Assembly (NCBI GenBank): GCA_004764695.1
Contig: SMSO01000025.1
Location: 3,814,102 to 3,878,101 of the forward strand
From: Schizochytrium sp. TIO01
Lineage: Eukaryota > Sar > Bigyra > Thraustochytrida > Thraustochytriidae
Direction: 5' to 3'
DNA: 64,000 bases
The position numbers and the translations under genes were made by a program. Positions 1 to 64,000 of the stretch are shown piece by piece. How positions within the stretch are numbered: position 1 is the first letter of the stretch; each line of letters starts with the position of its first letter. Below the pieces are notes generated by a model that worked only from the letters and a program-made list of their open reading frames with translations, was not told the origin of the DNA and did no database searches.

Positions 1-3000
1 TTCTTGTGGGCGGATGTCTTGATCAAGAATGCATTCAACCTCTGGGTCAAATCCAAGAGGATAATCCACATCAGGGGTTGGCGCGGTGTTCGCTCGTCCG
101 GCAGAATCTCCACCTTCAGTGCGCGCCGCAACAGCAGCGGCCATACCTTCAATAGATGGGTCAGCGAAAAAGACTGAAATCGGCAGGTCTACACCAAGGT
201 TCTCTTGGACCATCGCAAGCAGCTGTGTAGCTGCAAGAGAATGCCCACCAAGATCGAAAAAGTTATCATGGATACTAATTGACTGTAAACCCAGCGTTTC
301 TTTCCACAGGTCTGCGATAACAACTTCCTCCATGGACCTTGGCGCAACAAGAGCTCGAAGTGCTTGGCCATGTGCATCATGGGCACTTTCTGTAGGGGGT
401 GGTAGGGCCCGACGATCAATCTTACCATTTGCTGTTAATGGTAGTTCGTCCATGAAAACCCATGCAACAGGAACCATATATGAAGGAAGTTTGTCCTTCA
501 CCAAACTCTGTAAAGCGTGGATTCGCTCTACTTCACCATAGGTATCTTCTTCAGATTCTGAAGAAATAACAACGTAAGCACATAGTCGCTGCTGACCAGG
601 CACATCCTCTCGTGCAACGACACACGCTTCAAGAACACTAGGATGCTGCTTAAGAACTGATTCAATCTCGCCTAATTCCACGCGCATGCCGCGGATTTTG
701 ACCTGAAAGTCAACACGACCTATGAACTCGATATTGCCGTCGCGTTGAAAGCGCACACGATCTCCAGTACGATAGAGCTTAGAACCCTTCAGATAGGCCA
801 GTTCAGGTGTGTGCTCTACAATAGCAGCTATTGATTGAGGAAAATCAATGAATCGATCTCGCGTAAGCTCAGGACGGCCAAAGTAGCCGCGCGCAAGGCC
901 AGGTCCTGCAATGCAGAGTTCTCCCGCGACCAGGGCGGGGACTGGCTCAAGGAACTCGTCAAGAACGAAAGCTGCAAAGTTATCAAGTGGTTTTCCAATG
1001 CATGGGGCCAGAACAGCCTTTTGGTTCTGTAGTCCCTTGGTCGATAGAAGGAGTGAGTTTGTGACAAAATAGGTACACATAATTGTACCTTCCGATGGCC
1101 CATAATGGTTATCCAGACGAAAAGGCACAGTGGAAAGGACATCACGAGGTACGTGCAGTTTATCACCACCACCGTACACAACGCGAAGGCTTGATGGCCA
1201 CTGCTGTGAAGTTGATGACTTTGTACGTAGAAAGACCTCTAGAAGCGGGGTGGGGAGCAAAGAGACCGTGATGCGGTCATTATGAAGACATGTGCGCAAT
1301 GCATGAAGATCCTTCTTTTGCTCATCCTCAACAAAGTGCACGGAGGCGCCCACTGAGAGGAAAGGCCAGATCTCAAGACCAACAGGGTCAAAGGCTGAGC
1401 CGACAAGCTGTGAAGCACGGTCTTTGTTTGAGAGTTCATAAATTCGAACATGCCAGTTGATGAGATTGACCATCGATCGATGCTCCACGAGAACGCCTTT
1501 GGGATTTCCAGTACTCCCTGAAGTATAAATCATGTATAACGTGCTACGAGAACCATGCCATTGCTGAGCATTTGAGCCCCATGACGAAGAAGCTGGCGGG
1601 GGTAAATTTGTCACTGCTCGGATCGCTCCAAACGCTCGCTCAACCTTACTTGCAATGCGATCCCAGCGCAAGTCAACAGGAATAATTAGCGGGAGATTTG
1701 GGATACTCTCGAGGCCCTGATGGCTTAACAGTTGCAATGAATGCCGATCGCAGAGAAGAACACGCATCTGCGAATCCTTGAAAACATAGGTAAGGCGTTC
1801 TTGCGGCCAGGAAACATCCATAGGAACGTAAGCGCCTCCAGCTTTTGCAACAGAGAGCATACCCAAAATCATGTTGGGTGAACGCTCCATAAACAAGCCC
1901 ACATTCACTGAAGGTTCAACCCGACAGCGGTAACGCAAGTAGCGCGCAAGCATGTTTGCTCTTGCATTCAGCTCGCCGTAGGTCCAAGTCCTACCTCGCC
2001 ATGCCACAGCGCATGACAAAGAATTAGCCTCTGCACAGGCTTCGAAGAGTGCGTGTACACATGTGAACTGATCAAAGTCGCGCTTGGTTTGGTTCCATTC
2101 GGAAAGAATGAGCCTTTTTTCAGACTCGGTAAGAATTGGCAAACGACAGTACAAGCCTTGCGGGTTTTCCGCGCTGCCGTGGATTAACTGCTGCAAGTGG
2201 TCAGCGAAGCGAAGAATGGTGTCTTCGGCAAACAGCGCAGTTTTATACTGTAAGCCAGCACGGAGCCCACCCTCTTCTGTTTCAGATTTGGTGATGATCA
2301 ACTGAAGGTCATAAGGCGATGCTTCCTGAATAACATCCCTGCGAAGTTTCATTTTTAAATGCGATCCAACCGTAACGGTTTCTCCAGACTCAAGCCGCGC
2401 CAACGAAGGCGTTTCTTTAGATTCAGCTGAAAAGGATTGATTAAGCGACAAGAGGACCTGAAAAATAGGGCTACGTCCCGCACTACGGTGAGCAGCCATT
2501 TTCTCAACGAGAACAGCAAAGGGGTACTCTTGATGCTCGAATGCAGAGAGGACAACAGTTCGGGCTTGCCTTAGCAAACTACGGAAGTGGTCCTCCTTAC
2601 TTACGTGCATGCGTAATACGACAACATTTGTGATGTTTCCGACAGTACGATCAAGTTCGGGTACAGTGCGACATGCCATCGGAGTACCAATAAGAATATC
2701 CTCTTTCCCGGTGTATCGATACAATAGACCAGCATAGAAGGCCACCAGTGCCATGAATAGGGTTGCACGTTCCAGGTGTATCGCCTCTTGCAGCTTAACT
2801 AAACTTGCTGCGTCCAGATCAAAAAAGTGCCAGGCTCCGTCTCGAGTTGATACGTTTGATTCTTGCTGTGCTGAAGAAACTATAGACTCCGTGGGATCAG
2901 ATTCCACAGGAAGGTCAAGAGATGCTTCGTGGCCAGCCAGCTGGCGTTGCCAAAAACTCCATAACCTCGAACCGGCTGAAGAATTCATTTCCTCTTTTTG

Positions 3001-6000
3001 TAACTTCGCAAACTCCGCCACAGTCATTGTTGGCTGAGAAGGCCGCACAATTGATGTTTCAGATACTGCAGCATCATACATTTCACCAAGATCCTCCAAT
3101 AAGACATCAAGTGACCATCCATCCATGGAAATATGATGAGCAGTAAGAAGCAGAACCGGGTGTTTGTTACTATCAACAAAAAGACGTGCTCGAAACGGGG
3201 CATTCCGAGTCAAGTTCCATGGACGATGCAGTTCTGCTTGCAAGAGCTCATGTAATGTTTCTTCGGAAGCTTGGGGATCCATGTCCGCGACAAAGTCAAC
3301 CTTGTTGGGCGCCAAAGCATCCCCATCATTGTGGACATCATTGTCATTATCGTCCTTTGCTTCGGACACTTCCAGATGTAACTTGGAAGGGACTTCATCT
3401 TGCTTCGAGGTGAGTGGAGGATAAACGATCTGGTATGGAACACCGTTTTCTTCTCCATACATTGTGCGCAAGGAAGGGTGGCGATTCACAAGCCCTTGTA
3501 GTGCAGTACGAAGATACCCAACATCTACTATCTTGTGTTTTTCATCTTGATCATTTTCTTCGAATAAAGCTTCGAGTGTGCAACAGACATGGACTACATA
3601 GTCGACACGCTTGGGATCCATTTTATGCATGAACCAGAGAGATTGCTGATTGTATGAAAGAACACAAATTTCAGGTGTTTTGCCGGATGAGGATGGTGCA
3701 ATGTTTGCTTTCTTAGTGGCTGCATTGAGCTTTTGAAGCCTTTCTTGCAACGCTTGCTGAGCACGCATGCTTCCAGACCACATTGGAGTATGAGCCATGG
3801 TCAATGGTGTCGTGAGATATTCAGAGTCCATCATCTGGCTATTGGATGAAGAACCTCCTTGATGGTAGCCACTTGTGTTATCAGACTCGAGAGAACCCCC
3901 AGGGTGTTGAGGGTCAGAAGATGGAGTCTGACCTTCTCTCACACGACGTAATGTTGATGATGTGTGCGATGTGGACAAAAGGCTTCCGCGCTCCTCTTCT
4001 GTGCGTGGGTAAAGACTTCCGACACCATCCCGACGGGCAGGTGCACGCCTTTCTTGAAGCCACTCACTAATCCCTGTATCGCGCAAACTTGAGGATACGA
4101 AAGAAGTGGAAAGACGCTTTGTTGTGGTAGGAGCACCAATAAGGGCGCCCTGGGGTGCTCCGTTGTTTTGATTTTGAGAACGTGATGAAGGTCCACGCAA
4201 GCTACTGCGCATGGAGAATGCCTGCGGTGTAGGACTAAAACGAACTGACGGGGTCTCGTAAAGACCCTTGATCTGAGATCTTGATCCACTTGGGGCGCTC
4301 GCACCGCCAGCACCTGTAATGGGCGTTTTTGCTTTAGCGGAGTTGATGTACATGACTACAGATTTTAGAGTCGGGGACTGAAGAAACTTCGAAAGGGGCA
4401 TATCAATGCCAAATTCTCCACGTAGTTTGCTCATCATACGCGCTGCTGATAAGGAGTGACCACCTTCTTCGAAAAAATCCATAGTTGCTTCCATTTCATT
4501 CGGGTTTCTCCCAAGGGCATCGGCGAAAATCTTACGAACGGTTTGCGCAAGGTCCGAACTAACATCAAGTCCACGTATAGACCTGGATCCAACCGTTGAC
4601 CCAGAGTCACGCCGCTTTCCTAAGGACGTCGATCGAGCCGTGCCCTCCCCATCATCGGCTGGTTTACCTTCTTTCTTTTCCACAGTTTCTGAGGCTTGCG
4701 GATCCGGTAAAGCACGACGGTCAACTTTATGATTCTGAGTGAGCGGGAAGGCTTTTAGGAAGACGATCATACTTGGAACCATGAAGTTTGGAAAACAAGC
4801 ACCTAAGAATTTGCGAAGGTCTGACGAAGTGGCTTGAGTACCCTCGCGTACAATCACATAACCAACGAGGAACTTGTCGCGGTCGCGCTGGCGTACGACC
4901 ACAACGGCTTCTTTCACCGAAGGATGCTGCAGCAGCTCTGATTCGATAGCCACAAGCTCTATGCGGTTGCCTCTGATTTTCACCTGTGTATCCCTTCGCC
5001 CCATGAACTCAACGTGACCATCCTCACGCCAGCGCACGAGATCGCCTGTTCGGTACATACGTGGATAGTCCTTCAATATGGGTGCAAGATCAGCAGCAAG
5101 GTCCTTAGGGACCGGCAGAAAACGCTCTTTGGTGAGTTCAGGGAGATTAAAGTAGCCACGTCCAACTTGAATACCAGCGATAAAAAGCTCTCCAAAGACA
5201 CCAATAGGTAAAGGTGTAAGGTGCTCTTGATCTAGAATTAAACAAGCGACACCCGATGCAGGCTTGCCGATTGAAGGAGGTTCTCGCATACCTGGAGGAA
5301 CTGTAGTCATGGTGGCATTAACAGTGGTTTCTGTTGGACCATAGATATTCACCAGACGATATGGGGCATCTGAGCGAGTTCCAAAGTGCAGACGGTCTCC
5401 ACCAGTATAAATGAGACGCAATGCGCCAAGCTTGGCACGAGGTCGCGCAGAATCCTCTTCGAGAACCATTTCGCAGAGTTGGGTAGTGAGGAAACCCATA
5501 CTTACACGGTTTTCGACAACCCAATCTAGAAAACGCGGTGCCACAACGCTAACATCTGAGTCCGTGACCGGTACCAAACATGCTCCGACAGCCAGAGTAG
5601 GCCAGGTGTCAGCAATAGACGCATCAAATGCTAGTCCGGCACAGGCGAATACCCTATCCTCTTCCGTCATTTGGTAGTATTTGATATGCCAGTGAATGTA
5701 ATTCACAATAGAGACATGTTCAAGAAGCACTCCTTTGGGTTTTCCGGTTGATCCAGATGTAAAAATAGCATAAGCAAGCTGCTTGCATGAATGACGGGGG
5801 TCATAAATCTGAGTCTCACTTGCCAAGGAAATGACATTATCCCAATCTCGATCAACGACAATTTGCCGACCCTCAAAGCTTTCCGGAATGCCTTGCACCA
5901 AAGAGGCCTCTGTGAGGATTACAGTTGAATTGGCTTCGTCAAGCATGGTTCGAACACGTTCCGGAGGATACTTAGGATCCATTGGCATAATCACGCCACC

Positions 6001-9000
6001 AGCTTTTAAAATCGCAAGCCACGACACTGTTAGATGAGCAGTACGAGTCATGAAAACTGGAACGAGCGTTTCATGTCGAACTCCTGCAAAGCGCAAAAAG
6101 TTGGCCAAGCGGTTTGACCGAGAGTTCAGTTCTCGATATGTGAGTACCATAGAAGGAGTTTCAACACAGATTTTGTCTGGGGTCTGTGCTGCTTGTCTCT
6201 CGACGAGCTCATGTATTGTAGCCGTGCTGACCTCGGGTGCGGGGCGGGCTTGGTTGAAATCAAACAGAATATGCTTACGCTCCTCTTGAGAAAGCAGTTC
6301 AAGGTCAGAGATATGCAGCCGTTCTGGCTCAGATGCTGCCACTTGCTCAATAATTAATTGCAGACTATTGATAAGTCGAGTCATTGATTTTTCACGAAAG
6401 ATGTCCGTGTTGTAATGAAACGAGGTCGCCAAGCGGTCGTCTTCTAGACACATCATCAATGTCAAGTCAAATTGAGCATGTAAATGCGGGCACGTAAGCG
6501 ACTCCATTTCTGGAACTCCTTCGCCAAAGTTGAGCTTGACCCCGTCAAAACCAAGCAAGGTTTTGGCCAAACCAGGTCGCTTTACATGGGGGCGCTGTAA
6601 CACAAAAGCAACATTAAACATTGGGTTCTCACCAGTGCTACCACTGCTTTGTCCAGCTCCTGACCGGGCTAATTGTTCAACGAGGTAAGGGAATGGTAAT
6701 GCCTGGTTATCAATGCCACGAAGCATCACCGCAGCTACACGGTTCCAGAGCTGAACAAGTGTAGGATCACCTGAAAGATCTGCGCGCACAACGATAGGGT
6801 TCACAAAATAACCAATGATCTTTTCAAACTCCTCACGCCAGCGTCCAGCTGTGGGGACACCAAGTTGTATGTTGTTTGAGCCGGTATATGCTCGAAGTAC
6901 TATGCTGAAACAAGAAAACAAGATAACAGACAGTGTAAACCCGGTCTTCGTACAAATGTCCACAAGTTTCTTTGTGTTTTCAGTTCCGAGTTCAAAGCGC
7001 AAAGCGGAGCCACGAAAAGACTTTACTGCAGGGCGAGGGGCATCGAGGGGCAGTTCCATGTTGTCTCGAGAATTATCATCCCTGTTTTCCTGAAGCTCTT
7101 TCATCCAAAAATCAAGAAGACGCTGACCACGAGGGCCTTCAATGAGACGATGCTGCAGAGCGATGAAGTCTTTGTAGGTGAAGTCAGATTCAAGTGCATC
7201 CGGCGGGGTGGGGTTTCCACGGTAGGCGTCCATCAACCTATCAAGAATAAGGACCATGCTCCAAAGGTCGGTGACAATATGATGAACAACAAGAAGAAAA
7301 ATTTGGGTTCCATCCGGGAGATTTGCGAGACGAAGACGCATTAGAGGACCATTGGCAAGATCAAAGAGCTGGTATGTTTCACGACTTAGCCATGATTTGA
7401 TGGTTTCCATTGAATTAGAATTCAAATCTTCCTCTGACATGTCAACTTTTGCATCAAAAATTGGAATAATGACACGTTCCACAGTGGCATCTGCATGAGT
7501 AGCAGGGATATATTTCGCGCGTAAGGCTTCGCTATCTCTAGTGATCTGTTCAAGAGCTCTGCGAAGCTTCTTCGGATCGAGTGTATTCCCAGGCGTAAGT
7601 CGACATGAGAAAGGAACGTTGTAAGCCTTGCTCGCCCACTCATTTTGGGCTTGGCAAACCAGCCACAATGATTCCTCATTAAACGACGGCATATCGTTAT
7701 AGTCATGGACAGGAAGTTCATCTCCTTCATCCAAAATATCCATATTCTGAGGAAAATCACTTCCCTGAGATGCTTGTGTGCTGGAGTTCCCCAGAGTAGT
7801 TGCTGCGGCATGACAGTACGCCTCAAGCCGAGGAAATTTGTATAAAAGCGAGACAGGAACGTCTGTGTGCAACAGACGACTCATTTGCGCCGTTACACGC
7901 CCAGCACCCAAAGAATCACCTCCTGCTTCAAAAAAGTGCAAGGACCTTGGGTTTGCATGTGACGAATCCTGACTGCTGAGACCCAAAGCTTCACAGAAGA
8001 TTCCCCACATGTTGTCTACCAAAGCGCTATACTTTGTTTTGCCATCGCTCTTGCGCTCAACTTGCAAGCGAATGTTAGAGCTTGTAGGCCCAGATGGCGA
8101 ATCCTTGCCACTATTATCAGAACCCGCCGCTCCATCTGAGGAACCATGACCCGTCCCCGGTGCTGGAAGACTTCTTCGATCAACTTTGTGATTTGGTGTG
8201 AGCGGAAAGCTTTCCATCTCAACAAAGGCAGAAGGTACCATAAAAGACGGAAGTTCTGATGCCAGGCTAGCTCGAATCTGACCAGCAAGTACACCCGGTG
8301 CCTCATCAGTAAAATTATCCTTGGCGATAAAGTATGCTACAAGACGCTTATTACCTGGTGTATCTTCACGTGCAATAACGATAGCTTCTTTAACTCCCTC
8401 GCATGACAGCATCGAACTTTCAATAGCCGTAAGTTCGACACGGTTTCCACGAATCTTTACTTGGGTATCAATTCGCCCAAGGAAGTCAATCTGGCCATCA
8501 GGCAGCCAACGGCAGAGATCACCAGTACGATACATGCGTGTCGTTCCAACATCAAACGGGTTAGAGATGAACTTTTCTGAAGAGACCTCAGGCATGTTTA
8601 AATAGCCTCGAGCCAGTTGCACGCCGGATAGGAAAAGTTCGCCGTACACACCAACAGGCACTGGCGTAAGCGTTTCTGCTTCAAGAATGAAACATTGGGT
8701 GTTTGGAGCGGGCGATCCAATTGATGGAGGAACACGCAACCCCTCTGGAACATAGCACATTGTTGAGTTGACTGTATTTTCTGTGGGACCATAAATGTTT
8801 ACGAGCTCGTAACGGGCGCCCATACGTGTGCCCATGTGCAATCGATCACCGCCTGTATAGACGAGCCGGAGAGTTCGCAGATCTTGGCGTGGGTGTGACG
8901 CATCCTCCTCAAGGAACATTTCACAGATTTGGGTTGTCAGAAAACCCATCGTGGCCCTTTCACGAATGATCCACTCAATAAGACGGGGCGGGACAACCGC

Positions 9001-11208
9001 AACATCAGGATTGACAATCGGAAGAAGACAAGCGCCAACAGAAAGAGTAGGCCACGTGTCTGCAATGGAAGCATCAAAAGCTAGACCTGCACAAGCAAAC
9101 ACGCGGTCATCTTCAGTCATACGATAGTACTCAATATGCCAACGAATATAATTTGCAAGAGATCCATGCTCTAACATTACACCCTTGGGTTTTCCAGTGG
9201 AGCCACTGGTGTAGATTACATAGGCCAGGCTAGATAACTTCGACTGGCGCTCCTCTGCAGATGGAGGGGGCGGAGGTTGGCGACTGCCTAGCTGAATTGC
9301 ACGATCCCAGTCGCTGTCAACGTTAACAAGGCGCGGCGAGGTTCCCGCAAAAAGATCTTCAAGACTCGACTCTGTTATGGCTATTTTCGCATTCGCGTCT
9401 TCTAGCATGACCTGGATACGGGATGCGGGAAATTTGGGATCAGTCGGCATAATCGCACAACCTGCTTTAAGGACAGCAAGCCACGCAACAGTCAACATAG
9501 GTCCGCGGTGCAACAGGACCATTATGGGATCCTGTGGTGCAACTCCAAGAAGCTGAAGAAAGTTAGCTAACTGATTTGCTCGTGCGTCAAGCTCACGGTA
9601 TGTCAAACTTTCACGGCCTCCATGGGCAGAAATTGCAACTGCATCGGGGGTACGTTTGGCAGCACGCTCAACAAGTTCATGCACACAAAGGTCTTGCATG
9701 TCTGGAGCAAAAGTGCGGGATGTCTCATTGAATTTACGTATAACGAGGTCTTCCTCAGCGGGGGGGATAATTCGAAGGTCTGAGATGCGGGCTTCAGCAA
9801 AGCGTTGAACCACATCTTCCAATAGTGTTTGAAGGTGTACACCCATGCGCGCTACAGTATTTTCAGAAAGCGCGTGCATATTGTAGTGCAAGGCTAGACG
9901 GAACACGGGTGAAGTAGTACCTACGAGTCGTATATCATCTGTACATTTCTCTACCATGAATTGGTGGGGAATGGGTTGCATTCGCACGCCACCAAATGTC
10001 AGTGGTTTGCTGAGTTGCTGCTGAAGCTGATAGGAGGCAATCTGAGAGGTGTCCATGGAAGAGAGCACGGAGGACTGATCATCCAGCCTACCATCCGAAC
10101 CGATCATGCTCCCTTGTTCAAGGCCCAGCACAAAACGCATTACTCTGGAGCTGATCAGTGGTAGGCCATAGTCCTCAACAATGTTTCCATACATTTCAAC
10201 GCCAGCGGAGTATATTGGTTCTGAATTGTTTCCAATTGCCTGAAGAATTTCTGTAAGGGGAACATCAGCATTGTTTTCAGCATCAACAAGAGCCTGATTC
10301 ATGCGATCTGAAAACTCTCTCATGGATGGGTGATCTGCACTTTGTACGCGGAGAGGAACCCAATTTTCAAATGAGCCTACAATATTCTTCAATTCTGCGT
10401 GCTGTGTCCTGCCAGAGATATGACAACCAAGAATGATGTCTGTTTTGCCCGTATATTTGGAAAGAAGAGTATGGAAGGATGAGATTAGTAGCACGCGTAA
10501 AGAAATGTGTTCCTGCACAGCGAGTGTGCGAAGTTTATCGCCAAGCTCTGGTGGCAAGTTGATCACCGATTGTGCAACAAGGTTCTTCCGAGGTTGCGAG
10601 CTTGTTGAAGGCAGTGTGACAGACGGGGCCAATGATCGAGTGCAAGCCGGTTCTGGCGGAAGTTCCAGCTTTGGAAGTGGTCCTGCAAGTTCGTGTTGCC
10701 AAAAAGACATTTGTGTGTCCTCTCCCGAAGCTTTCACAGCTTCCCGTTGTTCGGCGCGCCATGCTTTGTAGTCTTCATACTGTACCTCGAGCGGCGAGAG
10801 AGTAAAGCTGATGCCTGATTCATACAGCAACTTCACATCCGAAATGAGCAAGCAAAATGACAAGGGATCCACAAACTTTCGGTTGGCTAGCATCGCTAGG
10901 ATATCTTTGCCAGGGTAGCATCTTATGATACGAACCACGAGCACATGGCTTTGGTCTGGGTCGCTGAAACTAACATCTGCAAGATTGTTTTGCACAATTT
11001 CCGAGTCGGATTTGCCCTCAACGGCCTCGGAGTCATCAACCAGAATACGAAAATCAAGCTTTTCAGGTCCTGCTAGCAGCGCCTGCCGCTCACAGGCTCT
11101 CAGTATACTGCTTTCGAGCGCCTCGGCATCCAGGCTCCCCACGCTCGACGCCACAAACTGCACCACAGAGAGGCCCTCTACGCCGCGGTTCCCGGCGACC
11201 TCCACCAT
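1..11208 (-). CDS. Multimodular non-ribosomal peptide synthetase, C*-A-T-C-A-T-C-A-T-(reductase); 3' end beyond window
   Basis: A single open frame of 3,736 codons runs from the ATG at 11208-11206 to base 1 without a stop; an in-frame TAG at 11275-11277 fixes the start. Approximate domains (residues): C1 1-480, A1 490-1020, T1 1060-1120, C2 1165-1640, A2 1640-2170, T2 2215-2290, Ser-rich linker 2290-2505, C3 2505-2975, A3 3035-3605, T3 3620-3680. Adenylation signatures TSGSTGKPKG (from 667 and 1817) and TSGSTGNPKG (3229), YGPTE/YGPSE, and K(V/I)DRR are present. Carrier serines lie in GGDSL (1099), GGHSL (2252) and GGHSL (3657). Condensation motifs are HHIVTDL (1309) and HHISMDG (2691); C1 has NRKFVDP (109-115), so both histidines are lost. 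The last residues (EVECILDQDIRP) resemble the entry to Lys2-type thioester reductases, predicting reductive release. The enzyme would activate amino acids with ATP and join them on phosphopantetheine arms. No intron is visible. The product is unknown. Confidence 0.95.
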   Translation of the reverse strand, partial: MVEVAGNRGVEGLSVVQFVASSVGSLDAEALESSILRACERQALLAGPEKLDFRILVDDSEAVEGKSDSEIVQNNLADVSFSDPDQSHVLVVRIIRCYPGKDILAMLANRKFVDPLSFCLLISDVKLLYESGISFTLSPLEVQYEDYKAWRAEQREAVKASGEDTQMSFWQHELAGPLPKLELPPEPACTRSLAPSVTLPSTSSQPRKNLVAQSVINLPPELGDKLRTLAVQEHISLRVLLISSFHTLLSKYTGKTDIILGCHISGRTQHAELKNIVGSFENWVPLRVQSADHPSMREFSDRMNQALVDAENNADVPLTEILQAIGNNSEPIYSAGVEMYGNIVEDYGLPLISSRVMRFVLGLEQGSMIGSDGRLDDQSSVLSSMDTSQIASYQLQQQLSKPLTFGGVRMQPIPHQFMVEKCTDDIRLVGTTSPVFRLALHYNMHALSENTVARMGVHLQTLLEDVVQRFAEARISDLRIIPPAEEDLVIRKFNETSRTFAPDMQDLCVHELVERAAKRTPDAVAISAHGGRESLTYRELDARANQLANFLQLLGVAPQDPIMVLLHRGPMLTVAWLAVLKAGCAIMPTDPKFPASRIQVMLEDANAKIAITESSLEDLFAGTSPRLVNVDSDWDRAIQLGSRQPPPPPSAEERQSKLSSLAYVIYTSGSTGKPKGVMLEHGSLANYIRWHIEYYRMTEDDRVFACAGLAFDASIADTWPTLSVGACLLPIVNPDVAVVPPRLIEWIIRERATMGFLTTQICEMFLEEDASHPRQDLRTLRLVYTGGDRLHMGTRMGARYELVNIYGPTENTVNSTMCYVPEGLRVPPSIGSPAPNTQCFILEAETLTPVPVGVYGELFLSGVQLARGYLNMPEVSSEKFISNPFDVGTTRMYRTGDLCRWLPDGQIDFLGRIDTQVKIRGNRVELTAIESSMLSCEGVKEAIVIAREDTPGNKRLVAYFIAKDNFTDEAPGVLAGQIRASLASELPSFMVPSAFVEMESFPLTPNHKVDRRSLPAPGTGHGSSDGAAGSDNSGKDSPSGPTSSNIRLQVERKSDGKTKYSALVDNMWGIFCEALGLSSQDSSHANPRSLHFFEAGGDSLGAGRVTAQMSRLLHTDVPVSLLYKFPRLEAYCHAAATTLGNSSTQASQGSDFPQNMDILDEGDELPVHDYNDMPSFNEESLWLVCQAQNEWASKAYNVPFSCRLTPGNTLDPKKLRRALEQITRDSEALRAKYIPATHADATVERVIIPIFDAKVDMSEEDLNSNSMETIKSWLSRETYQLFDLANGPLMRLRLANLPDGTQIFLLVVHHIVTDLWSMVLILDRLMDAYRGNPTPPDALESDFTYKDFIALQHRLIEGPRGQRLLDFWMKELQENRDDNSRDNMELPLDAPRPAVKSFRGSALRFELGTENTKKLVDICTKTGFTLSVILFSCFSIVLRAYTGSNNIQLGVPTAGRWREEFEKIIGYFVNPIVVRADLSGDPTLVQLWNRVAAVMLRGIDNQALPFPYLVEQLARSGAGQSSGSTGENPMFNVAFVLQRPHVKRPGLAKTLLGFDGVKLNFGEGVPEMESLTCPHLHAQFDLTLMMCLEDDRLATSFHYNTDIFREKSMTRLINSLQLIIEQVAASEPERLHISDLELLSQEERKHILFDFNQARPAPEVSTATIHELVERQAAQTPDKICVETPSMVLTYRELNSRSNRLANFLRFAGVRHETLVPVFMTRTAHLTVSWLAILKAGGVIMPMDPKYPPERVRTMLDEANSTVILTEASLVQGIPESFEGRQIVVDRDWDNVISLASETQIYDPRHSCKQLAYAIFTSGSTGKPKGVLLEHVSIVNYIHWHIKYYQMTEEDRVFACAGLAFDASIADTWPTLAVGACLVPVTDSDVSVVAPRFLDWVVENRVSMGFLTTQLCEMVLEEDSARPRAKLGALRLIYTGGDRLHFGTRSDAPYRLVNIYGPTETTVNATMTTVPPGMREPPSIGKPASGVACLILDQEHLTPLPIGVFGELFIAGIQVGRGYFNLPELTKERFLPVPKDLAADLAPILKDYPRMYRTGDLVRWREDGHVEFMGRRDTQVKIRGNRIELVAIESELLQHPSVKEAVVVVRQRDRDKFLVGYVIVREGTQATSSDLRKFLGACFPNFMVPSMIVFLKAFPLTQNHKVDRRALPDPQASETVEKKEGKPADDGEGTARSTSLGKRRDSGSTVGSRSIRGLDVSSDLAQTVRKIFADALGRNPNEMEATMDFFEEGGHSLSAARMMSKLRGEFGIDMPLSKFLQSPTLKSVVMYINSAKAKTPITGAGGASAPSGSRSQIKGLYETPSVRFSPTPQAFSMRSSLRGPSSRSQNQNNGAPQGALIGAPTTTKRLSTSFVSSSLRDTGISEWLQERRAPARRDGVGSLYPRTEEERGSLLSTSHTSSTLRRVREGQTPSSDPQHPGGSLESDNTSGYHQGGSSSNSQMMDSEYLTTPLTMAHTPMWSGSMRAQQALQERLQKLNAATKKANIAPSSSGKTPEICVLSYNQQSLWFMHKMDPKRVDYVVHVCCTLEALFEENDQDEKHKIVDVGYLRTALQGLVNRHPSLRTMYGEENGVPYQIVYPPLTSKQDEVPSKLHLEVSEAKDDNDNDVHNDGDALAPNKVDFVADMDPQASEETLHELLQAELHRPWNLTRNAPFRARLFVDSNKHPVLLLTAHHISMDGWSLDVLLEDLGEMYDAAVSETSIVRPSQPTMTVAEFAKLQKEEMNSSAGSRLWSFWQRQLAGHEASLDLPVESDPTESIVSSAQQESNVSTRDGAWHFFDLDAASLVKLQEAIHLERATLFMALVAFYAGLLYRYTGKEDILIGTPMACRTVPELDRTVGNITNVVVLRMHVSKEDHFRSLLRQARTVVLSAFEHQEYPFAVLVEKMAAHRSAGRSPIFQVLLSLNQSFSAESKETPSLARLESGETVTVGSHLKMKLRRDVIQEASPYDLQLIITKSETEEGGLRAGLQYKTALFAEDTILRFADHLQQLIHGSAENPQGLYCRLPILTESEKRLILSEWNQTKRDFDQFTCVHALFEACAEANSLSCAVAWRGRTWTYGELNARANMLARYLRYRCRVEPSVNVGLFMERSPNMILGMLSVAKAGGAYVPMDVSWPQERLTYVFKDSQMRVLLCDRHSLQLLSHQGLESIPNLPLIIPVDLRWDRIASKVERAFGAIRAVTNLPPPASSSWGSNAQQWHGSRSTLYMIYTSGSTGNPKGVLVEHRSMVNLINWHVRIYELSNKDRASQLVGSAFDPVGLEIWPFLSVGASVHFVEDEQKKDLHALRTCLHNDRITVSLLPTPLLEVFLRTKSSTSQQWPSSLRVVYGGGDKLHVPRDVLSTVPFRLDNHYGPSEGTIMCTYFVTNSLLLSTKGLQNQKAVLAPCIGKPLDNFAAFVLDEFLEPVPALVAGELCIAGPGLARGYFGRPELTRDRFIDFPQSIAAIVEHTPELAYLKGSKLYRTGDRVRFQRDGNIEFIGRVDFQVKIRGMRVELGEIESVLKQHPSVLEACVVAREDVPGQQRLCAYVVISSESEEDTYGEVERIHALQSLVKDKLPSYMVPVAWVFMDELPLTANGKIDRRALPPPTESAHDAHGQALRALVAPRSMEEVVIADLWKETLGLQSISIHDNFFDLGGHSLAATQLLAMVQENLGVDLPISVFFADPSIEGMAAAVAARTEGGDSAGRANTAPTPDVDYPLGFDPEVECILDQDIRPQE

Positions 11209-11385
11209 CGTGTCGTGATTGCCACGACGGCTCTGCGCCACGCTTGAGACCCCTGGCTCACTGAGGAAGGGTGTCTACGCGCAAACGAGCTGCCGGCACG
11301 CAGCAAACTCCGCTCGGACCCAACCTCGGTCCCAGTTTGAATCTATTTAGTTGAATTCAGGTTTGGATTTGGATTCGGATTTCTG

Positions 11386-11414
11386 TCTTTCTTTCTTTCT
11401 TTCTTTCTTTCTTC
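11386..11414. repeat. CTTT tetranucleotide microsatellite
   Basis: About seven copies of CTTT, i.e. a purine (AAAG) tract on the NRPS coding strand, about 180 bp upstream of its ATG. It probably lies in the 5' leader or core promoter. Confidence 0.9.
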
Positions 11415-11569
11415 GCTCCTTATTTCTGCGATGTATTTCTTTTTTATAAAATCAAAAAAATCAACAAATTTTGAACAACAAATTCAAAAACTCATCATCA
11501 GCTCTTTAAGAGAGACAGTGGGCAAGCAGCCAGCCCCAGGCCAGGCAAGTGAAACAAATTTACCCGCAA

Positions 11570-11591
11570 GTAGGCTATCCGCATAGCCTAC
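11570..11591. repeat. Perfect inverted repeat, 9-bp arms, 4-nt loop
   Basis: Arms GTAGGCTAT and ATAGCCTAC flank the loop CCGC, about 360 bp upstream of the NRPS start. It could be a protein-binding palindrome or a hairpin in a leader transcript. No function is shown by sequence alone. Confidence 0.75.
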
Positions 11592-13666
11592 AGTGCCGCA
11601 AGTGGAACAAACCGCGCCACAAATAGAGTATCGAAATGCTACCGGCGCTAGCCACTCTCAGAGGCAGCAGGATTCCTTCTTTAAGACTTGAGACTCACAG
11701 AAGGAGGACTCGCCAATGCGCGAACGAATCGCTTGCCGCTGCCTGCCTGCCTCCTGTCCTTGTCCACAGGCCGTGTCTGCTCTTCGCGGACGATGCCTGC
11801 CTGCCTGCTGCCCGCCTGCCTATGTCAAGGACCACGATCATGATGACATGACAACGTCTATCTATCGATCTCTCTGTTTCGCAAAAAGCAAGAAATCATA
11901 GCCTCGCCAAAAAGGTTGATACAGGTTCGGGGGTCATGCATTGCATTTATATGGGAAGCTGCAGAGCTTGTAGTAAAATCTGGGCAGCGTGGGAGCACGC
12001 GAGTCAAGGCTCTCTTCGAAGCTTTGGGCTACAAATCGAAAGGAGCTCCGCTTTCGAGGCCGCGCAGGGCCGGCAGTCTGGCCGGCGCGCGGGGGAAAGG
12101 GGCGGCGCGGGGACCTGCTCTCTCCATCTCGCCGATGCCGACGTGGCAACCTCCGTCGGGCAGGTTTCGCGGAGACCAGCTCCAAGCGCAGCGAACCAGA
12201 CTCGATGGACTGACCTCGAAAGACCCGCCATAGTATACGTACTCACTCACTACAAAGAAGAGCGAACTTATGGGTCGGGGAAAGCGCACACTATCTGCGC
12301 ATCGGTCAGCTGCAACTCTTTGCCTGGAGAGGCTGCGCACGCCATTGGGCTCCAACGCTCGGCTGAAGGAGCTTCTTCTCGCGCCGATGAGACATCCGTA
12401 GCATTGATCGGTTTCCTGAGCGAAATATAAAGTTGCTCGAAATCTCGTGCTGGACATATTAGTTTTGTCCCTATGCGTGGTTAAGTTTTCGTGGAGTCAC
12501 TTGTGAGATATGTGATAGGCTTTCTCTTGTTCTCTAGCTAGAGCCGCTCTGATGTATTGTGATGTCGATATGGGAGTGTTGCTTTCATTCTGGGAAATAA
12601 GGAAATGACAGGAGTTGTTCCCGCAAGATATGTTATAGTATTCTTGTCCTGGTCTAAGCTAGTGCTAACGCCTTAGTGCAAGTTTTGCGTCAACTAAGAA
12701 AACTCAAGGTTCTCATGGGACGCCTTGCTACGCTTGACCTTTGCGCGGACTCCGTCTTGTCGCTAGCTATCTACCATTTTCGGTTGCTTCGAAGTGTGGC
12801 ATTGTGCTGTTGTTGACCAAGCTTGACTTGCTACTTTAACCTTATCGAGCAACACCCTTTAGAATCGTTAGCATAACTTAGATATTTCAATTTGTACTTT
12901 ACCTTTTAGTGGAGGCACACTCTGCGATCCTTACTCTAGAGTTATGTTGCTCGCCAAACTCTTTGGCCTCTAGCTGAAAATATGAGAATTGACACCATTA
13001 AAAACTGAAAATCCCAAAAGGAGTGGAGGAGGAGAGTCCGTGTTCATTTGATGTTCAAGAATCTAATCTGAAACCTTATCTTCAAGGGAACAAGACTGAA
13101 GAGGAGATAGCCCCTGCAACTACCTGCGTAGGTATCTAGACTAGGTATGGCGCTACTTTTCTTGACCACAAAATGCAAGAGAAGAAACCATACCAGCTAG
13201 GTGCGTAGTAGTAGCTTCGATACCTAGTAGTTTTTGGCCAAGTCAAAGGACTTACAGGAATAGTCTTACCTGCCTATGTTTTCCCTTCCTACTACATAAA
13301 ATACCTGCTAGTTGCAATCGGACAGGCAATCAAAAGCCCAGGTTGTTGAAAGCAACCTGCTTCGTAGCAAGTTTGCCAAAGTCTTGCCACATAGGAGGAT
13401 AGCACTAGGTATACGGGCTTCCTGAGTGTGCCCCTCGAACCTTTTTTTCTCTCTTCCCCGCGAAACCTTGAATTTGCTGTGTTTTCATTTCACTGAGTAC
13501 ATCGATCTAAGTAGGTGCTACGATGCTACGAAGAAGGTGGGTTTCTTCGCATTGGCTCCTTTAAGTTCCCTGCAATTTCTCCGCGATTAGGTTGCACCAA
13601 GCCTGGACACGTCCCACGTGCAACTTGTTCTCACGGTTTTCAAGGGTCTGCAGTGCGGATATGTAC

Positions 13667-13682
13667 CTAGCTAGCTAGCTAT
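13667..13682. repeat. CTAG tetranucleotide run
   Basis: Four consecutive CTAG-type units, one of several such runs found only in the spacers of this window (see also 40480, 42868, 43530). Confidence 0.85.
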
Positions 13683-14098
13683 CAACTGGTAGCACAACTG
13701 AGTCCAGCCTGTCCGCGAACTTGAAGAAACGAGAGTCAAGAAAAACGAGGGCAAACGACAGTGATGGGCCCTCAACGATAAGAGAGTGAGTGCCCTCTAG
13801 AGTAAGACACAGCTTTCATATATGCGGCCTTTTGGGTTCATGGTCGGACCCTATAGTATCCTCCTCAGTTTTACTCCGCCGCGCGGATAGTTGATACCCT
13901 AGAAGGTACCTAGCTAGTACACCCATGAGACTTGAAAGCAAGGGAACTTGATGTAATGTTATTTTTGGAGTGTAATCCGATTGCCGCCAAATCCAGTAGT
14001 CTGCCTGTATCATACCTCCCCTGAGGAACACGCGAGGTGGGCGCATTCGTAGGCTCTAATTCTGTTTTGTAGCGTGTTTTGCGGGACCAGTGGACAAG

Positions 14099-15031
14099 AT
14101 GTGCATTGGATTCGTGTACGTGGGCGAGTCCAGCTCGCCATATAAGTACATCATTGGAGCCAACCGAGACGAGTTTCTGGACAGGCCGTGTACTTCTGCT
14201 CACTGCTGGAATGATCCTCGTTCAGGCCATGGATACACATTTGCGGGGCAAGATTTGACTGCATTTGGAACGTGGCTAGGAGTGCGGGCCCAGCTGCTCA
14301 AAAAGCCCGGTGAACAAAGCCTTTTGGGCCCGCAGCCCAAACCAGGTAACTGTGAGGTTGATTTTCGATTTGGGCTCATCACAAACTTTCGTGAGGGCTC
14401 TGTGGCGAAGGACGAAAGCTTGCCATCGCGGGGGGACTTCATTAAAGACTTTCTAAACGAGAAAAATCGCCTGGATGCTCAAGCTGAATGTGAGAAGATT
14501 GCAGACAACGGACATAAGTATGCCGGATTCAATCTGATTCTCGCTGACAAAGATGGGATGTACTACATTACGAACCGTGGTAAAACGCACCACCCTGTAT
14601 CCCTGGAAACGGGTGTGCATGGGTTGTCAAATGGCACGCTTGACGATGACTGGCCAAAGGTTGTTGACGGCAAACGTATGTTTGAGGAGGCCATAGAAGA
14701 GCATATCTCCAAGGGTGGGCGCATGGCGGTCACTGGCGAGGGCATTTTGATTGACAAGATCTTTCGAATTATGAGCGATGAGAAGGAGCGTGGCATCACT
14801 CAAGTCTCCAAGGGCTTCACTCGCGACATTGAAATGCAGCAATCTGGTATTTATGTGAAGCAATTCCCGAATCGTCTCCCAAATGGATCCACAAGTTTTT
14901 ATGGTACAAGAAGTACTGCAGTCATTATTATCCGACGCGATGGAACCATTACTTACAACGAAAAGTATTGCTCAGAGACACAAAATGCTACATGGAAGGT
15001 TGATCGCTTTGACCTTATTTGTAAGCCTTAG
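14099..15031 (+). CDS. TANGO2: TANGO2 / NRDE-family protein
   Basis: A 310-residue protein starting MCIGFVYVG, the usual TANGO2 opening; the frame is open 9 bp further up but only with GTG, so the ATG at 14099 is chosen. The family signature A-NRDEF-xx-RP lies at residues 21-30, followed by FGTWLGV and a central NGTLDDDWPKV-like segment, with a C-terminal STAVIIIRRDG strand that matches the Ntn-hydrolase-like fold of the family. The length is close to the usual 270-310 residues. TANGO2 proteins are linked to Golgi/ER organisation, mitochondrial lipid metabolism and haem trafficking; the biochemical role is debated. There is no clear signal peptide or membrane segment, so it is probably cytosolic or organelle-associated. 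No intron is needed. It converges on the amino-acid transporter downstream. Confidence 0.93.
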   Translation: MCIGFVYVGESSSPYKYIIGANRDEFLDRPCTSAHCWNDPRSGHGYTFAGQDLTAFGTWLGVRAQLLKKPGEQSLLGPQPKPGNCEVDFRFGLITNFREGSVAKDESLPSRGDFIKDFLNEKNRLDAQAECEKIADNGHKYAGFNLILADKDGMYYITNRGKTHHPVSLETGVHGLSNGTLDDDWPKVVDGKRMFEEAIEEHISKGGRMAVTGEGILIDKIFRIMSDEKERGITQVSKGFTRDIEMQQSGIYVKQFPNRLPNGSTSFYGTRSTAVIIIRRDGTITYNEKYCSETQNATWKVDRFDLICKP

Positions 15032-15573
15032 AAAGCTATCTAAAAGGGCAGGCCTTTATTTTAATGACAACGCACTTGACGGTTTTCGCTGTTTCTATGT
15101 GCAGACCTCTGTTAGATTCAATGACTAAACAACTCTCCCCTTCGTGTTAGTGAATACAACAACCTTTGAAAACCAGTAAGGCACAAACTAATTTATTATG
15201 AAGTTTTTTTTTTTTTGAGCCACAGGCAAAAAACGGTTGGTGTTATAGAACACAGCCCTAAAGTGTGTTCATATCCAAAGGCGGTAAGAAAACAACAGGT
15301 TTCTAGTTGTAGCTGAAAATATGTGATTTGAATAAAGTACGATGTTCAACGTATGGCTTCACGCGTGGATACTTTCCTCGTGCACCTCGGGTTCTGTCAT
15401 ACCAATAAGAAAAATGCAAAATCTAGCTAGACACAGAGTGCAAATAAATGCTTCGGCTATGGCGGCCGCAATCATCTGCAAATAAATTTTACCAAACAGA
15501 GGCGTTGAAAGAGGCTCAAAGAAGTGCGTAAGCTGCAACGCATATTTTTTTCTATGTGTGTCATCGATTGTGT
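15032..15573. other. Convergent 3' intergenic region
   Basis: This 540-bp spacer lies between the stop of TANGO2 (+) and the stop of the transporter (-). It is AT-rich with a T13-14 tract near 15210 and presumably carries both 3' UTRs. No gene is seen. Confidence 0.6.
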
Positions 15574-17405
15574 TTACTGGCCAAACTTGGAGAACAATTC
15601 TTGGCCTGCGTGCCAAGTGCCAATCACGCCGAGGATTGAGCCAACAATGATAACAAAAATATCCACTGCTGCGGCGAACTTGGAGATTTGATCACCATAA
15701 AGCTTCAAGTGAAAATATGCTGGCAGAATTAGAGCAAGGAGGGCACATGCGCCCGCGCCAACGAGCGAGATAAAATCACCAAAGTTAGGGATACCAATGG
15801 CAATGAAGACAGCGCCAAATACCACAATTACTCGAACTAAACTTTTGACCCATTGAGACCGACCAGACAGAACAGAGGAGCTTTCGATAATCTATGATGT
15901 GTTGCAAAGGATTCAATAAAACGGTAGAAGAAATATGATCACCCACCCATACCACACACGCATTGGAATAAGGCAAATGTTAGTCTTTTGATACAAAAGG
16001 AGCAGATTGTCATCATTTGAGATGATGTTCCTATCAATGAAACAAGTCATGTGCTTATGATGGATAAACTTACCGTATAGACAGGGAGCATCATGAGCGG
16101 GAAGGTAAAGAAAAGGCCTGTCGAAAGTGCAACCTTGACTATCTTTGTCGGAATACCATCACCGAGATTGAGCGTGATGATTTCTTTTGTACTATCAGCA
16201 TAGGCAATGTAACCAAGTGACCCAAAGACAATATAGACTGAAGTAACCATGGCCATGGTAGTCGCAAGAATGCGACGAAAATGAGGTTTGTTCTGCATTG
16301 ACTCATGAATGTTGAGAATAACACCGACACCTTCATAGCAGTAAATAGCCACGCCAAAAAAGTAAGGGAGATTAGCGAAAACAACCCCAAAAATGACATT
16401 GCTCAAGGCATTTTCCATATGGAGTTCGTGCTCATGAAAGACCTCTACGTCAAAAGAGATAACTACGAGCATGCCGATAATGTTAGCTACATCTGCCACG
16501 AGCGCAAATGGAGAAAGGTTCTTGATATGGCGATAAAGAGCGAGCAGTGAGAGACCAGGAATCGTGAGCAAGATGATAGTACTGTTGCTAAATTCGGGCA
16601 TGACTGTGTGCATATTCTCACCAATAAAAAGGACGTATGCACAACAAAAGGCCACCTGCGTAAGTACAAGTAAGAAGTCAATGATTACAGAGCCGGTGGG
16701 TCCGAGGACGCCGTAAGCAATGTCACCATAACCACGTACCATCTTGCCCTGTTGTTGTAGCTGTATCTTACAGTCCACCAAAAGCATCATGGCATACGTA
16801 GACATTGTGCCAACAAAGCCAACGACCCCGATGGAACCTAGGAGACCTGTTTTCATGAAGGCGTATGGTAAACCAAGCACGCCAGCTCCTACAAAGGAGA
16901 TGAACATGTGGGCCGCTGTGGACCGATCAGAGTTGAGAAGGGTTGTGGGGTTTGCTTCATCAGATGAACCCTTTAACTTCAACATGTCTTTGCCATCCTT
17001 ACTACCACCGTCTTGGCTCGCACCATCCGGATCGAGAGCATCCTCTTCGCCATAGCTTTCATAAGAGTCATCATCTCCATCTCCTTTTTCCAGGTCATCG
17101 GGATGCTGGGACCCGCTTTTAGATTGTGATTTCTCGTAGTTGTCAGCAGAGTCAAAGCTGTCTTCATAATCTGAATCCTTTGCCCTAGATTTGTTTTGAC
17201 GCCATGAATCCTTAGTTGAGTTCCAGGACTTCCTAGCTGTGTTGCCGTTTTCATCATTTTCGTTGGCGCTGTCGGAGTTGAGCTTGTGATGCTGTTGAAC
17301 CTGCTCATCCCCGCTGACCTCACGCAACTCCACCCCGTTCTGGCTTCGTTTGCGAGCCGGTCTTCGGGCGTGCTGACCAGGATAGTCTTCCTCCACATCG
17401 AGCAT
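15574..17405 (-). CDS. AAAP-family amino-acid transporter (two exons)
   Basis: Exon 1 is 17405-16074 and exon 2 is 15891-15574, joined across a 182-bp intron (15892-16073) with a GTAAGT donor and a TAG acceptor. The splice restores a continuous PVYT-IIESS reading, giving about 549 residues. The start is the first ATG (MLDVEEDYPG); the upstream extension has only TTG. Residues 1-160 form a hydrophilic, acidic Ser/Asp/Lys-rich cytosolic tail. From about 165 there are about 11 membrane segments, beginning with FVGAGVLGLPYAF, the hallmark TM1 of PF01490 amino-acid/auxin permeases, and later YCYEGVGVILNIHESM, typical of TM6-7. The family moves amino acids with protons or sodium across plasma or vacuolar/lysosomal membranes. 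Substrate and membrane cannot be told from sequence. The long charged tail resembles vacuolar AVT-type members, but this is only suggestive. Confidence 0.9.
15892..16073 (-). other. Spliceosomal intron in the AAAP transporter
   Basis: The donor is CG|GTAAGT at 16073 (minus strand) and the acceptor ATAG|ATTATC at 15892. The exon 1 frame would otherwise run into a short non-membrane tail and stop at 16047. Removing the intron restores the last three transmembrane segments. It is the only intron I can define in this window. Confidence 0.88.
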
Positions 17406-19064
17406 GTCGACCCTCCGAAATATCCCTCGCACCAACTTCGAGCACGAGTTTTAATCGCTTTGTTGCGAAGGCGTTCGTGGAGATTGTAAATTGGGTTCAC
17501 GGAAAGTTAAATAGTAAAGAGATCCCTATTTGACTAGAGCGCCACCACGGTCGAAATGATTGGGTAGAATCGCGGTCGCCAAGGTCTATGTGGTCCTCAG
17601 TAGTGGAGTGGACAGGTATCTAAGGAGTGTTTTGGCTCGATGCCACGAGGGTCGTTGCTGTGCAGCAGGGCTTGGCGCGCCAGTCTCCAGCTGTGGCAAG
17701 ACTTGCGTGTTTTTGTCAATAGAAGTTGCTCTCGTGCTACTTATACGAGTTCGACGAGTGCACCGCCTCTATCAATTTATGCATACAGAGTTTCATACAA
17801 ATTTTATATGGGTCCAATTACCCTTCGTTAATAATAACGATGGTGAGACCAACTTAGAGACTTATCAAATGGTTCAAATGGGTTCACCGTCCCACCTTCC
17901 ACAGGAATGATATAATAACTTAGTAGAAGGATAGTAGTAGGTATCTACTCTAACTCCATAGTGAAAGACTAATTGAGGGGTTAGAACGGGGTTATAGTGT
18001 TGTGATAGGAATCAGTACGGTGATGCGCGCATCAGGAGAACAGTTAGAACGATTCTTAGCATCCATTAGGTTAGGCCTAATCTAACAGGTGACCTTGTGG
18101 ATCCGACCAAAGATGGCGATTCCATGCCACGTGCATCTTTGTAATGCTCTCGGTCGATCGTGTCTGAGTCGTATCTCGTTTTACATCAGCGGAGGAGATT
18201 AATGGCTTGATTTGAAAGAGCTGCCTCGATCAACCCTATTGCGCTTCGTGCCCTCTCAAAGCACGATTGCGTTCTCCGATACAAAGTACCTGGGCACTCA
18301 CTCTCTAGAGGTAGGTAGGTGCCTGTGGTTCTCCGTTGGTCATTGACCAGAAACCACCACGAGCGTTATTCTTCGGAGATCCTGGGATATGCTGCTTTCA
18401 CTACCCACCAGCACAGCTTTGTAGACTCATAGGCAAGAATTTGCAAGAAGTATAGGCTCTCCCCTCAAAGTATCTGCTCTATGGATGAATGATAGGTACA
18501 GGAAAGTCAGCAACAGGGCCCGTTTCTAGATCATTCGAGGGTCCCTCCGGCCGGAGGCTTCACGACTTCGTCGCTGACAGGTCTTGCCTGCAGCAAGAAT
18601 CACGCCCGGCATACTGACTGTGTCGAGGATGGTCGGCTGGCCAGAGCCTGTTCCAAGGTCAGCAGTTCATGGCAGTTTTGCCAGTTCTGGGTCGCGAGCG
18701 AGCTTGAAAATGTAATGCAATGTGATGTAGTGCAATGCAATGCAATGCACTCCTACAGTGCAATCTAATTGCAATTCAACGCAAGGTTCTGAAGCTCTTG
18801 GGGATTTGTCCTCACATCCATCTTGGCAGGAGCTCGTAATGAAATCACTCGCGAACTACGCCGACCGCTGCGGACAAGGCACACTCTCAGAGCGTCGGCA
18901 CCGACCCCGCCGGAGTTCTTCGCGACGAGTGTGCCTAACCAACGTCAGCCCAGCAAGCAGACGGCAGAGCCACCTGGCTAGACACGAGCTCGCCCGATCG
19001 CAACCAATCTGCTGTTCCCGCAACTTGAATGATCCAGAATGTCGGCCGCTCCTGGTCAGCTTGG

Positions 19065-19132
19065 CATTCATTCATTCATACATTCAATCCCTCATTCATT
19101 CAATCAATCATTCCACAATCATCATTCATTCC
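19065..19132. repeat. ATTC/AATC imperfect tetranucleotide repeat
   Basis: Imperfect tandem ATTC units with interruptions (ATAC, AATC). Confidence 0.85.
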
Positions 19133-19247
19133 ACTGAAAGGAAGGAAGCATCCCAATATCCTCCAGAGCTCTTCCAATCAACGTGCAGTGCTTCGTAGAC
19201 TGCGAAAGATCGCTCGCTGTGCCCTCCGTCGCTCGTGGTCCTCCAGC

Positions 19248-19275
19248 TTGCCTGCCTGCCTGCCTGCCTGCCTGC
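19248..19275. repeat. TGCC tetranucleotide repeat
   Basis: About six to seven tandem TGCC units. Confidence 0.9.
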
Positions 19276-19370
19276 TGCTCCGCGTCCTGAGCTCTGAGCT
19301 CTGAGCACTGCGAAGGAAGCGCCGCAAAGTCAGTCAGATTTCTGATCTCAGCGAATTTGAAATCCTGAAG

Positions 19371-19443
19371 AACGAGAAAGAGAGAAAGAAAGAAAGTCAA
19401 GTCAGAAAAAGAAAAGGCAAGGAAAGCAAAGGAAAGAAAAGCA
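19371..19443. repeat. Purine-rich tract (AAAG/GGAAAG)
   Basis: Almost entirely A and G on the plus strand, with imperfect AAAG and GGAAAG units, about 0.9 kb upstream of the DnaJ start. Confidence 0.8.
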
Positions 19444-20358
19444 GGTGGTAGTCGCCGCCTAGCGCGCGCTAGCAGTCGCCTCGCTGGTAGGCAGGCCCTA
19501 GCGCCGCTTAGTAGTGAGTGCATCATCATAGTTTTGTAGGCATCGATCGATCGATCATCAGTGTGGAATTAATTTCTCCATTCGCGCACTTGCGCGACCA
19601 CAGTGAAAAAAAGCAAACTAGACAACAATCGGCCAGACAATCAGTCAGACAATCAAACAGCGAACCTGCCAAGCAGCCACGCCTTGACCGGCCGTTTAAT
19701 CTAAGATAGTCAGTTCGTCGCACTCGGCACAACTTGAAGACAGACTGAGAGCAACCAATTATCTAGAAAGAGAGCGTGCGTGACATTTCCTCGCTTTTGT
19801 GACGGTGCTTAGTTAGCATTGTTTGTTTTTTGCTGCTTTTACTTTGCACTTTTTGGCTGCCTGAATAGGGATAAGCAGGAGCGAGCCATTCATTGGCAGC
19901 CTTTGCCGTGCTTAAACTCGTATCAGACTGTGGAGCGCACGGGGCCTGAGACCTCGACTTGGCGGAGACAGACAGCCGGCCGCCAGACCCATCTGGAGTT
20001 GGCTGCAACATAGAAATTGCTCAGGCTGGCGCGAGCTTTCCCAGCTCGGCAACGTGGGGATAGCTTGGGTGTCTATAGCTCGCGGCGTAAGGCCCGCTTT
20101 TACTAGAACCGCCTGCAATTTGGATTAATCGAGAAGGGTCTCAGCAATCCCTCCGCACGTCCATTCATTCAATCAAATAGACTCGCGACAAGCAATAGGC
20201 TGCACGCACAGAGGAGATTTCCTCACGGTGGATCTCTAGTCAGGCGTCTTGGAGTTAGCGCTTCAGGGTCCTGTCCTCTTTCCTTTTCCAAATTTTGAAT
20301 ATCAAACGCACCGTCACTTCTCGTGTCGGATTTGCTACATCCCTCTCTCCATAGCAAT

Positions 20359-21642
20359 ATGTCTGCGCTGCTTAGCTCCGTGTTGCGTCACGCCCGTTCT
20401 TCCAGGCCTGTGTGCCGTTCTTGTGGCGCCTCGTCGTCCTTCCCTCGCCTTTCGGCCTCCTCTTCTGGCAGCCTCGCGGGTGCTGGCATTCCCTCATCAT
20501 CTCCGTTCCAGAGCACAAGCTCATGGCGGCGCGGGTTCCACGGATCTTCCCGCCTTTTGAATAAGGACTACTACGAGGTGCTCGGCGTGTCTCGCGATGC
20601 GGATGACAAGACCATCAAGAAGAAGTACCGTGAGCTCGCCAAAAAGTATCACCCTGACTCTAGTTCCGAGGATAATGCGACCGCGCGGTTCCAGGAGATC
20701 ACACAGGCTTATGAGGTCCTTTCCGACAAGGAGAAGCGACAGGCGTATGACAACTTTGGTCCGAACTTTGAGAACATGGCCGGAGGTGGTGGCGGCGGCG
20801 GCTTCGGTGGTGGCGGCTTTGGTGGCTTCGGTGGCTTTGAGGACTTTTTCTCTGGCGGCTTCGGGCAACAGTCGAGGGGCCCAGGCTCCATGCGTATGGC
20901 AGGTGAGGATCTCGGCGTGCGGGTCAACTTGAGCTTTGAAGAGGCTGTTCGCGGTACTACAAAGACCATCCATTTCCTCGCAGACCAGAAGTGCGGCACC
21001 TGCAAGGGATCTGGAGCACGTGCAGGCGAGGACCCGGAGTTCAAGACATGCTCAGCATGTAATGGCCAGGGTGTGCGCATGACTATGGTAGGAGGGTTCA
21101 TCCAGGTGCCCACACCGTGTGAGGTTTGCCAGGGTGCTGGAAAGTCCATCAAGAATGAGTGTAACACGTGCCACGGATCAGGCGTGGAGAAGGAGGTGCG
21201 CCAGAGCCTCGATATTGAAGTCCCACCAGGTGTCGACACAGGCATGACCATGACTAGGGCTGGGTCAGGAAATGCAGGTATCAGAGGAGGACCTGCAGGA
21301 AATCTGATTCTGGAGTTTGGGGTTCTGCCGGACCACCACTTCAGACGCCGTGGAGCAGATGTCTACACGGAGTGCAAGGTATCCCTTGCCAAGGCAGTCA
21401 TGGGTGGCAAGGTACCGCTCCGCACACTTGATGGCGAGATCTTGCTCAAGGTCCCTGTCGGAGTGAGCAATGGAGAGACACAACGTCTTCGAAACAGGGG
21501 AATCGCGCAAGTCAACCGCCCGGGCGTACGTGGAGATCACTTCGTCAAGTTTGAGGTTGAGATGCCATCAAACCTCACGGATCGCCAGCGCGAGCTCATG
21601 GAGGAGTTCGAGAAGGAGGAGGAAAAGAAGGGCAAGAAATAG
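20359..21642 (+). CDS. DNAJA3: Mitochondrial type I DnaJ/Hsp40 co-chaperone
   Basis: 427 residues from the ATG at 20359; the upstream in-frame extension has only a GTG. Residues 1-65 are rich in Ser, Arg and Ala with no acidic residue, as in a mitochondrial targeting presequence (RRGFHGSSRLL just before the J domain). The J domain spans about 69-135 with HPD at 98-100. A Gly/Phe region follows (about 141-170). The zinc-finger domain has four CxxCxGxG repeats: CGTCKGSG, CSACNGQG, CEVCQGAG and CNTCHGSG (212-275). The C-terminal substrate-binding domain reaches about 400, and the tail is acidic then lysine-rich. This is the full type I layout (Mdj1/DNAJA3/bacterial DnaJ). It would stimulate mitochondrial Hsp70 ATPase and deliver unfolded proteins. 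Length is typical, and no intron is present. Confidence 0.96.
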   Translation: MSALLSSVLRHARSSRPVCRSCGASSSFPRLSASSSGSLAGAGIPSSSPFQSTSSWRRGFHGSSRLLNKDYYEVLGVSRDADDKTIKKKYRELAKKYHPDSSSEDNATARFQEITQAYEVLSDKEKRQAYDNFGPNFENMAGGGGGGGFGGGGFGGFGGFEDFFSGGFGQQSRGPGSMRMAGEDLGVRVNLSFEEAVRGTTKTIHFLADQKCGTCKGSGARAGEDPEFKTCSACNGQGVRMTMVGGFIQVPTPCEVCQGAGKSIKNECNTCHGSGVEKEVRQSLDIEVPPGVDTGMTMTRAGSGNAGIRGGPAGNLILEFGVLPDHHFRRRGADVYTECKVSLAKAVMGGKVPLRTLDGEILLKVPVGVSNGETQRLRNRGIAQVNRPGVRGDHFVKFEVEMPSNLTDRQRELMEEFEKEEEKKGKK

Positions 21643-24600
21643 ATGCCCGCAATCCAATCCACTATTCCAGTCCCGGCCCTCTGCAACCAGCTAGCTAGTC
21701 AGCGAACCGCGTGTTCGAAAGAAAACCAACCCTCATCAACCTCAACAGCAATTATATCTACTACTATTGTCACAGGAATCTCAGCTTTAAAAACATGAAC
21801 CGAAAAAGAAAAAAGCACATCACATCAAAACTCACAACTTACTATTCGTCAAACTATTTTTTCCTCTTTCTTTAATAATTGCCTTCCGTTTTATCTTACC
21901 AACCCGCTCTTTTTTATTTAGCTGCTCGTAATCTTTAAATCCTGAGATTTATTTAGATAAAAAGCTGTCTCGATGTATTCGTACGCTACAGGTATTTAAA
22001 AAAACCATGTTTCTTATTTCACGTTTTTTAATAGGTTAGGTCACCACATTTTGTAAATATCTTTTCTTGTTCATATCATCTACGGCAATAATTTCAATTT
22101 TGTAAACTTTTAAATTCTCATAAGTATAATGTCGCGATTGTTCCGACGAATTGCTGTGATTTCGAAAAGAAATTAAAAAAACATTTAAAAAAATCAAGAT
22201 GAAAGCATCCTAAAGGTCACAGTGCGGAGTAACATTTAGTCGAAAAATGGGAAAGGGAACAAATCGAACTGATGTCAAACCCGATATCCGCAGCAAGGGA
22301 AGTTTCTAGTTTTGAATGGTTGTACCATGGAACAAAATTGTCACGCTTCCCCATAGATTTGGGGGAATTCGAAGCTCGCTGGAGTCTTGACGAGGGTTAA
22401 GAGTTATATGACCTTTCTTTCTTTCTTTCTTTTTTATTAAAAATAAAAACTTGTTCGTTGTATTGATCTTATGAGAGCAACGCGCTCTCATATCTTCAGA
22501 GGCTGCTGAAAATTTATTGCTTTAGACAAACCTTTGTAATGAACATCTATCAACGTTCGCTTGTATCCTCTCTCATTGAAACTACTAACAACCTAACGGT
22601 TACAATTTATTATCAACTCTTTTCTCTGCATGGACATACTTGAGTCTGCCATACGAAGCGAATTCTTCTCTGATCTTCGCATTCATAGGCTAGTTGAACC
22701 GGTTTATTTTCTTGTAACCCAATTATTCAATTATCATTCACCGACCTATTTTTCATCTCCACCGGACAAACCCCATACTTTACGTCAGCAGTTGCTTCCT
22801 CTGCCACATTGCTTGTGTCTACTACATGAGATGTTTGCCTAATTCTATAGTATTAATGTATGCAGTTAGGTAGGTACTAGGTACGACTGACTATTGACGC
22901 AAATTAAAAGAGTTCATCGTCAATCAATCTTGAGGAGCTGGCTCGTTCTACACCTCGTCGCATTTTCCCACAATCGCGTATCTAGTTAGTCCAATCATCT
23001 TCGCCATGGCAGTCAGGACTTTATACTTTTCACCTTATACTTAGTTGTATTGCGGCAACACCAGCTCCTCTCCCGCTAGCGCATTGATCCAGCATGAACA
23101 GTCTCATATGATGCAGCAGGAATAGTTTTTCTACTCAGCTTCTAAAATCTTATCTGACCCCTAGTGCAACCCTATGTTTTGACCAAATAAGAAGGACTTC
23201 AAGTAGTGAGTAAGTACTTTGAGCACCTAGCTACCAAGTTACTTCTGATTTTGAGATTCCTTCTGGTTGCTTCGAGTTGACTTCCTTAAAGTGCTGCGCC
23301 GTACCTACCTAGTAGTACATACTACAAATGAAAAGCGACTTCTCTTTGTTTTTTACTCTTGCTATGCTCCTTTCTAACTTGAGTTTATGCAGACTTGTTA
23401 GTAGTGGTCGCTTAATAATAGATAGATAGATATGTAGGGGCTATCACTGGGGGATTTATAAGGTCGATTCCTACTGTACAATCCAGCCTGAGGCACCCTG
23501 CTTGCTTCAAAGGTGCGGAGCGGGTGCTTTGATTTGGGTAAACCTCAAGCAGAAGAAAAGCTTTGGAGGGTGTAATTGATAGGCCCTCTATGGTTTCTTT
23601 TATCTCAACGAAGTGGCTTTATGAGGTGGCCAACGACTTAGCTTTCGCACACCTCCTTGGACACAGTGCTTCTCTCACAAAACTCATCTATTCCTCTCTA
23701 CGACTACAATCTATATAGTGTCATGAGGCAAATTAAACACTGTGTTCTGTAATAAGAATTATTTGCACATGGCCAGCGGAGATCAAAGTGCCGAAAAGAG
23801 GAAACTTTTATTTACACGCGCTGAGGTTTGCTGGTAAATTGAAAGTGGTGCTGGTGCTGGTGCTGGCGCTGTTGCTTCGTACCTAAGACTGCTGTCGCAA
23901 ATACAAAACCAGCCACTTGATCTTAGCTAGGTGGTCATAATCGAGTTGCATCGTTCTCACACTCTAAAAGCTTGAGCTGGAGAAGGAGAGGCATCGATTG
24001 CTGCGGCCAAACACCCTCGCCTACGGGTGTACACTCGCTGCTCATCCTAAGCGACTAAAGGAAACCTTTAAAAACAAGCACGAGTCTTTGAAAGAAGGCG
24101 CACTGGGCTTCGAGAGACATCTGAACACATTTACGTGGTAGCATCAATAGGTATTGCTGCTCCTAAATCTGAAAAAGCTGTGGTGACGCTTGATAACTTG
24201 CTTCAAATTGGTTTACCAGAAGGCTCTCTTCCATAGGTACCACCGAGTTTGAAGCTACTACCTAGTTTCCTGTATCTCTCTCTATCTACCTACCCGCCTA
24301 GGAAACTACTGAGTTTGCAACTTGAGCTGAGCACATCGTGAGCGAGTTTGCAGTACTATTTCTTACTACAAACCCAGATAAGCCTGTGGCGCGTGGCCAG
24401 TCTTGCGCAAGTCGCAGCAGAACCGCTTCACTCGCTCGGCTCGAGTTGCCTTTCGTTGCAGCTTGTTCGAGTGTAGGAAACAACTACTCGTGTACGTAGG
24501 ACAGCCGAGGCAAGAATTAGCACATAAGAAGCAGTCACAACCTCAGACTGTTGCTATTCCTTAAATCACGAATCTCCCCTTGCTATTGCGCTGGCGCTTT

Positions 24601-24688
24601 AGAAAGGATTTATTTCTTCGACAAGTATTCAACTATATCGACCGAAAGATTAGTGGATTGATTAATTGATCATCTCACATCTGCAAAG
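21643..24688. other. Intergenic region between DnaJ and VTT-like membrane protein
   Basis: About 3 kb without a supported gene. The first kilobase is AT-rich and probably contains the DnaJ 3' UTR. A CTTT run lies at 22411-22436, TAGGTA/CTAG-type motifs at about 22865, 23220, 23305 and 24235, and a short GCTGGT repeat near 23845. The promoter of the downstream gene is expected near 24.3-24.65 kb. Confidence 0.55.
22411..22436. repeat. CTTT microsatellite with T tract
   Basis: About five CTTT units followed by TTTTT. Confidence 0.85.
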
Positions 24689-27205
24689 ATGCCTGATGGC
24701 GCTATATCACCAGCAGTACTTCAAGTCGATAGTGAGGATAATGTCCAGCCAAACCGTCGTCGTGAATCCTTCGCAACACGATACGACCGCAAGTATGCCA
24801 AGCAGGGCTCTGTACTCTTAGACGAGGGTAAAAAGGCAACGGTTCCTCAGCAGATTGTGATTTTCATCCTTGTGCTAGTCTTTGGTCTCCTCTTCTTGTA
24901 CATTTTCAGTGCTCTCCCGTACTGTTTGGGAGGCTCGTTCTACTCCGCTCTCGACGCTCACTACAACCTCTTTAGCTATATTTTCGGATGCTCAGCTGCT
25001 CTAGCTGTTATTCTGTATGTGTTAGACGTCCGATTCTGGAGTGGTAGGTGGCACTACGTTGGACTTTGTCTTATTGTTATCACTGTGCTCGGCTTTTGTG
25101 TGTCTATGCTTTTTGCCACAGAAGCTTACGTCATTGCACCGATTGCTGTCTTTCTCTTTGGTGCACCTATAGTCTTGCTCAGTCTTAAGGTGACGTTGTT
25201 CAGGAAAATGGATCTTCTGGACCTGCTCAACGTTCTGGGTATCTCCCTATGGTTTGTTTTTGCCGCTTCATCTACACTATGGCTAGTGTGGATTATTGTA
25301 AGCGACCACTGGTGGAACTTAAGTACCAAGGTAGTGTTTTACGAGAAAATGACTTGTAACTCCTCAGGAGTTGACCTTGAGACTCTCACGTCAGACTACA
25401 TTGCAAACCTTACATCCGATGAGTACAGCGAGATAAATGAAACTCTCGTCACCTGCACGAGTGCGTTCTTGCTCTGGCTCCTACCTCTGGTTCTTGCTCT
25501 TTGGGCCTTCACTTTCGCAGGCATGCTCTATTTTGTTGCACGCGCTGTGCGTACTTCTCGTATTGCTGACTCTGAGACGAAGGCCCTTGACCCTCTGGCT
25601 CAAGCGTTTCTCATGTTTGTCTCACTTGGTCTTCTTGGTATCTATGCTGCTTCAGGGATCGCTGGTGCTCAAATGGCCCTTACCAACATTGTACTCGCCC
25701 TTGGATTTTTGGCCCTCGTTGTTGCTGGTATAGTGGTGGTAGCGGTCTTCGGATGGAGCGACATTCTTGGTGCTCTTGAAGGGACACCACTTGGCAACCG
25801 AATGCTTGCGTTTATCAATTCGGACTGGGTCAAGGCAATGATGCTAATGCTCACCACCCCTCTGATGTTGATCTACTTCTTTTTGAGTATCATCACTCAA
25901 ACAAATCGCAAACTTTGGTCATGTACGAAGCCCCTTGAACCAGAACATCGCAAGTACATTATGACAGCCAACGCTACCTCAATGTGGCGTTCTGTCTTAG
26001 CCTGGGAGTGGTCCAGCGTCTTGATAAAGACTCTTTGGATCGGAATTCTCTTCTTTCTTTTTGCCGTTGGTGTTACGCGTATTACCACGCTGTTCTTGTC
26101 CTGGCTCAATGGCGTGCTCTCGAGCGTCTCGCTTTTGATAACTACGTTTATCTTCATTGCTGTCGGTATCGTCATGTTTCTTCTGCCCCCGGTGCCTGGT
26201 GTGCCGGTGTACGTGGCTGGTGGTATTATTCTTGTCTCTAGCGCCACGGATCTGCTCACATTTTGGGGCGGTGTGGCCTACACCATGGGAATTTGCTACA
26301 TGCTGAAGATGATCGCAATTATTATTCAACAAAAGGTCTTTGGTGAATATATGGCTTCCCGTAGCGTATGGGTGCGTAGCTTCATTGGTGTAAATAGCGT
26401 TGAGATGCGCGCTATTCGTCGCATTCTCCAGGCACCCGGTATGACTTGGCCTAAGGTTTCTGTTCTTTGCGGAGGACCTGACTGGCCAACTTCTGTGACC
26501 ACTGGCATCCTCAGATTAAATCTGGGTTCTATGCTCTTGGGCTCGCAACCAGTCTTCTTTTTAATTGCCCCGTGTGTGTTAGCAGGTGCTATGTTGCTAC
26601 GTTCTAGCGAGGGTGGCATTTGGTCAAGTGTTTCTACAATGACACTGGCGCTCGCAGTCATCACCCAAAGTGCTGCCATGCTTATTGCAGTGCATTTTAT
26701 TGCCAAGGTATCTGTTGAGGATCGCGAGGAGCTTCTTAAGGAGAAGGATGACGAAGAGGTATTGGAACTTGAAATCAAAAGCCGCAATAAGTTGTACCTT
26801 CACCGTACGATTTCTTCATGGAAGCACATTGGATGGTTTAATCGTATCCTGCTTGCATCATCTTCTCTTTGCATGACCGTTTCGTGTTATATGTTTGAGC
26901 TCTTAGGATCAGAGTGCTTTGTTTCCTTTGAAGTCAGTGACTCAATTGAGGATGACCTTGGAGGAAACGCTCTCAATCTTGTGAAACCTCTTGGCTGGTA
27001 TGCGCTCTTGCTGTTTGCCTACTCGACATGCGTTCTCTTTATCTATAACTTCTTTATGAACCAGGTGGTATCATATGCTTTCAAGAGACCGAACCACTGG
27101 GCTCATGCCGAAGCAAAGGAGCGCTTGGAAGCAGACATAGCAGCAGACAAGGTCCGCGCTTCGCCCTCCGAGGAGGGTAAGATTGGTGAACCCATACAAG
27201 CGTGA
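24689..27205 (+). CDS. Polytopic membrane protein with VTT/DedA-like core
   Basis: 838 residues from a clear ATG, no intron. After a hydrophilic N-terminus (1-50) I count about 16 hydrophobic segments. Between segments 5 and 6 a loop (about 220-262) carries N-glycosylation sequons (NSS, NLT, NET) and two cysteines, suggesting a lumenal or extracellular loop. Near residue 500 the segment FLLPPVPGVPVYVAGGIILV, followed by GGVAYTMGICYMLKMIAIII, resembles the LPxPG...aGG core of VTT (DedA/TMEM41/VMP1/TVP38) proteins, which act as lipid scramblases in the ER and Golgi. A charged cytosolic stretch (EDREELLKEKDDEEVLELEIK) precedes the last two segments. It is much longer than ordinary VTT proteins (about 250-400 residues), so extra N- and C-terminal membrane blocks have been added. 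The VTT link is my inference from one motif; the multi-pass topology is clear. Confidence 0.75.
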   Translation: MPDGAISPAVLQVDSEDNVQPNRRRESFATRYDRKYAKQGSVLLDEGKKATVPQQIVIFILVLVFGLLFLYIFSALPYCLGGSFYSALDAHYNLFSYIFGCSAALAVILYVLDVRFWSGRWHYVGLCLIVITVLGFCVSMLFATEAYVIAPIAVFLFGAPIVLLSLKVTLFRKMDLLDLLNVLGISLWFVFAASSTLWLVWIIVSDHWWNLSTKVVFYEKMTCNSSGVDLETLTSDYIANLTSDEYSEINETLVTCTSAFLLWLLPLVLALWAFTFAGMLYFVARAVRTSRIADSETKALDPLAQAFLMFVSLGLLGIYAASGIAGAQMALTNIVLALGFLALVVAGIVVVAVFGWSDILGALEGTPLGNRMLAFINSDWVKAMMLMLTTPLMLIYFFLSIITQTNRKLWSCTKPLEPEHRKYIMTANATSMWRSVLAWEWSSVLIKTLWIGILFFLFAVGVTRITTLFLSWLNGVLSSVSLLITTFIFIAVGIVMFLLPPVPGVPVYVAGGIILVSSATDLLTFWGGVAYTMGICYMLKMIAIIIQQKVFGEYMASRSVWVRSFIGVNSVEMRAIRRILQAPGMTWPKVSVLCGGPDWPTSVTTGILRLNLGSMLLGSQPVFFLIAPCVLAGAMLLRSSEGGIWSSVSTMTLALAVITQSAAMLIAVHFIAKVSVEDREELLKEKDDEEVLELEIKSRNKLYLHRTISSWKHIGWFNRILLASSSLCMTVSCYMFELLGSECFVSFEVSDSIEDDLGGNALNLVKPLGWYALLLFAYSTCVLFIYNFFMNQVVSYAFKRPNHWAHAEAKERLEADIAADKVRASPSEEGKIGEPIQA

Positions 27206-28069
27206 CTACCTATCCATTCTTTGGAAACGGAGTCTCGAAGACATCGATTGCCGTCCTTGTAGCACCATAATATCCGCACAATCACCTCTTGGTTCACACC
27301 ATACTTAGTTTTCCCATACGAGTTTTTCGAAAAACTGGGAAGAAAAGTTATTTGTTGAAACTTTGTGGGCTAATTAGCTACCCATTTCGCTCATCATACG
27401 TGCGATGTACTCCATTTCTATTCTTTCGTTTTATAAGTACCCCTATCAACTCCTTTGGCAGTCTTCTTCTCTCAGCTTTCGAGAGCGAACGAGGGCCTCC
27501 GATAACGTAAGCACGAATGGATAGAACCTCCTCACAAACACGCAGCAATACTGCATTTGTCGCATCGTCTCCCCGCACATTTTCGTTACAGGGGAACGAT
27601 CCCTCCTCTAATTTTTAATAAATAACCCTCCAACATATGTGTTCTCTTAGTTTTTATATCCTTCGTCCTCTGTTCCAACTAAACCTCTTTCAGCAAAAAT
27701 CATTTGACCACTACTGTGAATCCCTGCATAGCTATATTTTAACCTGGTCAGGGTTTGTGAGTGACAATCATACAACATTGTTATTCTGAGGTAGGGTAGT
27801 AGGTCTATAAGGTAGCTAAAATGCCTCAATCCAAGACCCCTAGTGACACCCGTTATACACCTTTGGAAAAAAAATAACTGTATGGATAATTAGGGTAAAA
27901 TTAAATTTCTTAGACAAGAGACGCAAACCTAACCATCGAAGCCAAAAGCACCAAACTCACCTCCAAAGCCCAAGCTCTTAGGATCGTCCGCCGCAATAAT
28001 CAAGGATAACGCGGCTTGAGCGCCTTAGGCTCGTGGCGCCTTGTCTCGGCGGCTCGCAGTGCGACTTCC
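27206..28069. other. Intergenic region between VTT-like gene and CEP70-like gene
   Basis: An 864-bp spacer with same-direction flanking genes. It should contain the 3' UTR of the first gene and the promoter of the second. It has an A8 tract near 27870 and no RNA gene or coding signal that I can support. Confidence 0.55.
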
Positions 28070-31000
28070 ATGGCATTTAACAGCGACGGCAACGATGGTG
28101 GTCGTTGGGGCCTCGACCAGGAGGATTTGGGCGTGGACGGCGGCTTCTTTAAGGGCAGCGACGAGGGCTCTAACTCCGATGACTTTGCCAACGAACTCGA
28201 GATTTCGAGGGACACTGGGGTTGGAGGTCGAAGTTTAGCATCCTTATCCGTAGTTGACGGTGGCTTGGAAGTAGATCTCGGTGAAGCCACGTTGCAGATT
28301 CACAGCGCTGGCAACATTGATATTAATGTGCGCGAAGGGTCCCCAATGACTAAGAGACTGCCTCATAGCAGTGGGGTTCGACGCGTGAGATCGTCCTCTG
28401 CAAAATATTCCATAGGTTCTACAAACTCTGGGCGATCTGCAAAGGCTGGACCTGGTTCTGCAGCTGGACTTGATGAGTTCTTGCAGCAGCAGGGTTTTGA
28501 CACTTCTGCTATTGAGGGAGACGCCGTTCGCACAGCAGTAAGCTTTGGGGCAGACCTTGGGGACGAGGAGGATCTCGATGAAGACGATGATGGGATTTAT
28601 GGTGATATGCATAATGAGGACGAGGATGATGCAGATGATGAGGACGACCGCGACGAGGAGCTTGAGGATGAGGTCGCAGTGGACTTTGGCAAGTTGTTGC
28701 AAATGGACGAGGATGCTTCTGCGATGGACGGGGACCTGAGTCAAGATGCACATATAGATTCCAGGTCAAGGACTCACCATGCTCATGCTGGAAAGAGTGT
28801 TGATAGTCTCCGTACATCGCTACTTGGGCGGAGTAATGACAGTTTAAACACAAGCCTCGAGGCCCGCCTTAAACGCCTTGAAGTCCTATTGGAGGGTGAG
28901 GCTAATACAAGTCTTGAGGCTAGCCAAGTCAGCATCCAGAACACAGCCGTTAGGGGGCGCACAGCTGTTCAGGGAGGCAAGTCATCGGTACGACAAGAAG
29001 TAGTTGACCTCTCGGAAACAAATGCAAGTCTGGAGGCGAGAATGCAGAGACTGAACAAGCTGCTGCAGAGTACTGAAGGTGAGGATGAAGATGACTCTGA
29101 ATTCTTATCGGGAGCTGTACGTGGTGACTTTGATGACTATATCGCCGAAGGAGATGGAGAGCCCAATGACAGTGAAGAGGCCGAAGGAGAAGAAGAGGAT
29201 GCTTTTCAAGTGCATGGGGAAAGCGACCACGTGTATAGAAACGAAGATAATCATGAAGGCGATGCAGAGCAAGACGAAGAAGAGAATCTCGAGTTTTCAT
29301 CATCCACATTCGAGCCAACTGTACCAGGGGAGGTCCAGGGAAACGGCAGGTATAGCCCCAATAGACTGAGAAGCACTCCGGGTGGCAGACGAAGTGAAAG
29401 TGGCCTTGATAGAACCCCAGCATCAACCACTCCCGCAAGAGGAGGTGTGGGGCGCGACGAGTCTATGGGTGCCGAGGAAGGTCTCGGATTTGATGCGTTG
29501 GATCGCCGTATGAGAGATGATGACACCTTTGAGCGGATGAACCGCGCGCTTCAGCAAGCCGGTTTTCATGCGATTCCGATGCGGGGTTCCGGTGGCCTAG
29601 ATGCAGATGCTTTATTCTCCGAGGTGCGGGATCTGCTTGCGCAGTACAACAGGCGTGGGGAAATGATTCGAGAGCTCACTATGGAGGAATCTTCGAGTCG
29701 TCGCACAGACGAGGAGGCAGAAAACAGGTTGAAAATTGCTCAGCGAGAGGCATCTCGACTTCAAGAGCGTCTCAAATCTGCCGAGGCAGAGGTCCAGGAG
29801 TATAAAGAACAACTCCAGGCATCTCAGCGCGGAGATGCAGATCAGCTACGAAACCTTCAACGTGAGAATGCTGCCCTGCAGCAAAAATTAACCTTAAGTG
29901 AACACCGCGTGCGCGCAAAGGAGACTGAAATGGAGAGGTTGCTGAAGAAACTTGAGGCCGAGACACGCCATAGCACTGCACAGCGCGAACGAACACGCAC
30001 GTTGTTTCGAGAAGTTGTAAAACGAGACCCTCGCACAAATTCACAAGCAGACCAAAAGCTTTTGGATATTGTCGAAGGTTTTGAGACAAAGCAGCATGAG
30101 ATGAATGAAGAACGCGATTTATTGAATGCCGAGATTCGTCGTCTTAACAAAGCCTTGGAGGATCGTGAAAATGAACTAAACGGAAGCCGCGCTTCATCTC
30201 TCGAGGAGATTGAGCGCTCACTTATACGAAAAGCCCGCGATGCAGAACTCGATCAACGTGTCTCCCGCGAAGCCCTTGAAAAGCGAGAGCGCGCAATCAT
30301 TAGCAAACTCAGCAAGCTGGAGGGCCAGCTAGCTGAAGCTCGTCGCGCTGAACAACGTTCACAGGACCACGTTGAGAACCTCAAACTAGAGCTTGCATCG
30401 CGGCCGACGATGCGAGACTGGAAAGCATCACAACACCGAATTGCGAAGCTCGAGTCACAGGTCCAGAGCGCTGTAGAAGCGCTCGAGGAGCAAGAAATTG
30501 CGGAAGCACGCCGCAACAATATCTTCGTGCCCGAGTCCCGTCGTCATGTACATGATGGTGTCACTGGAGGTGGTGGATTTGAGGGACCACGCCATACATT
30601 CAACAAAGAACACTCAGGCGACCATCTCACTGCCCGTGATCGTGTCGAGCTGATGGCAAAAAGAGCAATGGCAGAGACTGAGAATAACCGCCGAAACGTG
30701 AGCACTGCTGAGTTGATCCGTCGTGATAAGCTCAACCACCGTTTAGGTTTGTCCAAATTGACATCCCTTCCCAAGACTGCTGCTCATGAGATCCTGCAAG
30801 ACATTTGCCGCATTTTGGAGCTTTCTGATGTACACATGATTGTTCCAGCTTTGCAGAAAATGTGCTGGGTAGTTCGGGCTATGCCTCGTTTGGAAAAGTT
30901 CACAAAGGATGTGTCAAGCTTTGTGCTTTTGCATGGCGATGAGCTCACTCAGCAGACTACTGATGACATAAGTGGAGGAGTAAACCCCACAAGTACCGCT

Positions 31001-31657
31001 CTGCAAGCGATCCTCCCTCAGTTGAAGCGTTGGGTTAACGATGTGCGGACAGTGTCTGTGTGGCGTAAGTTCCGCGAGGATCTTCTTCACGAGTTGTCTA
31101 GGGCACCGTCCATGGCATTTCCTTCGGGTAACCCAATGCGTAACCGTCAGTCTTGTGATATGACAAATGATCAGATTGTGCAAGCTGTGGGAGACCTTGT
31201 TTCCCTGGAACGCGGAATGATGGATCACCAAGCAGCGTTTCGCGCTGCAGATGAGTATCTGCTGAATAACCCAGATGCATTGATGGCACGAGCTGTTAGC
31301 CATTTTCAACAACTTTTCGAGCTCCGTTCCGTGGAGGGTGTACTTCCGAAAATGAATGAACTATATGTGTATACGAATGAGATGCGCAACTTTATGCAAG
31401 TGGTCCGCCCAACCTTGGGGCTTGGTCCACAAGCCTCTGTGCATGCCTGTTTGGCAAAACTGCAAGAACTCACTATGCCGTCTTCAAGTTCCCAAAGGCG
31501 AGAGGCATCCTCTATGCGAAAAGTCGCAGAAACTGAAGACGATGCTGATGTTAATATGCAAATGAAATTGCAAGATAGGCCGATGCACTCGCGCTTGCGT
31601 CCTGATGAGATTGGCGTACCACAATGGGTGGATACAAGTCAAGACCAAGGAGTTTAA
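28070..31657 (+). CDS. CEP70: CEP70-like centrosomal coiled-coil protein
   Basis: 1,195 residues from the ATG at 28070 (the extension above it has only TTG). Residues 1-480 are acidic and disordered and contain two related short blocks, NTSLEAR-RL-LL (about 260) and NASLEAR-RL-LL (about 318). At about 488 the segment ERMNRALQQAGFHAIPM resembles the N-terminal W/F-xx-N-xx-L-xx-hGF motif of CEP70. A long coiled coil follows (about 530-820). The helical C-terminus includes ILQDICRILELSD and, at about 1078, HFQQLFELRSVEGVLPKMNE, very like the conserved CEP70 C-terminal HFQ-LF-S-GV-P-MNE-Y. CEP70 binds gamma-tubulin at the centrosome and supports microtubule organisation and ciliogenesis. The protein is about twice the length of animal CEP70 (about 600) because of the long acidic N-terminus. 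Family assignment is from recalled motifs, not a search. Confidence 0.8.
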   Translation: MAFNSDGNDGGRWGLDQEDLGVDGGFFKGSDEGSNSDDFANELEISRDTGVGGRSLASLSVVDGGLEVDLGEATLQIHSAGNIDINVREGSPMTKRLPHSSGVRRVRSSSAKYSIGSTNSGRSAKAGPGSAAGLDEFLQQQGFDTSAIEGDAVRTAVSFGADLGDEEDLDEDDDGIYGDMHNEDEDDADDEDDRDEELEDEVAVDFGKLLQMDEDASAMDGDLSQDAHIDSRSRTHHAHAGKSVDSLRTSLLGRSNDSLNTSLEARLKRLEVLLEGEANTSLEASQVSIQNTAVRGRTAVQGGKSSVRQEVVDLSETNASLEARMQRLNKLLQSTEGEDEDDSEFLSGAVRGDFDDYIAEGDGEPNDSEEAEGEEEDAFQVHGESDHVYRNEDNHEGDAEQDEEENLEFSSSTFEPTVPGEVQGNGRYSPNRLRSTPGGRRSESGLDRTPASTTPARGGVGRDESMGAEEGLGFDALDRRMRDDDTFERMNRALQQAGFHAIPMRGSGGLDADALFSEVRDLLAQYNRRGEMIRELTMEESSSRRTDEEAENRLKIAQREASRLQERLKSAEAEVQEYKEQLQASQRGDADQLRNLQRENAALQQKLTLSEHRVRAKETEMERLLKKLEAETRHSTAQRERTRTLFREVVKRDPRTNSQADQKLLDIVEGFETKQHEMNEERDLLNAEIRRLNKALEDRENELNGSRASSLEEIERSLIRKARDAELDQRVSREALEKRERAIISKLSKLEGQLAEARRAEQRSQDHVENLKLELASRPTMRDWKASQHRIAKLESQVQSAVEALEEQEIAEARRNNIFVPESRRHVHDGVTGGGGFEGPRHTFNKEHSGDHLTARDRVELMAKRAMAETENNRRNVSTAELIRRDKLNHRLGLSKLTSLPKTAAHEILQDICRILELSDVHMIVPALQKMCWVVRAMPRLEKFTKDVSSFVLLHGDELTQQTTDDISGGVNPTSTALQAILPQLKRWVNDVRTVSVWRKFREDLLHELSRAPSMAFPSGNPMRNRQSCDMTNDQIVQAVGDLVSLERGMMDHQAAFRAADEYLLNNPDALMARAVSHFQQLFELRSVEGVLPKMNELYVYTNEMRNFMQVVRPTLGLGPQASVHACLAKLQELTMPSSSSQRREASSMRKVAETEDDADVNMQMKLQDRPMHSRLRPDEIGVPQWVDTSQDQGV

Positions 31658-31862
31658 GTGTCAATAAGACAAGTACAATTACCTCATCTCAATTTATGTT
31701 TTGTAGTTATTTCAATAAGTTGATGCTTTCCTGAATGTCACCCTCGTGTTGTTGTGTCTTTATGAAACTTAAGCTGATGCCTTCACGGATGTTGCATTTT
31801 GCAGAGTTTGCAATAATTGAAAAAAATAAAAGAAAAGTAAACTTGATGGCTTCCTCTTTAAG

Positions 31863-33344
31863 CTATGTCTGGGCTATTTTCAGACCAGAAATTTGATATA
31901 ATACAGGGACAAAGAAAGTAATTGCCCATGCAAGAACTGTGTACACAAATACCTTGACAACTGCATTGCCAACGACGTCAATATCACGCGTAAACAGGTG
32001 AACGACCCGGATCGTTCTCCGTTTCCTGCGCTTGTTGTTCTTCTTAGGGCTCTTCTTTCCGTTACTAGATTGGACAACCTCTTCCTCCTTCCGAGGGACG
32101 ATGGAGATGCCTACAAGACGCAGTAAGGTTATAATGAGGATCTTAGCTACTACACGCAAAAGAAGTACAACCACGTATCCTGCTACAGTCCGTGCGGCGA
32201 CTGCAAGCCCCGAGTGCGCTAAAGTCCAATCATGAATTGAATTGCGCATGCTTGCCATCCAATCGGGAACGCTCGTCAAAAGATAGGTTTTGGAAACAGC
32301 AATAATATTACCATGAGTATCCACATGAATGGGCCCAAGGTCATGCAGATGGCGTGATCCAAGAACACAGCCAAAAATCAGGCCAGCTAGCAGAGCATTT
32401 TGCATAAATGTTGGTGTAATAGGCCTGGGTTGAGGATTAAGAAGAAGCATGAGTACTGTTGCGGCCATAAGTTTGAAGGACAAGAGGGGTGTGCTAAGGT
32501 AGTAGCGGTCAAATTTAGCACTCAGAGGAAAATACATCGCTACCCAGGTACAGCCGAGGGCAAGGCCACCTCGGATATCTGTTGGGGTGTGAACACCAAC
32601 ATAGAGCCTTGAGAGTGAAAGGGAAAGGATATAGAGAGCTGTGAGCACAATCCATATTACGTGGTCTGTCTGAAGAACCGTTGCACGTAGTTTCTCAGGT
32701 TCAAGGCTGTCTGCGTCAAAGAGATTGTAGAGAAGCACAAAGACACTATTAGATACTGCGTTCATGGCATGGGTTGATGGGAAACCAAAGTCTGCTACTC
32801 CAGTGGAGTCCATGTGCTCTTGAATAGCAGGGCGCCAGACAGGTGGCGACTGCGGCCTAGGGAGTTGGAAAACATCCTTAGCAATGTTGCCCGCGATAAG
32901 CCCAACACATACCACGAGTGTGAGTCTTCTGCCCAGCACATTGTCTACGTTCCAGATCAAGAACGGCAGCGCTAGAAGGTAGAACTCCTCCTCGGCGCAG
33001 AACGAAAACACTTGAAAGTATATGTCAAGCAGTTTGCAGCGCAAGAAGTGCTGTACGGCCAGAACCGTCTTCGTACCTGCTTCGACGCGTCGGAATTTAT
33101 GCTCCCTAAAGGAGGCAATGCTCGGGTGCAGGCACAACCATGCAATGGGTAGCGAGATCGTCAAGGCGAATGCCGTGCGTAACGAGTGTAGGGCGGCATC
33201 GAGGCGGTGTCCCAGTGAGAGGGGCTGGCGAATTTCCACCTCAGATTCCCACCCAGAGCTCTCCGCTTCGCTGTCGTCGCCACGGCCGAGGAAGCTGCCG
33301 CCCCAAGAGCCCAGCACAGAGTTATCACTTCTACCTCCCTGCAT
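31863..33344 (-). CDS. SGPP1: Sphingosine-1-phosphate phosphatase-like PAP2 enzyme
   Basis: 493 residues from ATG 33344; it converges on the CEP70-like gene with a 205-bp gap. The three PAP2 catalytic motifs are intact: KDVFQLPRP (156-164), FPSTHAMNA (188-196, with PSTH in place of PSGH) and SRLYVGVHTPTD (245-256). The combination PRPxSPPVWR plus FGFPSTHAMNA is specific for the long-chain-base phosphatases SGPP1/2 and yeast LCB3/YSR3, which remove phosphate from sphingosine/dihydrosphingosine 1-phosphate in the ER. About eight or nine hydrophobic segments are present. The N-terminal 50 residues are hydrophilic. A Lys/Arg-rich insert (about 415-445) precedes the last membrane segment and could be a cytosolic ER-retention or lipid-binding patch. 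Substrate assignment follows family knowledge; the catalytic motifs are seen directly. Confidence 0.93.
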   Translation of the reverse strand: MQGGRSDNSVLGSWGGSFLGRGDDSEAESSGWESEVEIRQPLSLGHRLDAALHSLRTAFALTISLPIAWLCLHPSIASFREHKFRRVEAGTKTVLAVQHFLRCKLLDIYFQVFSFCAEEEFYLLALPFLIWNVDNVLGRRLTLVVCVGLIAGNIAKDVFQLPRPQSPPVWRPAIQEHMDSTGVADFGFPSTHAMNAVSNSVFVLLYNLFDADSLEPEKLRATVLQTDHVIWIVLTALYILSLSLSRLYVGVHTPTDIRGGLALGCTWVAMYFPLSAKFDRYYLSTPLLSFKLMAATVLMLLLNPQPRPITPTFMQNALLAGLIFGCVLGSRHLHDLGPIHVDTHGNIIAVSKTYLLTSVPDWMASMRNSIHDWTLAHSGLAVAARTVAGYVVVLLLRVVAKILIITLLRLVGISIVPRKEEEVVQSSNGKKSPKKNNKRRKRRTIRVVHLFTRDIDVVGNAVVKVFVYTVLAWAITFFVPVLYQISGLKIAQT

Positions 33345-36300
33345 CCTGCCGGCAGCGGATGGCAGGTAGCCCTACGCGAAGCTCTCTTCTTCAAAGATTG
33401 AAGCAGAGCCCATCCTGAAATGAAAGATACCGTACTACAGCTACAATAGCCAGATGAGGGAATCAATCCAAGAACCCTTGCGGCCGCGAAGATGAATCAA
33501 AGCGGGTCAACAAAAGTCTGGCCGACCATCGTCATGTTGTAGAGCATAAGAGATTGGCTGGAAGAGAAGAGACTCAGCGTGAGGTTGGAAAGCGCGAGAC
33601 TGCGAGACTCGGACAACGGAATTCTCGAAGATTTGAGCATTTCAATGCCACATTGTCGAGTCAGTCGGCACCTGCCTAGTACTACCTACCGTATCGGTAA
33701 GTCCTAGAAGATAGCGCTTCAAGCAGTATCTTTGCCAGGAAGGCAACTCAAGGGTTCCCTCCACTGCTTCAAAGCTCATGTTGGCTTTCGCGGAGTTGAA
33801 TCACACCCCTTCGGACACTCATTCACGGTCCCTAGTAGGGAGTAGGTAAGCGATGGTAAGCTTTGAGTTAAATTGGCGCACGAAGAGAAGGGTCAAAGCG
33901 TTGCGGATTAAGATCGCCTGTTCAACCCCAGGGCTGTGTGCATTTGCAAGAAACAGAAGCGTGAAGACTAGCAAACGTGGGGTCCCTCTCTGGTTTCCAG
34001 TGCTCGACTTTTCTGAGTGTTGGGTTTTCCCTTGGGGGAACAGGAGCACGATTCTTGCAGCTTGCGTTCTTGGCTCACTACAACAGAAGAAATGTGAAAA
34101 TTCTGCGCAACGCCACCGAGGACGCATTTCCGCATCATAATGTAACTGCTTATCTTTCCCTTGTTTAAGAGCAAAGCAGATGATTCGAACGCCCTTGCCA
34201 ACAAGCCTTTGTAGATTGCAGCTTTTAGTAACAATGCTTCAATGCATCTGCGGATAGCTTTGCTTTGTTGAAATGTACTGTGTGCCCGGTTCATTTTTCT
34301 TTTGTTGTTCTTTTTAATTTAAAAGAACGTTTTTTTGTTTGTTTTTTTGGCTCCTTGCTTTTTGCTTTCTCATTGACAAAAGGGTTTTCATACTCCCGAA
34401 TTCGCCCTTTATGACACTGCTGGGCCCACAAGACAAACGCCAGGCTTGTGGTCTGAAGTGGGGCAACAAGACTGCGTTTAACATGAAGTCTTCATTAAGT
34501 GCAGGTTCTAATAACGTACCTGGATTAAGATATCGTGCTAAGTGAGTAAGGTTATAATCTATGCGCGATGGGCTGGACAAGGGAGGAATATATTCCGCTT
34601 CTCATTGCGATGCTCACATCCTGTAGACGTTTTCTGAGACTTACAAGTAAACTAAGTACTGTAAAAAAAACGAGCTAGCTCCTTCACAACTTGAAGGACT
34701 GTATTTTTGCTTCATCTTAGTACTGTTACGTACTCTCATCGCGTTGCTTAAATCATGGAACTGTCCTTCCTGGCTTCATGCTGCAAACGAAATGAGGCCC
34801 AGTACATTATTAAATTGAACTTAATTTTTAAAACTTAAAAAAAATAAAAATTATATAAAAACAACAACGAAGAAAAAACGTCGAGTCGGTCCCTGCAGAT
34901 AGCGGGTTTTGTGTTGCTACCCTTCTTCTTATTATTATTATTAGCCTCCGTTCAATATATTTGCAGGTGCTGTATCAGCTCATACCGGGCTCCCCATCGC
35001 GGTCTTCAAGAGTCTCATTACTTGCAAGAAGAACAAAAAAATCCATCATTAAAAAAAAGTATTCTTCCTGAAAGAGAATACAGCAACCAAGATCATTTTG
35101 CACAAGTTGGTGTTGTGCGTGTTTGCATAGCCATCTAAGAAAATAACAGTATCAGAGGCTTGTTGCATGATGTTTTCTGATGCTTTGAGACCACCCACTC
35201 GACTACTGTCAAGTGTTTTGGCTCTTTTGACAAGTTGTAGCATGCATGATTGTCACTTGATCATCCTGCTGACATCAGCCCGGATTAAATAGTAGATACT
35301 AGGTACTACTAACAGCAGTAGATCATGGAGATGGTCGTCGCGCTTTTGGACCTTTCCGCCTCTTTAGTTCTCACCACTGGCACTTTTCGCCTTGAATGGT
35401 ATGCAGACAGTCTGAGAAAAAAAATCGCCATGAATCACAAAGTTCCTTCGACTTTGACTTTACATCGGTGCTTTATCTACTATTCCAAGGTTTAGTGGAA
35501 TGAAAACTCACAACACTCCACTCTCTCCGCTATTGTCGCCAACGAACGGGAAAAACCATTTTTGAAGGACATGCTGTTTGGCTCACTCAGCTCAGACAGT
35601 CGTTGTGGCGATTCTAGATTCACTGTTCTTCTCCACGGCATCAAACAATTGGGTGGTTGCGGTGACCAGTTTTTTCTCTTGAAGACTTTTGTCGCTTCAT
35701 GCATGCATATGGGCCGCCTAGAGAGTATGCTTTATGTTTTATGCTTCAGCGACCTCGATTGGAAATACCGCAAGCTTTTGGAGTATGCTACGAATCAGCG
35801 CTTTTCTTTGTTTGTATTGTTGTATTTTTTCCAATCTTCCCTTATCTTCGAATTTCTTTCTTGATGAAAGAAAAACAGAAAAACAATTTGGGTGGACCCA
35901 CAAGAGGCATAGAGTAAATACCTACTATGGGTTACTATTAAACTGAGGCATTAGTAACAGTATTGGCACATCGATAAGTACTTAGTCTTCTTCCCACGGA
36001 GGCACTTCCGGCCCGTTCTCTGCTACTGGCAATGTGATTGGCCCGGAAGTGGGATCTCCAGCAGCTCGAAGTTCGCTCATTCAGGGGCTAGCTTATTAGG
36101 TATTGGTGTGCTTCTTCATTAAAAAGTGACTTCGACGTTGGCATATTTAATTCATTTTACTGCCGCTCTTCACGGTTGGTTCATGATATCTTGGAAGGAG
36201 CAAAGGTGAATTAGGAGGTGAAAAAGCCATGCGCTCCTGACTGGCGAGGCGCCTCTGGAGGTGCCGGCGGCTCCCTCGCTGCGGTCCGCAGGCCGCTTTG

Positions 36301-36450
36301 TTCTGGCCCAGCTTGCGATAATGGTGCTGCAGCTCCCGGGGCTCGGCTCAGCTCAAGCAGTAGGTGTAAATCGAATTTGATTGGCGTTGGTTGCCCGCTC
36401 TCGACAACTTTTGTTTTCAAGAGAACCATCTGACTTAACGAGTGACGCTA

Positions 36451-36792
36451 CATAAGTTCGGGTTCAGGCTGATGGTCAAACCAAGTCCACCAGGGCCAAG
36501 TTTTGTTTTCTGCACCAACTTGCTTGAATATTGGTTGGCACCTCAGAATCTCATCCAAGGTCTCAAGTGCGCGAGAATTTGAGCTTTTCCACCAAAAATT
36601 CAAAATGGGAAGGAACCCCTGAAAGCGTCGAACTGACCCCTCATCGAATAGCAGCAGCCCCACGCGCTTCTTCGTCTCTGCCAGAAGCGCCGCTAGGTCA
36701 TCCGTTTCTGCTCTATCGTGGTCTTTGAGATGTCTTTTGTAGATTTGCACTGCCTGCAGAAAACTCCAGTTTGATTCTGCTGCAGTTCGCAT
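36451..36792 (-). CDS. Possible small protein or gene fragment (unrecognised)
   Basis: A frame of about 113 residues from an ATG at 36792, bordered upstream by a very AT-rich stretch. The translation has ordinary amino-acid balance, predicted helices (AAESNWSFLQAVQIYKRHLK) and a Trp-rich C-terminus (TWPWWTWFDHQPEPE), unlike the low-complexity frames around it. I recognise no family. It might be a real small gene, an exon or a decayed fragment; chance is also possible. Confidence 0.25.
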
Positions 36793-37825
36793 TATATCAA
36801 TCACATTCAAGCTCAAATTCGAATTTCAAACTCCTCGAATGCACCAGAATTCAAATTCAATTTTTTTTTTTTTTTAAATAAATCAAATTCAAAATTTTAA
36901 CATTACAAATTTTTATTTTTAATAAATTAAAAACAACAATTATAGGTATACATGAACCACGTAGCGTATATATGAAATTTAAAAAGTTTTAATTAATTTA
37001 TTTATTAAAATAAAACAGTTTTAATTTTTCTGAAAATTGGAAAAAAGCTCTACGTTTAGCAACAGTATACATTACTAGTATACATGTCTAAATTTAAAAC
37101 AAAATATTTTAATTAAAAACTAACGTTTGGAGCAAACTCCCTTTCTTGCGTAGAAAATAGTGTTTCTACTGGCGTCACTTCGGCTGCTGAAAACTCCGGG
37201 CCTAGCCTACCTTTTCATATTAATGAGGGTCACCCGTGGGGGTATGGCATGAGCCCGTCTGCCATTCCGGTCTCCGTCTAGAAATCTCAAAGCATGCTTC
37301 ACGGTACCTGCGCTGTGTTCCTTAATCTATAGAGGTAAACTCCTTATTAGTGCCCTATTATTAAGGTGCCGTGAGTAGTCTCGAGGGCAGAAAATTTGAA
37401 TCGTGGCTGCTCGTGTTTGCGATCGAAGTCGATTGATGCCAATCTCATTGGGCGAGAACCTTGCACAAGAAAGAAAGAGGCCTCGTCGCCAACTAGTCTA
37501 GTCTGCCTGCCGCCTCAGTCAGTGGATTCTCCTTCTTCCTCGTCGATGCTCGTGGTCCGCGTGCGAGCAGGTGTGGTGTGCGATGGGCGCCTCCCTCGTG
37601 GCGCTGCTCCTGCTCGGCTCCGCCGCGTTCAACACGGTTCCCTTGCGCGGTTCTCTCCTGCTCTTCGCCTTTTCTGGCCGTTCTCTTCTCTTCTCTTCAA
37701 AAGCTCGTTCCCACGACCATTTGTACCGTCAGCAAGTTGCTCGAAGCTGGCAGGCAGCCCATGGCCCATCTTCACGGCTGTTGCCGCGGCATGAACGAAT
37801 TCGAGCTCGTCTACTCGGTCCGCTT

Positions 37826-37863
37826 CGCAGTCATCGCAGCCATCGCAGTCATCGCAGCCATCG
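37826..37863. repeat. 9-bp tandem repeat (GCAGYCATC)
   Basis: Four tandem copies alternating GCAGTCATC and GCAGCCATC, inside a GC-rich island. Confidence 0.85.
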
Positions 37864-38071
37864 TGTGTTGCAAATCACTGGCCAGCTGGTGCTTGGCCGG
37901 TTCTCTTGCGCGGGTTCTTCGACGTCGCCGACGAGTTAGCTGGCTGGCGAGCTCCTCGCCATCTGGTTCGCAGCGAGAGCGCTATTCAAGAATTCCCTCT
38001 CGCTCCTTCGTCGAGGCTTTGTCCAGGTATGAGTGAGGCTGTGCAGCATTGCGAGCTGGCCAAGCGAGATC

Positions 38072-38106
38072 GATATATATATATATATACATAGAGAGAG
38101 AGAGAG
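38072..38106. repeat. TA repeat followed by GA repeat
   Basis: About nine TA units, then ACATA, then about seven AG units. Confidence 0.9.
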
Positions 38107-39652
38107 GCTGAGCGGGTGAGCGCCTAGCTGCTCGAGTTGCGCGTGAAGAAGAAGCCGCCCTGATCCATTTGAAGGAATGGAATCGTGATCCATGGCGGAA
38201 TTTGCAAAATCCAAGTTCTCTTGAATCTTTTTTTGAAAATTCATGGCCGCGTAATAAATAGATAAATACGCTGTCTTTCCGGGTTGGATCAAACAACGTT
38301 CAGAAACTTGGAAGCGGTTCCGCTCGAGGGCCTGAAAGAGCCTTTGGGGCGAGGCTCTTTTGCGAGCTCGCATCAAAGAACTTGATTGACGACCAGGTAT
38401 GTGATGATAACGAAGGATTGATTGCATGAAATTGAACTCGACCTCAAGTTCCTTTTCTTTTTGAAATCTTCCTTGTTTCGCCTGGTTCCTGGTTCTCTCT
38501 GCTTTCCCAATTGGCCCTGTTCTCCTATCGTTTGCAGTAGGTAGACGCCTACATCTCTGGTCCTTAAGTCAATCAATCAGAGAGGTAACGCTCATGCTTT
38601 TACTTTAATGACACACCTAAAATGTCTCCATTTCTTTTCCACCAGAAAACAAATTACTTTAAATTTTTATTTTTTTCGTATCTACAACTTCAAGCTCTGA
38701 GGGAAACATGGCCTGTTTTATTTATTTTTAAAATTAAAAAATAAAATAAAATATTTGTACAAAACTAAAACTAATGTACGAAAACAACTAAACTAATGTA
38801 CGAAAACAGCACATACTAACTTTGAAGAAGAAGCTGGGCCAACCGCACGCGACCCAAAGGATCTTGCATCGAGCGAGCGAGCGAGCGAGCGGGTGCGATC
38901 AAGCCATTAGGTCGGCAGCAAGATTCCTGCTGCTTTCGGCCAGCCTCCACGACTTTTCCACCAAGTTTCCAGAGAAAGCCCGCCCTGCATTCAAGTTCGA
39001 GAGAAAGAACCGCCGCAGCAAACGACGCATCCTGGACCGACCCGCCGGCGCTTGCCAAAATTGGGTTCCGCTCTGCGGTATCCTTTAAAGTTTAAACCTA
39101 CTCTAGTAGAGAGTATGAAAATGCTACTTCAATACTTACTTACCTACTGGGAGGTTGGTTGCCAAGTGCCGAATAAAATACGCAGCGCTGGTCAATATAA
39201 TACGCCCCCACCCTACGGCCAGTTAGGGGGTATATAAGTTTCTCCTAAAAGAAGCCCAGCATTGTCCGAAAAGAGAAGCGCCTTGTTGAAGGAAGCTCGT
39301 GTTATTGTATTACCGCGGCACCACTTGGCAACTCGGGCGAACTCTGGAGCTTGGAGCTGATACCTATCTTGGGCCTGCGAACGCCGCACTCGAGGAGTAA
39401 AACTGATGAGCTCGCCACCGCCTGATGGGCGGGTTTAGTCTGAGCTGAGACTGGCGCCACGCGGCCGCGCGCGCGATCGATTGAGCGAGGGAATGGGCCA
39501 CCTCCGCCTTCGTAAGTAGCAGTAGGCGGGTTCTACCCATACACCGAATGAAGAGAGCGAAGCTTTTCTTGATCTTTTCTTTATCCCTACTTGGAAATGA
39601 GCGGATTTTAATACACGTCTTAAAATGCAGATACTACCGAATGCTGCGGATT

Positions 39653-39687
39653 GTTATTTGTTATTTGTTATTTGTTATTTGTTATTC
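39653..39687. repeat. 7-bp tandem repeat (TTATTTG)
   Basis: About five perfect tandem copies of a 7-nt unit. Confidence 0.9.
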
Positions 39688-40479
39688 ATTTGTTGATTAC
39701 TTTTCAAATTGTCGAGAACCGAAAGGCCAACACAAGGCAGCGACAGTGGTCTATAACGGAGTGGATCGCAACGCTGGCACTCAGTTCTCCTTCTCCAACT
39801 GCCTGTGGCTGATTGGCTTCTCAAAGCGACCTCGTGTACCCGACGTCCCACGCTTATTCGCTCTTTTCAAGAGCAGGAAACCCACCAACAAAGAATCTAA
39901 GGAACAAACAAACAAACAAGCGAATACAAGAAAGAAAGAAGAAAGAGAGAGAAAGAGAGAGAGAAGGTCCACTAGCACTCGTAGTAATAGTACTAATGGT
40001 GTTGCTACAAAGCTGTTGCCTTCTGAGCTCGAATGTGAAAACTCGAAACGATCGCAACCGCTCAGTAAACTAAACTCTCTGTGAGAGAGAGAGGCGCCGC
40101 GCGTGCACGGCCAAACCTTGAAGGTTTGAGCTCGTTCTGGCGGGGGATTGACGGAGAAAGCGAAGCCTCAGCGGGAGGACAATTGTGCCTGCCGGTAGCG
40201 AGGTGGGCTGGCATGCGGCGACCAGGTGCCGCGCAGTTGTAGCAGCATCTGCTGATAGGAACCCAAGTGCAAGAGCAGGAGCGGGCTGGTCTCTTTTTCT
40301 CCCGCTCGTGCCCTTTTGCAGACAAAGCTGAAGGAAGGTGCCAGTTCTCTCGTCCCCTTCCAAGTTGGCCTTCCAACTCTTCGTTTGCCCTTTTCGCGGA
40401 ATAGGTCTCCGCGGGGACACTGGTGTGTACCAAGAGCGCCGCGGGACTAGGTGTGCACAGCGGTCTCTCTAGTTAGCGA

Positions 40480-40501
40480 GCTAGCTAGCTAGCTAGCTAG
40501 A
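40480..40501. repeat. CTAG/AGCT tetranucleotide run
   Basis: About five GCTA-register units in a row. Confidence 0.9.
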
Positions 40502-41063
40502 GGCGGCGCCGCACGAGGAAGCTGGATATGGTTGGGAGCTGTGAGAACGGCGTGCCGCTTCAAGCTGAAGCTGAAGAGGCCTGCGCCGTCCCTTTCCACG
40601 CTGACTCAAGTGCTGTGGCTGGAGAGGGTGTCATCATGCTGAGGCAGCAGGCGGCTTCGAGCACTTTCTTGGTGGAGTAGCTAGCTGGGCGGCGGAGAAA
40701 CCGAGAACTTCTTGGCGGATCTTGAAAGTTGCTACAAACCTTGTTACTACCTACTACCACCATGGGAGCACTATCTGCAGGTAGGTAGGTCCTACCTGGC
40801 GAGTAAACAGCGGACACAGACATCGGGTACCTAGCGCGTAGCACTAGTAGTCTTATAAGGCCCAGTTTCAAAAGCTGAGCTCTGTAAATTCTGAAAGGAG
40901 CTTTCGGCGCAGTTTCTTGGACTTCTGATTGTCAATCGCAACTCTTCACGTACCATCTTCAGGCCTTCCGGCCGACCTCTGTCTCTTGTTCGTGCGTTCG
41001 TTCATTCACGAGCACTGGCGCTGCTGTCTGCGATGGTCTGGTTTGCTTGTTCCACAGCCCGAA

Positions 41064-41089
41064 TGACTGACTGACTGACTGACTGACTG
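41064..41089. repeat. GACT tetranucleotide repeat
   Basis: About six tandem GACT units. Confidence 0.9.
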
Positions 41090-42020
41090 CCTTCGACATC
41101 TTCATTCAGGTTGATCCCAAGCTCACCTTCGATTCAATTATATTCTCCTCGTCAGGTCACGGAGAACCCGCAAAGCAAAGCCAAAACCTCCTCTGTCCTC
41201 TAGCTAGCTTTCATCTTGCGTGGACCTGCTCAGGCTGCTTGCCTTGTCTTGTTTTGCCTTGTCTTGTCTTGTCTGCGTGCGATTGCAACGCAGGGCCGCT
41301 TTCCCTCGCAAGCGGCCGGCAGGAACGAAGGTAGTATCCATCGCAGCTGCGGTGGCCTCCTCAGCGCACAGTCTCGACCGTGTGCATGCTTTCTCGAGAG
41401 AGCTGAGAAGGTAGCAGTGCTTAGACGTGCGCTACTCAGGTCGAGCTCTCTCTTTCGCCAACTTGAAAACTAAGACGATATCCACGTTATGGTAGCGGCA
41501 CAGTCAGTAGCATGCTCCTACCTACCCACGTAGTAGTCCGCAAGATAGAGAGAGAGCGGCGAAACAGGCCGAGGCGGGCGGCGTTAGCAACCCGCTAGGA
41601 ACCCTTAGTGGATATGGCACCTTACTGACTGCTAAGAGTGACTCCGTCAAGTGCGTGCTCCGTAGAAGCGGCTATTGGGCGCCTACCTGCGTAGTAGTGC
41701 TTAGGAGGTTGGTAGCTGTAGGAATAGACAGTCTCGAAAGGAGACAACGAATTGGTTGAACTCCAAAGCTGCGCTGTATGATGGAGAACCCTGAATCGAT
41801 TCAAGGCCGTCGGGCGTTGGCGGCGGCCTTTTAGAAAATTGGACAGGCCGGAGGGTCTGCTCTTGTGGGCTACGGCATGTCAGGTTTTAGGTTGCCACGC
41901 TTCGATGGAGAGGACTTTGGAGGCTCGCTTTGTTGCTGTCCTTGTTGTGTGTCCTTTTTCAAAGCTTTGAGGTGAAAGCTGAAGATAAACAAACTTACTG
42001 CTACGACGTATGTCTTTGGC

Positions 42021-42070
42021 AGATACATACGCCGATACATACACAGATACATTCACACATACATACATAG
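42021..42070. repeat. Imperfect GATACATACAC-type repeat
   Basis: Imperfect CATA-based units, some grouped as ATACATACNCNGATACAT. Confidence 0.75.
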
Positions 42071-42175
42071 ATCCTGTTTGCTGAATGCCTGAAGGGCGCG
42101 GTCTCCTTTCGAAAGTTTCCAAGTTGACTTTCCAAAGCCTGGGAAAGCTGGCAAGCGACTTGCGAAAGGCTGTAT

Positions 42176-42203
42176 CAGACAGACAGACAGATAGACAGAC
42201 AAA
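42176..42203. repeat. CAGA tetranucleotide repeat
   Basis: About six CAGA units with one ATAGA interruption. Confidence 0.85.
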
Positions 42204-42570
42204 CTTGAGCAGCGGGCAAAGAATCAAGCTAAGAAATGCCTCGATATACCCGTTGCTTGCGAAGAGTTAAGAGTTGATGTGAAAAACAACAGAATCTCTC
42301 TACTATATACAGCATGAGAGGAAGAAGAGGCCTTGGAAAAGCTGCTTTCTTTTCTTCCCTCTTTCTTAAAAAAAATAAAAAAATAAAAATAGTAACTTGA
42401 GTGATTGAAAAAGCAGATAAAAAACAACTGATGATCATGCTAACTTTTAAATGCAAGAAAACTACTTCGCTAGTTAGAATGAGTTGTTACTCTCTTTCCT
42501 GAGCGAGTTATTGAGACTTCTGTAAAGCTCTCCATGACTCTTCCTCTTCTTCGTCGGCGTCTTCTCGCGG

Positions 42571-42624
42571 TCATTCATTCATTCGTTCATTCATTTATTC
42601 CGTCAGTCAGTCAGTCAGTCAGCA
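42571..42624. repeat. Compound ATTC then GTCA repeat
   Basis: About seven imperfect ATTC units directly followed by about five GTCA units. Confidence 0.9.
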
Positions 42625-42867
42625 GTTTTCTTAATCATCTCACAGTCGCTCTTCGTCGCAAACTCCTCGTGCTCCAAGTTGCCAAGCAGGGCCGCCGTTC
42701 TTTATTAAATGGAACACTCATAGAACACTCGGCGCGCGAGGAAGGTGATACAGGAAATTGTGAGCTGCTGGTTTCCGTATTGGAGCTGTAAGCAGAGACG
42801 ATGATTTCCCGGGTGCGCAGGAAGTCGAAAAGCAACCTTGAGAGTCAGTAGGAGGTAGGCACTCACA

Positions 42868-42891
42868 TAGCTAGCTAGCTAACTAGCTAGC
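42868..42891. repeat. CTAG/AGCT tetranucleotide run
   Basis: An AGCT-register run interrupted once by AACT. Confidence 0.85.
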
Positions 42892-43529
42892 AATAGTAAG
42901 CAAAGAAAACAGAAGTTAGTTTGTCTTATTTTGAAAATTTTAAGAAATGTAGAAAACATTTTAAAGAACATTTTAAAATAAAATTGAAAAAGCTTTGAAG
43001 GAAAGAAGAGAGTGCTTCGTCGCTCGCGTAGGAGTAGCTTAGAGCTCAGGAGGATGGGAAAGGAAACGCAGAAACACCTTACACGAAGCAACCGTCGAGA
43101 GAGGAGCTTTCTCTTCTTTTCTTTCTTTCTTTTCCATCCATGAATCTGTCTAGCCAGCTATCTACAGGTGGCGGCGTGTTCCTTTCATCAACAGACGAGC
43201 TTAAGCTTGTTCTCTCTGCTGCCTCTCGAAGTGGATTGCGGTCACTTTGATCGAAAGTCAACAGACAACACACAGCTCTTCGTGCTTTCTTTCTCTCGTT
43301 TTGTTTCTCTATCCCTCTCTCTCTTACTGTCGCGTATAGTTTTCAGTACAGTAGAACATGTGCCTTAATCTCTAAAAAGTTGCTGTATTCTTTAACTTTT
43401 CTATCCATTAAGAAAGCATTGCGAAGATGAGTTGAAGAAGAAGAAGATCACATCCATGGAAACGCTGTGAAGAGCGTGGCCGCCCGCCAGACCACGAGAC
43501 GAAGCGGCAGAACAAGGAGGTCCTCAGCC

Positions 43530-43552
43530 TGCTAGCTAGCTAGCTAGCTAGC
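43530..43552. repeat. CTAG/AGCT tetranucleotide run
   Basis: Five to six perfect GCTA-register units. Confidence 0.9.
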
Positions 43553-43703
43553 CATTCAGCTGGCTGGCCAGCCAGCACGGGAGCCCGAAGTGAGACAGGA
43601 GGAACGAGAGCAGTGCTTTTCTCTCGTTCTTTGGTCTCGATCTCGCTGCTATTCAGACTATAGAAGCACTCACCTCTTCCTCTTCATAATAAAACACATC
43701 ATA

Positions 43704-43740
43704 ATACATACATACATACATATACATATACATACATGCA
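43704..43740. repeat. CATA tetranucleotide repeat
   Basis: CATA units with TATACA interruptions. Confidence 0.9.
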
Positions 43741-43977
43741 TTATCATTATTTTATTCTTATTCTTATTTTAAAAGAGGCTTTTTAAGTATAAAACTAATC
43801 AGTAAAGAGTCTGAAGTCTATATTGATAGAAGGGTGAATAAAGTACATAGAGGTCCATAATAACATGGAAAATGAGAAAAACACCGTATTGGTGCACCTC
43901 TTTAGTTAAAAAGAAGAAGAAGAAGACAACTTGAAAAGCAGTCTAAGATTGACTCTACGTGTCACAAAGAGTGCCAA

Positions 43978-44042
43978 CAAATACATACACGCATACATGC
44001 ATGCATACATACATCCACACATGCATGCATACCTGCATACAT
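43978..44042. repeat. CATA/CATG interspersed repeat
   Basis: A 65-bp run of ATAC and ATGC tetranucleotides, i.e. a purine-pyrimidine alternating stretch that could favour left-handed DNA. Confidence 0.85.
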
Positions 44043-44268
44043 TAGACGTAGTGAAAAGCAGCAGCGAAGGTTGCAAGAGGAGTTTGAAGAAGCGCGAGTA
44101 AGCAATAGATATCATAATCCAACTAACTAGTTAGCAGCGAAGAAAATACGAAGAAAAGGAGAAGAAAGGAAAAAGAAAAGAAAGCGCTGTAGCATTAGCT
44201 ATTCAAGTAGCTAGCTCATTGTTGCCCCTTCTTGAAAGAAAGAAAGTGGCATCCAGATTGATGAATCA

Positions 44269-44297
44269 GAATCATGAAGAATCATGAAGAATCATGA
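44269..44297. repeat. 10-bp tandem repeat (AATCATGAAG)
   Basis: Three copies of a 10-nt unit, the last diverging at its end. Confidence 0.85.
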
Positions 44298-45341
44298 GTC
44301 ATTCATGCTTCGTGATGGAGAGGTCTTCAGCAAAGTCAGTCACCAGGGCCACTCACTCCTCAGACGATTGCCATGGCCACTCACTTGCAGCAGGTCAGGT
44401 CATAGGTAATTGAATTATCTTGGATTGCCGATGCGCAGTGCAAACTTATCCAGAGCCTGAGGATAAGTCAAATCAGTAGTATTGAAGAGAAGTGAAGAGG
44501 TGCTGTGTTCGAGTCTATGATGTGGAGTCTGAGTATCTTGCACGAAAGACGACATGCAAGGACAACACTGCATCATACCACTGATGTGCTTGAGCAACGC
44601 CTATGCTCCAGGCCCGGGAAACAGCCAGCTTTCCACAACGTAGTAGGCACCTACCTACCTGGGCATCAACTTCGAAAAGCCAAAAGCCAAAAGCCAAAGT
44701 CCCCGAGGAGTTTGAGGATAAAAGAACTGACATAGATGTCCTCCTTTGCCTGGCTTTTATTATGAAGATGATGAATGAGGTTTTAGTCATTTCTTTGTTT
44801 TTTCAACTTTGAAAGCTATTTTTCATTTTTCGTCTGTGCAAAAGGAAATGGAAAAGTTTTTAAAGGGTAGGCCTTCTTTTAATTTAAATAATAAAAAAAT
44901 TGGGGGAAAAATGAAAAAGAGAATAATTAGCTTGAGGTAGGGTGTTTCTAATTGATGATCGATCACCCACGCCTCCTATGGTAATGGGTATGTGGTGCTA
45001 GGCAAGTGCCGAAAAGAAAAAGCCATGGACTTCTTCTTCTTCTTTCTGCTTTCCTTCGTAAAATGCAGAATAGTTGTGCTGTGACACATGGGATCAGCAG
45101 CAGAGCTCCGCTAGCTAGACAGCCAGAAGCTTCCGCGAGGTACCCACGAAGAGCAGTGCCCAAGCCGGTCAGTCACTCGGCAGCGAGCCCATACGCTCAG
45201 GTCTCGCTCCCGAACGAGAAGCTAGACCGCCTCTTCCTTCGTGATCTCAAGGTGGTGTAGTATACCTAATAAATGGCTTTTCTTTTACTTTCTTTTCAAT
45301 CGTGCTGCCGTGGAAAAAAGTTTTGAAATGATGGATGTTTG

Positions 45342-45373
45342 AAAAGGAAAGAAAAGAAAAGAAAAGAAAAGGA
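45342..45373. repeat. AAAAG pentanucleotide repeat
   Basis: About five AAAAG units on the plus strand. Confidence 0.85.
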
Positions 45374-45689
45374 AGCGGCACGTATTTTATTCACGCTACT
45401 ATGCATTGAGTAAGTGGGCCTAGTAGACCAGAAAGCACTCGGTGGAGAGAAAGGATTTGTAAGATGAAGTTTTTGTTTTGTTTGTTTAAAAGGGAAAGAA
45501 CTTGAAAGGCCTTGCGCTTAAAAAGACTCGGGTGAAAACTTCGTTCCCTCTCAGAGTCACTGCTTCTCTTTTCGTTCTTCTTTTTCGAGTTGGTGTTTTT
45601 ATTTTAGAGCTGATTAAGCCTTCAAAGTAGCAATAAAGAAAGGAATCAACAAACGAACTGAAAGCAAAAGCAGGAGGCTTCCGAAGGAC

Positions 45690-45728
45690 AGAGAAAAGAG
45701 AAAAGAGAAAAGAGAAAGAGAAAAAGGG

Positions 45729-45777
<49 letters not shown>

Positions 45778-45783
45778 AGAAGA
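45690..45783. repeat. 94-nt pure polypurine tract
   Basis: An uninterrupted A/G stretch (AAAAG units, then about 15 GA units, then AAAG units) that ends about 48 bp upstream of the ATG at 45831. Such tracts can form triplex (H-)DNA and often sit in promoters or leaders. Confidence 0.92.
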
Positions 45784-45830
45784 CTCGAGACGAAGCAGAA
45801 AGCAAACTCGATACGCGCGTGGTGCCGCTG

Positions 45831-46922
45831 ATGACCGCCCGAGAATCGATACAGAGCCTTGCCGCGCCGGCGTGGGACGCCCGCGGTCCCTTGGATCAAC
45901 GCAGGCGTGAGCGCGTTACAAGGGCCGCCGGCCTTGAGAGGATGCCCGACGTATTCCCCGCGGAGCAGAACTGCGCCCTCCTCTGTGCGCAGACAAGCAA
46001 TATTAGAATTACTATGGAGGACAACAACAACGACTTTTGCGAAGCCTCGACCACAGCCAAAAATTGTGGCGGGAGCGGAGGAATTAAACGCTCCAAGAGG
46101 TATCATGACCTCACGTCTATGCAACAATGGCCAGTCGGCAACTGTGAGACTACTCAGCAGCAACAGCAGAACCCTAAGGTTCGCCGGGCGAACGAGGAGG
46201 GCAAGCTGTTGCGGGTGCTGTGCACGGAAGGCCATATAGATCAACATAATGAGGAAGAAGAGGAGCAAAAGGTTGAGGTCCCAATGTCTCCTGCATTCAA
46301 TTTCGATGAGTCAGCTTTCTGGTTCAGCATTGACGAGGAAGCGAGCGATGAAGTTGACCTGGACACCGAGGACGAAGAGGTCGTGTCGGATGATGCCAGC
46401 TTTGACGACGAGGAAGGTCTGAATGACAAAGTGGGAAGGCTTGCACTCCAGAGGGTCTCTTCTGTAGACACCGAAGAAAATGACGATTTGCCTGCACAAC
46501 CTCAAGATGAAGTTGCCTCTTCAGCGTCAGTTTCTTCATCAGATGATGAAGACATTTCTGACGACACTGACCGCCACCACCACCACAACAACAACAATAA
46601 CAACAAAGCCAGAAGCTCCTCTTGGGGAAGCGTGTACCCTCTTACCAGGGCCGCGGGCTCTGTTCCATCAGGTGGTATGCTTTTACGTTCCCGTCAGCGC
46701 ATGCCCAACGCTCCTGTGCAAGGCCCTGAATTTGAAGAGACGAAGGGCTGTGACCGCCGCCGCGAGGCTTCGACCTCATCATATATCAGCGGCGCTTCTG
46801 TTAATACCAGTGCAAGTACTGCTGCAAGTAGTAGTAGCAAAGGTATCCAGGCACAGCTCTCAAAGAAGAGAGCTGTTCCAGCTGAACAACCACTATTCCC
46901 GCGCCGATCCCCATATATTTAA
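45831..46922 (+). CDS. Acidic, low-complexity protein of unknown function
   Basis: 363 residues from the first ATG at 45831; alternative in-frame starts are the Met at about residue 38 and the one opening MEDNNNDFCE (about 46014), and I cannot decide between them. I do not recognise it. Residues 100-105 are a short Gln run; residues about 140-250 are strongly acidic (EEEEE, DDEE, SSSDDED); a HHHH-N6 homopolymer stretch lies at about 255; the C-terminus is Ser-rich and basic (KKRAVPAEQPLFPRRSPY). One ordered-looking patch is AFNFDESAFWFSID (about 170). The composition suggests an intrinsically disordered nuclear or regulatory protein. It has an uninterrupted frame over a kilobase and converges on the next gene 262 bp away, which supports it being real. 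Confidence 0.6.
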   Translation: MTARESIQSLAAPAWDARGPLDQRRRERVTRAAGLERMPDVFPAEQNCALLCAQTSNIRITMEDNNNDFCEASTTAKNCGGSGGIKRSKRYHDLTSMQQWPVGNCETTQQQQQNPKVRRANEEGKLLRVLCTEGHIDQHNEEEEEQKVEVPMSPAFNFDESAFWFSIDEEASDEVDLDTEDEEVVSDDASFDDEEGLNDKVGRLALQRVSSVDTEENDDLPAQPQDEVASSASVSSSDDEDISDDTDRHHHHNNNNNNKARSSSWGSVYPLTRAAGSVPSGGMLLRSRQRMPNAPVQGPEFEETKGCDRRREASTSSYISGASVNTSASTAASSSSKGIQAQLSKKRAVPAEQPLFPRRSPYI

Positions 46923-47184
46923 GCGATTTCCAATCATGTACCTAAGAAGAAGCACCTGTCCTGTCGCGTGCGCTGTGAATCCATGCATACATAAATTACA
47001 CTTACACACCCATTCAAAAAGACTCTACATACATAACCCCCCACGTAAACTATATTATTATTATTTTCTAGGTATACTCCACTTTCCATAGTGATTTTTT
47101 TTTTTGAAGTATCAACTAAAATGAAGATCCAATGAACCTCTCGATAACTGTAAGCATAAAACACAAAATCTAGCTCTTATATAT

Positions 47185-49452
47185 CTACACGTACACTCCA
47201 TACTGAGCAGCAATCTCGTGAAAGGGTTTTTCTGTTACCTCTTGCATGTAGTTATCTAGCCAATCGGGACTGTGACTTAAGCCTACTCGAGGAGGGGAGC
47301 GTAGTTGCACTTCCAAAGATAGCCCTGGCCCACCTCGAAGCCCTTGATGCTCTGACATTGCTAGCTGATTAACAGACTCCCCCAAATACTCGAGATCCTG
47401 TGCTGCACCAAGATAATCTTGTGTCATCTTACGGACAAGTGGCGACCGTAAGACAAACTTAAGATTCTCAATATTATGTTCTGTATGCAAGTCAGCAGGA
47501 TCAATGTCTCCGCCATCATCATCAAGATCACGGACTTGTTTAGCATCATTGATAAGTTTGTTTCGGGTCACAACTACAATGCTCTCATCATCTCTAGAGA
47601 ACGATGAAAGGCGCGAGTGAATCCCGTCCACTTCAGAGGCATCAAAGGACTGTGTCCGTGGTTGCCGTGAGGCAGCTCTTGTGCTTCCGAAAGATGAGGC
47701 CAATCGTCGCCATACGGTATTATTCTCATCTAAAGATTTGGCACGAACGCGGTTCAACGATCTTCTCGAGAACAATGATGAAAATGATGAAGATCGTCGT
47801 CGACTTGCTTGCTTTAATTTCTCCGTACTTTCAGGAGTTGATGGCACGAATGACTTTTGTGTGCTTACATTCATTATATGATGAACATCAGAAGCTTGAA
47901 ACTCGATTACTTCTTCCTCACTCGCGTCGCCATCTTCACCCTCTTCGCCCTCCTCCTGATGCTCACCATCACCAACGTTGTCACTAGGTTCGTTCTCTTG
48001 ATTTACTGAGTCTACTGCTAAGGAGGTGAGATCATCTACTAATGTATTAAGGTCCTCAGCGATACTCTGGAAAAACGGTTCGAAAGCCCCAGCGTCGAGC
48101 AAACTGTAGAGAGCACGTTCCATTGCTAAAATGCCGTATGGATCAAGATGACCAGAATAGTCTGTCGAGTGATGTTGTGTCACGAGTACTCGCGCAAGCA
48201 CGACACTTTGTGAGGCAACCACAGCCAGTACTCTGGGTTCCAACATACAATCAGAACCACGTTGAAGAGCCGTGAATGTGGGAAGACGAGCACCAGTTTC
48301 TCGATCTACACTCGCATAAATCCTAACCGTGCGCCTGAGTGTTGGGCACAGCACACCATCTTCATACCGGTCAGCTTCGCCCGAATTATAACGTTTTACG
48401 TGGTTAGGAGATGTAAATAAATCGCCTTCGGCCTGGATGAGTCGATGAACATCATGGAGGTCGGATGCGCTAAGCGACGAGTGAACAACACTTCCACGTA
48501 CGAAAGCGGCTACCCCAACTGACAAGCATAAGTCGGATTCATCTAGAGTATCATTAAACTGTTCAGAACTATGGTCCAAAAGATCCAACGCTTCCTCAAC
48601 CATGATACGGGCGGTACTGAAGCGAGGTGCGAGGTTTGGTCCAAGAAATACAATGTCTGCGTATAAGCGAGACACAATAGCGAAAATGCGATCTGCTAGA
48701 ATGTCTTGTTGAGCTAATGGATGAAAAAATGGCACTAGTGGGTCAAAAAGAATGGATTCTACCGTGCGATGAATCTTTGTAGGGTAGTTGACCCAATTCT
48801 GTGGTAGACCCATCCGCAAAAGAAGTAAATCACGCGTATCCTGCACAGCCCCTTTCAACAAGGCCGGGGCGTGTACATCAGCTGCAAGGGCACTACGCAC
48901 TGCCAAAGTAAGTTCATCATCAACAGCACAAAAAGAAACAATCACGTCATCCTTGACTACGACCTGAGCACAATCAGCTCGTCGAACTGTCTGCCAGGCA
49001 GCACTTTCGTCACCGCCACCTCTAAAAGCAACCTGATTCAGAGCGAACAGATCTAACACCTCCTGTGCAGCACTGTGCTTACGGTGTGCTCCTCCCATGA
49101 GCTTCTTTGACCCAGTGAGAATATCATGCGGATGGTCTCCACCCTTCCTTGCTTTAAGACTGATAATTAATAGCCACTCGATTTTTGCATCTTTAGCACT
49201 TGGACGTACTTTCTTCTTCTCCGCACGTGCAGGCAAATTTCCTACAAGGGCCTTTACCATTGAATGCTGACCGATATTTGATTTCTTGATCGTTGCTGGT
49301 GATGCGCTTGATGCCGACATTTCTGCTGGCGTGAATTCTTTTGGAAAGCTTTTTTGTTGCTTCGGTTGTTCTTCTGCAAGGTAGTCAAAGTCCAACGCTG
49401 CAAGATCCTCTGGCTTAACAACTTGATTGCTGCTTCGAAGTACTGCTGGCAT
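47185..49452 (-). CDS. Unrecognised 755-residue protein with acidic linker
   Basis: A full open frame from a good ATG at 49452 to a stop at 47185, no intron. I do not recognise the family. Residues 1-85 are hydrophilic. Residues about 88-490 look folded, with alternating hydrophobic strands and helices (EWLLIISLKARKGG; VRIYASVDRETG; VLAVVASQSVVLARVLVTQH; GILAMERALYSLLDAG). Residues about 510-560 are acidic (EEGEEGEDGDASEEEVIEF). Residues about 575-660 are Ser/Arg-rich with RRRSSSFSS and RVRAKSLD, likely phosphorylation sites. The C-terminal 100 residues are again ordered and end YGVYV. No signal peptide or membrane segment is visible. The layout could suit a trafficking adaptor or longin-containing protein, but that is a guess. 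It is transcribed away from the poly(A) polymerase. Confidence 0.8.
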   Translation of the reverse strand: MPAVLRSSNQVVKPEDLAALDFDYLAEEQPKQQKSFPKEFTPAEMSASSASPATIKKSNIGQHSMVKALVGNLPARAEKKKVRPSAKDAKIEWLLIISLKARKGGDHPHDILTGSKKLMGGAHRKHSAAQEVLDLFALNQVAFRGGGDESAAWQTVRRADCAQVVVKDDVIVSFCAVDDELTLAVRSALAADVHAPALLKGAVQDTRDLLLLRMGLPQNWVNYPTKIHRTVESILFDPLVPFFHPLAQQDILADRIFAIVSRLYADIVFLGPNLAPRFSTARIMVEEALDLLDHSSEQFNDTLDESDLCLSVGVAAFVRGSVVHSSLSASDLHDVHRLIQAEGDLFTSPNHVKRYNSGEADRYEDGVLCPTLRRTVRIYASVDRETGARLPTFTALQRGSDCMLEPRVLAVVASQSVVLARVLVTQHHSTDYSGHLDPYGILAMERALYSLLDAGAFEPFFQSIAEDLNTLVDDLTSLAVDSVNQENEPSDNVGDGEHQEEGEEGEDGDASEEEVIEFQASDVHHIMNVSTQKSFVPSTPESTEKLKQASRRRSSSFSSLFSRRSLNRVRAKSLDENNTVWRRLASSFGSTRAASRQPRTQSFDASEVDGIHSRLSSFSRDDESIVVVTRNKLINDAKQVRDLDDDGGDIDPADLHTEHNIENLKFVLRSPLVRKMTQDYLGAAQDLEYLGESVNQLAMSEHQGLRGGPGLSLEVQLRSPPRVGLSHSPDWLDNYMQEVTEKPFHEIAAQYGVYV

Positions 49453-50449
49453 GATACAAACAGTATTTGGGAACTCCTTACAAGACCTTGCCTTGGGGAA
49501 AAAATATAATGGGACTTGCCTGGTTCTCTAAACCTTCCCTAGACGCCCAAAAGTTGCTGTACCCGTGATATAAAAAAATTAATTGGACTTGCCTGGTCCT
49601 TCAAACCTTGCCTAGACACCCAAAAGTTGCTGTACCTGTACGGTGGTAATCTGGAGAACGGTTGCTCACTCTACCAGAGGTAGGGGTTTCTCTTTTCGTC
49701 GCGATCCAGAAAGAACTAAGCGCAAATAAACTCTAAATCACCAATTCAACTATGCTTGCAGACAACTTTGTTGCCCTGGACCGAGCTCTGCAAAAGTTAA
49801 AGCCGTTTACTTGGTTGTTTACTGTGTTGCTGCTCTCCGTTTTATTGAATATATCAAATAGAACCGAAACCTTGTATCTATAATACATAGTAACTCAAAG
49901 GTTACATTATAGATAAAATAAAAGTAATAGCAAAGATAGAATAGGCAATTATCTTTCCTTGACGATGATCGCGGCAAACCTTGCTCTCGAAGCGCTTGGT
50001 ATTCACTCTCCTGCTCTCGAGGCGCGTTTCGCTTCGTGGTTGCTTGATAGAGGCAATAGACTCTGCTTCGATCGTGCGTGTTTACTTAATCGCCCGTCAA
50101 ATCTAGCCTCCTGGCTACTACGACTTGCTGAGCAGCGAGGCTGGGCCGACTGGAGCGGCATTTCTTCAAGAGAAGACGCCCTTGGTTTCTTTTTTTGCCT
50201 TCAGTTTCCATAACATCAATTTCAAACTCGTACGTACTGAAGTCTCTTGAAAGGATCCTAATATTTTTGCCTTCTTCAGACATCTCTCTTTTTATTTGCG
50301 GTTTGGGTTAAGCTTTTTCTACGTTTCGAAGTCAGCTGTGTGCTTAGTTTGGCTCTCGACGGTAACAGCATTGGTTTGTTGTTGCAAGCTACCGCTTCGT
50401 ACGTAGAACCATCGCACAGAGTCTATCCATCAGCTAACTACGCATCATC
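49453..50449. promoter_or_regulatory. Divergent promoter region with duplicated 55-bp block
   Basis: One kilobase separates the divergent starts at 49452 (-) and 50450 (+). It contains two diverged direct copies of a 55-bp block (49512-49566, 49585-49639; see separate entry) near the minus-strand gene, an AT-rich stretch at 49830-49940, and a short frame of about 82 codons at 49965-50213 that I do not support as a gene. Both core promoters must lie here. Confidence 0.5.
49512..49639. repeat. Direct duplication of a 55-bp block, 73-bp period
   Basis: Copies at 49512-49566 and 49585-49639 both begin GGACTTGCCTGG and share CCCAAAAGTTGCTGTACC near their ends, with a few substitutions between. 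They start 60 bp upstream of the ATG at 49452 and so lie in the leader or core promoter of that gene. Confidence 0.9.
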
Positions 50450-52540
50450 ATGATGCAAGAAGATGGCCTCATGAGCCGGTTTGAGCCATGGTACGCCGAG
50501 CTTGATGTGCAGGCACCGACAAAGGAGGATGAACAACGCACGGCTGAGTTGAAGGCATACATTGACAGTGTGGCACCTTTGGAGACCAAAAGCCAACAGC
50601 TTGTGCGTAGGACGTTGCTAGAAAACCTCCGTGATATGTTGAATGCGTGGGTACTGTTAAAGCTCGAGGAAAAACATGTGTTAGTGGAACTTGAGGAGCA
50701 CGAGTTAGCTGGTCGTGTGTTTGTGTCAGGGTCATACCGCCTTGGTGTAAACACCCGAGGCTCTGATATCGATACAATTTGCACAATCCCAATGGCGCTT
50801 ACCCGTGATGAATTCTTTTCTGAAGAAGATGGCATGGTGAAGCTATTGAGGTCCCGGCCTGAAGTGACGTATGTCAACCCTGTGACAGGTGCACGCGTAC
50901 CAATCATTGAGGTCGTGTGGAATGGCATTGAACTAGATGTGTTGTGCGCAGTGATTCAACGTGCACGAGTACCACAGCGCGCTGAGGACCTTCTTGACGA
51001 CCAGATTCTTGTTGGTATGGATGAAGTAAGCCAAATTACATTAAACGGTCCTCGTGTGACAGAACTGATTAGCAAACTAGTACCCAAAGCCGAGCCTTAT
51101 AAACTTGTGCTAAGATGTGTACGTCACTGGGCTAAACAACGTGGCGTGTACTCAAACAAAATTGGCTTCTTAGGTGGTGTGAATTGGGCTATCCTGGTGG
51201 CATTTGTATGCCAGGTGTATCCTGCTGCTGCACCGAGTCGTCTATTGACCGAGTTTTTCGAGCTTTACAGAGTTTGGAAGTGGCCAACAGAAATTCGGCT
51301 GTGTCACCCCTATGAAGTGGAAGGTATGAACGAAGATCAATGGGAGTACCGCCCAGGAGAGCTGATGCCAATTATCACCCCAGCATATCCTTGCATGAAC
51401 TCCTCCTATACTGTATCAAAATACACGTTGCGCATCATGACCGAGGAGTTCGTGAGGGGCGCAAAATTGTGCAAAAATGCTAAGCTACCTGCCCCTGATG
51501 ATGAGATTGCTGGTACAGGCAAAATCTGGGCGCCTGTTTTCAAGCGAACCGAGTTTTTTGTGCGCTTTGGTACCTATTTCGTGATCAAGGCGACAGCACC
51601 TACCAGCGATCAGCTAAATCGCTGGAGTGGCTGGATTGAAGCCCGTACTCGAAAGTTATTGGAGGAGCTTGACCGCCATGCGATGGAGCACGTATATCCA
51701 TTCCCGAAGAAATTCTCTCATGCAGAGGTAGAAGTCCCCTATGATTCTTCGCACCGGGTCGCTAAGGCTTCATCTGATGAAAAAGATGAAAGCAACGGAG
51801 AAGGGGACAGCGTCAAGAAAACAATAGACGCAGATGGTGATCCTGCAGCTGACAATAGTGATGAAGATGTCGAGCACGCTTCATACTGGTACGTTGGACT
51901 CAAACCACACCCAATTAACACTGTACGAAACGGTACAAAAGTTGACCTCTCTATGGCTGCTGCATCTTGGATGAAGACTATTAAAATGTGGGATGGGTTT
52001 GAGCGAGGTATGGATATTACAACAATGCTTTGTAAATGGAAGCAGCTTCCGGATGATCCCGAGCTTTTCCCTGAGGATGGCGGCAAAGCTGCATACAGAG
52101 ATGAGCACAAGCAAATTATGGCTCGAGTGAAAAATGAGAACGCCTGGCTGCGCCATGCGGTGCTAGCTGGCACGGATAACATGACTGAAAACGCTGCCGA
52201 GGTGACAAGGCCTGGCACAGAGGGCTCTGCTATAAATGCTGGGGACTCATTTGATCTTGAAAATGATCACAATGGCGGTGCGGCTATAAAACAAGAAAGA
52301 CTACTGAAATCAGAAAATGGTATTCTTGTAAAGGACGAAGATGATCAAGGCAGAGAAGACGAAGAGCGTCGTGCAAACGTGAAGCGGATGCAGGATGCTT
52401 TGGGGAAGCGAGTGCGTGAAGATCAAGAAGCAAGTGCTGCAAAGGAGGCCATGAAACGCGCCAAGTATATTTCTGGTAACAACTTCCTCGACCTCCCTCC
52501 AATTGATGGAATCAACACGCGATCTAGACTTACTTTATAA
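50450..52540 (+). CDS. PAPOLA: Nuclear poly(A) polymerase
   Basis: 696 residues from tandem ATGs at 50450 and 50453. The nucleotidyltransferase signature FVSGSYRLGVNTRGSDIDTI lies at 92-110, with metal-binding Asp106 and Asp108 and the third catalytic Asp at 163 (GIELDVLCA). The central domain has KLVLRCVRHWAKQRGVYSNK and FLGGVNWAILVAFVCQVYP, typical of eukaryotic PAP, followed by the ITPAYPCMNSSYTVSK motif and an RNA-binding domain to about residue 500. The tail (about 570-696) is charged and ends with basic clusters (KRMQDALGKRVRED, KEAMKRAKY) likely to be nuclear localisation signals. It adds poly(A) tails to mRNA 3' ends with the cleavage/polyadenylation complex. The length fits the canonical family. 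An acidic insert (about 435-480) interrupts the RNA-binding region. No intron is present. Confidence 0.96.
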   Translation: MMQEDGLMSRFEPWYAELDVQAPTKEDEQRTAELKAYIDSVAPLETKSQQLVRRTLLENLRDMLNAWVLLKLEEKHVLVELEEHELAGRVFVSGSYRLGVNTRGSDIDTICTIPMALTRDEFFSEEDGMVKLLRSRPEVTYVNPVTGARVPIIEVVWNGIELDVLCAVIQRARVPQRAEDLLDDQILVGMDEVSQITLNGPRVTELISKLVPKAEPYKLVLRCVRHWAKQRGVYSNKIGFLGGVNWAILVAFVCQVYPAAAPSRLLTEFFELYRVWKWPTEIRLCHPYEVEGMNEDQWEYRPGELMPIITPAYPCMNSSYTVSKYTLRIMTEEFVRGAKLCKNAKLPAPDDEIAGTGKIWAPVFKRTEFFVRFGTYFVIKATAPTSDQLNRWSGWIEARTRKLLEELDRHAMEHVYPFPKKFSHAEVEVPYDSSHRVAKASSDEKDESNGEGDSVKKTIDADGDPAADNSDEDVEHASYWYVGLKPHPINTVRNGTKVDLSMAAASWMKTIKMWDGFERGMDITTMLCKWKQLPDDPELFPEDGGKAAYRDEHKQIMARVKNENAWLRHAVLAGTDNMTENAAEVTRPGTEGSAINAGDSFDLENDHNGGAAIKQERLLKSENGILVKDEDDQGREDEERRANVKRMQDALGKRVREDQEASAAKEAMKRAKYISGNNFLDLPPIDGINTRSRLTL

Positions 52541-53552
52541 TTATATTTCAGCATACTGAAAATAACAATAGCATGTTCCCGTCATTGTTCATCATGTATA
52601 TATTTTATATATGTTCATATATAAACGTTGTGTAATCTGTCCTAATTGTCTCATAAATCCATCATACCAAGGTATAGTTTTAAAGGACCTGTCAGAGGTT
52701 ACCAAATCTCTCTACCTGTAGTGTTTTGTTCCTGAGTACTCCACAGATCTTGTCTTGGTCATTAATAATCTCGTACTTACGTATTCATTGAACAAGTTCT
52801 TCATCAGAAATTATGACTTATATCTGAATAGCCATGAATCCATTCAATTGTTCATTTATTTTCCCAAAAGAACCGGTGTGCTGGCATAGATTTACGTATC
52901 CCACCTAAAGTTGAGGATTAAAACAAGATCTTCTCTAGAAATTCAAATCTCAAGATTTGTCTCAAAATATTTCAAACCTTGTATTAATTTGAATGTTTAT
53001 TCGAAACTTATGCAAAAAACAACATTCATAATTTAAAACATACAAGCTGAAAGTAATTTTGTTCTTGTTTTGTTTTCTGCTTTTATTAATCTGAGACCTT
53101 AAAACTAAAAACTAATCAACTAAAGAGTAAAAATTTAAAAATTTAAAGTAAAAAATCAGGTGGGTACGTTCTAATTTGGCTGAGGTGTGTACCGCAACAG
53201 TTCCGGTAGTAGATGTAGCAAAGACGCATCCGACAAAGACCAATTTAACCCTTCATCGCATCCACCCGCAACGCTCAGATATAATGATACAGTTGATGTG
53301 ATAGAACTAGCATTGAAGGGTGTGTGTTTTTATGTGAGCAAATAGGAACTCATCGATAACAAATCAAGGTACAAAAGTTTAGGATATTGGAAGCCTTTTT
53401 GAAGCGACAGATACGCAAGGTTCTCAAACCAGAACCTTTACAGCCTTGTTTTCAGGTGCCTAGTAGATTGCGACTCGAAGGCATTGAGACAAGGAAAGCA
53501 CAATCTAAAGCAGCCTCGTTGCGAACAAAAGCGAGTTAGATTGGTAAAAACG
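52541..53552. other. Intergenic region between poly(A) polymerase and CFAP97-like gene
   Basis: A 1-kb AT-rich spacer with a TATATATTTTATATATG-like AT palindrome near 52597, probably in the 3' UTR of the polymerase. No gene is seen. Confidence 0.55.
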
Positions 53553-54239
53553 ATGTACGCGTACTACAAGGCAATGCCATCAGCAAACCCGCTGGTGACA
53601 GAGCGCATTCAACAACGAAAAGTCGAGCAACATAAGCAAAAACTCAAGGCCATCAAGTGTTCTGTAGACAATGGACCTCCGCAATACTGGAAACAGCGGC
53701 CAAAACGCAATTTGAAGAAGGAACAGCTTATGCAAGAGCGGTGTGCAAGCATTGAGCGTGAAAATCGCCTCTTACTGGACAAGATGGCAACTATCATGCA
53801 CGCAAATCACCCTGCCACTCCTGGTGTTGGGGGCGACTTTGACAAAGGGGGGTCACTTTCTGCTCCAAGGAGTTTAAATGTGGGGTACCGTGAACGGGAA
53901 ATGCGTCGAATTGCAACACAGAACGTGCAAATTCTTAAACGTATTCAGTCTAGCAAGCCAACCTACTCTGCGGTTCGATGGGCTGAAGAAAGACGTCGTA
54001 ATGAGCACATCCTTCACCATATGGCACTCTATAAACACTCTTTACCGCAAACATCTCAGCCAAAGAGTCCAAAGCAGCGAAGACCACATACTGGAAGCGC
54101 AGAGCGAGTGAGTCACCAAGTGGGCAACACAGCTTCTACTCCAGAGTTATACAAAACTCAACCCAATACACGGCCATCAACAGCTCCTTATGTCGAGCTT
54201 GAAGATGGCAAAGACACTTCGATGGATTTGACAGAATAA
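53553..54239 (+). CDS. CFAP97: CFAP97/Hemingway-family ciliary protein
   Basis: 228 residues from the first ATG at 53553 (the longer frame opens only with TTG). The CFAP97 (KIAA1430/Hemingway, PF13879) pattern is clear: NPLVTERIQQRKVEQHK (12-28), IKCSVDNGPPQYW, KKEQLMQERCASIERENRLLL (about 56-76) and, after a Gly/Ser linker, LNVGYREREMRRIATQNVQILKRIQSSKPTY with the trailing W-x6-R. The C-terminal 60 residues are disordered and basic, then acidic. Family members are axonemal or cilia-associated and are needed for motile cilium or sperm flagellum formation. Its size is close to the CFAP97D1/D2 class, which consists of little more than the domain. Together with the CEP70-like gene it implies a flagellated stage. 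Confidence 0.9.
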   Translation: MYAYYKAMPSANPLVTERIQQRKVEQHKQKLKAIKCSVDNGPPQYWKQRPKRNLKKEQLMQERCASIERENRLLLDKMATIMHANHPATPGVGGDFDKGGSLSAPRSLNVGYREREMRRIATQNVQILKRIQSSKPTYSAVRWAEERRRNEHILHHMALYKHSLPQTSQPKSPKQRRPHTGSAERVSHQVGNTASTPELYKTQPNTRPSTAPYVELEDGKDTSMDLTE

Positions 54240-54729
54240 TATACATACTTTTATGGCGTAACGAGCTTTTCAAAAAGTCTCAGTCAGAATTTGTATAGTG
54301 CACGGACTTTATTTCCTTTCTTTGAGGACTTTTTTTCTTAGAGTATCGTCCTTTGTTTGAAACAACTATAGGACTTGAAAAATCCAAATGCTCTTGAAAT
54401 AGTAAATGTAAGTTCGTTAACATGAGCTACGGAGTGCTTGCTGCCCCCTCTCTAATTTTGAATAAAGCAAATTTATAAGTAGACATTCTTCTTTGGACGA
54501 TTGTAATTTTGGGAGGAGGCATATCCATTTCAATCTATATATTACCATTTTGCATGTGCTCGACTGTCTTTGATTTGGGTTTAACAAAGTAGCTGCTTAC
54601 CTTCTTCTAATCTTTTAAAAGCCTCTCTTTTTCATTTTCATAAACTTACCATGTTAGATTGATGTTATCAACACAAATACGCAAAAATTTAATTTAAAAT
54701 CATAATTTTATATCACCAAATTTAAACAT
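54240..54729. other. 3' region of CFAP97-like gene
   Basis: 490 bp, AT-rich, lying between the CFAP97-like stop and the 3' end of the inverted pseudogene. No gene is seen. Confidence 0.55.
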
Positions 54730-54732
54730 AAT

Positions 54733-55735
54733 GGGAGGATTTCATCTGTAATCCTGTATCGTATTGTACGACACATCACGGCTGCCCTGCATAAAAAACC
54801 TTGTCAAATAGTTCCGTCAGGAAATTTGTCGTACTTCGGTGCAACCCTTAATAGCACAGCACTTATGACACAGTCGATACAAGACGAACCTTCATTGTTT
54901 CCAAGAAAGCGCAATTGTGTGTGCTACTCCGTCTGCCTTGTTGTCCGTGAATAACACAATGTAACCCAGGACTGTTAGATCGCAGACTTTATCTGTATAA
55001 GTAGTGAATATCTATATCATATTTGTTGTCTCGAAGTTTCTTTTATAAAGCGTTGGAATTACCTTTCAAAGAGTGGAAGTCGTCTGCATTGCTTGAGTCG
55101 TCGTCAACTCTTCCAATGGCGCAATGCCAACCGAGGACAACAAAGCCCATAGAGACGCCGGAACTGATGGAAAGTGCGTCGACGAACGGAGCCAAGATCT
55201 TTATAGTTTCTTTGGATCCACCAGTGGTGTTTTGGGCGTATGTAGCATCGTACGCAGTCAAAACGTGTGCGGAACAAGACAATTGTGCAGTAGTAGGTTT
55301 CAAAGTAGGGGCTGCCATAGGTCTTGTAGGAGTTGGCGGTGTAGGCGCTGACATTACGTATTTTTCAAAACACTAATATACACTTCCAGCGTCTCTTGTG
55401 TGTCCACAATCATAATCTCCATAGAGTTAATTACCAGCTTAACTATCATAGTGGTTCCACTACCATGAAGAGTAGCATCAGCACCATAAATCTGAGGCAT
55501 GGTCCTGCCATCCTCCAAGTTTAAACGGCATTCTCCTTGGTCATTGATGTCCCTGGAGTTTGCTATAGCAATGCAATTATTGTACTATGGAGAGAGCAAA
55601 ACATTCTCTGTGAGCCTCATTTGCTGTATAGTGAGCATTAGTCCCGGCAACATAAGGTCGACAATGTGCAGTTGATACGAGGTTTATAATTCAGAAGTCG
55701 CCCCATAATCGCCATTTTCAGCGCTGGTGTGAAAT
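54733..55735 (-). pseudogene. Decayed inverted copy of the secreted vWA-like protein at 57787-58860
   Basis: Read on the minus strand, almost the whole of the intact protein can be followed: ENGDYGATSEL (55.7 kb), then RDIN-CRL-EDGRTMPQIYGADATL, then the linker APTPPTPTRP and SCSAHVLTAYDATY, SGVSMGFVVL, LYKRN-TTNM, IFTTYTDKV and YIVLFTDNKADGVAH, down to about 54.74 kb. The reading is broken by a stop after GATSEL, a stop in the Cys-rich domain, a TAG in the NMI-stop-IFTTY segment, a frameshift near VAHT and two further stops near the C-terminus, plus at least one frameshift in the N-terminal half. The signal peptide is not recognisable. The copy is full-length but clearly non-functional, and diverged enough to be an old duplication. 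The orientation is opposite to the intact gene. Confidence 0.9.
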
Positions 55736-57786
55736 TAACGAAAACGACTTACAAAAGTCTTAGCAAAGTTTTTTTTTTTTTTTTAAAGAATTGTTACAAG
55801 ATCCACAAGATAGCTGTGCATCTTTGTTTGAAACTGGTTCAAAGGTTTGCCTTTAAACATGTGGGTCTATTTTTAATCATCGGTAGAATGCGTTATAAGA
55901 TGAAACGGTAAGATTTATGGTATGGATCTTCCAAATTGACCGGACTTTCAAATTCATGGTAATTTATTCTTATTTAAAAACTGGCCCTACTTATCAACTG
56001 CGATTTATTTTGGTGTCCCTAAGTTTTTTTTTTTTGTTAAGTTCACACTTAACCGGTCAGGAGGCAGCTTTGAGCACTGGTATGGTCCCTGGCGTCTTCG
56101 TCTTGACGTTTCAAAGGAGAAATGATACTCATTAGAGCCGGGCATACTTTATATTTGAAGAGCCTTTTGTCCCTCTTTATTTTCTTTTGAAGATAGTATC
56201 TTTGCAACTTAATTAAAAAAAACAATAATATCATGTGATGTTCAAACTCCTTCTAGGAGCAAATAAAAAGATAAAATAATAATGATGCGACGCCAGTCGA
56301 CGTACGTAATTTACTTACTACATAGTATGAGAGGACGTGCTTAAGGTTAGTCCAGAGCGTAGAATATATGTGGACATCGGGCGGTGGCAAAAGAGACACT
56401 CGCATTAATCAGATGCTATTCCTGAATAATTTAGCCTAAACCAATGACTGTTGCTCGGAAGATGGAACCCAGGATGGACATGTCGCTTCGCAACTTCTGA
56501 AAATGTTGAGCGAATCGATTTAATCTTCCTAAACTGCCTTGTGTATCATTTTTTGGTCTGTTAACTTTTTTGTTACAGCTATAGATATACACGGATGAGT
56601 CCGTGGGCCTAATGGGCTCCTTAGGTGGAACATTTTTGAACTGGGGTTAAGCACTTGAAGAAAGGCATTCTAGCGGAAAAGAGTTTGCGTCCCAGTGTAA
56701 TGCAATCATACTTGCAGCTTTTTTCTTGGAGCCTTCGATCCATTCGGGTGCTTAGAAGCTTACTGGGAAGGCAATAGGTACAAACAAATGTTTGTTGAGA
56801 GAAGTCGACAAGAAGGGTCAGATATGATGTCACCATAAGCGAGGGCCTGCTCGTTGAGAGAAGTCGAAAAGGAGGGTCAGCATAAATCAGGAATGGCGCC
56901 ATTGTCTCGATCTGGTTTTATGGCCTCTCGCAGTTACCTGGGCACCTGTTTTCTACAGCAGATAAAAGATGCCCAGTTAGGGTCATCTTTAGTGCTGACT
57001 TATACGAACTGCTATATGTACATTGGTACCCTGACCTATATCTTCTAGCACCTCATTACGTGAAGTCTATAGGATAAGGCAGGTAAATTTTGGATGTGCA
57101 GCTAACTGCCCGAGGTATTGTAAATAAATCTTGGGAGTCCATGTTCCTCTCGCATACTAGACTATTCAGATTCAGGGTCACTCCAGCGAATGGACCTCAA
57201 CGAACATGCAAAGATGCCACTCTAAGTAGGCTCTGTTTCGCAACGGGCAGCAAGAAATGTAACATGAAAACGTGTCAACCCTCGCAGTGACGGAGTTTAC
57301 AACTGCCAAAATAGATCCTGCCCTGCCCCAACTTGGAGGATTCAGGGTAACGCCTGGCTACAAAACGTGACCTCGAGGGCCAATAAAAGGTGAGAAGCGG
57401 TATTATTTCTTCGAAGAGACTTTCTTTCAGACAGATTGCACCAGGATATAGATAAGACTCACTCACAACGATTCAAATTACTGGTCAAATAAATTCGGTC
57501 AGCAAACTTATTTATCATATATTTAACAACCATAGTCCACAACATGTAAATATTGCTTGTTGTGTTGGATTGGCTGTTGCATCAATTGAAGAAAGACAAA
57601 CAAACAGCGCTTTACTATGAGAAAGGGGGATAAAATCGAACCGATAGTTGACACCATTTCAGCGAAGCTAATAGCAAACCTCAAACCTTCACGAAACAAA
57701 TCCTAAACGCTCTTCAGTCAGTCAGACAAACAAACAGACGAAAGCCAGCAAGTCTAACACAAAGCCAACACGAACATCGCATAAGA
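55736..57786. other. Spacer between inverted pseudogene and intact paralogue
   Basis: 2 kb with no supported gene. It contains T-rich tracts (T16 at about 55769, T11 at about 56026), and a direct repeat of 28 bp (26 identical) at 56794-56821 and 56853-56880. The last 150 bp, A-rich with CAGACAAACAAACAGACG-like units, look like the leader of the gene at 57787. Confidence 0.55.
56794..56880. repeat. 28-bp direct repeat, 59-bp period
   Basis: Copies 56794-56821 and 56853-56880 start GTTGAGAGAAGTCGA and end GGGTCAG, differing at two positions. Confidence 0.9.
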
Positions 57787-58860
57787 ATGTTTTGGAAGTA
57801 TATCTTCCTAGGGTTTTCGGCAATCGGCTTTATAAAAGAAGTCAATGCTGCCAATGGGGACTATAGCAACTTTCGAATTTTACAAAGGCATTCATCAGCA
57901 TATTGCTATAGCTGGGGCTCTACAGACTATGCATATTATGCAGCAAATGGAGATCGTACAGAATGTTTCGCTCTTTGTGTACAATATAGTGGTTGCATCG
58001 CTTTAGCAACATCAAGTGACGTCAACGAACAATTACAGTGCAGGTTATACTTCGCCGATGGCACGTTACCTAACACCATGCCTCAGCTGTATGGCGTTGA
58101 TGCTTCTTTATACACCAGTGGATCCGATTATCCTTTCTACTCATACGATGACTACGACTACACCGTAGACACTGGAGTAACCTACTCCTGCTTTAAAAGA
58201 CAGGCAACTGCAGCTCCTACACCACCTACTCAGAAACCCACGCAAGCGCCTATTGCGAGCCCCACTGCGAGCCCCACTGCGAGCCCCACTAATTCCCAAT
58301 CTTCTTGCTCCGCACGCGTTATGACTGCATACGATGCCACATACACCAGAAAGACCAAGAATGGAATAAAAGAGGCAAAGAGGATTCTTTCAGAGTTTGT
58401 GAACGCGCTTCCTTTAGGTTCTGGAGTCTCCATGGGCTTTCTTGTCCTTGAACGGTATGCCGCCTTTGAGGAAGTAGATGTTGATTCAGCAGATGCAAAC
58501 GACTCCACGCTTCTTCTTAATGTGATCTCCAACCTTTATAAAAGAAACAGTGACAACACCAACATGAAAGAACTATTCACTACATATGCAGACAAGGTTA
58601 GTGACGTGTCAATTCCTAGTTACATTGTTTTATTCACTGAAGGCAAAGCGGAAGGAGCAGCCCGAAACAACTATGCTTTCGTGGAGGCAATGAAAAATCG
58701 TCTCGGATCTGCTGCGCCTCAAGTATTGTGCTATCAAACTCTGTACTGGCGCAAGACAGACTACTTGCAGAATTTATGCGACAGGGTCATCTTCCAAGGC
58801 AGCCGTAAAGTATCTTATGATACGCTGGCTGCCCGGATTGTAGATGAAATTTGCCCTTGA
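57787..58860 (+). CDS. Secreted two-domain protein: Cys-rich N-terminal domain, Pro/Thr linker, vWA-like domain
   Basis: 357 residues from ATG 57787, no intron. Residues 1-21 are a signal peptide (MFWKYIFLGFSAIGFIKEVNA). Residues 22-133 carry cysteines in a PAN/apple- or WSC-like spacing (YCYSWG; RTECFALCVQYSGCIALA; LQCRLYF; YSCFKR). A linker at 138-175 is rich in Pro, Thr, Ser and Ala with three SPTA-type repeats, a likely O-glycosylated spacer. Residues 176-357 follow the strand-helix order of a von Willebrand A domain: MTAYDATY, SGVSMGFLVL, SYIVLFTEGKAEG, APQVLCYQ, ending DEICP. The metal site DxSxS is replaced by DATY, and the usual T-DG by TEG, so metal binding is doubtful. The role is probably cell-surface or extracellular adhesion; this is inference. 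A broken inverted copy lies 2 kb upstream. Confidence 0.85.
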   Translation: MFWKYIFLGFSAIGFIKEVNAANGDYSNFRILQRHSSAYCYSWGSTDYAYYAANGDRTECFALCVQYSGCIALATSSDVNEQLQCRLYFADGTLPNTMPQLYGVDASLYTSGSDYPFYSYDDYDYTVDTGVTYSCFKRQATAAPTPPTQKPTQAPIASPTASPTASPTNSQSSCSARVMTAYDATYTRKTKNGIKEAKRILSEFVNALPLGSGVSMGFLVLERYAAFEEVDVDSADANDSTLLLNVISNLYKRNSDNTNMKELFTTYADKVSDVSIPSYIVLFTEGKAEGAARNNYAFVEAMKNRLGSAAPQVLCYQTLYWRKTDYLQNLCDRVIFQGSRKVSYDTLAARIVDEICP

Positions 58861-59441
58861 TGCTGCAGAGTTGGTACTACTACCATAAGTTCGTAAGATA
58901 ATTACAAATCAGATTTTTGAATCAATACACTGTATTGGGTTTAAATGTTGTCTATCATTTTATGTAATTTCACATCATTATGCATCAAAATAATGAGACA
59001 CGTTTATGTATATTGTTGGAGTTTTCATGCTGTTTCAAGAGATTGTCGTCTTCCCTGACCATCAAGGTAGTGAAATTGAAGCAGAACAGAAAGGCCCCAG
59101 GATGCAACGGCACCTTGCTCCATTCCTTCCTTACTCTTCAAATGTGATCCTGATAGAAAGAAAAAGAATAACACAATGAACAATTTGGTTTGTCGAGGAT
59201 ATGTACTTTGTATGAGTTTCGATCAATTTTCTATAAAAATATTTAGTAAGCGCAACGCGAAGCATTTTGTTACCAGCTCGGATAAAAGACCCCATCATTA
59301 TCTCATATAGAAAGAAGCAGATAAAATCATTACAAGAGGGGGCAGGTTGCAAATCACCCGTCCTGTTACAGCAATCTAAAATCTTCCCATTATATCAAAC
59401 GAAAAACCTTTAAAGGGTTGTAAGAACGCATTAAGTGACCT

Positions 59442-59578
59442 GCTTTGCCAGGCTTTGCCAGGCTTTGCCAAGCTTTGCCAGGCTTTGCCAGGCTTTGCCA
59501 AGCTTTGCCAGGCTTTGCCAGGCTTTGCCAAGCTTTGCCAGGCTTTGCCAGGCTTTGCCAAGCTTTGCCAAGCTTGCC
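59442..59578. repeat. 10-bp minisatellite (GCTTTGCCAR) with 30-bp higher-order period
   Basis: Thirteen full tandem copies of a 10-nt unit plus a degenerate fourteenth. The last base alternates G, G, A, giving four 30-bp higher-order units. Since 30 is divisible by three, every frame reads as a 10-residue repeat, so the open frames here are artefacts. Confidence 0.97.
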
Positions 59579-62378
59579 TTAGCTCTATCTTTGAAGAAAA
59601 CTCAGATTGGTCAATGGACGGCCAACGATATATCCCAGAATTGACTAGCCGTTTGCTATAATTACCAATCAAAGGGTCATGAAGGCAAGACACTAGTAGA
59701 CTTCTTGACACGCTATTAAAAGTCCTAAACTATTAAGACTTGTATAGTATGATAAGGGCGTGATGATCAAATACCAAGATGTGATACGATAAAAACTCAA
59801 AAGTGAAAGTGCAATACTTCATCAAGAGATTGTGTAGGGACAACCTAAATTGTTGGTTGCGCAAACGACTCAACCGAATCCCTTGAGTTCTGCGTAATAA
59901 CAGATGAAGCGTGGTTTAATTTCCTAATTAGAATAGAAACCAACCCAGCTGGTGTTCATTTCCAAGGTCAGCAGATGTCTTATTTTATAAGCCTAAGTAA
60001 AGAAGAACCTCTTCTCAAATCTCATCATGCTTTCCAAACTCATTGCCTTAATCTCCCGAGACAACCCTGGCGGCTCAGGGATCAGTTTTTTGCATTCGTT
60101 TCAGAAAGGAGTCAAGATTTTAAGTTTAATATTAAAGATGACCGCGGTAAAGACTTTCTCTATTGAATCATAGACAAGGAACTTCTTTTGAATTTGAAAG
60201 ATTATTCTTACTACAGCAAAACTTCGAGGCATCTACTGACGCTAACGCATGATATCGATCTCTGAATTGTACCCATGCCAGTCGGTAATAATGTTGGGAG
60301 CCCTCGTGATAGGCACTGTGGTGGTGGAACTAAGTGTTTTCTCAGCCGTGATTTGTCACAATCAAATAGAATCATAATTGGGGAAAATTACGAATGTGGT
60401 GTTGCTGAAAGGTGATTCTGATTAGCTTGAGGTTGACTATAAAGACGAAGACAAGAAGCTGGATGAAGGCTTTAAGAAGGTTGATTTCAGTGTTAGCGAA
60501 CTGCTGTCCTGGGAAATGAATTCCAGGACAGATGGATTCATGTAGTGGTTAGGGAGATTAAGACATTCTTGAAATTGGTTCGAGATAATCGATGGAGTTA
60601 GGTTAATCAAACTTCTCCGGTCATCGATTCAAGCTAAACCAAGCTTGGGTGTAGATAATGTGTATTCAAACTTCTAGTTCTTGGCTTCAGCAGTCACGTG
60701 AGTGTGGCTGCCTATTCTTGCTCTATTGTAAACCTTATGTCTAACAGGGTTTTACAAAGGGATTGCAAGAACTCTAGCAATGTCTTGTCCACTAGTTCCT
60801 TCGATTGGAGACCTCACCAGGTGTTACAATAATTTTGACCCGAAGCTTCGTACAAAGGAGTTGCCTCTGCATAGCACTAATCTTGAAGCAACAGGCTATC
60901 GGAGAAGGAAGGTAAGTACTGGAGCTAGCCAATATATCCTTCGATTCAACTTCTGGATTTTCTGAATGGATACACCTAATTTATTTATGTTGGGACATTA
61001 CCTTGAAATCAGTTGCCAAGTCCATCTCCTCTACTTATGTATAGTTTATGTATGACGTAAAACTCATTGGCAAAATATATCACAGCAAAACTTCTCCGCC
61101 ATCTAAGTCGGGGAATCTCAAAACACCTATGACAGAATCAATAAGCATTCTGATTATTGTCTGCCTAATATCAGAACCCTTTGATTGACACGTTTGTACC
61201 GGTACCGCATAATTTGGAACTCGCAGAAGTTAGATCCGATCGATAAAAAGCTAGGTAAGATCGGAACTCTTTTAGATACTAGCAAAGCGCGCAGGGGCCT
61301 TACTTTCTATAAATTAAATGTTGTTGCAACTCCCCGCTTAAATTCAGATTCCAAGTTATCATTTACTATCTTCTGTTTTACTGCCCTAGCTCTTTCTCGA
61401 TTCCCCAGTTACTTAAGCCTCTTGACATAACCTTCCTCAATCAATGTTAGCTTGGTAGGTTCCAGCTTTCTGTATTGATGCTACTTAGATTTCTGAAGAT
61501 ACGAGTGATTAGCACAATGATTGTCTCATCATAGAGTGGTGTTTGGTTTGGAATTATCAAATGCAGAACATATTCAACTGTCTATTGCTTCTTTGTGATT
61601 GGCTGGTATTATTCAAATGCCTTAGGTTTATTGCTGCGAGTTTTAGTACCAAAGTGAAGATCCAGTGAGGAAGGTTGCAGGGAAGGATTTCAAGCAACTG
61701 ACGTATGCTTGTATTTTACAACTCTAGCAGAGAGACTCGCATGGTAAATTTGAAATTCGCTCATCTTTCTTATAACAGCATATTAGCTTTGCATAGTACT
61801 GATAGCAGAGAACTCTCCCCCTTTTCATGTTTCTATTTAGTTTAAGAACGTGTTAATTGCTGTGAGCTATTGGTCATGGTTTCTTCAAATGTTTGTTTCT
61901 TGCTGGTCTTAAAAACCATCTGAAGAAAGCGTGCCTAGCTACACATCTTAAGACAAAGATATTCATTTATTTCACATACGCTTCTTGACAGCAATACTTC
62001 AGATTGTCATCAAGGTTCCATACGTAGACCTACATGGAATCTGAAAATGTGATCAATCTTGACTGACCCTCCACTATGACCTTGTTGCTTGCTATTCGCA
62101 AAGTAACACTTCACGACTCAGCCTATCAGAGAATATTGCCCTTGTATACCCTGGTGAACTCAGCAAAGGGAATGATGCTTTTAATAATCTTTGTTTATAG
62201 GTCTTTGAAAGCTGAAGCGATAAGTATTGTATGAATCTAGTATGCTCAACAGAAGCTGTTTAATTTGAATGTATGAAGTGACTAGGATATCATGATTATT
62301 TACTTTTTCAAAGATGGGTGTGAAAAAAACTATGTGCCAGCATGCTATAATAGATAACAGTACATCCTATGTAGAATT

Positions 62379-62400
62379 GGGGGGGGGGGGGGGGGGGGGG
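62379..62400. repeat. G22 homopolymer
   Basis: Twenty-two consecutive G on the plus strand, flanked by AATT and TTATTTG. The true length may differ because such runs are hard to sequence. Confidence 0.9.
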
Positions 62401-63647
62401 TTATTTGAAAGTGATGACATCATCGAGCAAGTATGATGACTATGAAATATGCAACGTTATAAATTCAGGAATCTAGTTAAGAAAAATATGTTTATTAGAG
62501 TGTCTGCCCAAGTGAATATAATCTGACTGGCACGCCCTTGACTCGGACTTCAAAGCGAGCTTTAATTCCTGATGAAAGCTTCTCCCTGATGAGGCAGAGG
62601 TTGACGAGGAAGACGAACCCCAAGGTAGGCCAGTCCAGTTATAACAAGAGGAGACTAAGCTAGAGCTAATCTGTAGTTCTCACAACATCATGAGTTAAAT
62701 CAACATGTTTCCGCAAGTACTGATTCAGATTTGGCCCTACATATGCCCTTGATTATGAAGTGCACTTTCACTCTTGAGTTCCCGTCGCCTCACGCCTTTG
62801 TATCTTGACAGTTAAGTTCAGATCATATACTTATCTAATAGTGTAGGAGATATGATATTGTGTGAGGTACTCTGTTAAAGTCCTCTCCACAAGACCTTTC
62901 AATTCTCAGTCATGTTGTCACTTCTGTCCAGATCACTTTATCATTAAACTCAAATGATATGCAGAATATACCACTTCCTGAGAATCCCCCAACTACGATT
63001 TGCGTCATTTAGGGCCGTGCGAACGCCAGGTTTTGTGGGAACCACATTTTCACTAGCCAGAGGCGAATCCTATCAAACACGACCTTGAACCCGGGAACGA
63101 ATTAAGCTAAAGTAAACATCCCACATGTGACTGACTGTTCATAGTTTTAGAGGACTGATACTTCGATCCGTCGCGGGCAGAGCTGCATATAGCAATATAG
63201 CAATATCAATCAATATCAGTATCTAGAACCTATAATTTACTACATAAGCAATTACCACGGGCTGCTGCAATCCACGGATGATTAACCAAGTTGGAATCAG
63301 CAACGCGACACCACATCGCTGAGGTCTGCTCACTACTGGACTTCTCATAAAGCTTGTCTATTCTAATCGCATGAATTTTCAATTTCTATAAATCGCATGC
63401 TTCAAGGATGCCTTCCCCCACATAGAACCTCAAGAAGTCATCAGAGATTGAAAAAGTCTATCAGCGGCGATCTCTACTCTAGAGAAAGCTAGCTCCTACT
63501 TATGGGTGACGAAGATGATTAGAAGTAGTCTTTGACTAGCGCGAGTGTTGCTATTGAATCTTCAAAATGAAACTGACTAGAAGTTGCTCTTGTGATATTA
63601 TGGCGATGATTTTGACTTTAATTTTTACTACTATCATTTTATTATCA

Positions 63648-63780
<133 letters not shown>

Positions 63781-64000
63781 GGTTATTATTATGGTTATTA
63801 TTAAGTTTAAACTTTTAATTAAAATGTTTTCGTTCGTATTAACCTAAAAAGTTGCATTTAAAAAAGAAAAAAAGAAGAAAGAAAGATGAAAATGAAAATA
63901 AGTGAGCGCCTAAATGTACTATGCAGGTACATACTCTACGAAGAGTCGAGGTGTGGTGAGTGACAGCTGCTATTCGCTAGCATTGGAATTGCGGGATGCG

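Follow-up and report, generated by a model that had tools for sequence, protein, structure and literature searches.

The thraustochytrid Schizochytrium sp. TIO01, a protist that is probably marine, carries a gene for a nonribosomal peptide synthetase (NRPS) in one stop-free frame of 13,134 bp on the minus strand (4,378 codons, 485.4 kDa). The gene is intact and most likely native to the protist, and there is good reason to regard it as one self-contained assembly line of the protist's own, with the mechanism and history proposed below.

Gene structure

The window (the whole stretch of DNA analysed, 64,000 nucleotides) contains 3,736 codons of the NRPS frame, which is open from window position 11241 to base 1, continues past the left edge and comprises 4,400 codons between the flanking stops. 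The start was placed at window position 11208, the first in-frame ATG downstream of the preceding stop and likewise the end coordinate of the gene in an earlier note on this DNA; the last base of the stop codon (TAA) is located at genome position C24:3812173, 1.93 kb outside the window. According to a simple independent-base model, an equally long stop-free run would arise with a chance of about 10^-102; in the remaining five frames over the same stretch, 149–291 stops occur. Frame and Pfam domains confirm the giant three-module, single-frame NRPS described in the earlier note, the gene being larger than claimed there (4,378 codons versus more than 3,700 residues). The accompanying view that a single exon of this size is out of the ordinary is not borne out in this genome, which has further open frames of 5,651 and 4,151 codons. 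TIGR02813 matches reside in the 5,651-codon frame (C3) as well as in frames of 2,172 and 2,044 codons (C4), and an ACPS match sits within the 4,151-codon frame. Giant uninterrupted frames are thus nothing unusual here, and the single exon of the NRPS gene is ordinary.

Domain architecture

Scanned with Pfam and NCBIfam as two overlapping pieces, the gene yielded ten domains in the order C1-A1-T1-C2-A2-T2-C3-A3-T3-R (C, condensation; A, adenylation; T, carrier; R, thioester reductase). The features, in window coordinates, are:

1..11208, minus strand: NRPS coding sequence, window part (open frame; whole gene reaches genome C24:3812173)
9664..11208, minus strand: C1 condensation domain, degenerate and N-terminally shortened, NRKFVDP in place of HHxxxDG (motif alignment; predicted C fold)
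8152..9729, minus strand: A1 adenylation domain, pocket letters DAAFYGIVNK (Pfam, TIGR01733, pocket alignment)
7819..8031, minus strand: T1 carrier, FFEAGGDSL (Pfam, motif; limits approximate)
6196..7677, minus strand: C2 condensation domain, HHIVTDL (PF00668, motif)
4693..6279, minus strand: A2 adenylation domain, pocket letters identical to those of A1, 54–57 % identity to A1 (TIGR01733, alignment)
4354..4566, minus strand: T2 carrier, FFEEGGHSL (Pfam, motif; limits approximate)
3679..4341, minus strand: T2-C3 linker, about 220 residues, Ser-rich by eye (translation)
2038..3675, minus strand: C3 condensation domain, HHISMDG (PF00668, motif)
388..2094, minus strand: A3 adenylation domain, pocket letters DPLLYGHIMK (TIGR01733, pocket alignment)
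130..318, minus strand: T3 carrier, FFDLGGHSL (Pfam, motif)
1..51, minus strand: start of the R region, mostly beyond the window; TGATGFLG, YAQTKWVAE, Gln and Ser tracts (Pfam, TIGR01746; limits approximate)

By Pfam, the window part contains three each of AMP-binding, AMP-binding_C, Condensation and PP-binding, while NAD_binding_4 lies outside the window; PF00501, PF00668, PF00550, PF13193 and PF07993 all exceed their curated cut-offs. The A domains score 405.9, 404.7 and 372.7 bits with TIGR01733 (cut-off 317.4). All A core motifs searched for are present, the carrier serine in GGxS is found in all three T domains, and the HHxxxD motif is kept in two of the three C domains (C2, HHIVTDL; C3, HHISMDG) and lost in C1. 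Thus, repeated A and carrier domains over cut-off, active-site C motifs and carrier serines together mark a modular NRPS, and the terminal thioester reductase (TIGR01746, 263.4 versus a cut-off of 213.35 bits), which carries both TGATGFLG and the YxxxK motif (YAQTKWVAE), marks one that ends in R. The three modules had been recognized in the earlier note; the reductase, most of it beyond the window, was out of its sight, and C1, one of the three C domains named there, is degenerate. A PKS-NRPS hybrid was ruled out, as Pfam scans covering the whole gene revealed neither ketosynthase nor acyltransferase.

Within the reductase region, three glutamine tracts (22, 10 and 7 residues) and one of 9 serines lie in frame, the longest glutamine tract being coded by CAG and CAA mixed. 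Such long low-complexity stretches might impair the R region. In C2, the HHxxxD motif is directly followed by Leu, versus Gly in 30 of 35 bacterial C domains.

The first condensation domain

C1 has no N-terminal motif and reads NRKFVDP where bacterial C domains, picked for this comparison as near ones, have the first (34 of 35) and second (35 of 35) histidine. The predicted structure (515 residues, 38-row alignment) reached a mean pLDDT of 81 and a pTM of 0.84, and its best PDB matches (among the 50 listed) are mostly NRPS condensation domains, with some X domains (query-normalised TM-score 0.57–0.66). On the basis of fold model, PDB matches and motif loss, C1 is modelled as a condensation-type fold devoid of the catalytic residues. 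An upstream exon supplying the missing N-terminus was also considered: a C-domain profile search of six-frame pieces of at least 15 residues in window 11,101–40,000 returned two chance-level matches only (E 1.4 and 7.4). The tree placement of C1 was discarded, since it was flagged as a meeting of long branches.

Predicted substrates and reaction sequence

The pocket letters of A1 and A2 are identical (DAAFYGIVNK), those of A3 read DPLLYGHIMK. Pocket positions 299 and 301 were read from motifs, with serine-type rows as a check, and the final K was appended (NHKVDRR, NGKIDRR); the list of pocket positions and the Leu and Ser comparison codes are general background. The six bacterial A domains that group with A1–A3 in the tree described below display DAWFLGNVVK (two), DAWFLGHVVK (two), DAFFMGHVVK (one) and DAMYIGIIGK (one), of which we take DAWFLGNVVK to be a leucine-type code. 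Judging by these letters, A1 and A2 most likely share one substrate, which would probably be an aliphatic amino acid. To our knowledge, the pocket letters of none of the three A domains match any code exactly, and A3 has an odd proline at position 236; substrate assignments are therefore guesses. Predictions of this kind have also been described as unreliable in algae (PMC7073580).

In established NRPS enzymology, the order of steps follows the order of domains. Applied to the present gene, a host phosphopantetheinyl transferase would arm T1–T3, whereupon A1 would charge T1 and A2 would charge T2, both with one and the same amino acid (probably aliphatic), and C2 would join the T1- and T2-bound residues. 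A3 would then load a third residue on T3, C3 would form the tripeptidyl-T3 and R would release the peptide with NAD(P)H as an aldehyde, or as an alcohol after a second reduction. C1 would probably serve as a scaffold for A1 rather than as a catalyst. Since C1 is devoid of the catalytic histidines, the N-terminus of the peptide should be a free amine unless otherwise capped. The predicted product is thus likely a linear tripeptide aldehyde or alcohol, or a cyclic imine in case the free amine reacts with the aldehyde.

Small peptide aldehydes acting as protease inhibitors are reported to be made by NRPS (PMC10548850). The likeness to the system of that report concerns the expected product, a short peptide freed by reduction; the system itself, a C-minus NRPS with a tRNA-utilizing enzyme, is unlike the present gene. 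By this analogy, one may guess at a protease-inhibitory peptide aldehyde.

Bacterial relatives and origin

A search with the protein portion encoded in the window found no relative in genome_contigs or viral_contigs. The three-module alignment retrieved 77 loci, with best segments at 27–34 % identity, from the prokaryote genomes searched (the top 80 among 580 relatives kept) and 11 loci at 25–34 % from viral_contigs. On plasmids, 2,516 records matched module 2, all below 60 % identity and the ten listed at 33.7–35.0 %; in five whole genomes, module 2 reached at most 38 % among the matches listed. Phylum-wide module searches, in which sampling was non-exhaustive and one to three candidates were scored per genome in the rows listed, gave for module 3 (i) 15 matches at E ≤ 1e-170 with 38–41 % identity among 292 genomes of Rhizonema's phylum (L013, cyanobacterial search), (ii) 18 matches at E ≤ 1e-165 with 40–42 % identity among 195 genomes of Corallococcus's phylum (L022), and (iii) none at E ≤ 1e-165 among 398 genomes of Brenneria's phylum (L020), an empty result that carries no weight because the search had no positive control. 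The same holds for modules 1–2, for which the 292 genomes of Rhizonema's phylum gave no match at E ≤ 1e-170. With module 3 topping at 41 % and 42 %, neither the cyanobacteria nor the phylum of Corallococcus stands out.

At the level of single A domains, top identities to bacteria are 46.9 % (A1), 43.9 % (A2) and 41.8 % (A3) among the four best-scoring rows per domain, with A3 reaching 47 % on trimmed tree columns; overall, the nearest bacterial A domains in the samples searched are 39–47 % identical. By way of reference, each of the 271 bacterial A domains in the first 77 loci was compared with the A domains of the other loci; the median best identity is 56.5 %, and only 10 of the 271 stay at or below 42.5 %. 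The A domains of this gene thus appear to stand further apart than the majority of bacterial A domains, although the sample was neither random nor exhaustive. No TGATG reductase motif occurs in frames of at least 400 codons in five bacterial module neighbourhoods (L125–L129, 8.8–19 kb), so that a bacterial match with the same reductase ending was not seen there.

Phylogenies of A and C domains had been proposed in the earlier note. In an A-domain tree of 62 rows, the nearest ones out of a 201-row tree and without eukaryotic NRPS rows, A1 and A2 (54–57 % identical) are sisters (SH-aLRT 100), and A1, A2 and A3 all belong to a 9-row set (SH-aLRT 99) together with six bacterial A domains, two from the cyanobacterial search, three from the search of Corallococcus's phylum and one acidobacterial. 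This tree is biased, as five of these six bacterial rows had been fetched for their resemblance to module 3. In the C-domain tree, C2 and C3 sit on long branches with weak inner joins; therefore, no origin is drawn from them. Given module-3-selected rows and the absence of eukaryotic ones, the A-domain tree points to a bacterial-type domain pool and a duplication relating A1 and A2, and to no particular donor. Identities of at least 53.7 % are also found in 163 of the 435 pairs of A domains that share a bacterial locus; the duplication could therefore predate any transfer.

The history proposed here accordingly starts from a bacterial-type domain pool in which A1 and A2 would have arisen from one another, followed by a residence in eukaryotes long enough for host-like codon use and for the Gln and Ser tracts to develop. 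As the trees held no eukaryotic NRPS, both the long residence and a duplication within the eukaryote are indirect conclusions. Two rival accounts of the origin are given below; the earlier note likewise raised bacterial acquisition and an ancient eukaryotic lineage.

One serious candidate, to which we give somewhat less than an even chance, is that the gene was acquired independently from a bacterium (perhaps a cyanobacterial or myxobacterial type) and has long been resident since. It agrees with the common 9-row set of all three A domains and bacterial ones and with the identities of module 3 in the cyanobacterial search (41 %) and in Corallococcus's phylum (42 %). It is weakened by the ceiling of 42 % for any module among the matches listed in any module search, by the failure of either phylum to stand out, by a tree biased toward module-3-like rows and lacking eukaryotic ones, and by the missing reductase motif in the five bacterial neighbourhoods.

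Alternatively, SAR protists may share an old NRPS family, passed on vertically or from protist to protist, of which this gene would be the thraustochytrid representative; we consider this slightly less likely. A survey of 32 algal species reports NRPSs in 7 of them, with function and product mysterious in almost all cases; among them are a 10-domain NRPS with three C domains and 490 kDa in Bigelowiella natans and the same arrangement with 460 kDa in Aureococcus anophagefferens (PMC4661987). The NRPS described here (10 domains, three C domains, 485 kDa) shares domain count, C count, similar mass and a protist host with these by published description; on paper, they are its best match. The lack of a close bacterial relative in the samples is consistent with such a family; the position of the A domains within a bacterial clade speaks against it. 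The tenth domain also requires caution: here it is a reductase, while for the algal enzymes the figure legend of the survey names C, A, PCP, Red and TE, without an epimerase (PMC4661987), and a later survey, in its accessible text, assigns an apparent epimerase to a three-domain B. natans NRPS (PMC7073580). Moreover, for the count of three C domains at least one HHxxxD motif was required (PMC4661987), a criterion under which their first C domain may be either intact or degenerate.

Gene integrity and genomic setting

A decaying gene, with C1 as the first visible loss and a product no longer working, is improbable. The lost C1 motifs, the low-complexity tracts in the R region and the long branches of the C domains would fit decay, but 4,378 codons free of stops and frameshifts, intact A, T and R motifs and HHxxxD kept in C2 and C3 argue for the intact assembly line.

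The assembly comprises 64.06 Mb in 37 contigs, the NRPS-bearing one measuring 5.83 Mb, and no N occurs in the window or in the 10 kb beyond. The ordinary eukaryotic neighbours claimed in the earlier note were found on both sides: TANGO2, an amino-acid transporter and a DnaJ gene on one flank, and a chorismate mutase/prephenate dehydratase-like gene, a myosin with ankyrin repeats and a PH-ankyrin protein on the other. Codon use, for which the same note had proposed a comparison, also follows the surroundings: GC3 is 0.43 versus 0.35–0.63 in 11 neighbouring frames (five of them without Pfam match and perhaps not all genes), and the distance of the NRPS gene to the pooled neighbours (0.07) is the lowest of 12, the gene being also by far the longest, which lowers noise. 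NRPS genes are common among bacteria, and the codon data by themselves would be compatible with a donor of similar composition, but bacterial contamination or a chimeric contig, a concern of the earlier note, is highly improbable in view of the 5.8 Mb contig without N, eukaryotic genes on both sides, neighbour-like codon use, in-frame Gln tracts and no close bacterial match in the samples searched.

The chorismate mutase/prephenate dehydratase-like gene (L004:1440-2642, minus strand) lies about 5.4 kb past the NRPS stop; the vicinity of this amino-acid biosynthesis gene is probably due to chance. Four further frames in the window (24689-27205, 28016-31657, 47185-49452 and 57787-58860; 357–1,213 codons) have no Pfam match at E 0.001.

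Across the 64 Mb genome, PF00668 was detected at three places, all inside this gene (counts are lower bounds), so that this profile search revealed no second NRPS elsewhere. In keeping with the phosphopantetheinyl transferase that the proposed mechanism calls for, PF01648 exceeds its cut-off at three places; two of these lie in short frames (145 and 282 codons). A PUFA synthase, which is not exclusive to labyrinthulomycetes but in combination with the ACPS domain of the 4,151-codon frame points to a thraustochytrid, is encoded on C4 (TIGR02813, 1,157.4 versus a cut-off of 1,010.1 bits). At this locus (C4:591651-617209), TIGR02813 matches successive frames of 1,031 and 2,172 codons, a split that may reflect an intron, a frameshift or two genes; a further KS frame of 2,044 codons is located about 14 kb away on the opposite strand. 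The 5,651-codon frame (C3:857186-871321, plus strand) represents a PKS-like multimodular gene with four ketosynthase-region matches to TIGR02813.

Three other genes combine adenylation and carrier domains. A 1,289-codon A-T-R-short-chain-dehydrogenase protein is encoded on the same contig as the NRPS, about 0.7 Mb away (L103:2460-6329, plus strand; C24 near 4,507,000). Its architecture is that of the fungal ChNPS10 subfamily, dated before the split of the Dikarya (PMC2823734), and occurs here in an apparently non-fungal genome. The second is an ACSF4-type protein composed of adenylation, carrier and beta-propeller domains (L104:1031-4207, minus strand; PF13570 over cut-off), and the third an adenylation-carrier protein with ankyrin repeats at its end (L105:1409-4648, minus strand).

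Relation to known systems

The nearest named NCBIfam models are those of AusA (aureusimine) and MxcG (myxochelin), which share with the present gene the modular C-A-T organization and a terminal thioester reductase after the last carrier. Both AusA and MxcG end in R. The AusA model scores 1,212 bits with the window part and 502 with the piece comprising module 3 and R (equivalog cut-off 2,500), the MxcG model 1,007 and 520 bits, respectively (cut-off 2,300). Three modules, a degenerate starter C domain and a eukaryotic host distinguish the gene from R-terminated bacterial NRPSs. With alpha-aminoadipate reductase (Lys2, A-T-R) it has A, T and R in common and differs by its three modules with C domains; identity with this enzyme was rejected, as TIGR03443 scores 772 bits with the window part, three modules summed, and 504 bits with module 3 and R, both below 1,030.

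For thraustochytrid genomes, antiSMASH results list NRPS among the cluster types, the accessible text naming no NRPS gene (PMC6050695), and no description of an individual thraustochytrid NRPS was found in the accessible text of the open-access literature searched. NRPSs are also described from dinoflagellates (PMC6361889). For two proteins of Pythium insidiosum, a match to DhbF, an NRPS, is listed with about 29 % identity (PMC5841299); thus, NRPS-like proteins are reported in oomycetes too.

Implications

The gene encodes a known kind of NRPS that is rare in such organisms, and a possible shared SAR family is the interesting part of the finding. One may speculate, as an unlikely but attractive extension, that Rhizaria, pelagophytes and labyrinthulomycetes hold an ancient, conserved lone-gene NRPS that makes the same small reduced tripeptide and serves a shared cell function rather than strain-specific defence. 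The present gene provides a complete single-frame NRPS in a thraustochytrid, a member of a group that is grown commercially. If the match to the Bigelowiella and Aureococcus enzymes were true by sequence, the question of an ancient versus a transferred eukaryotic NRPS would become testable, and a workable organism for the product search would be at hand as well.
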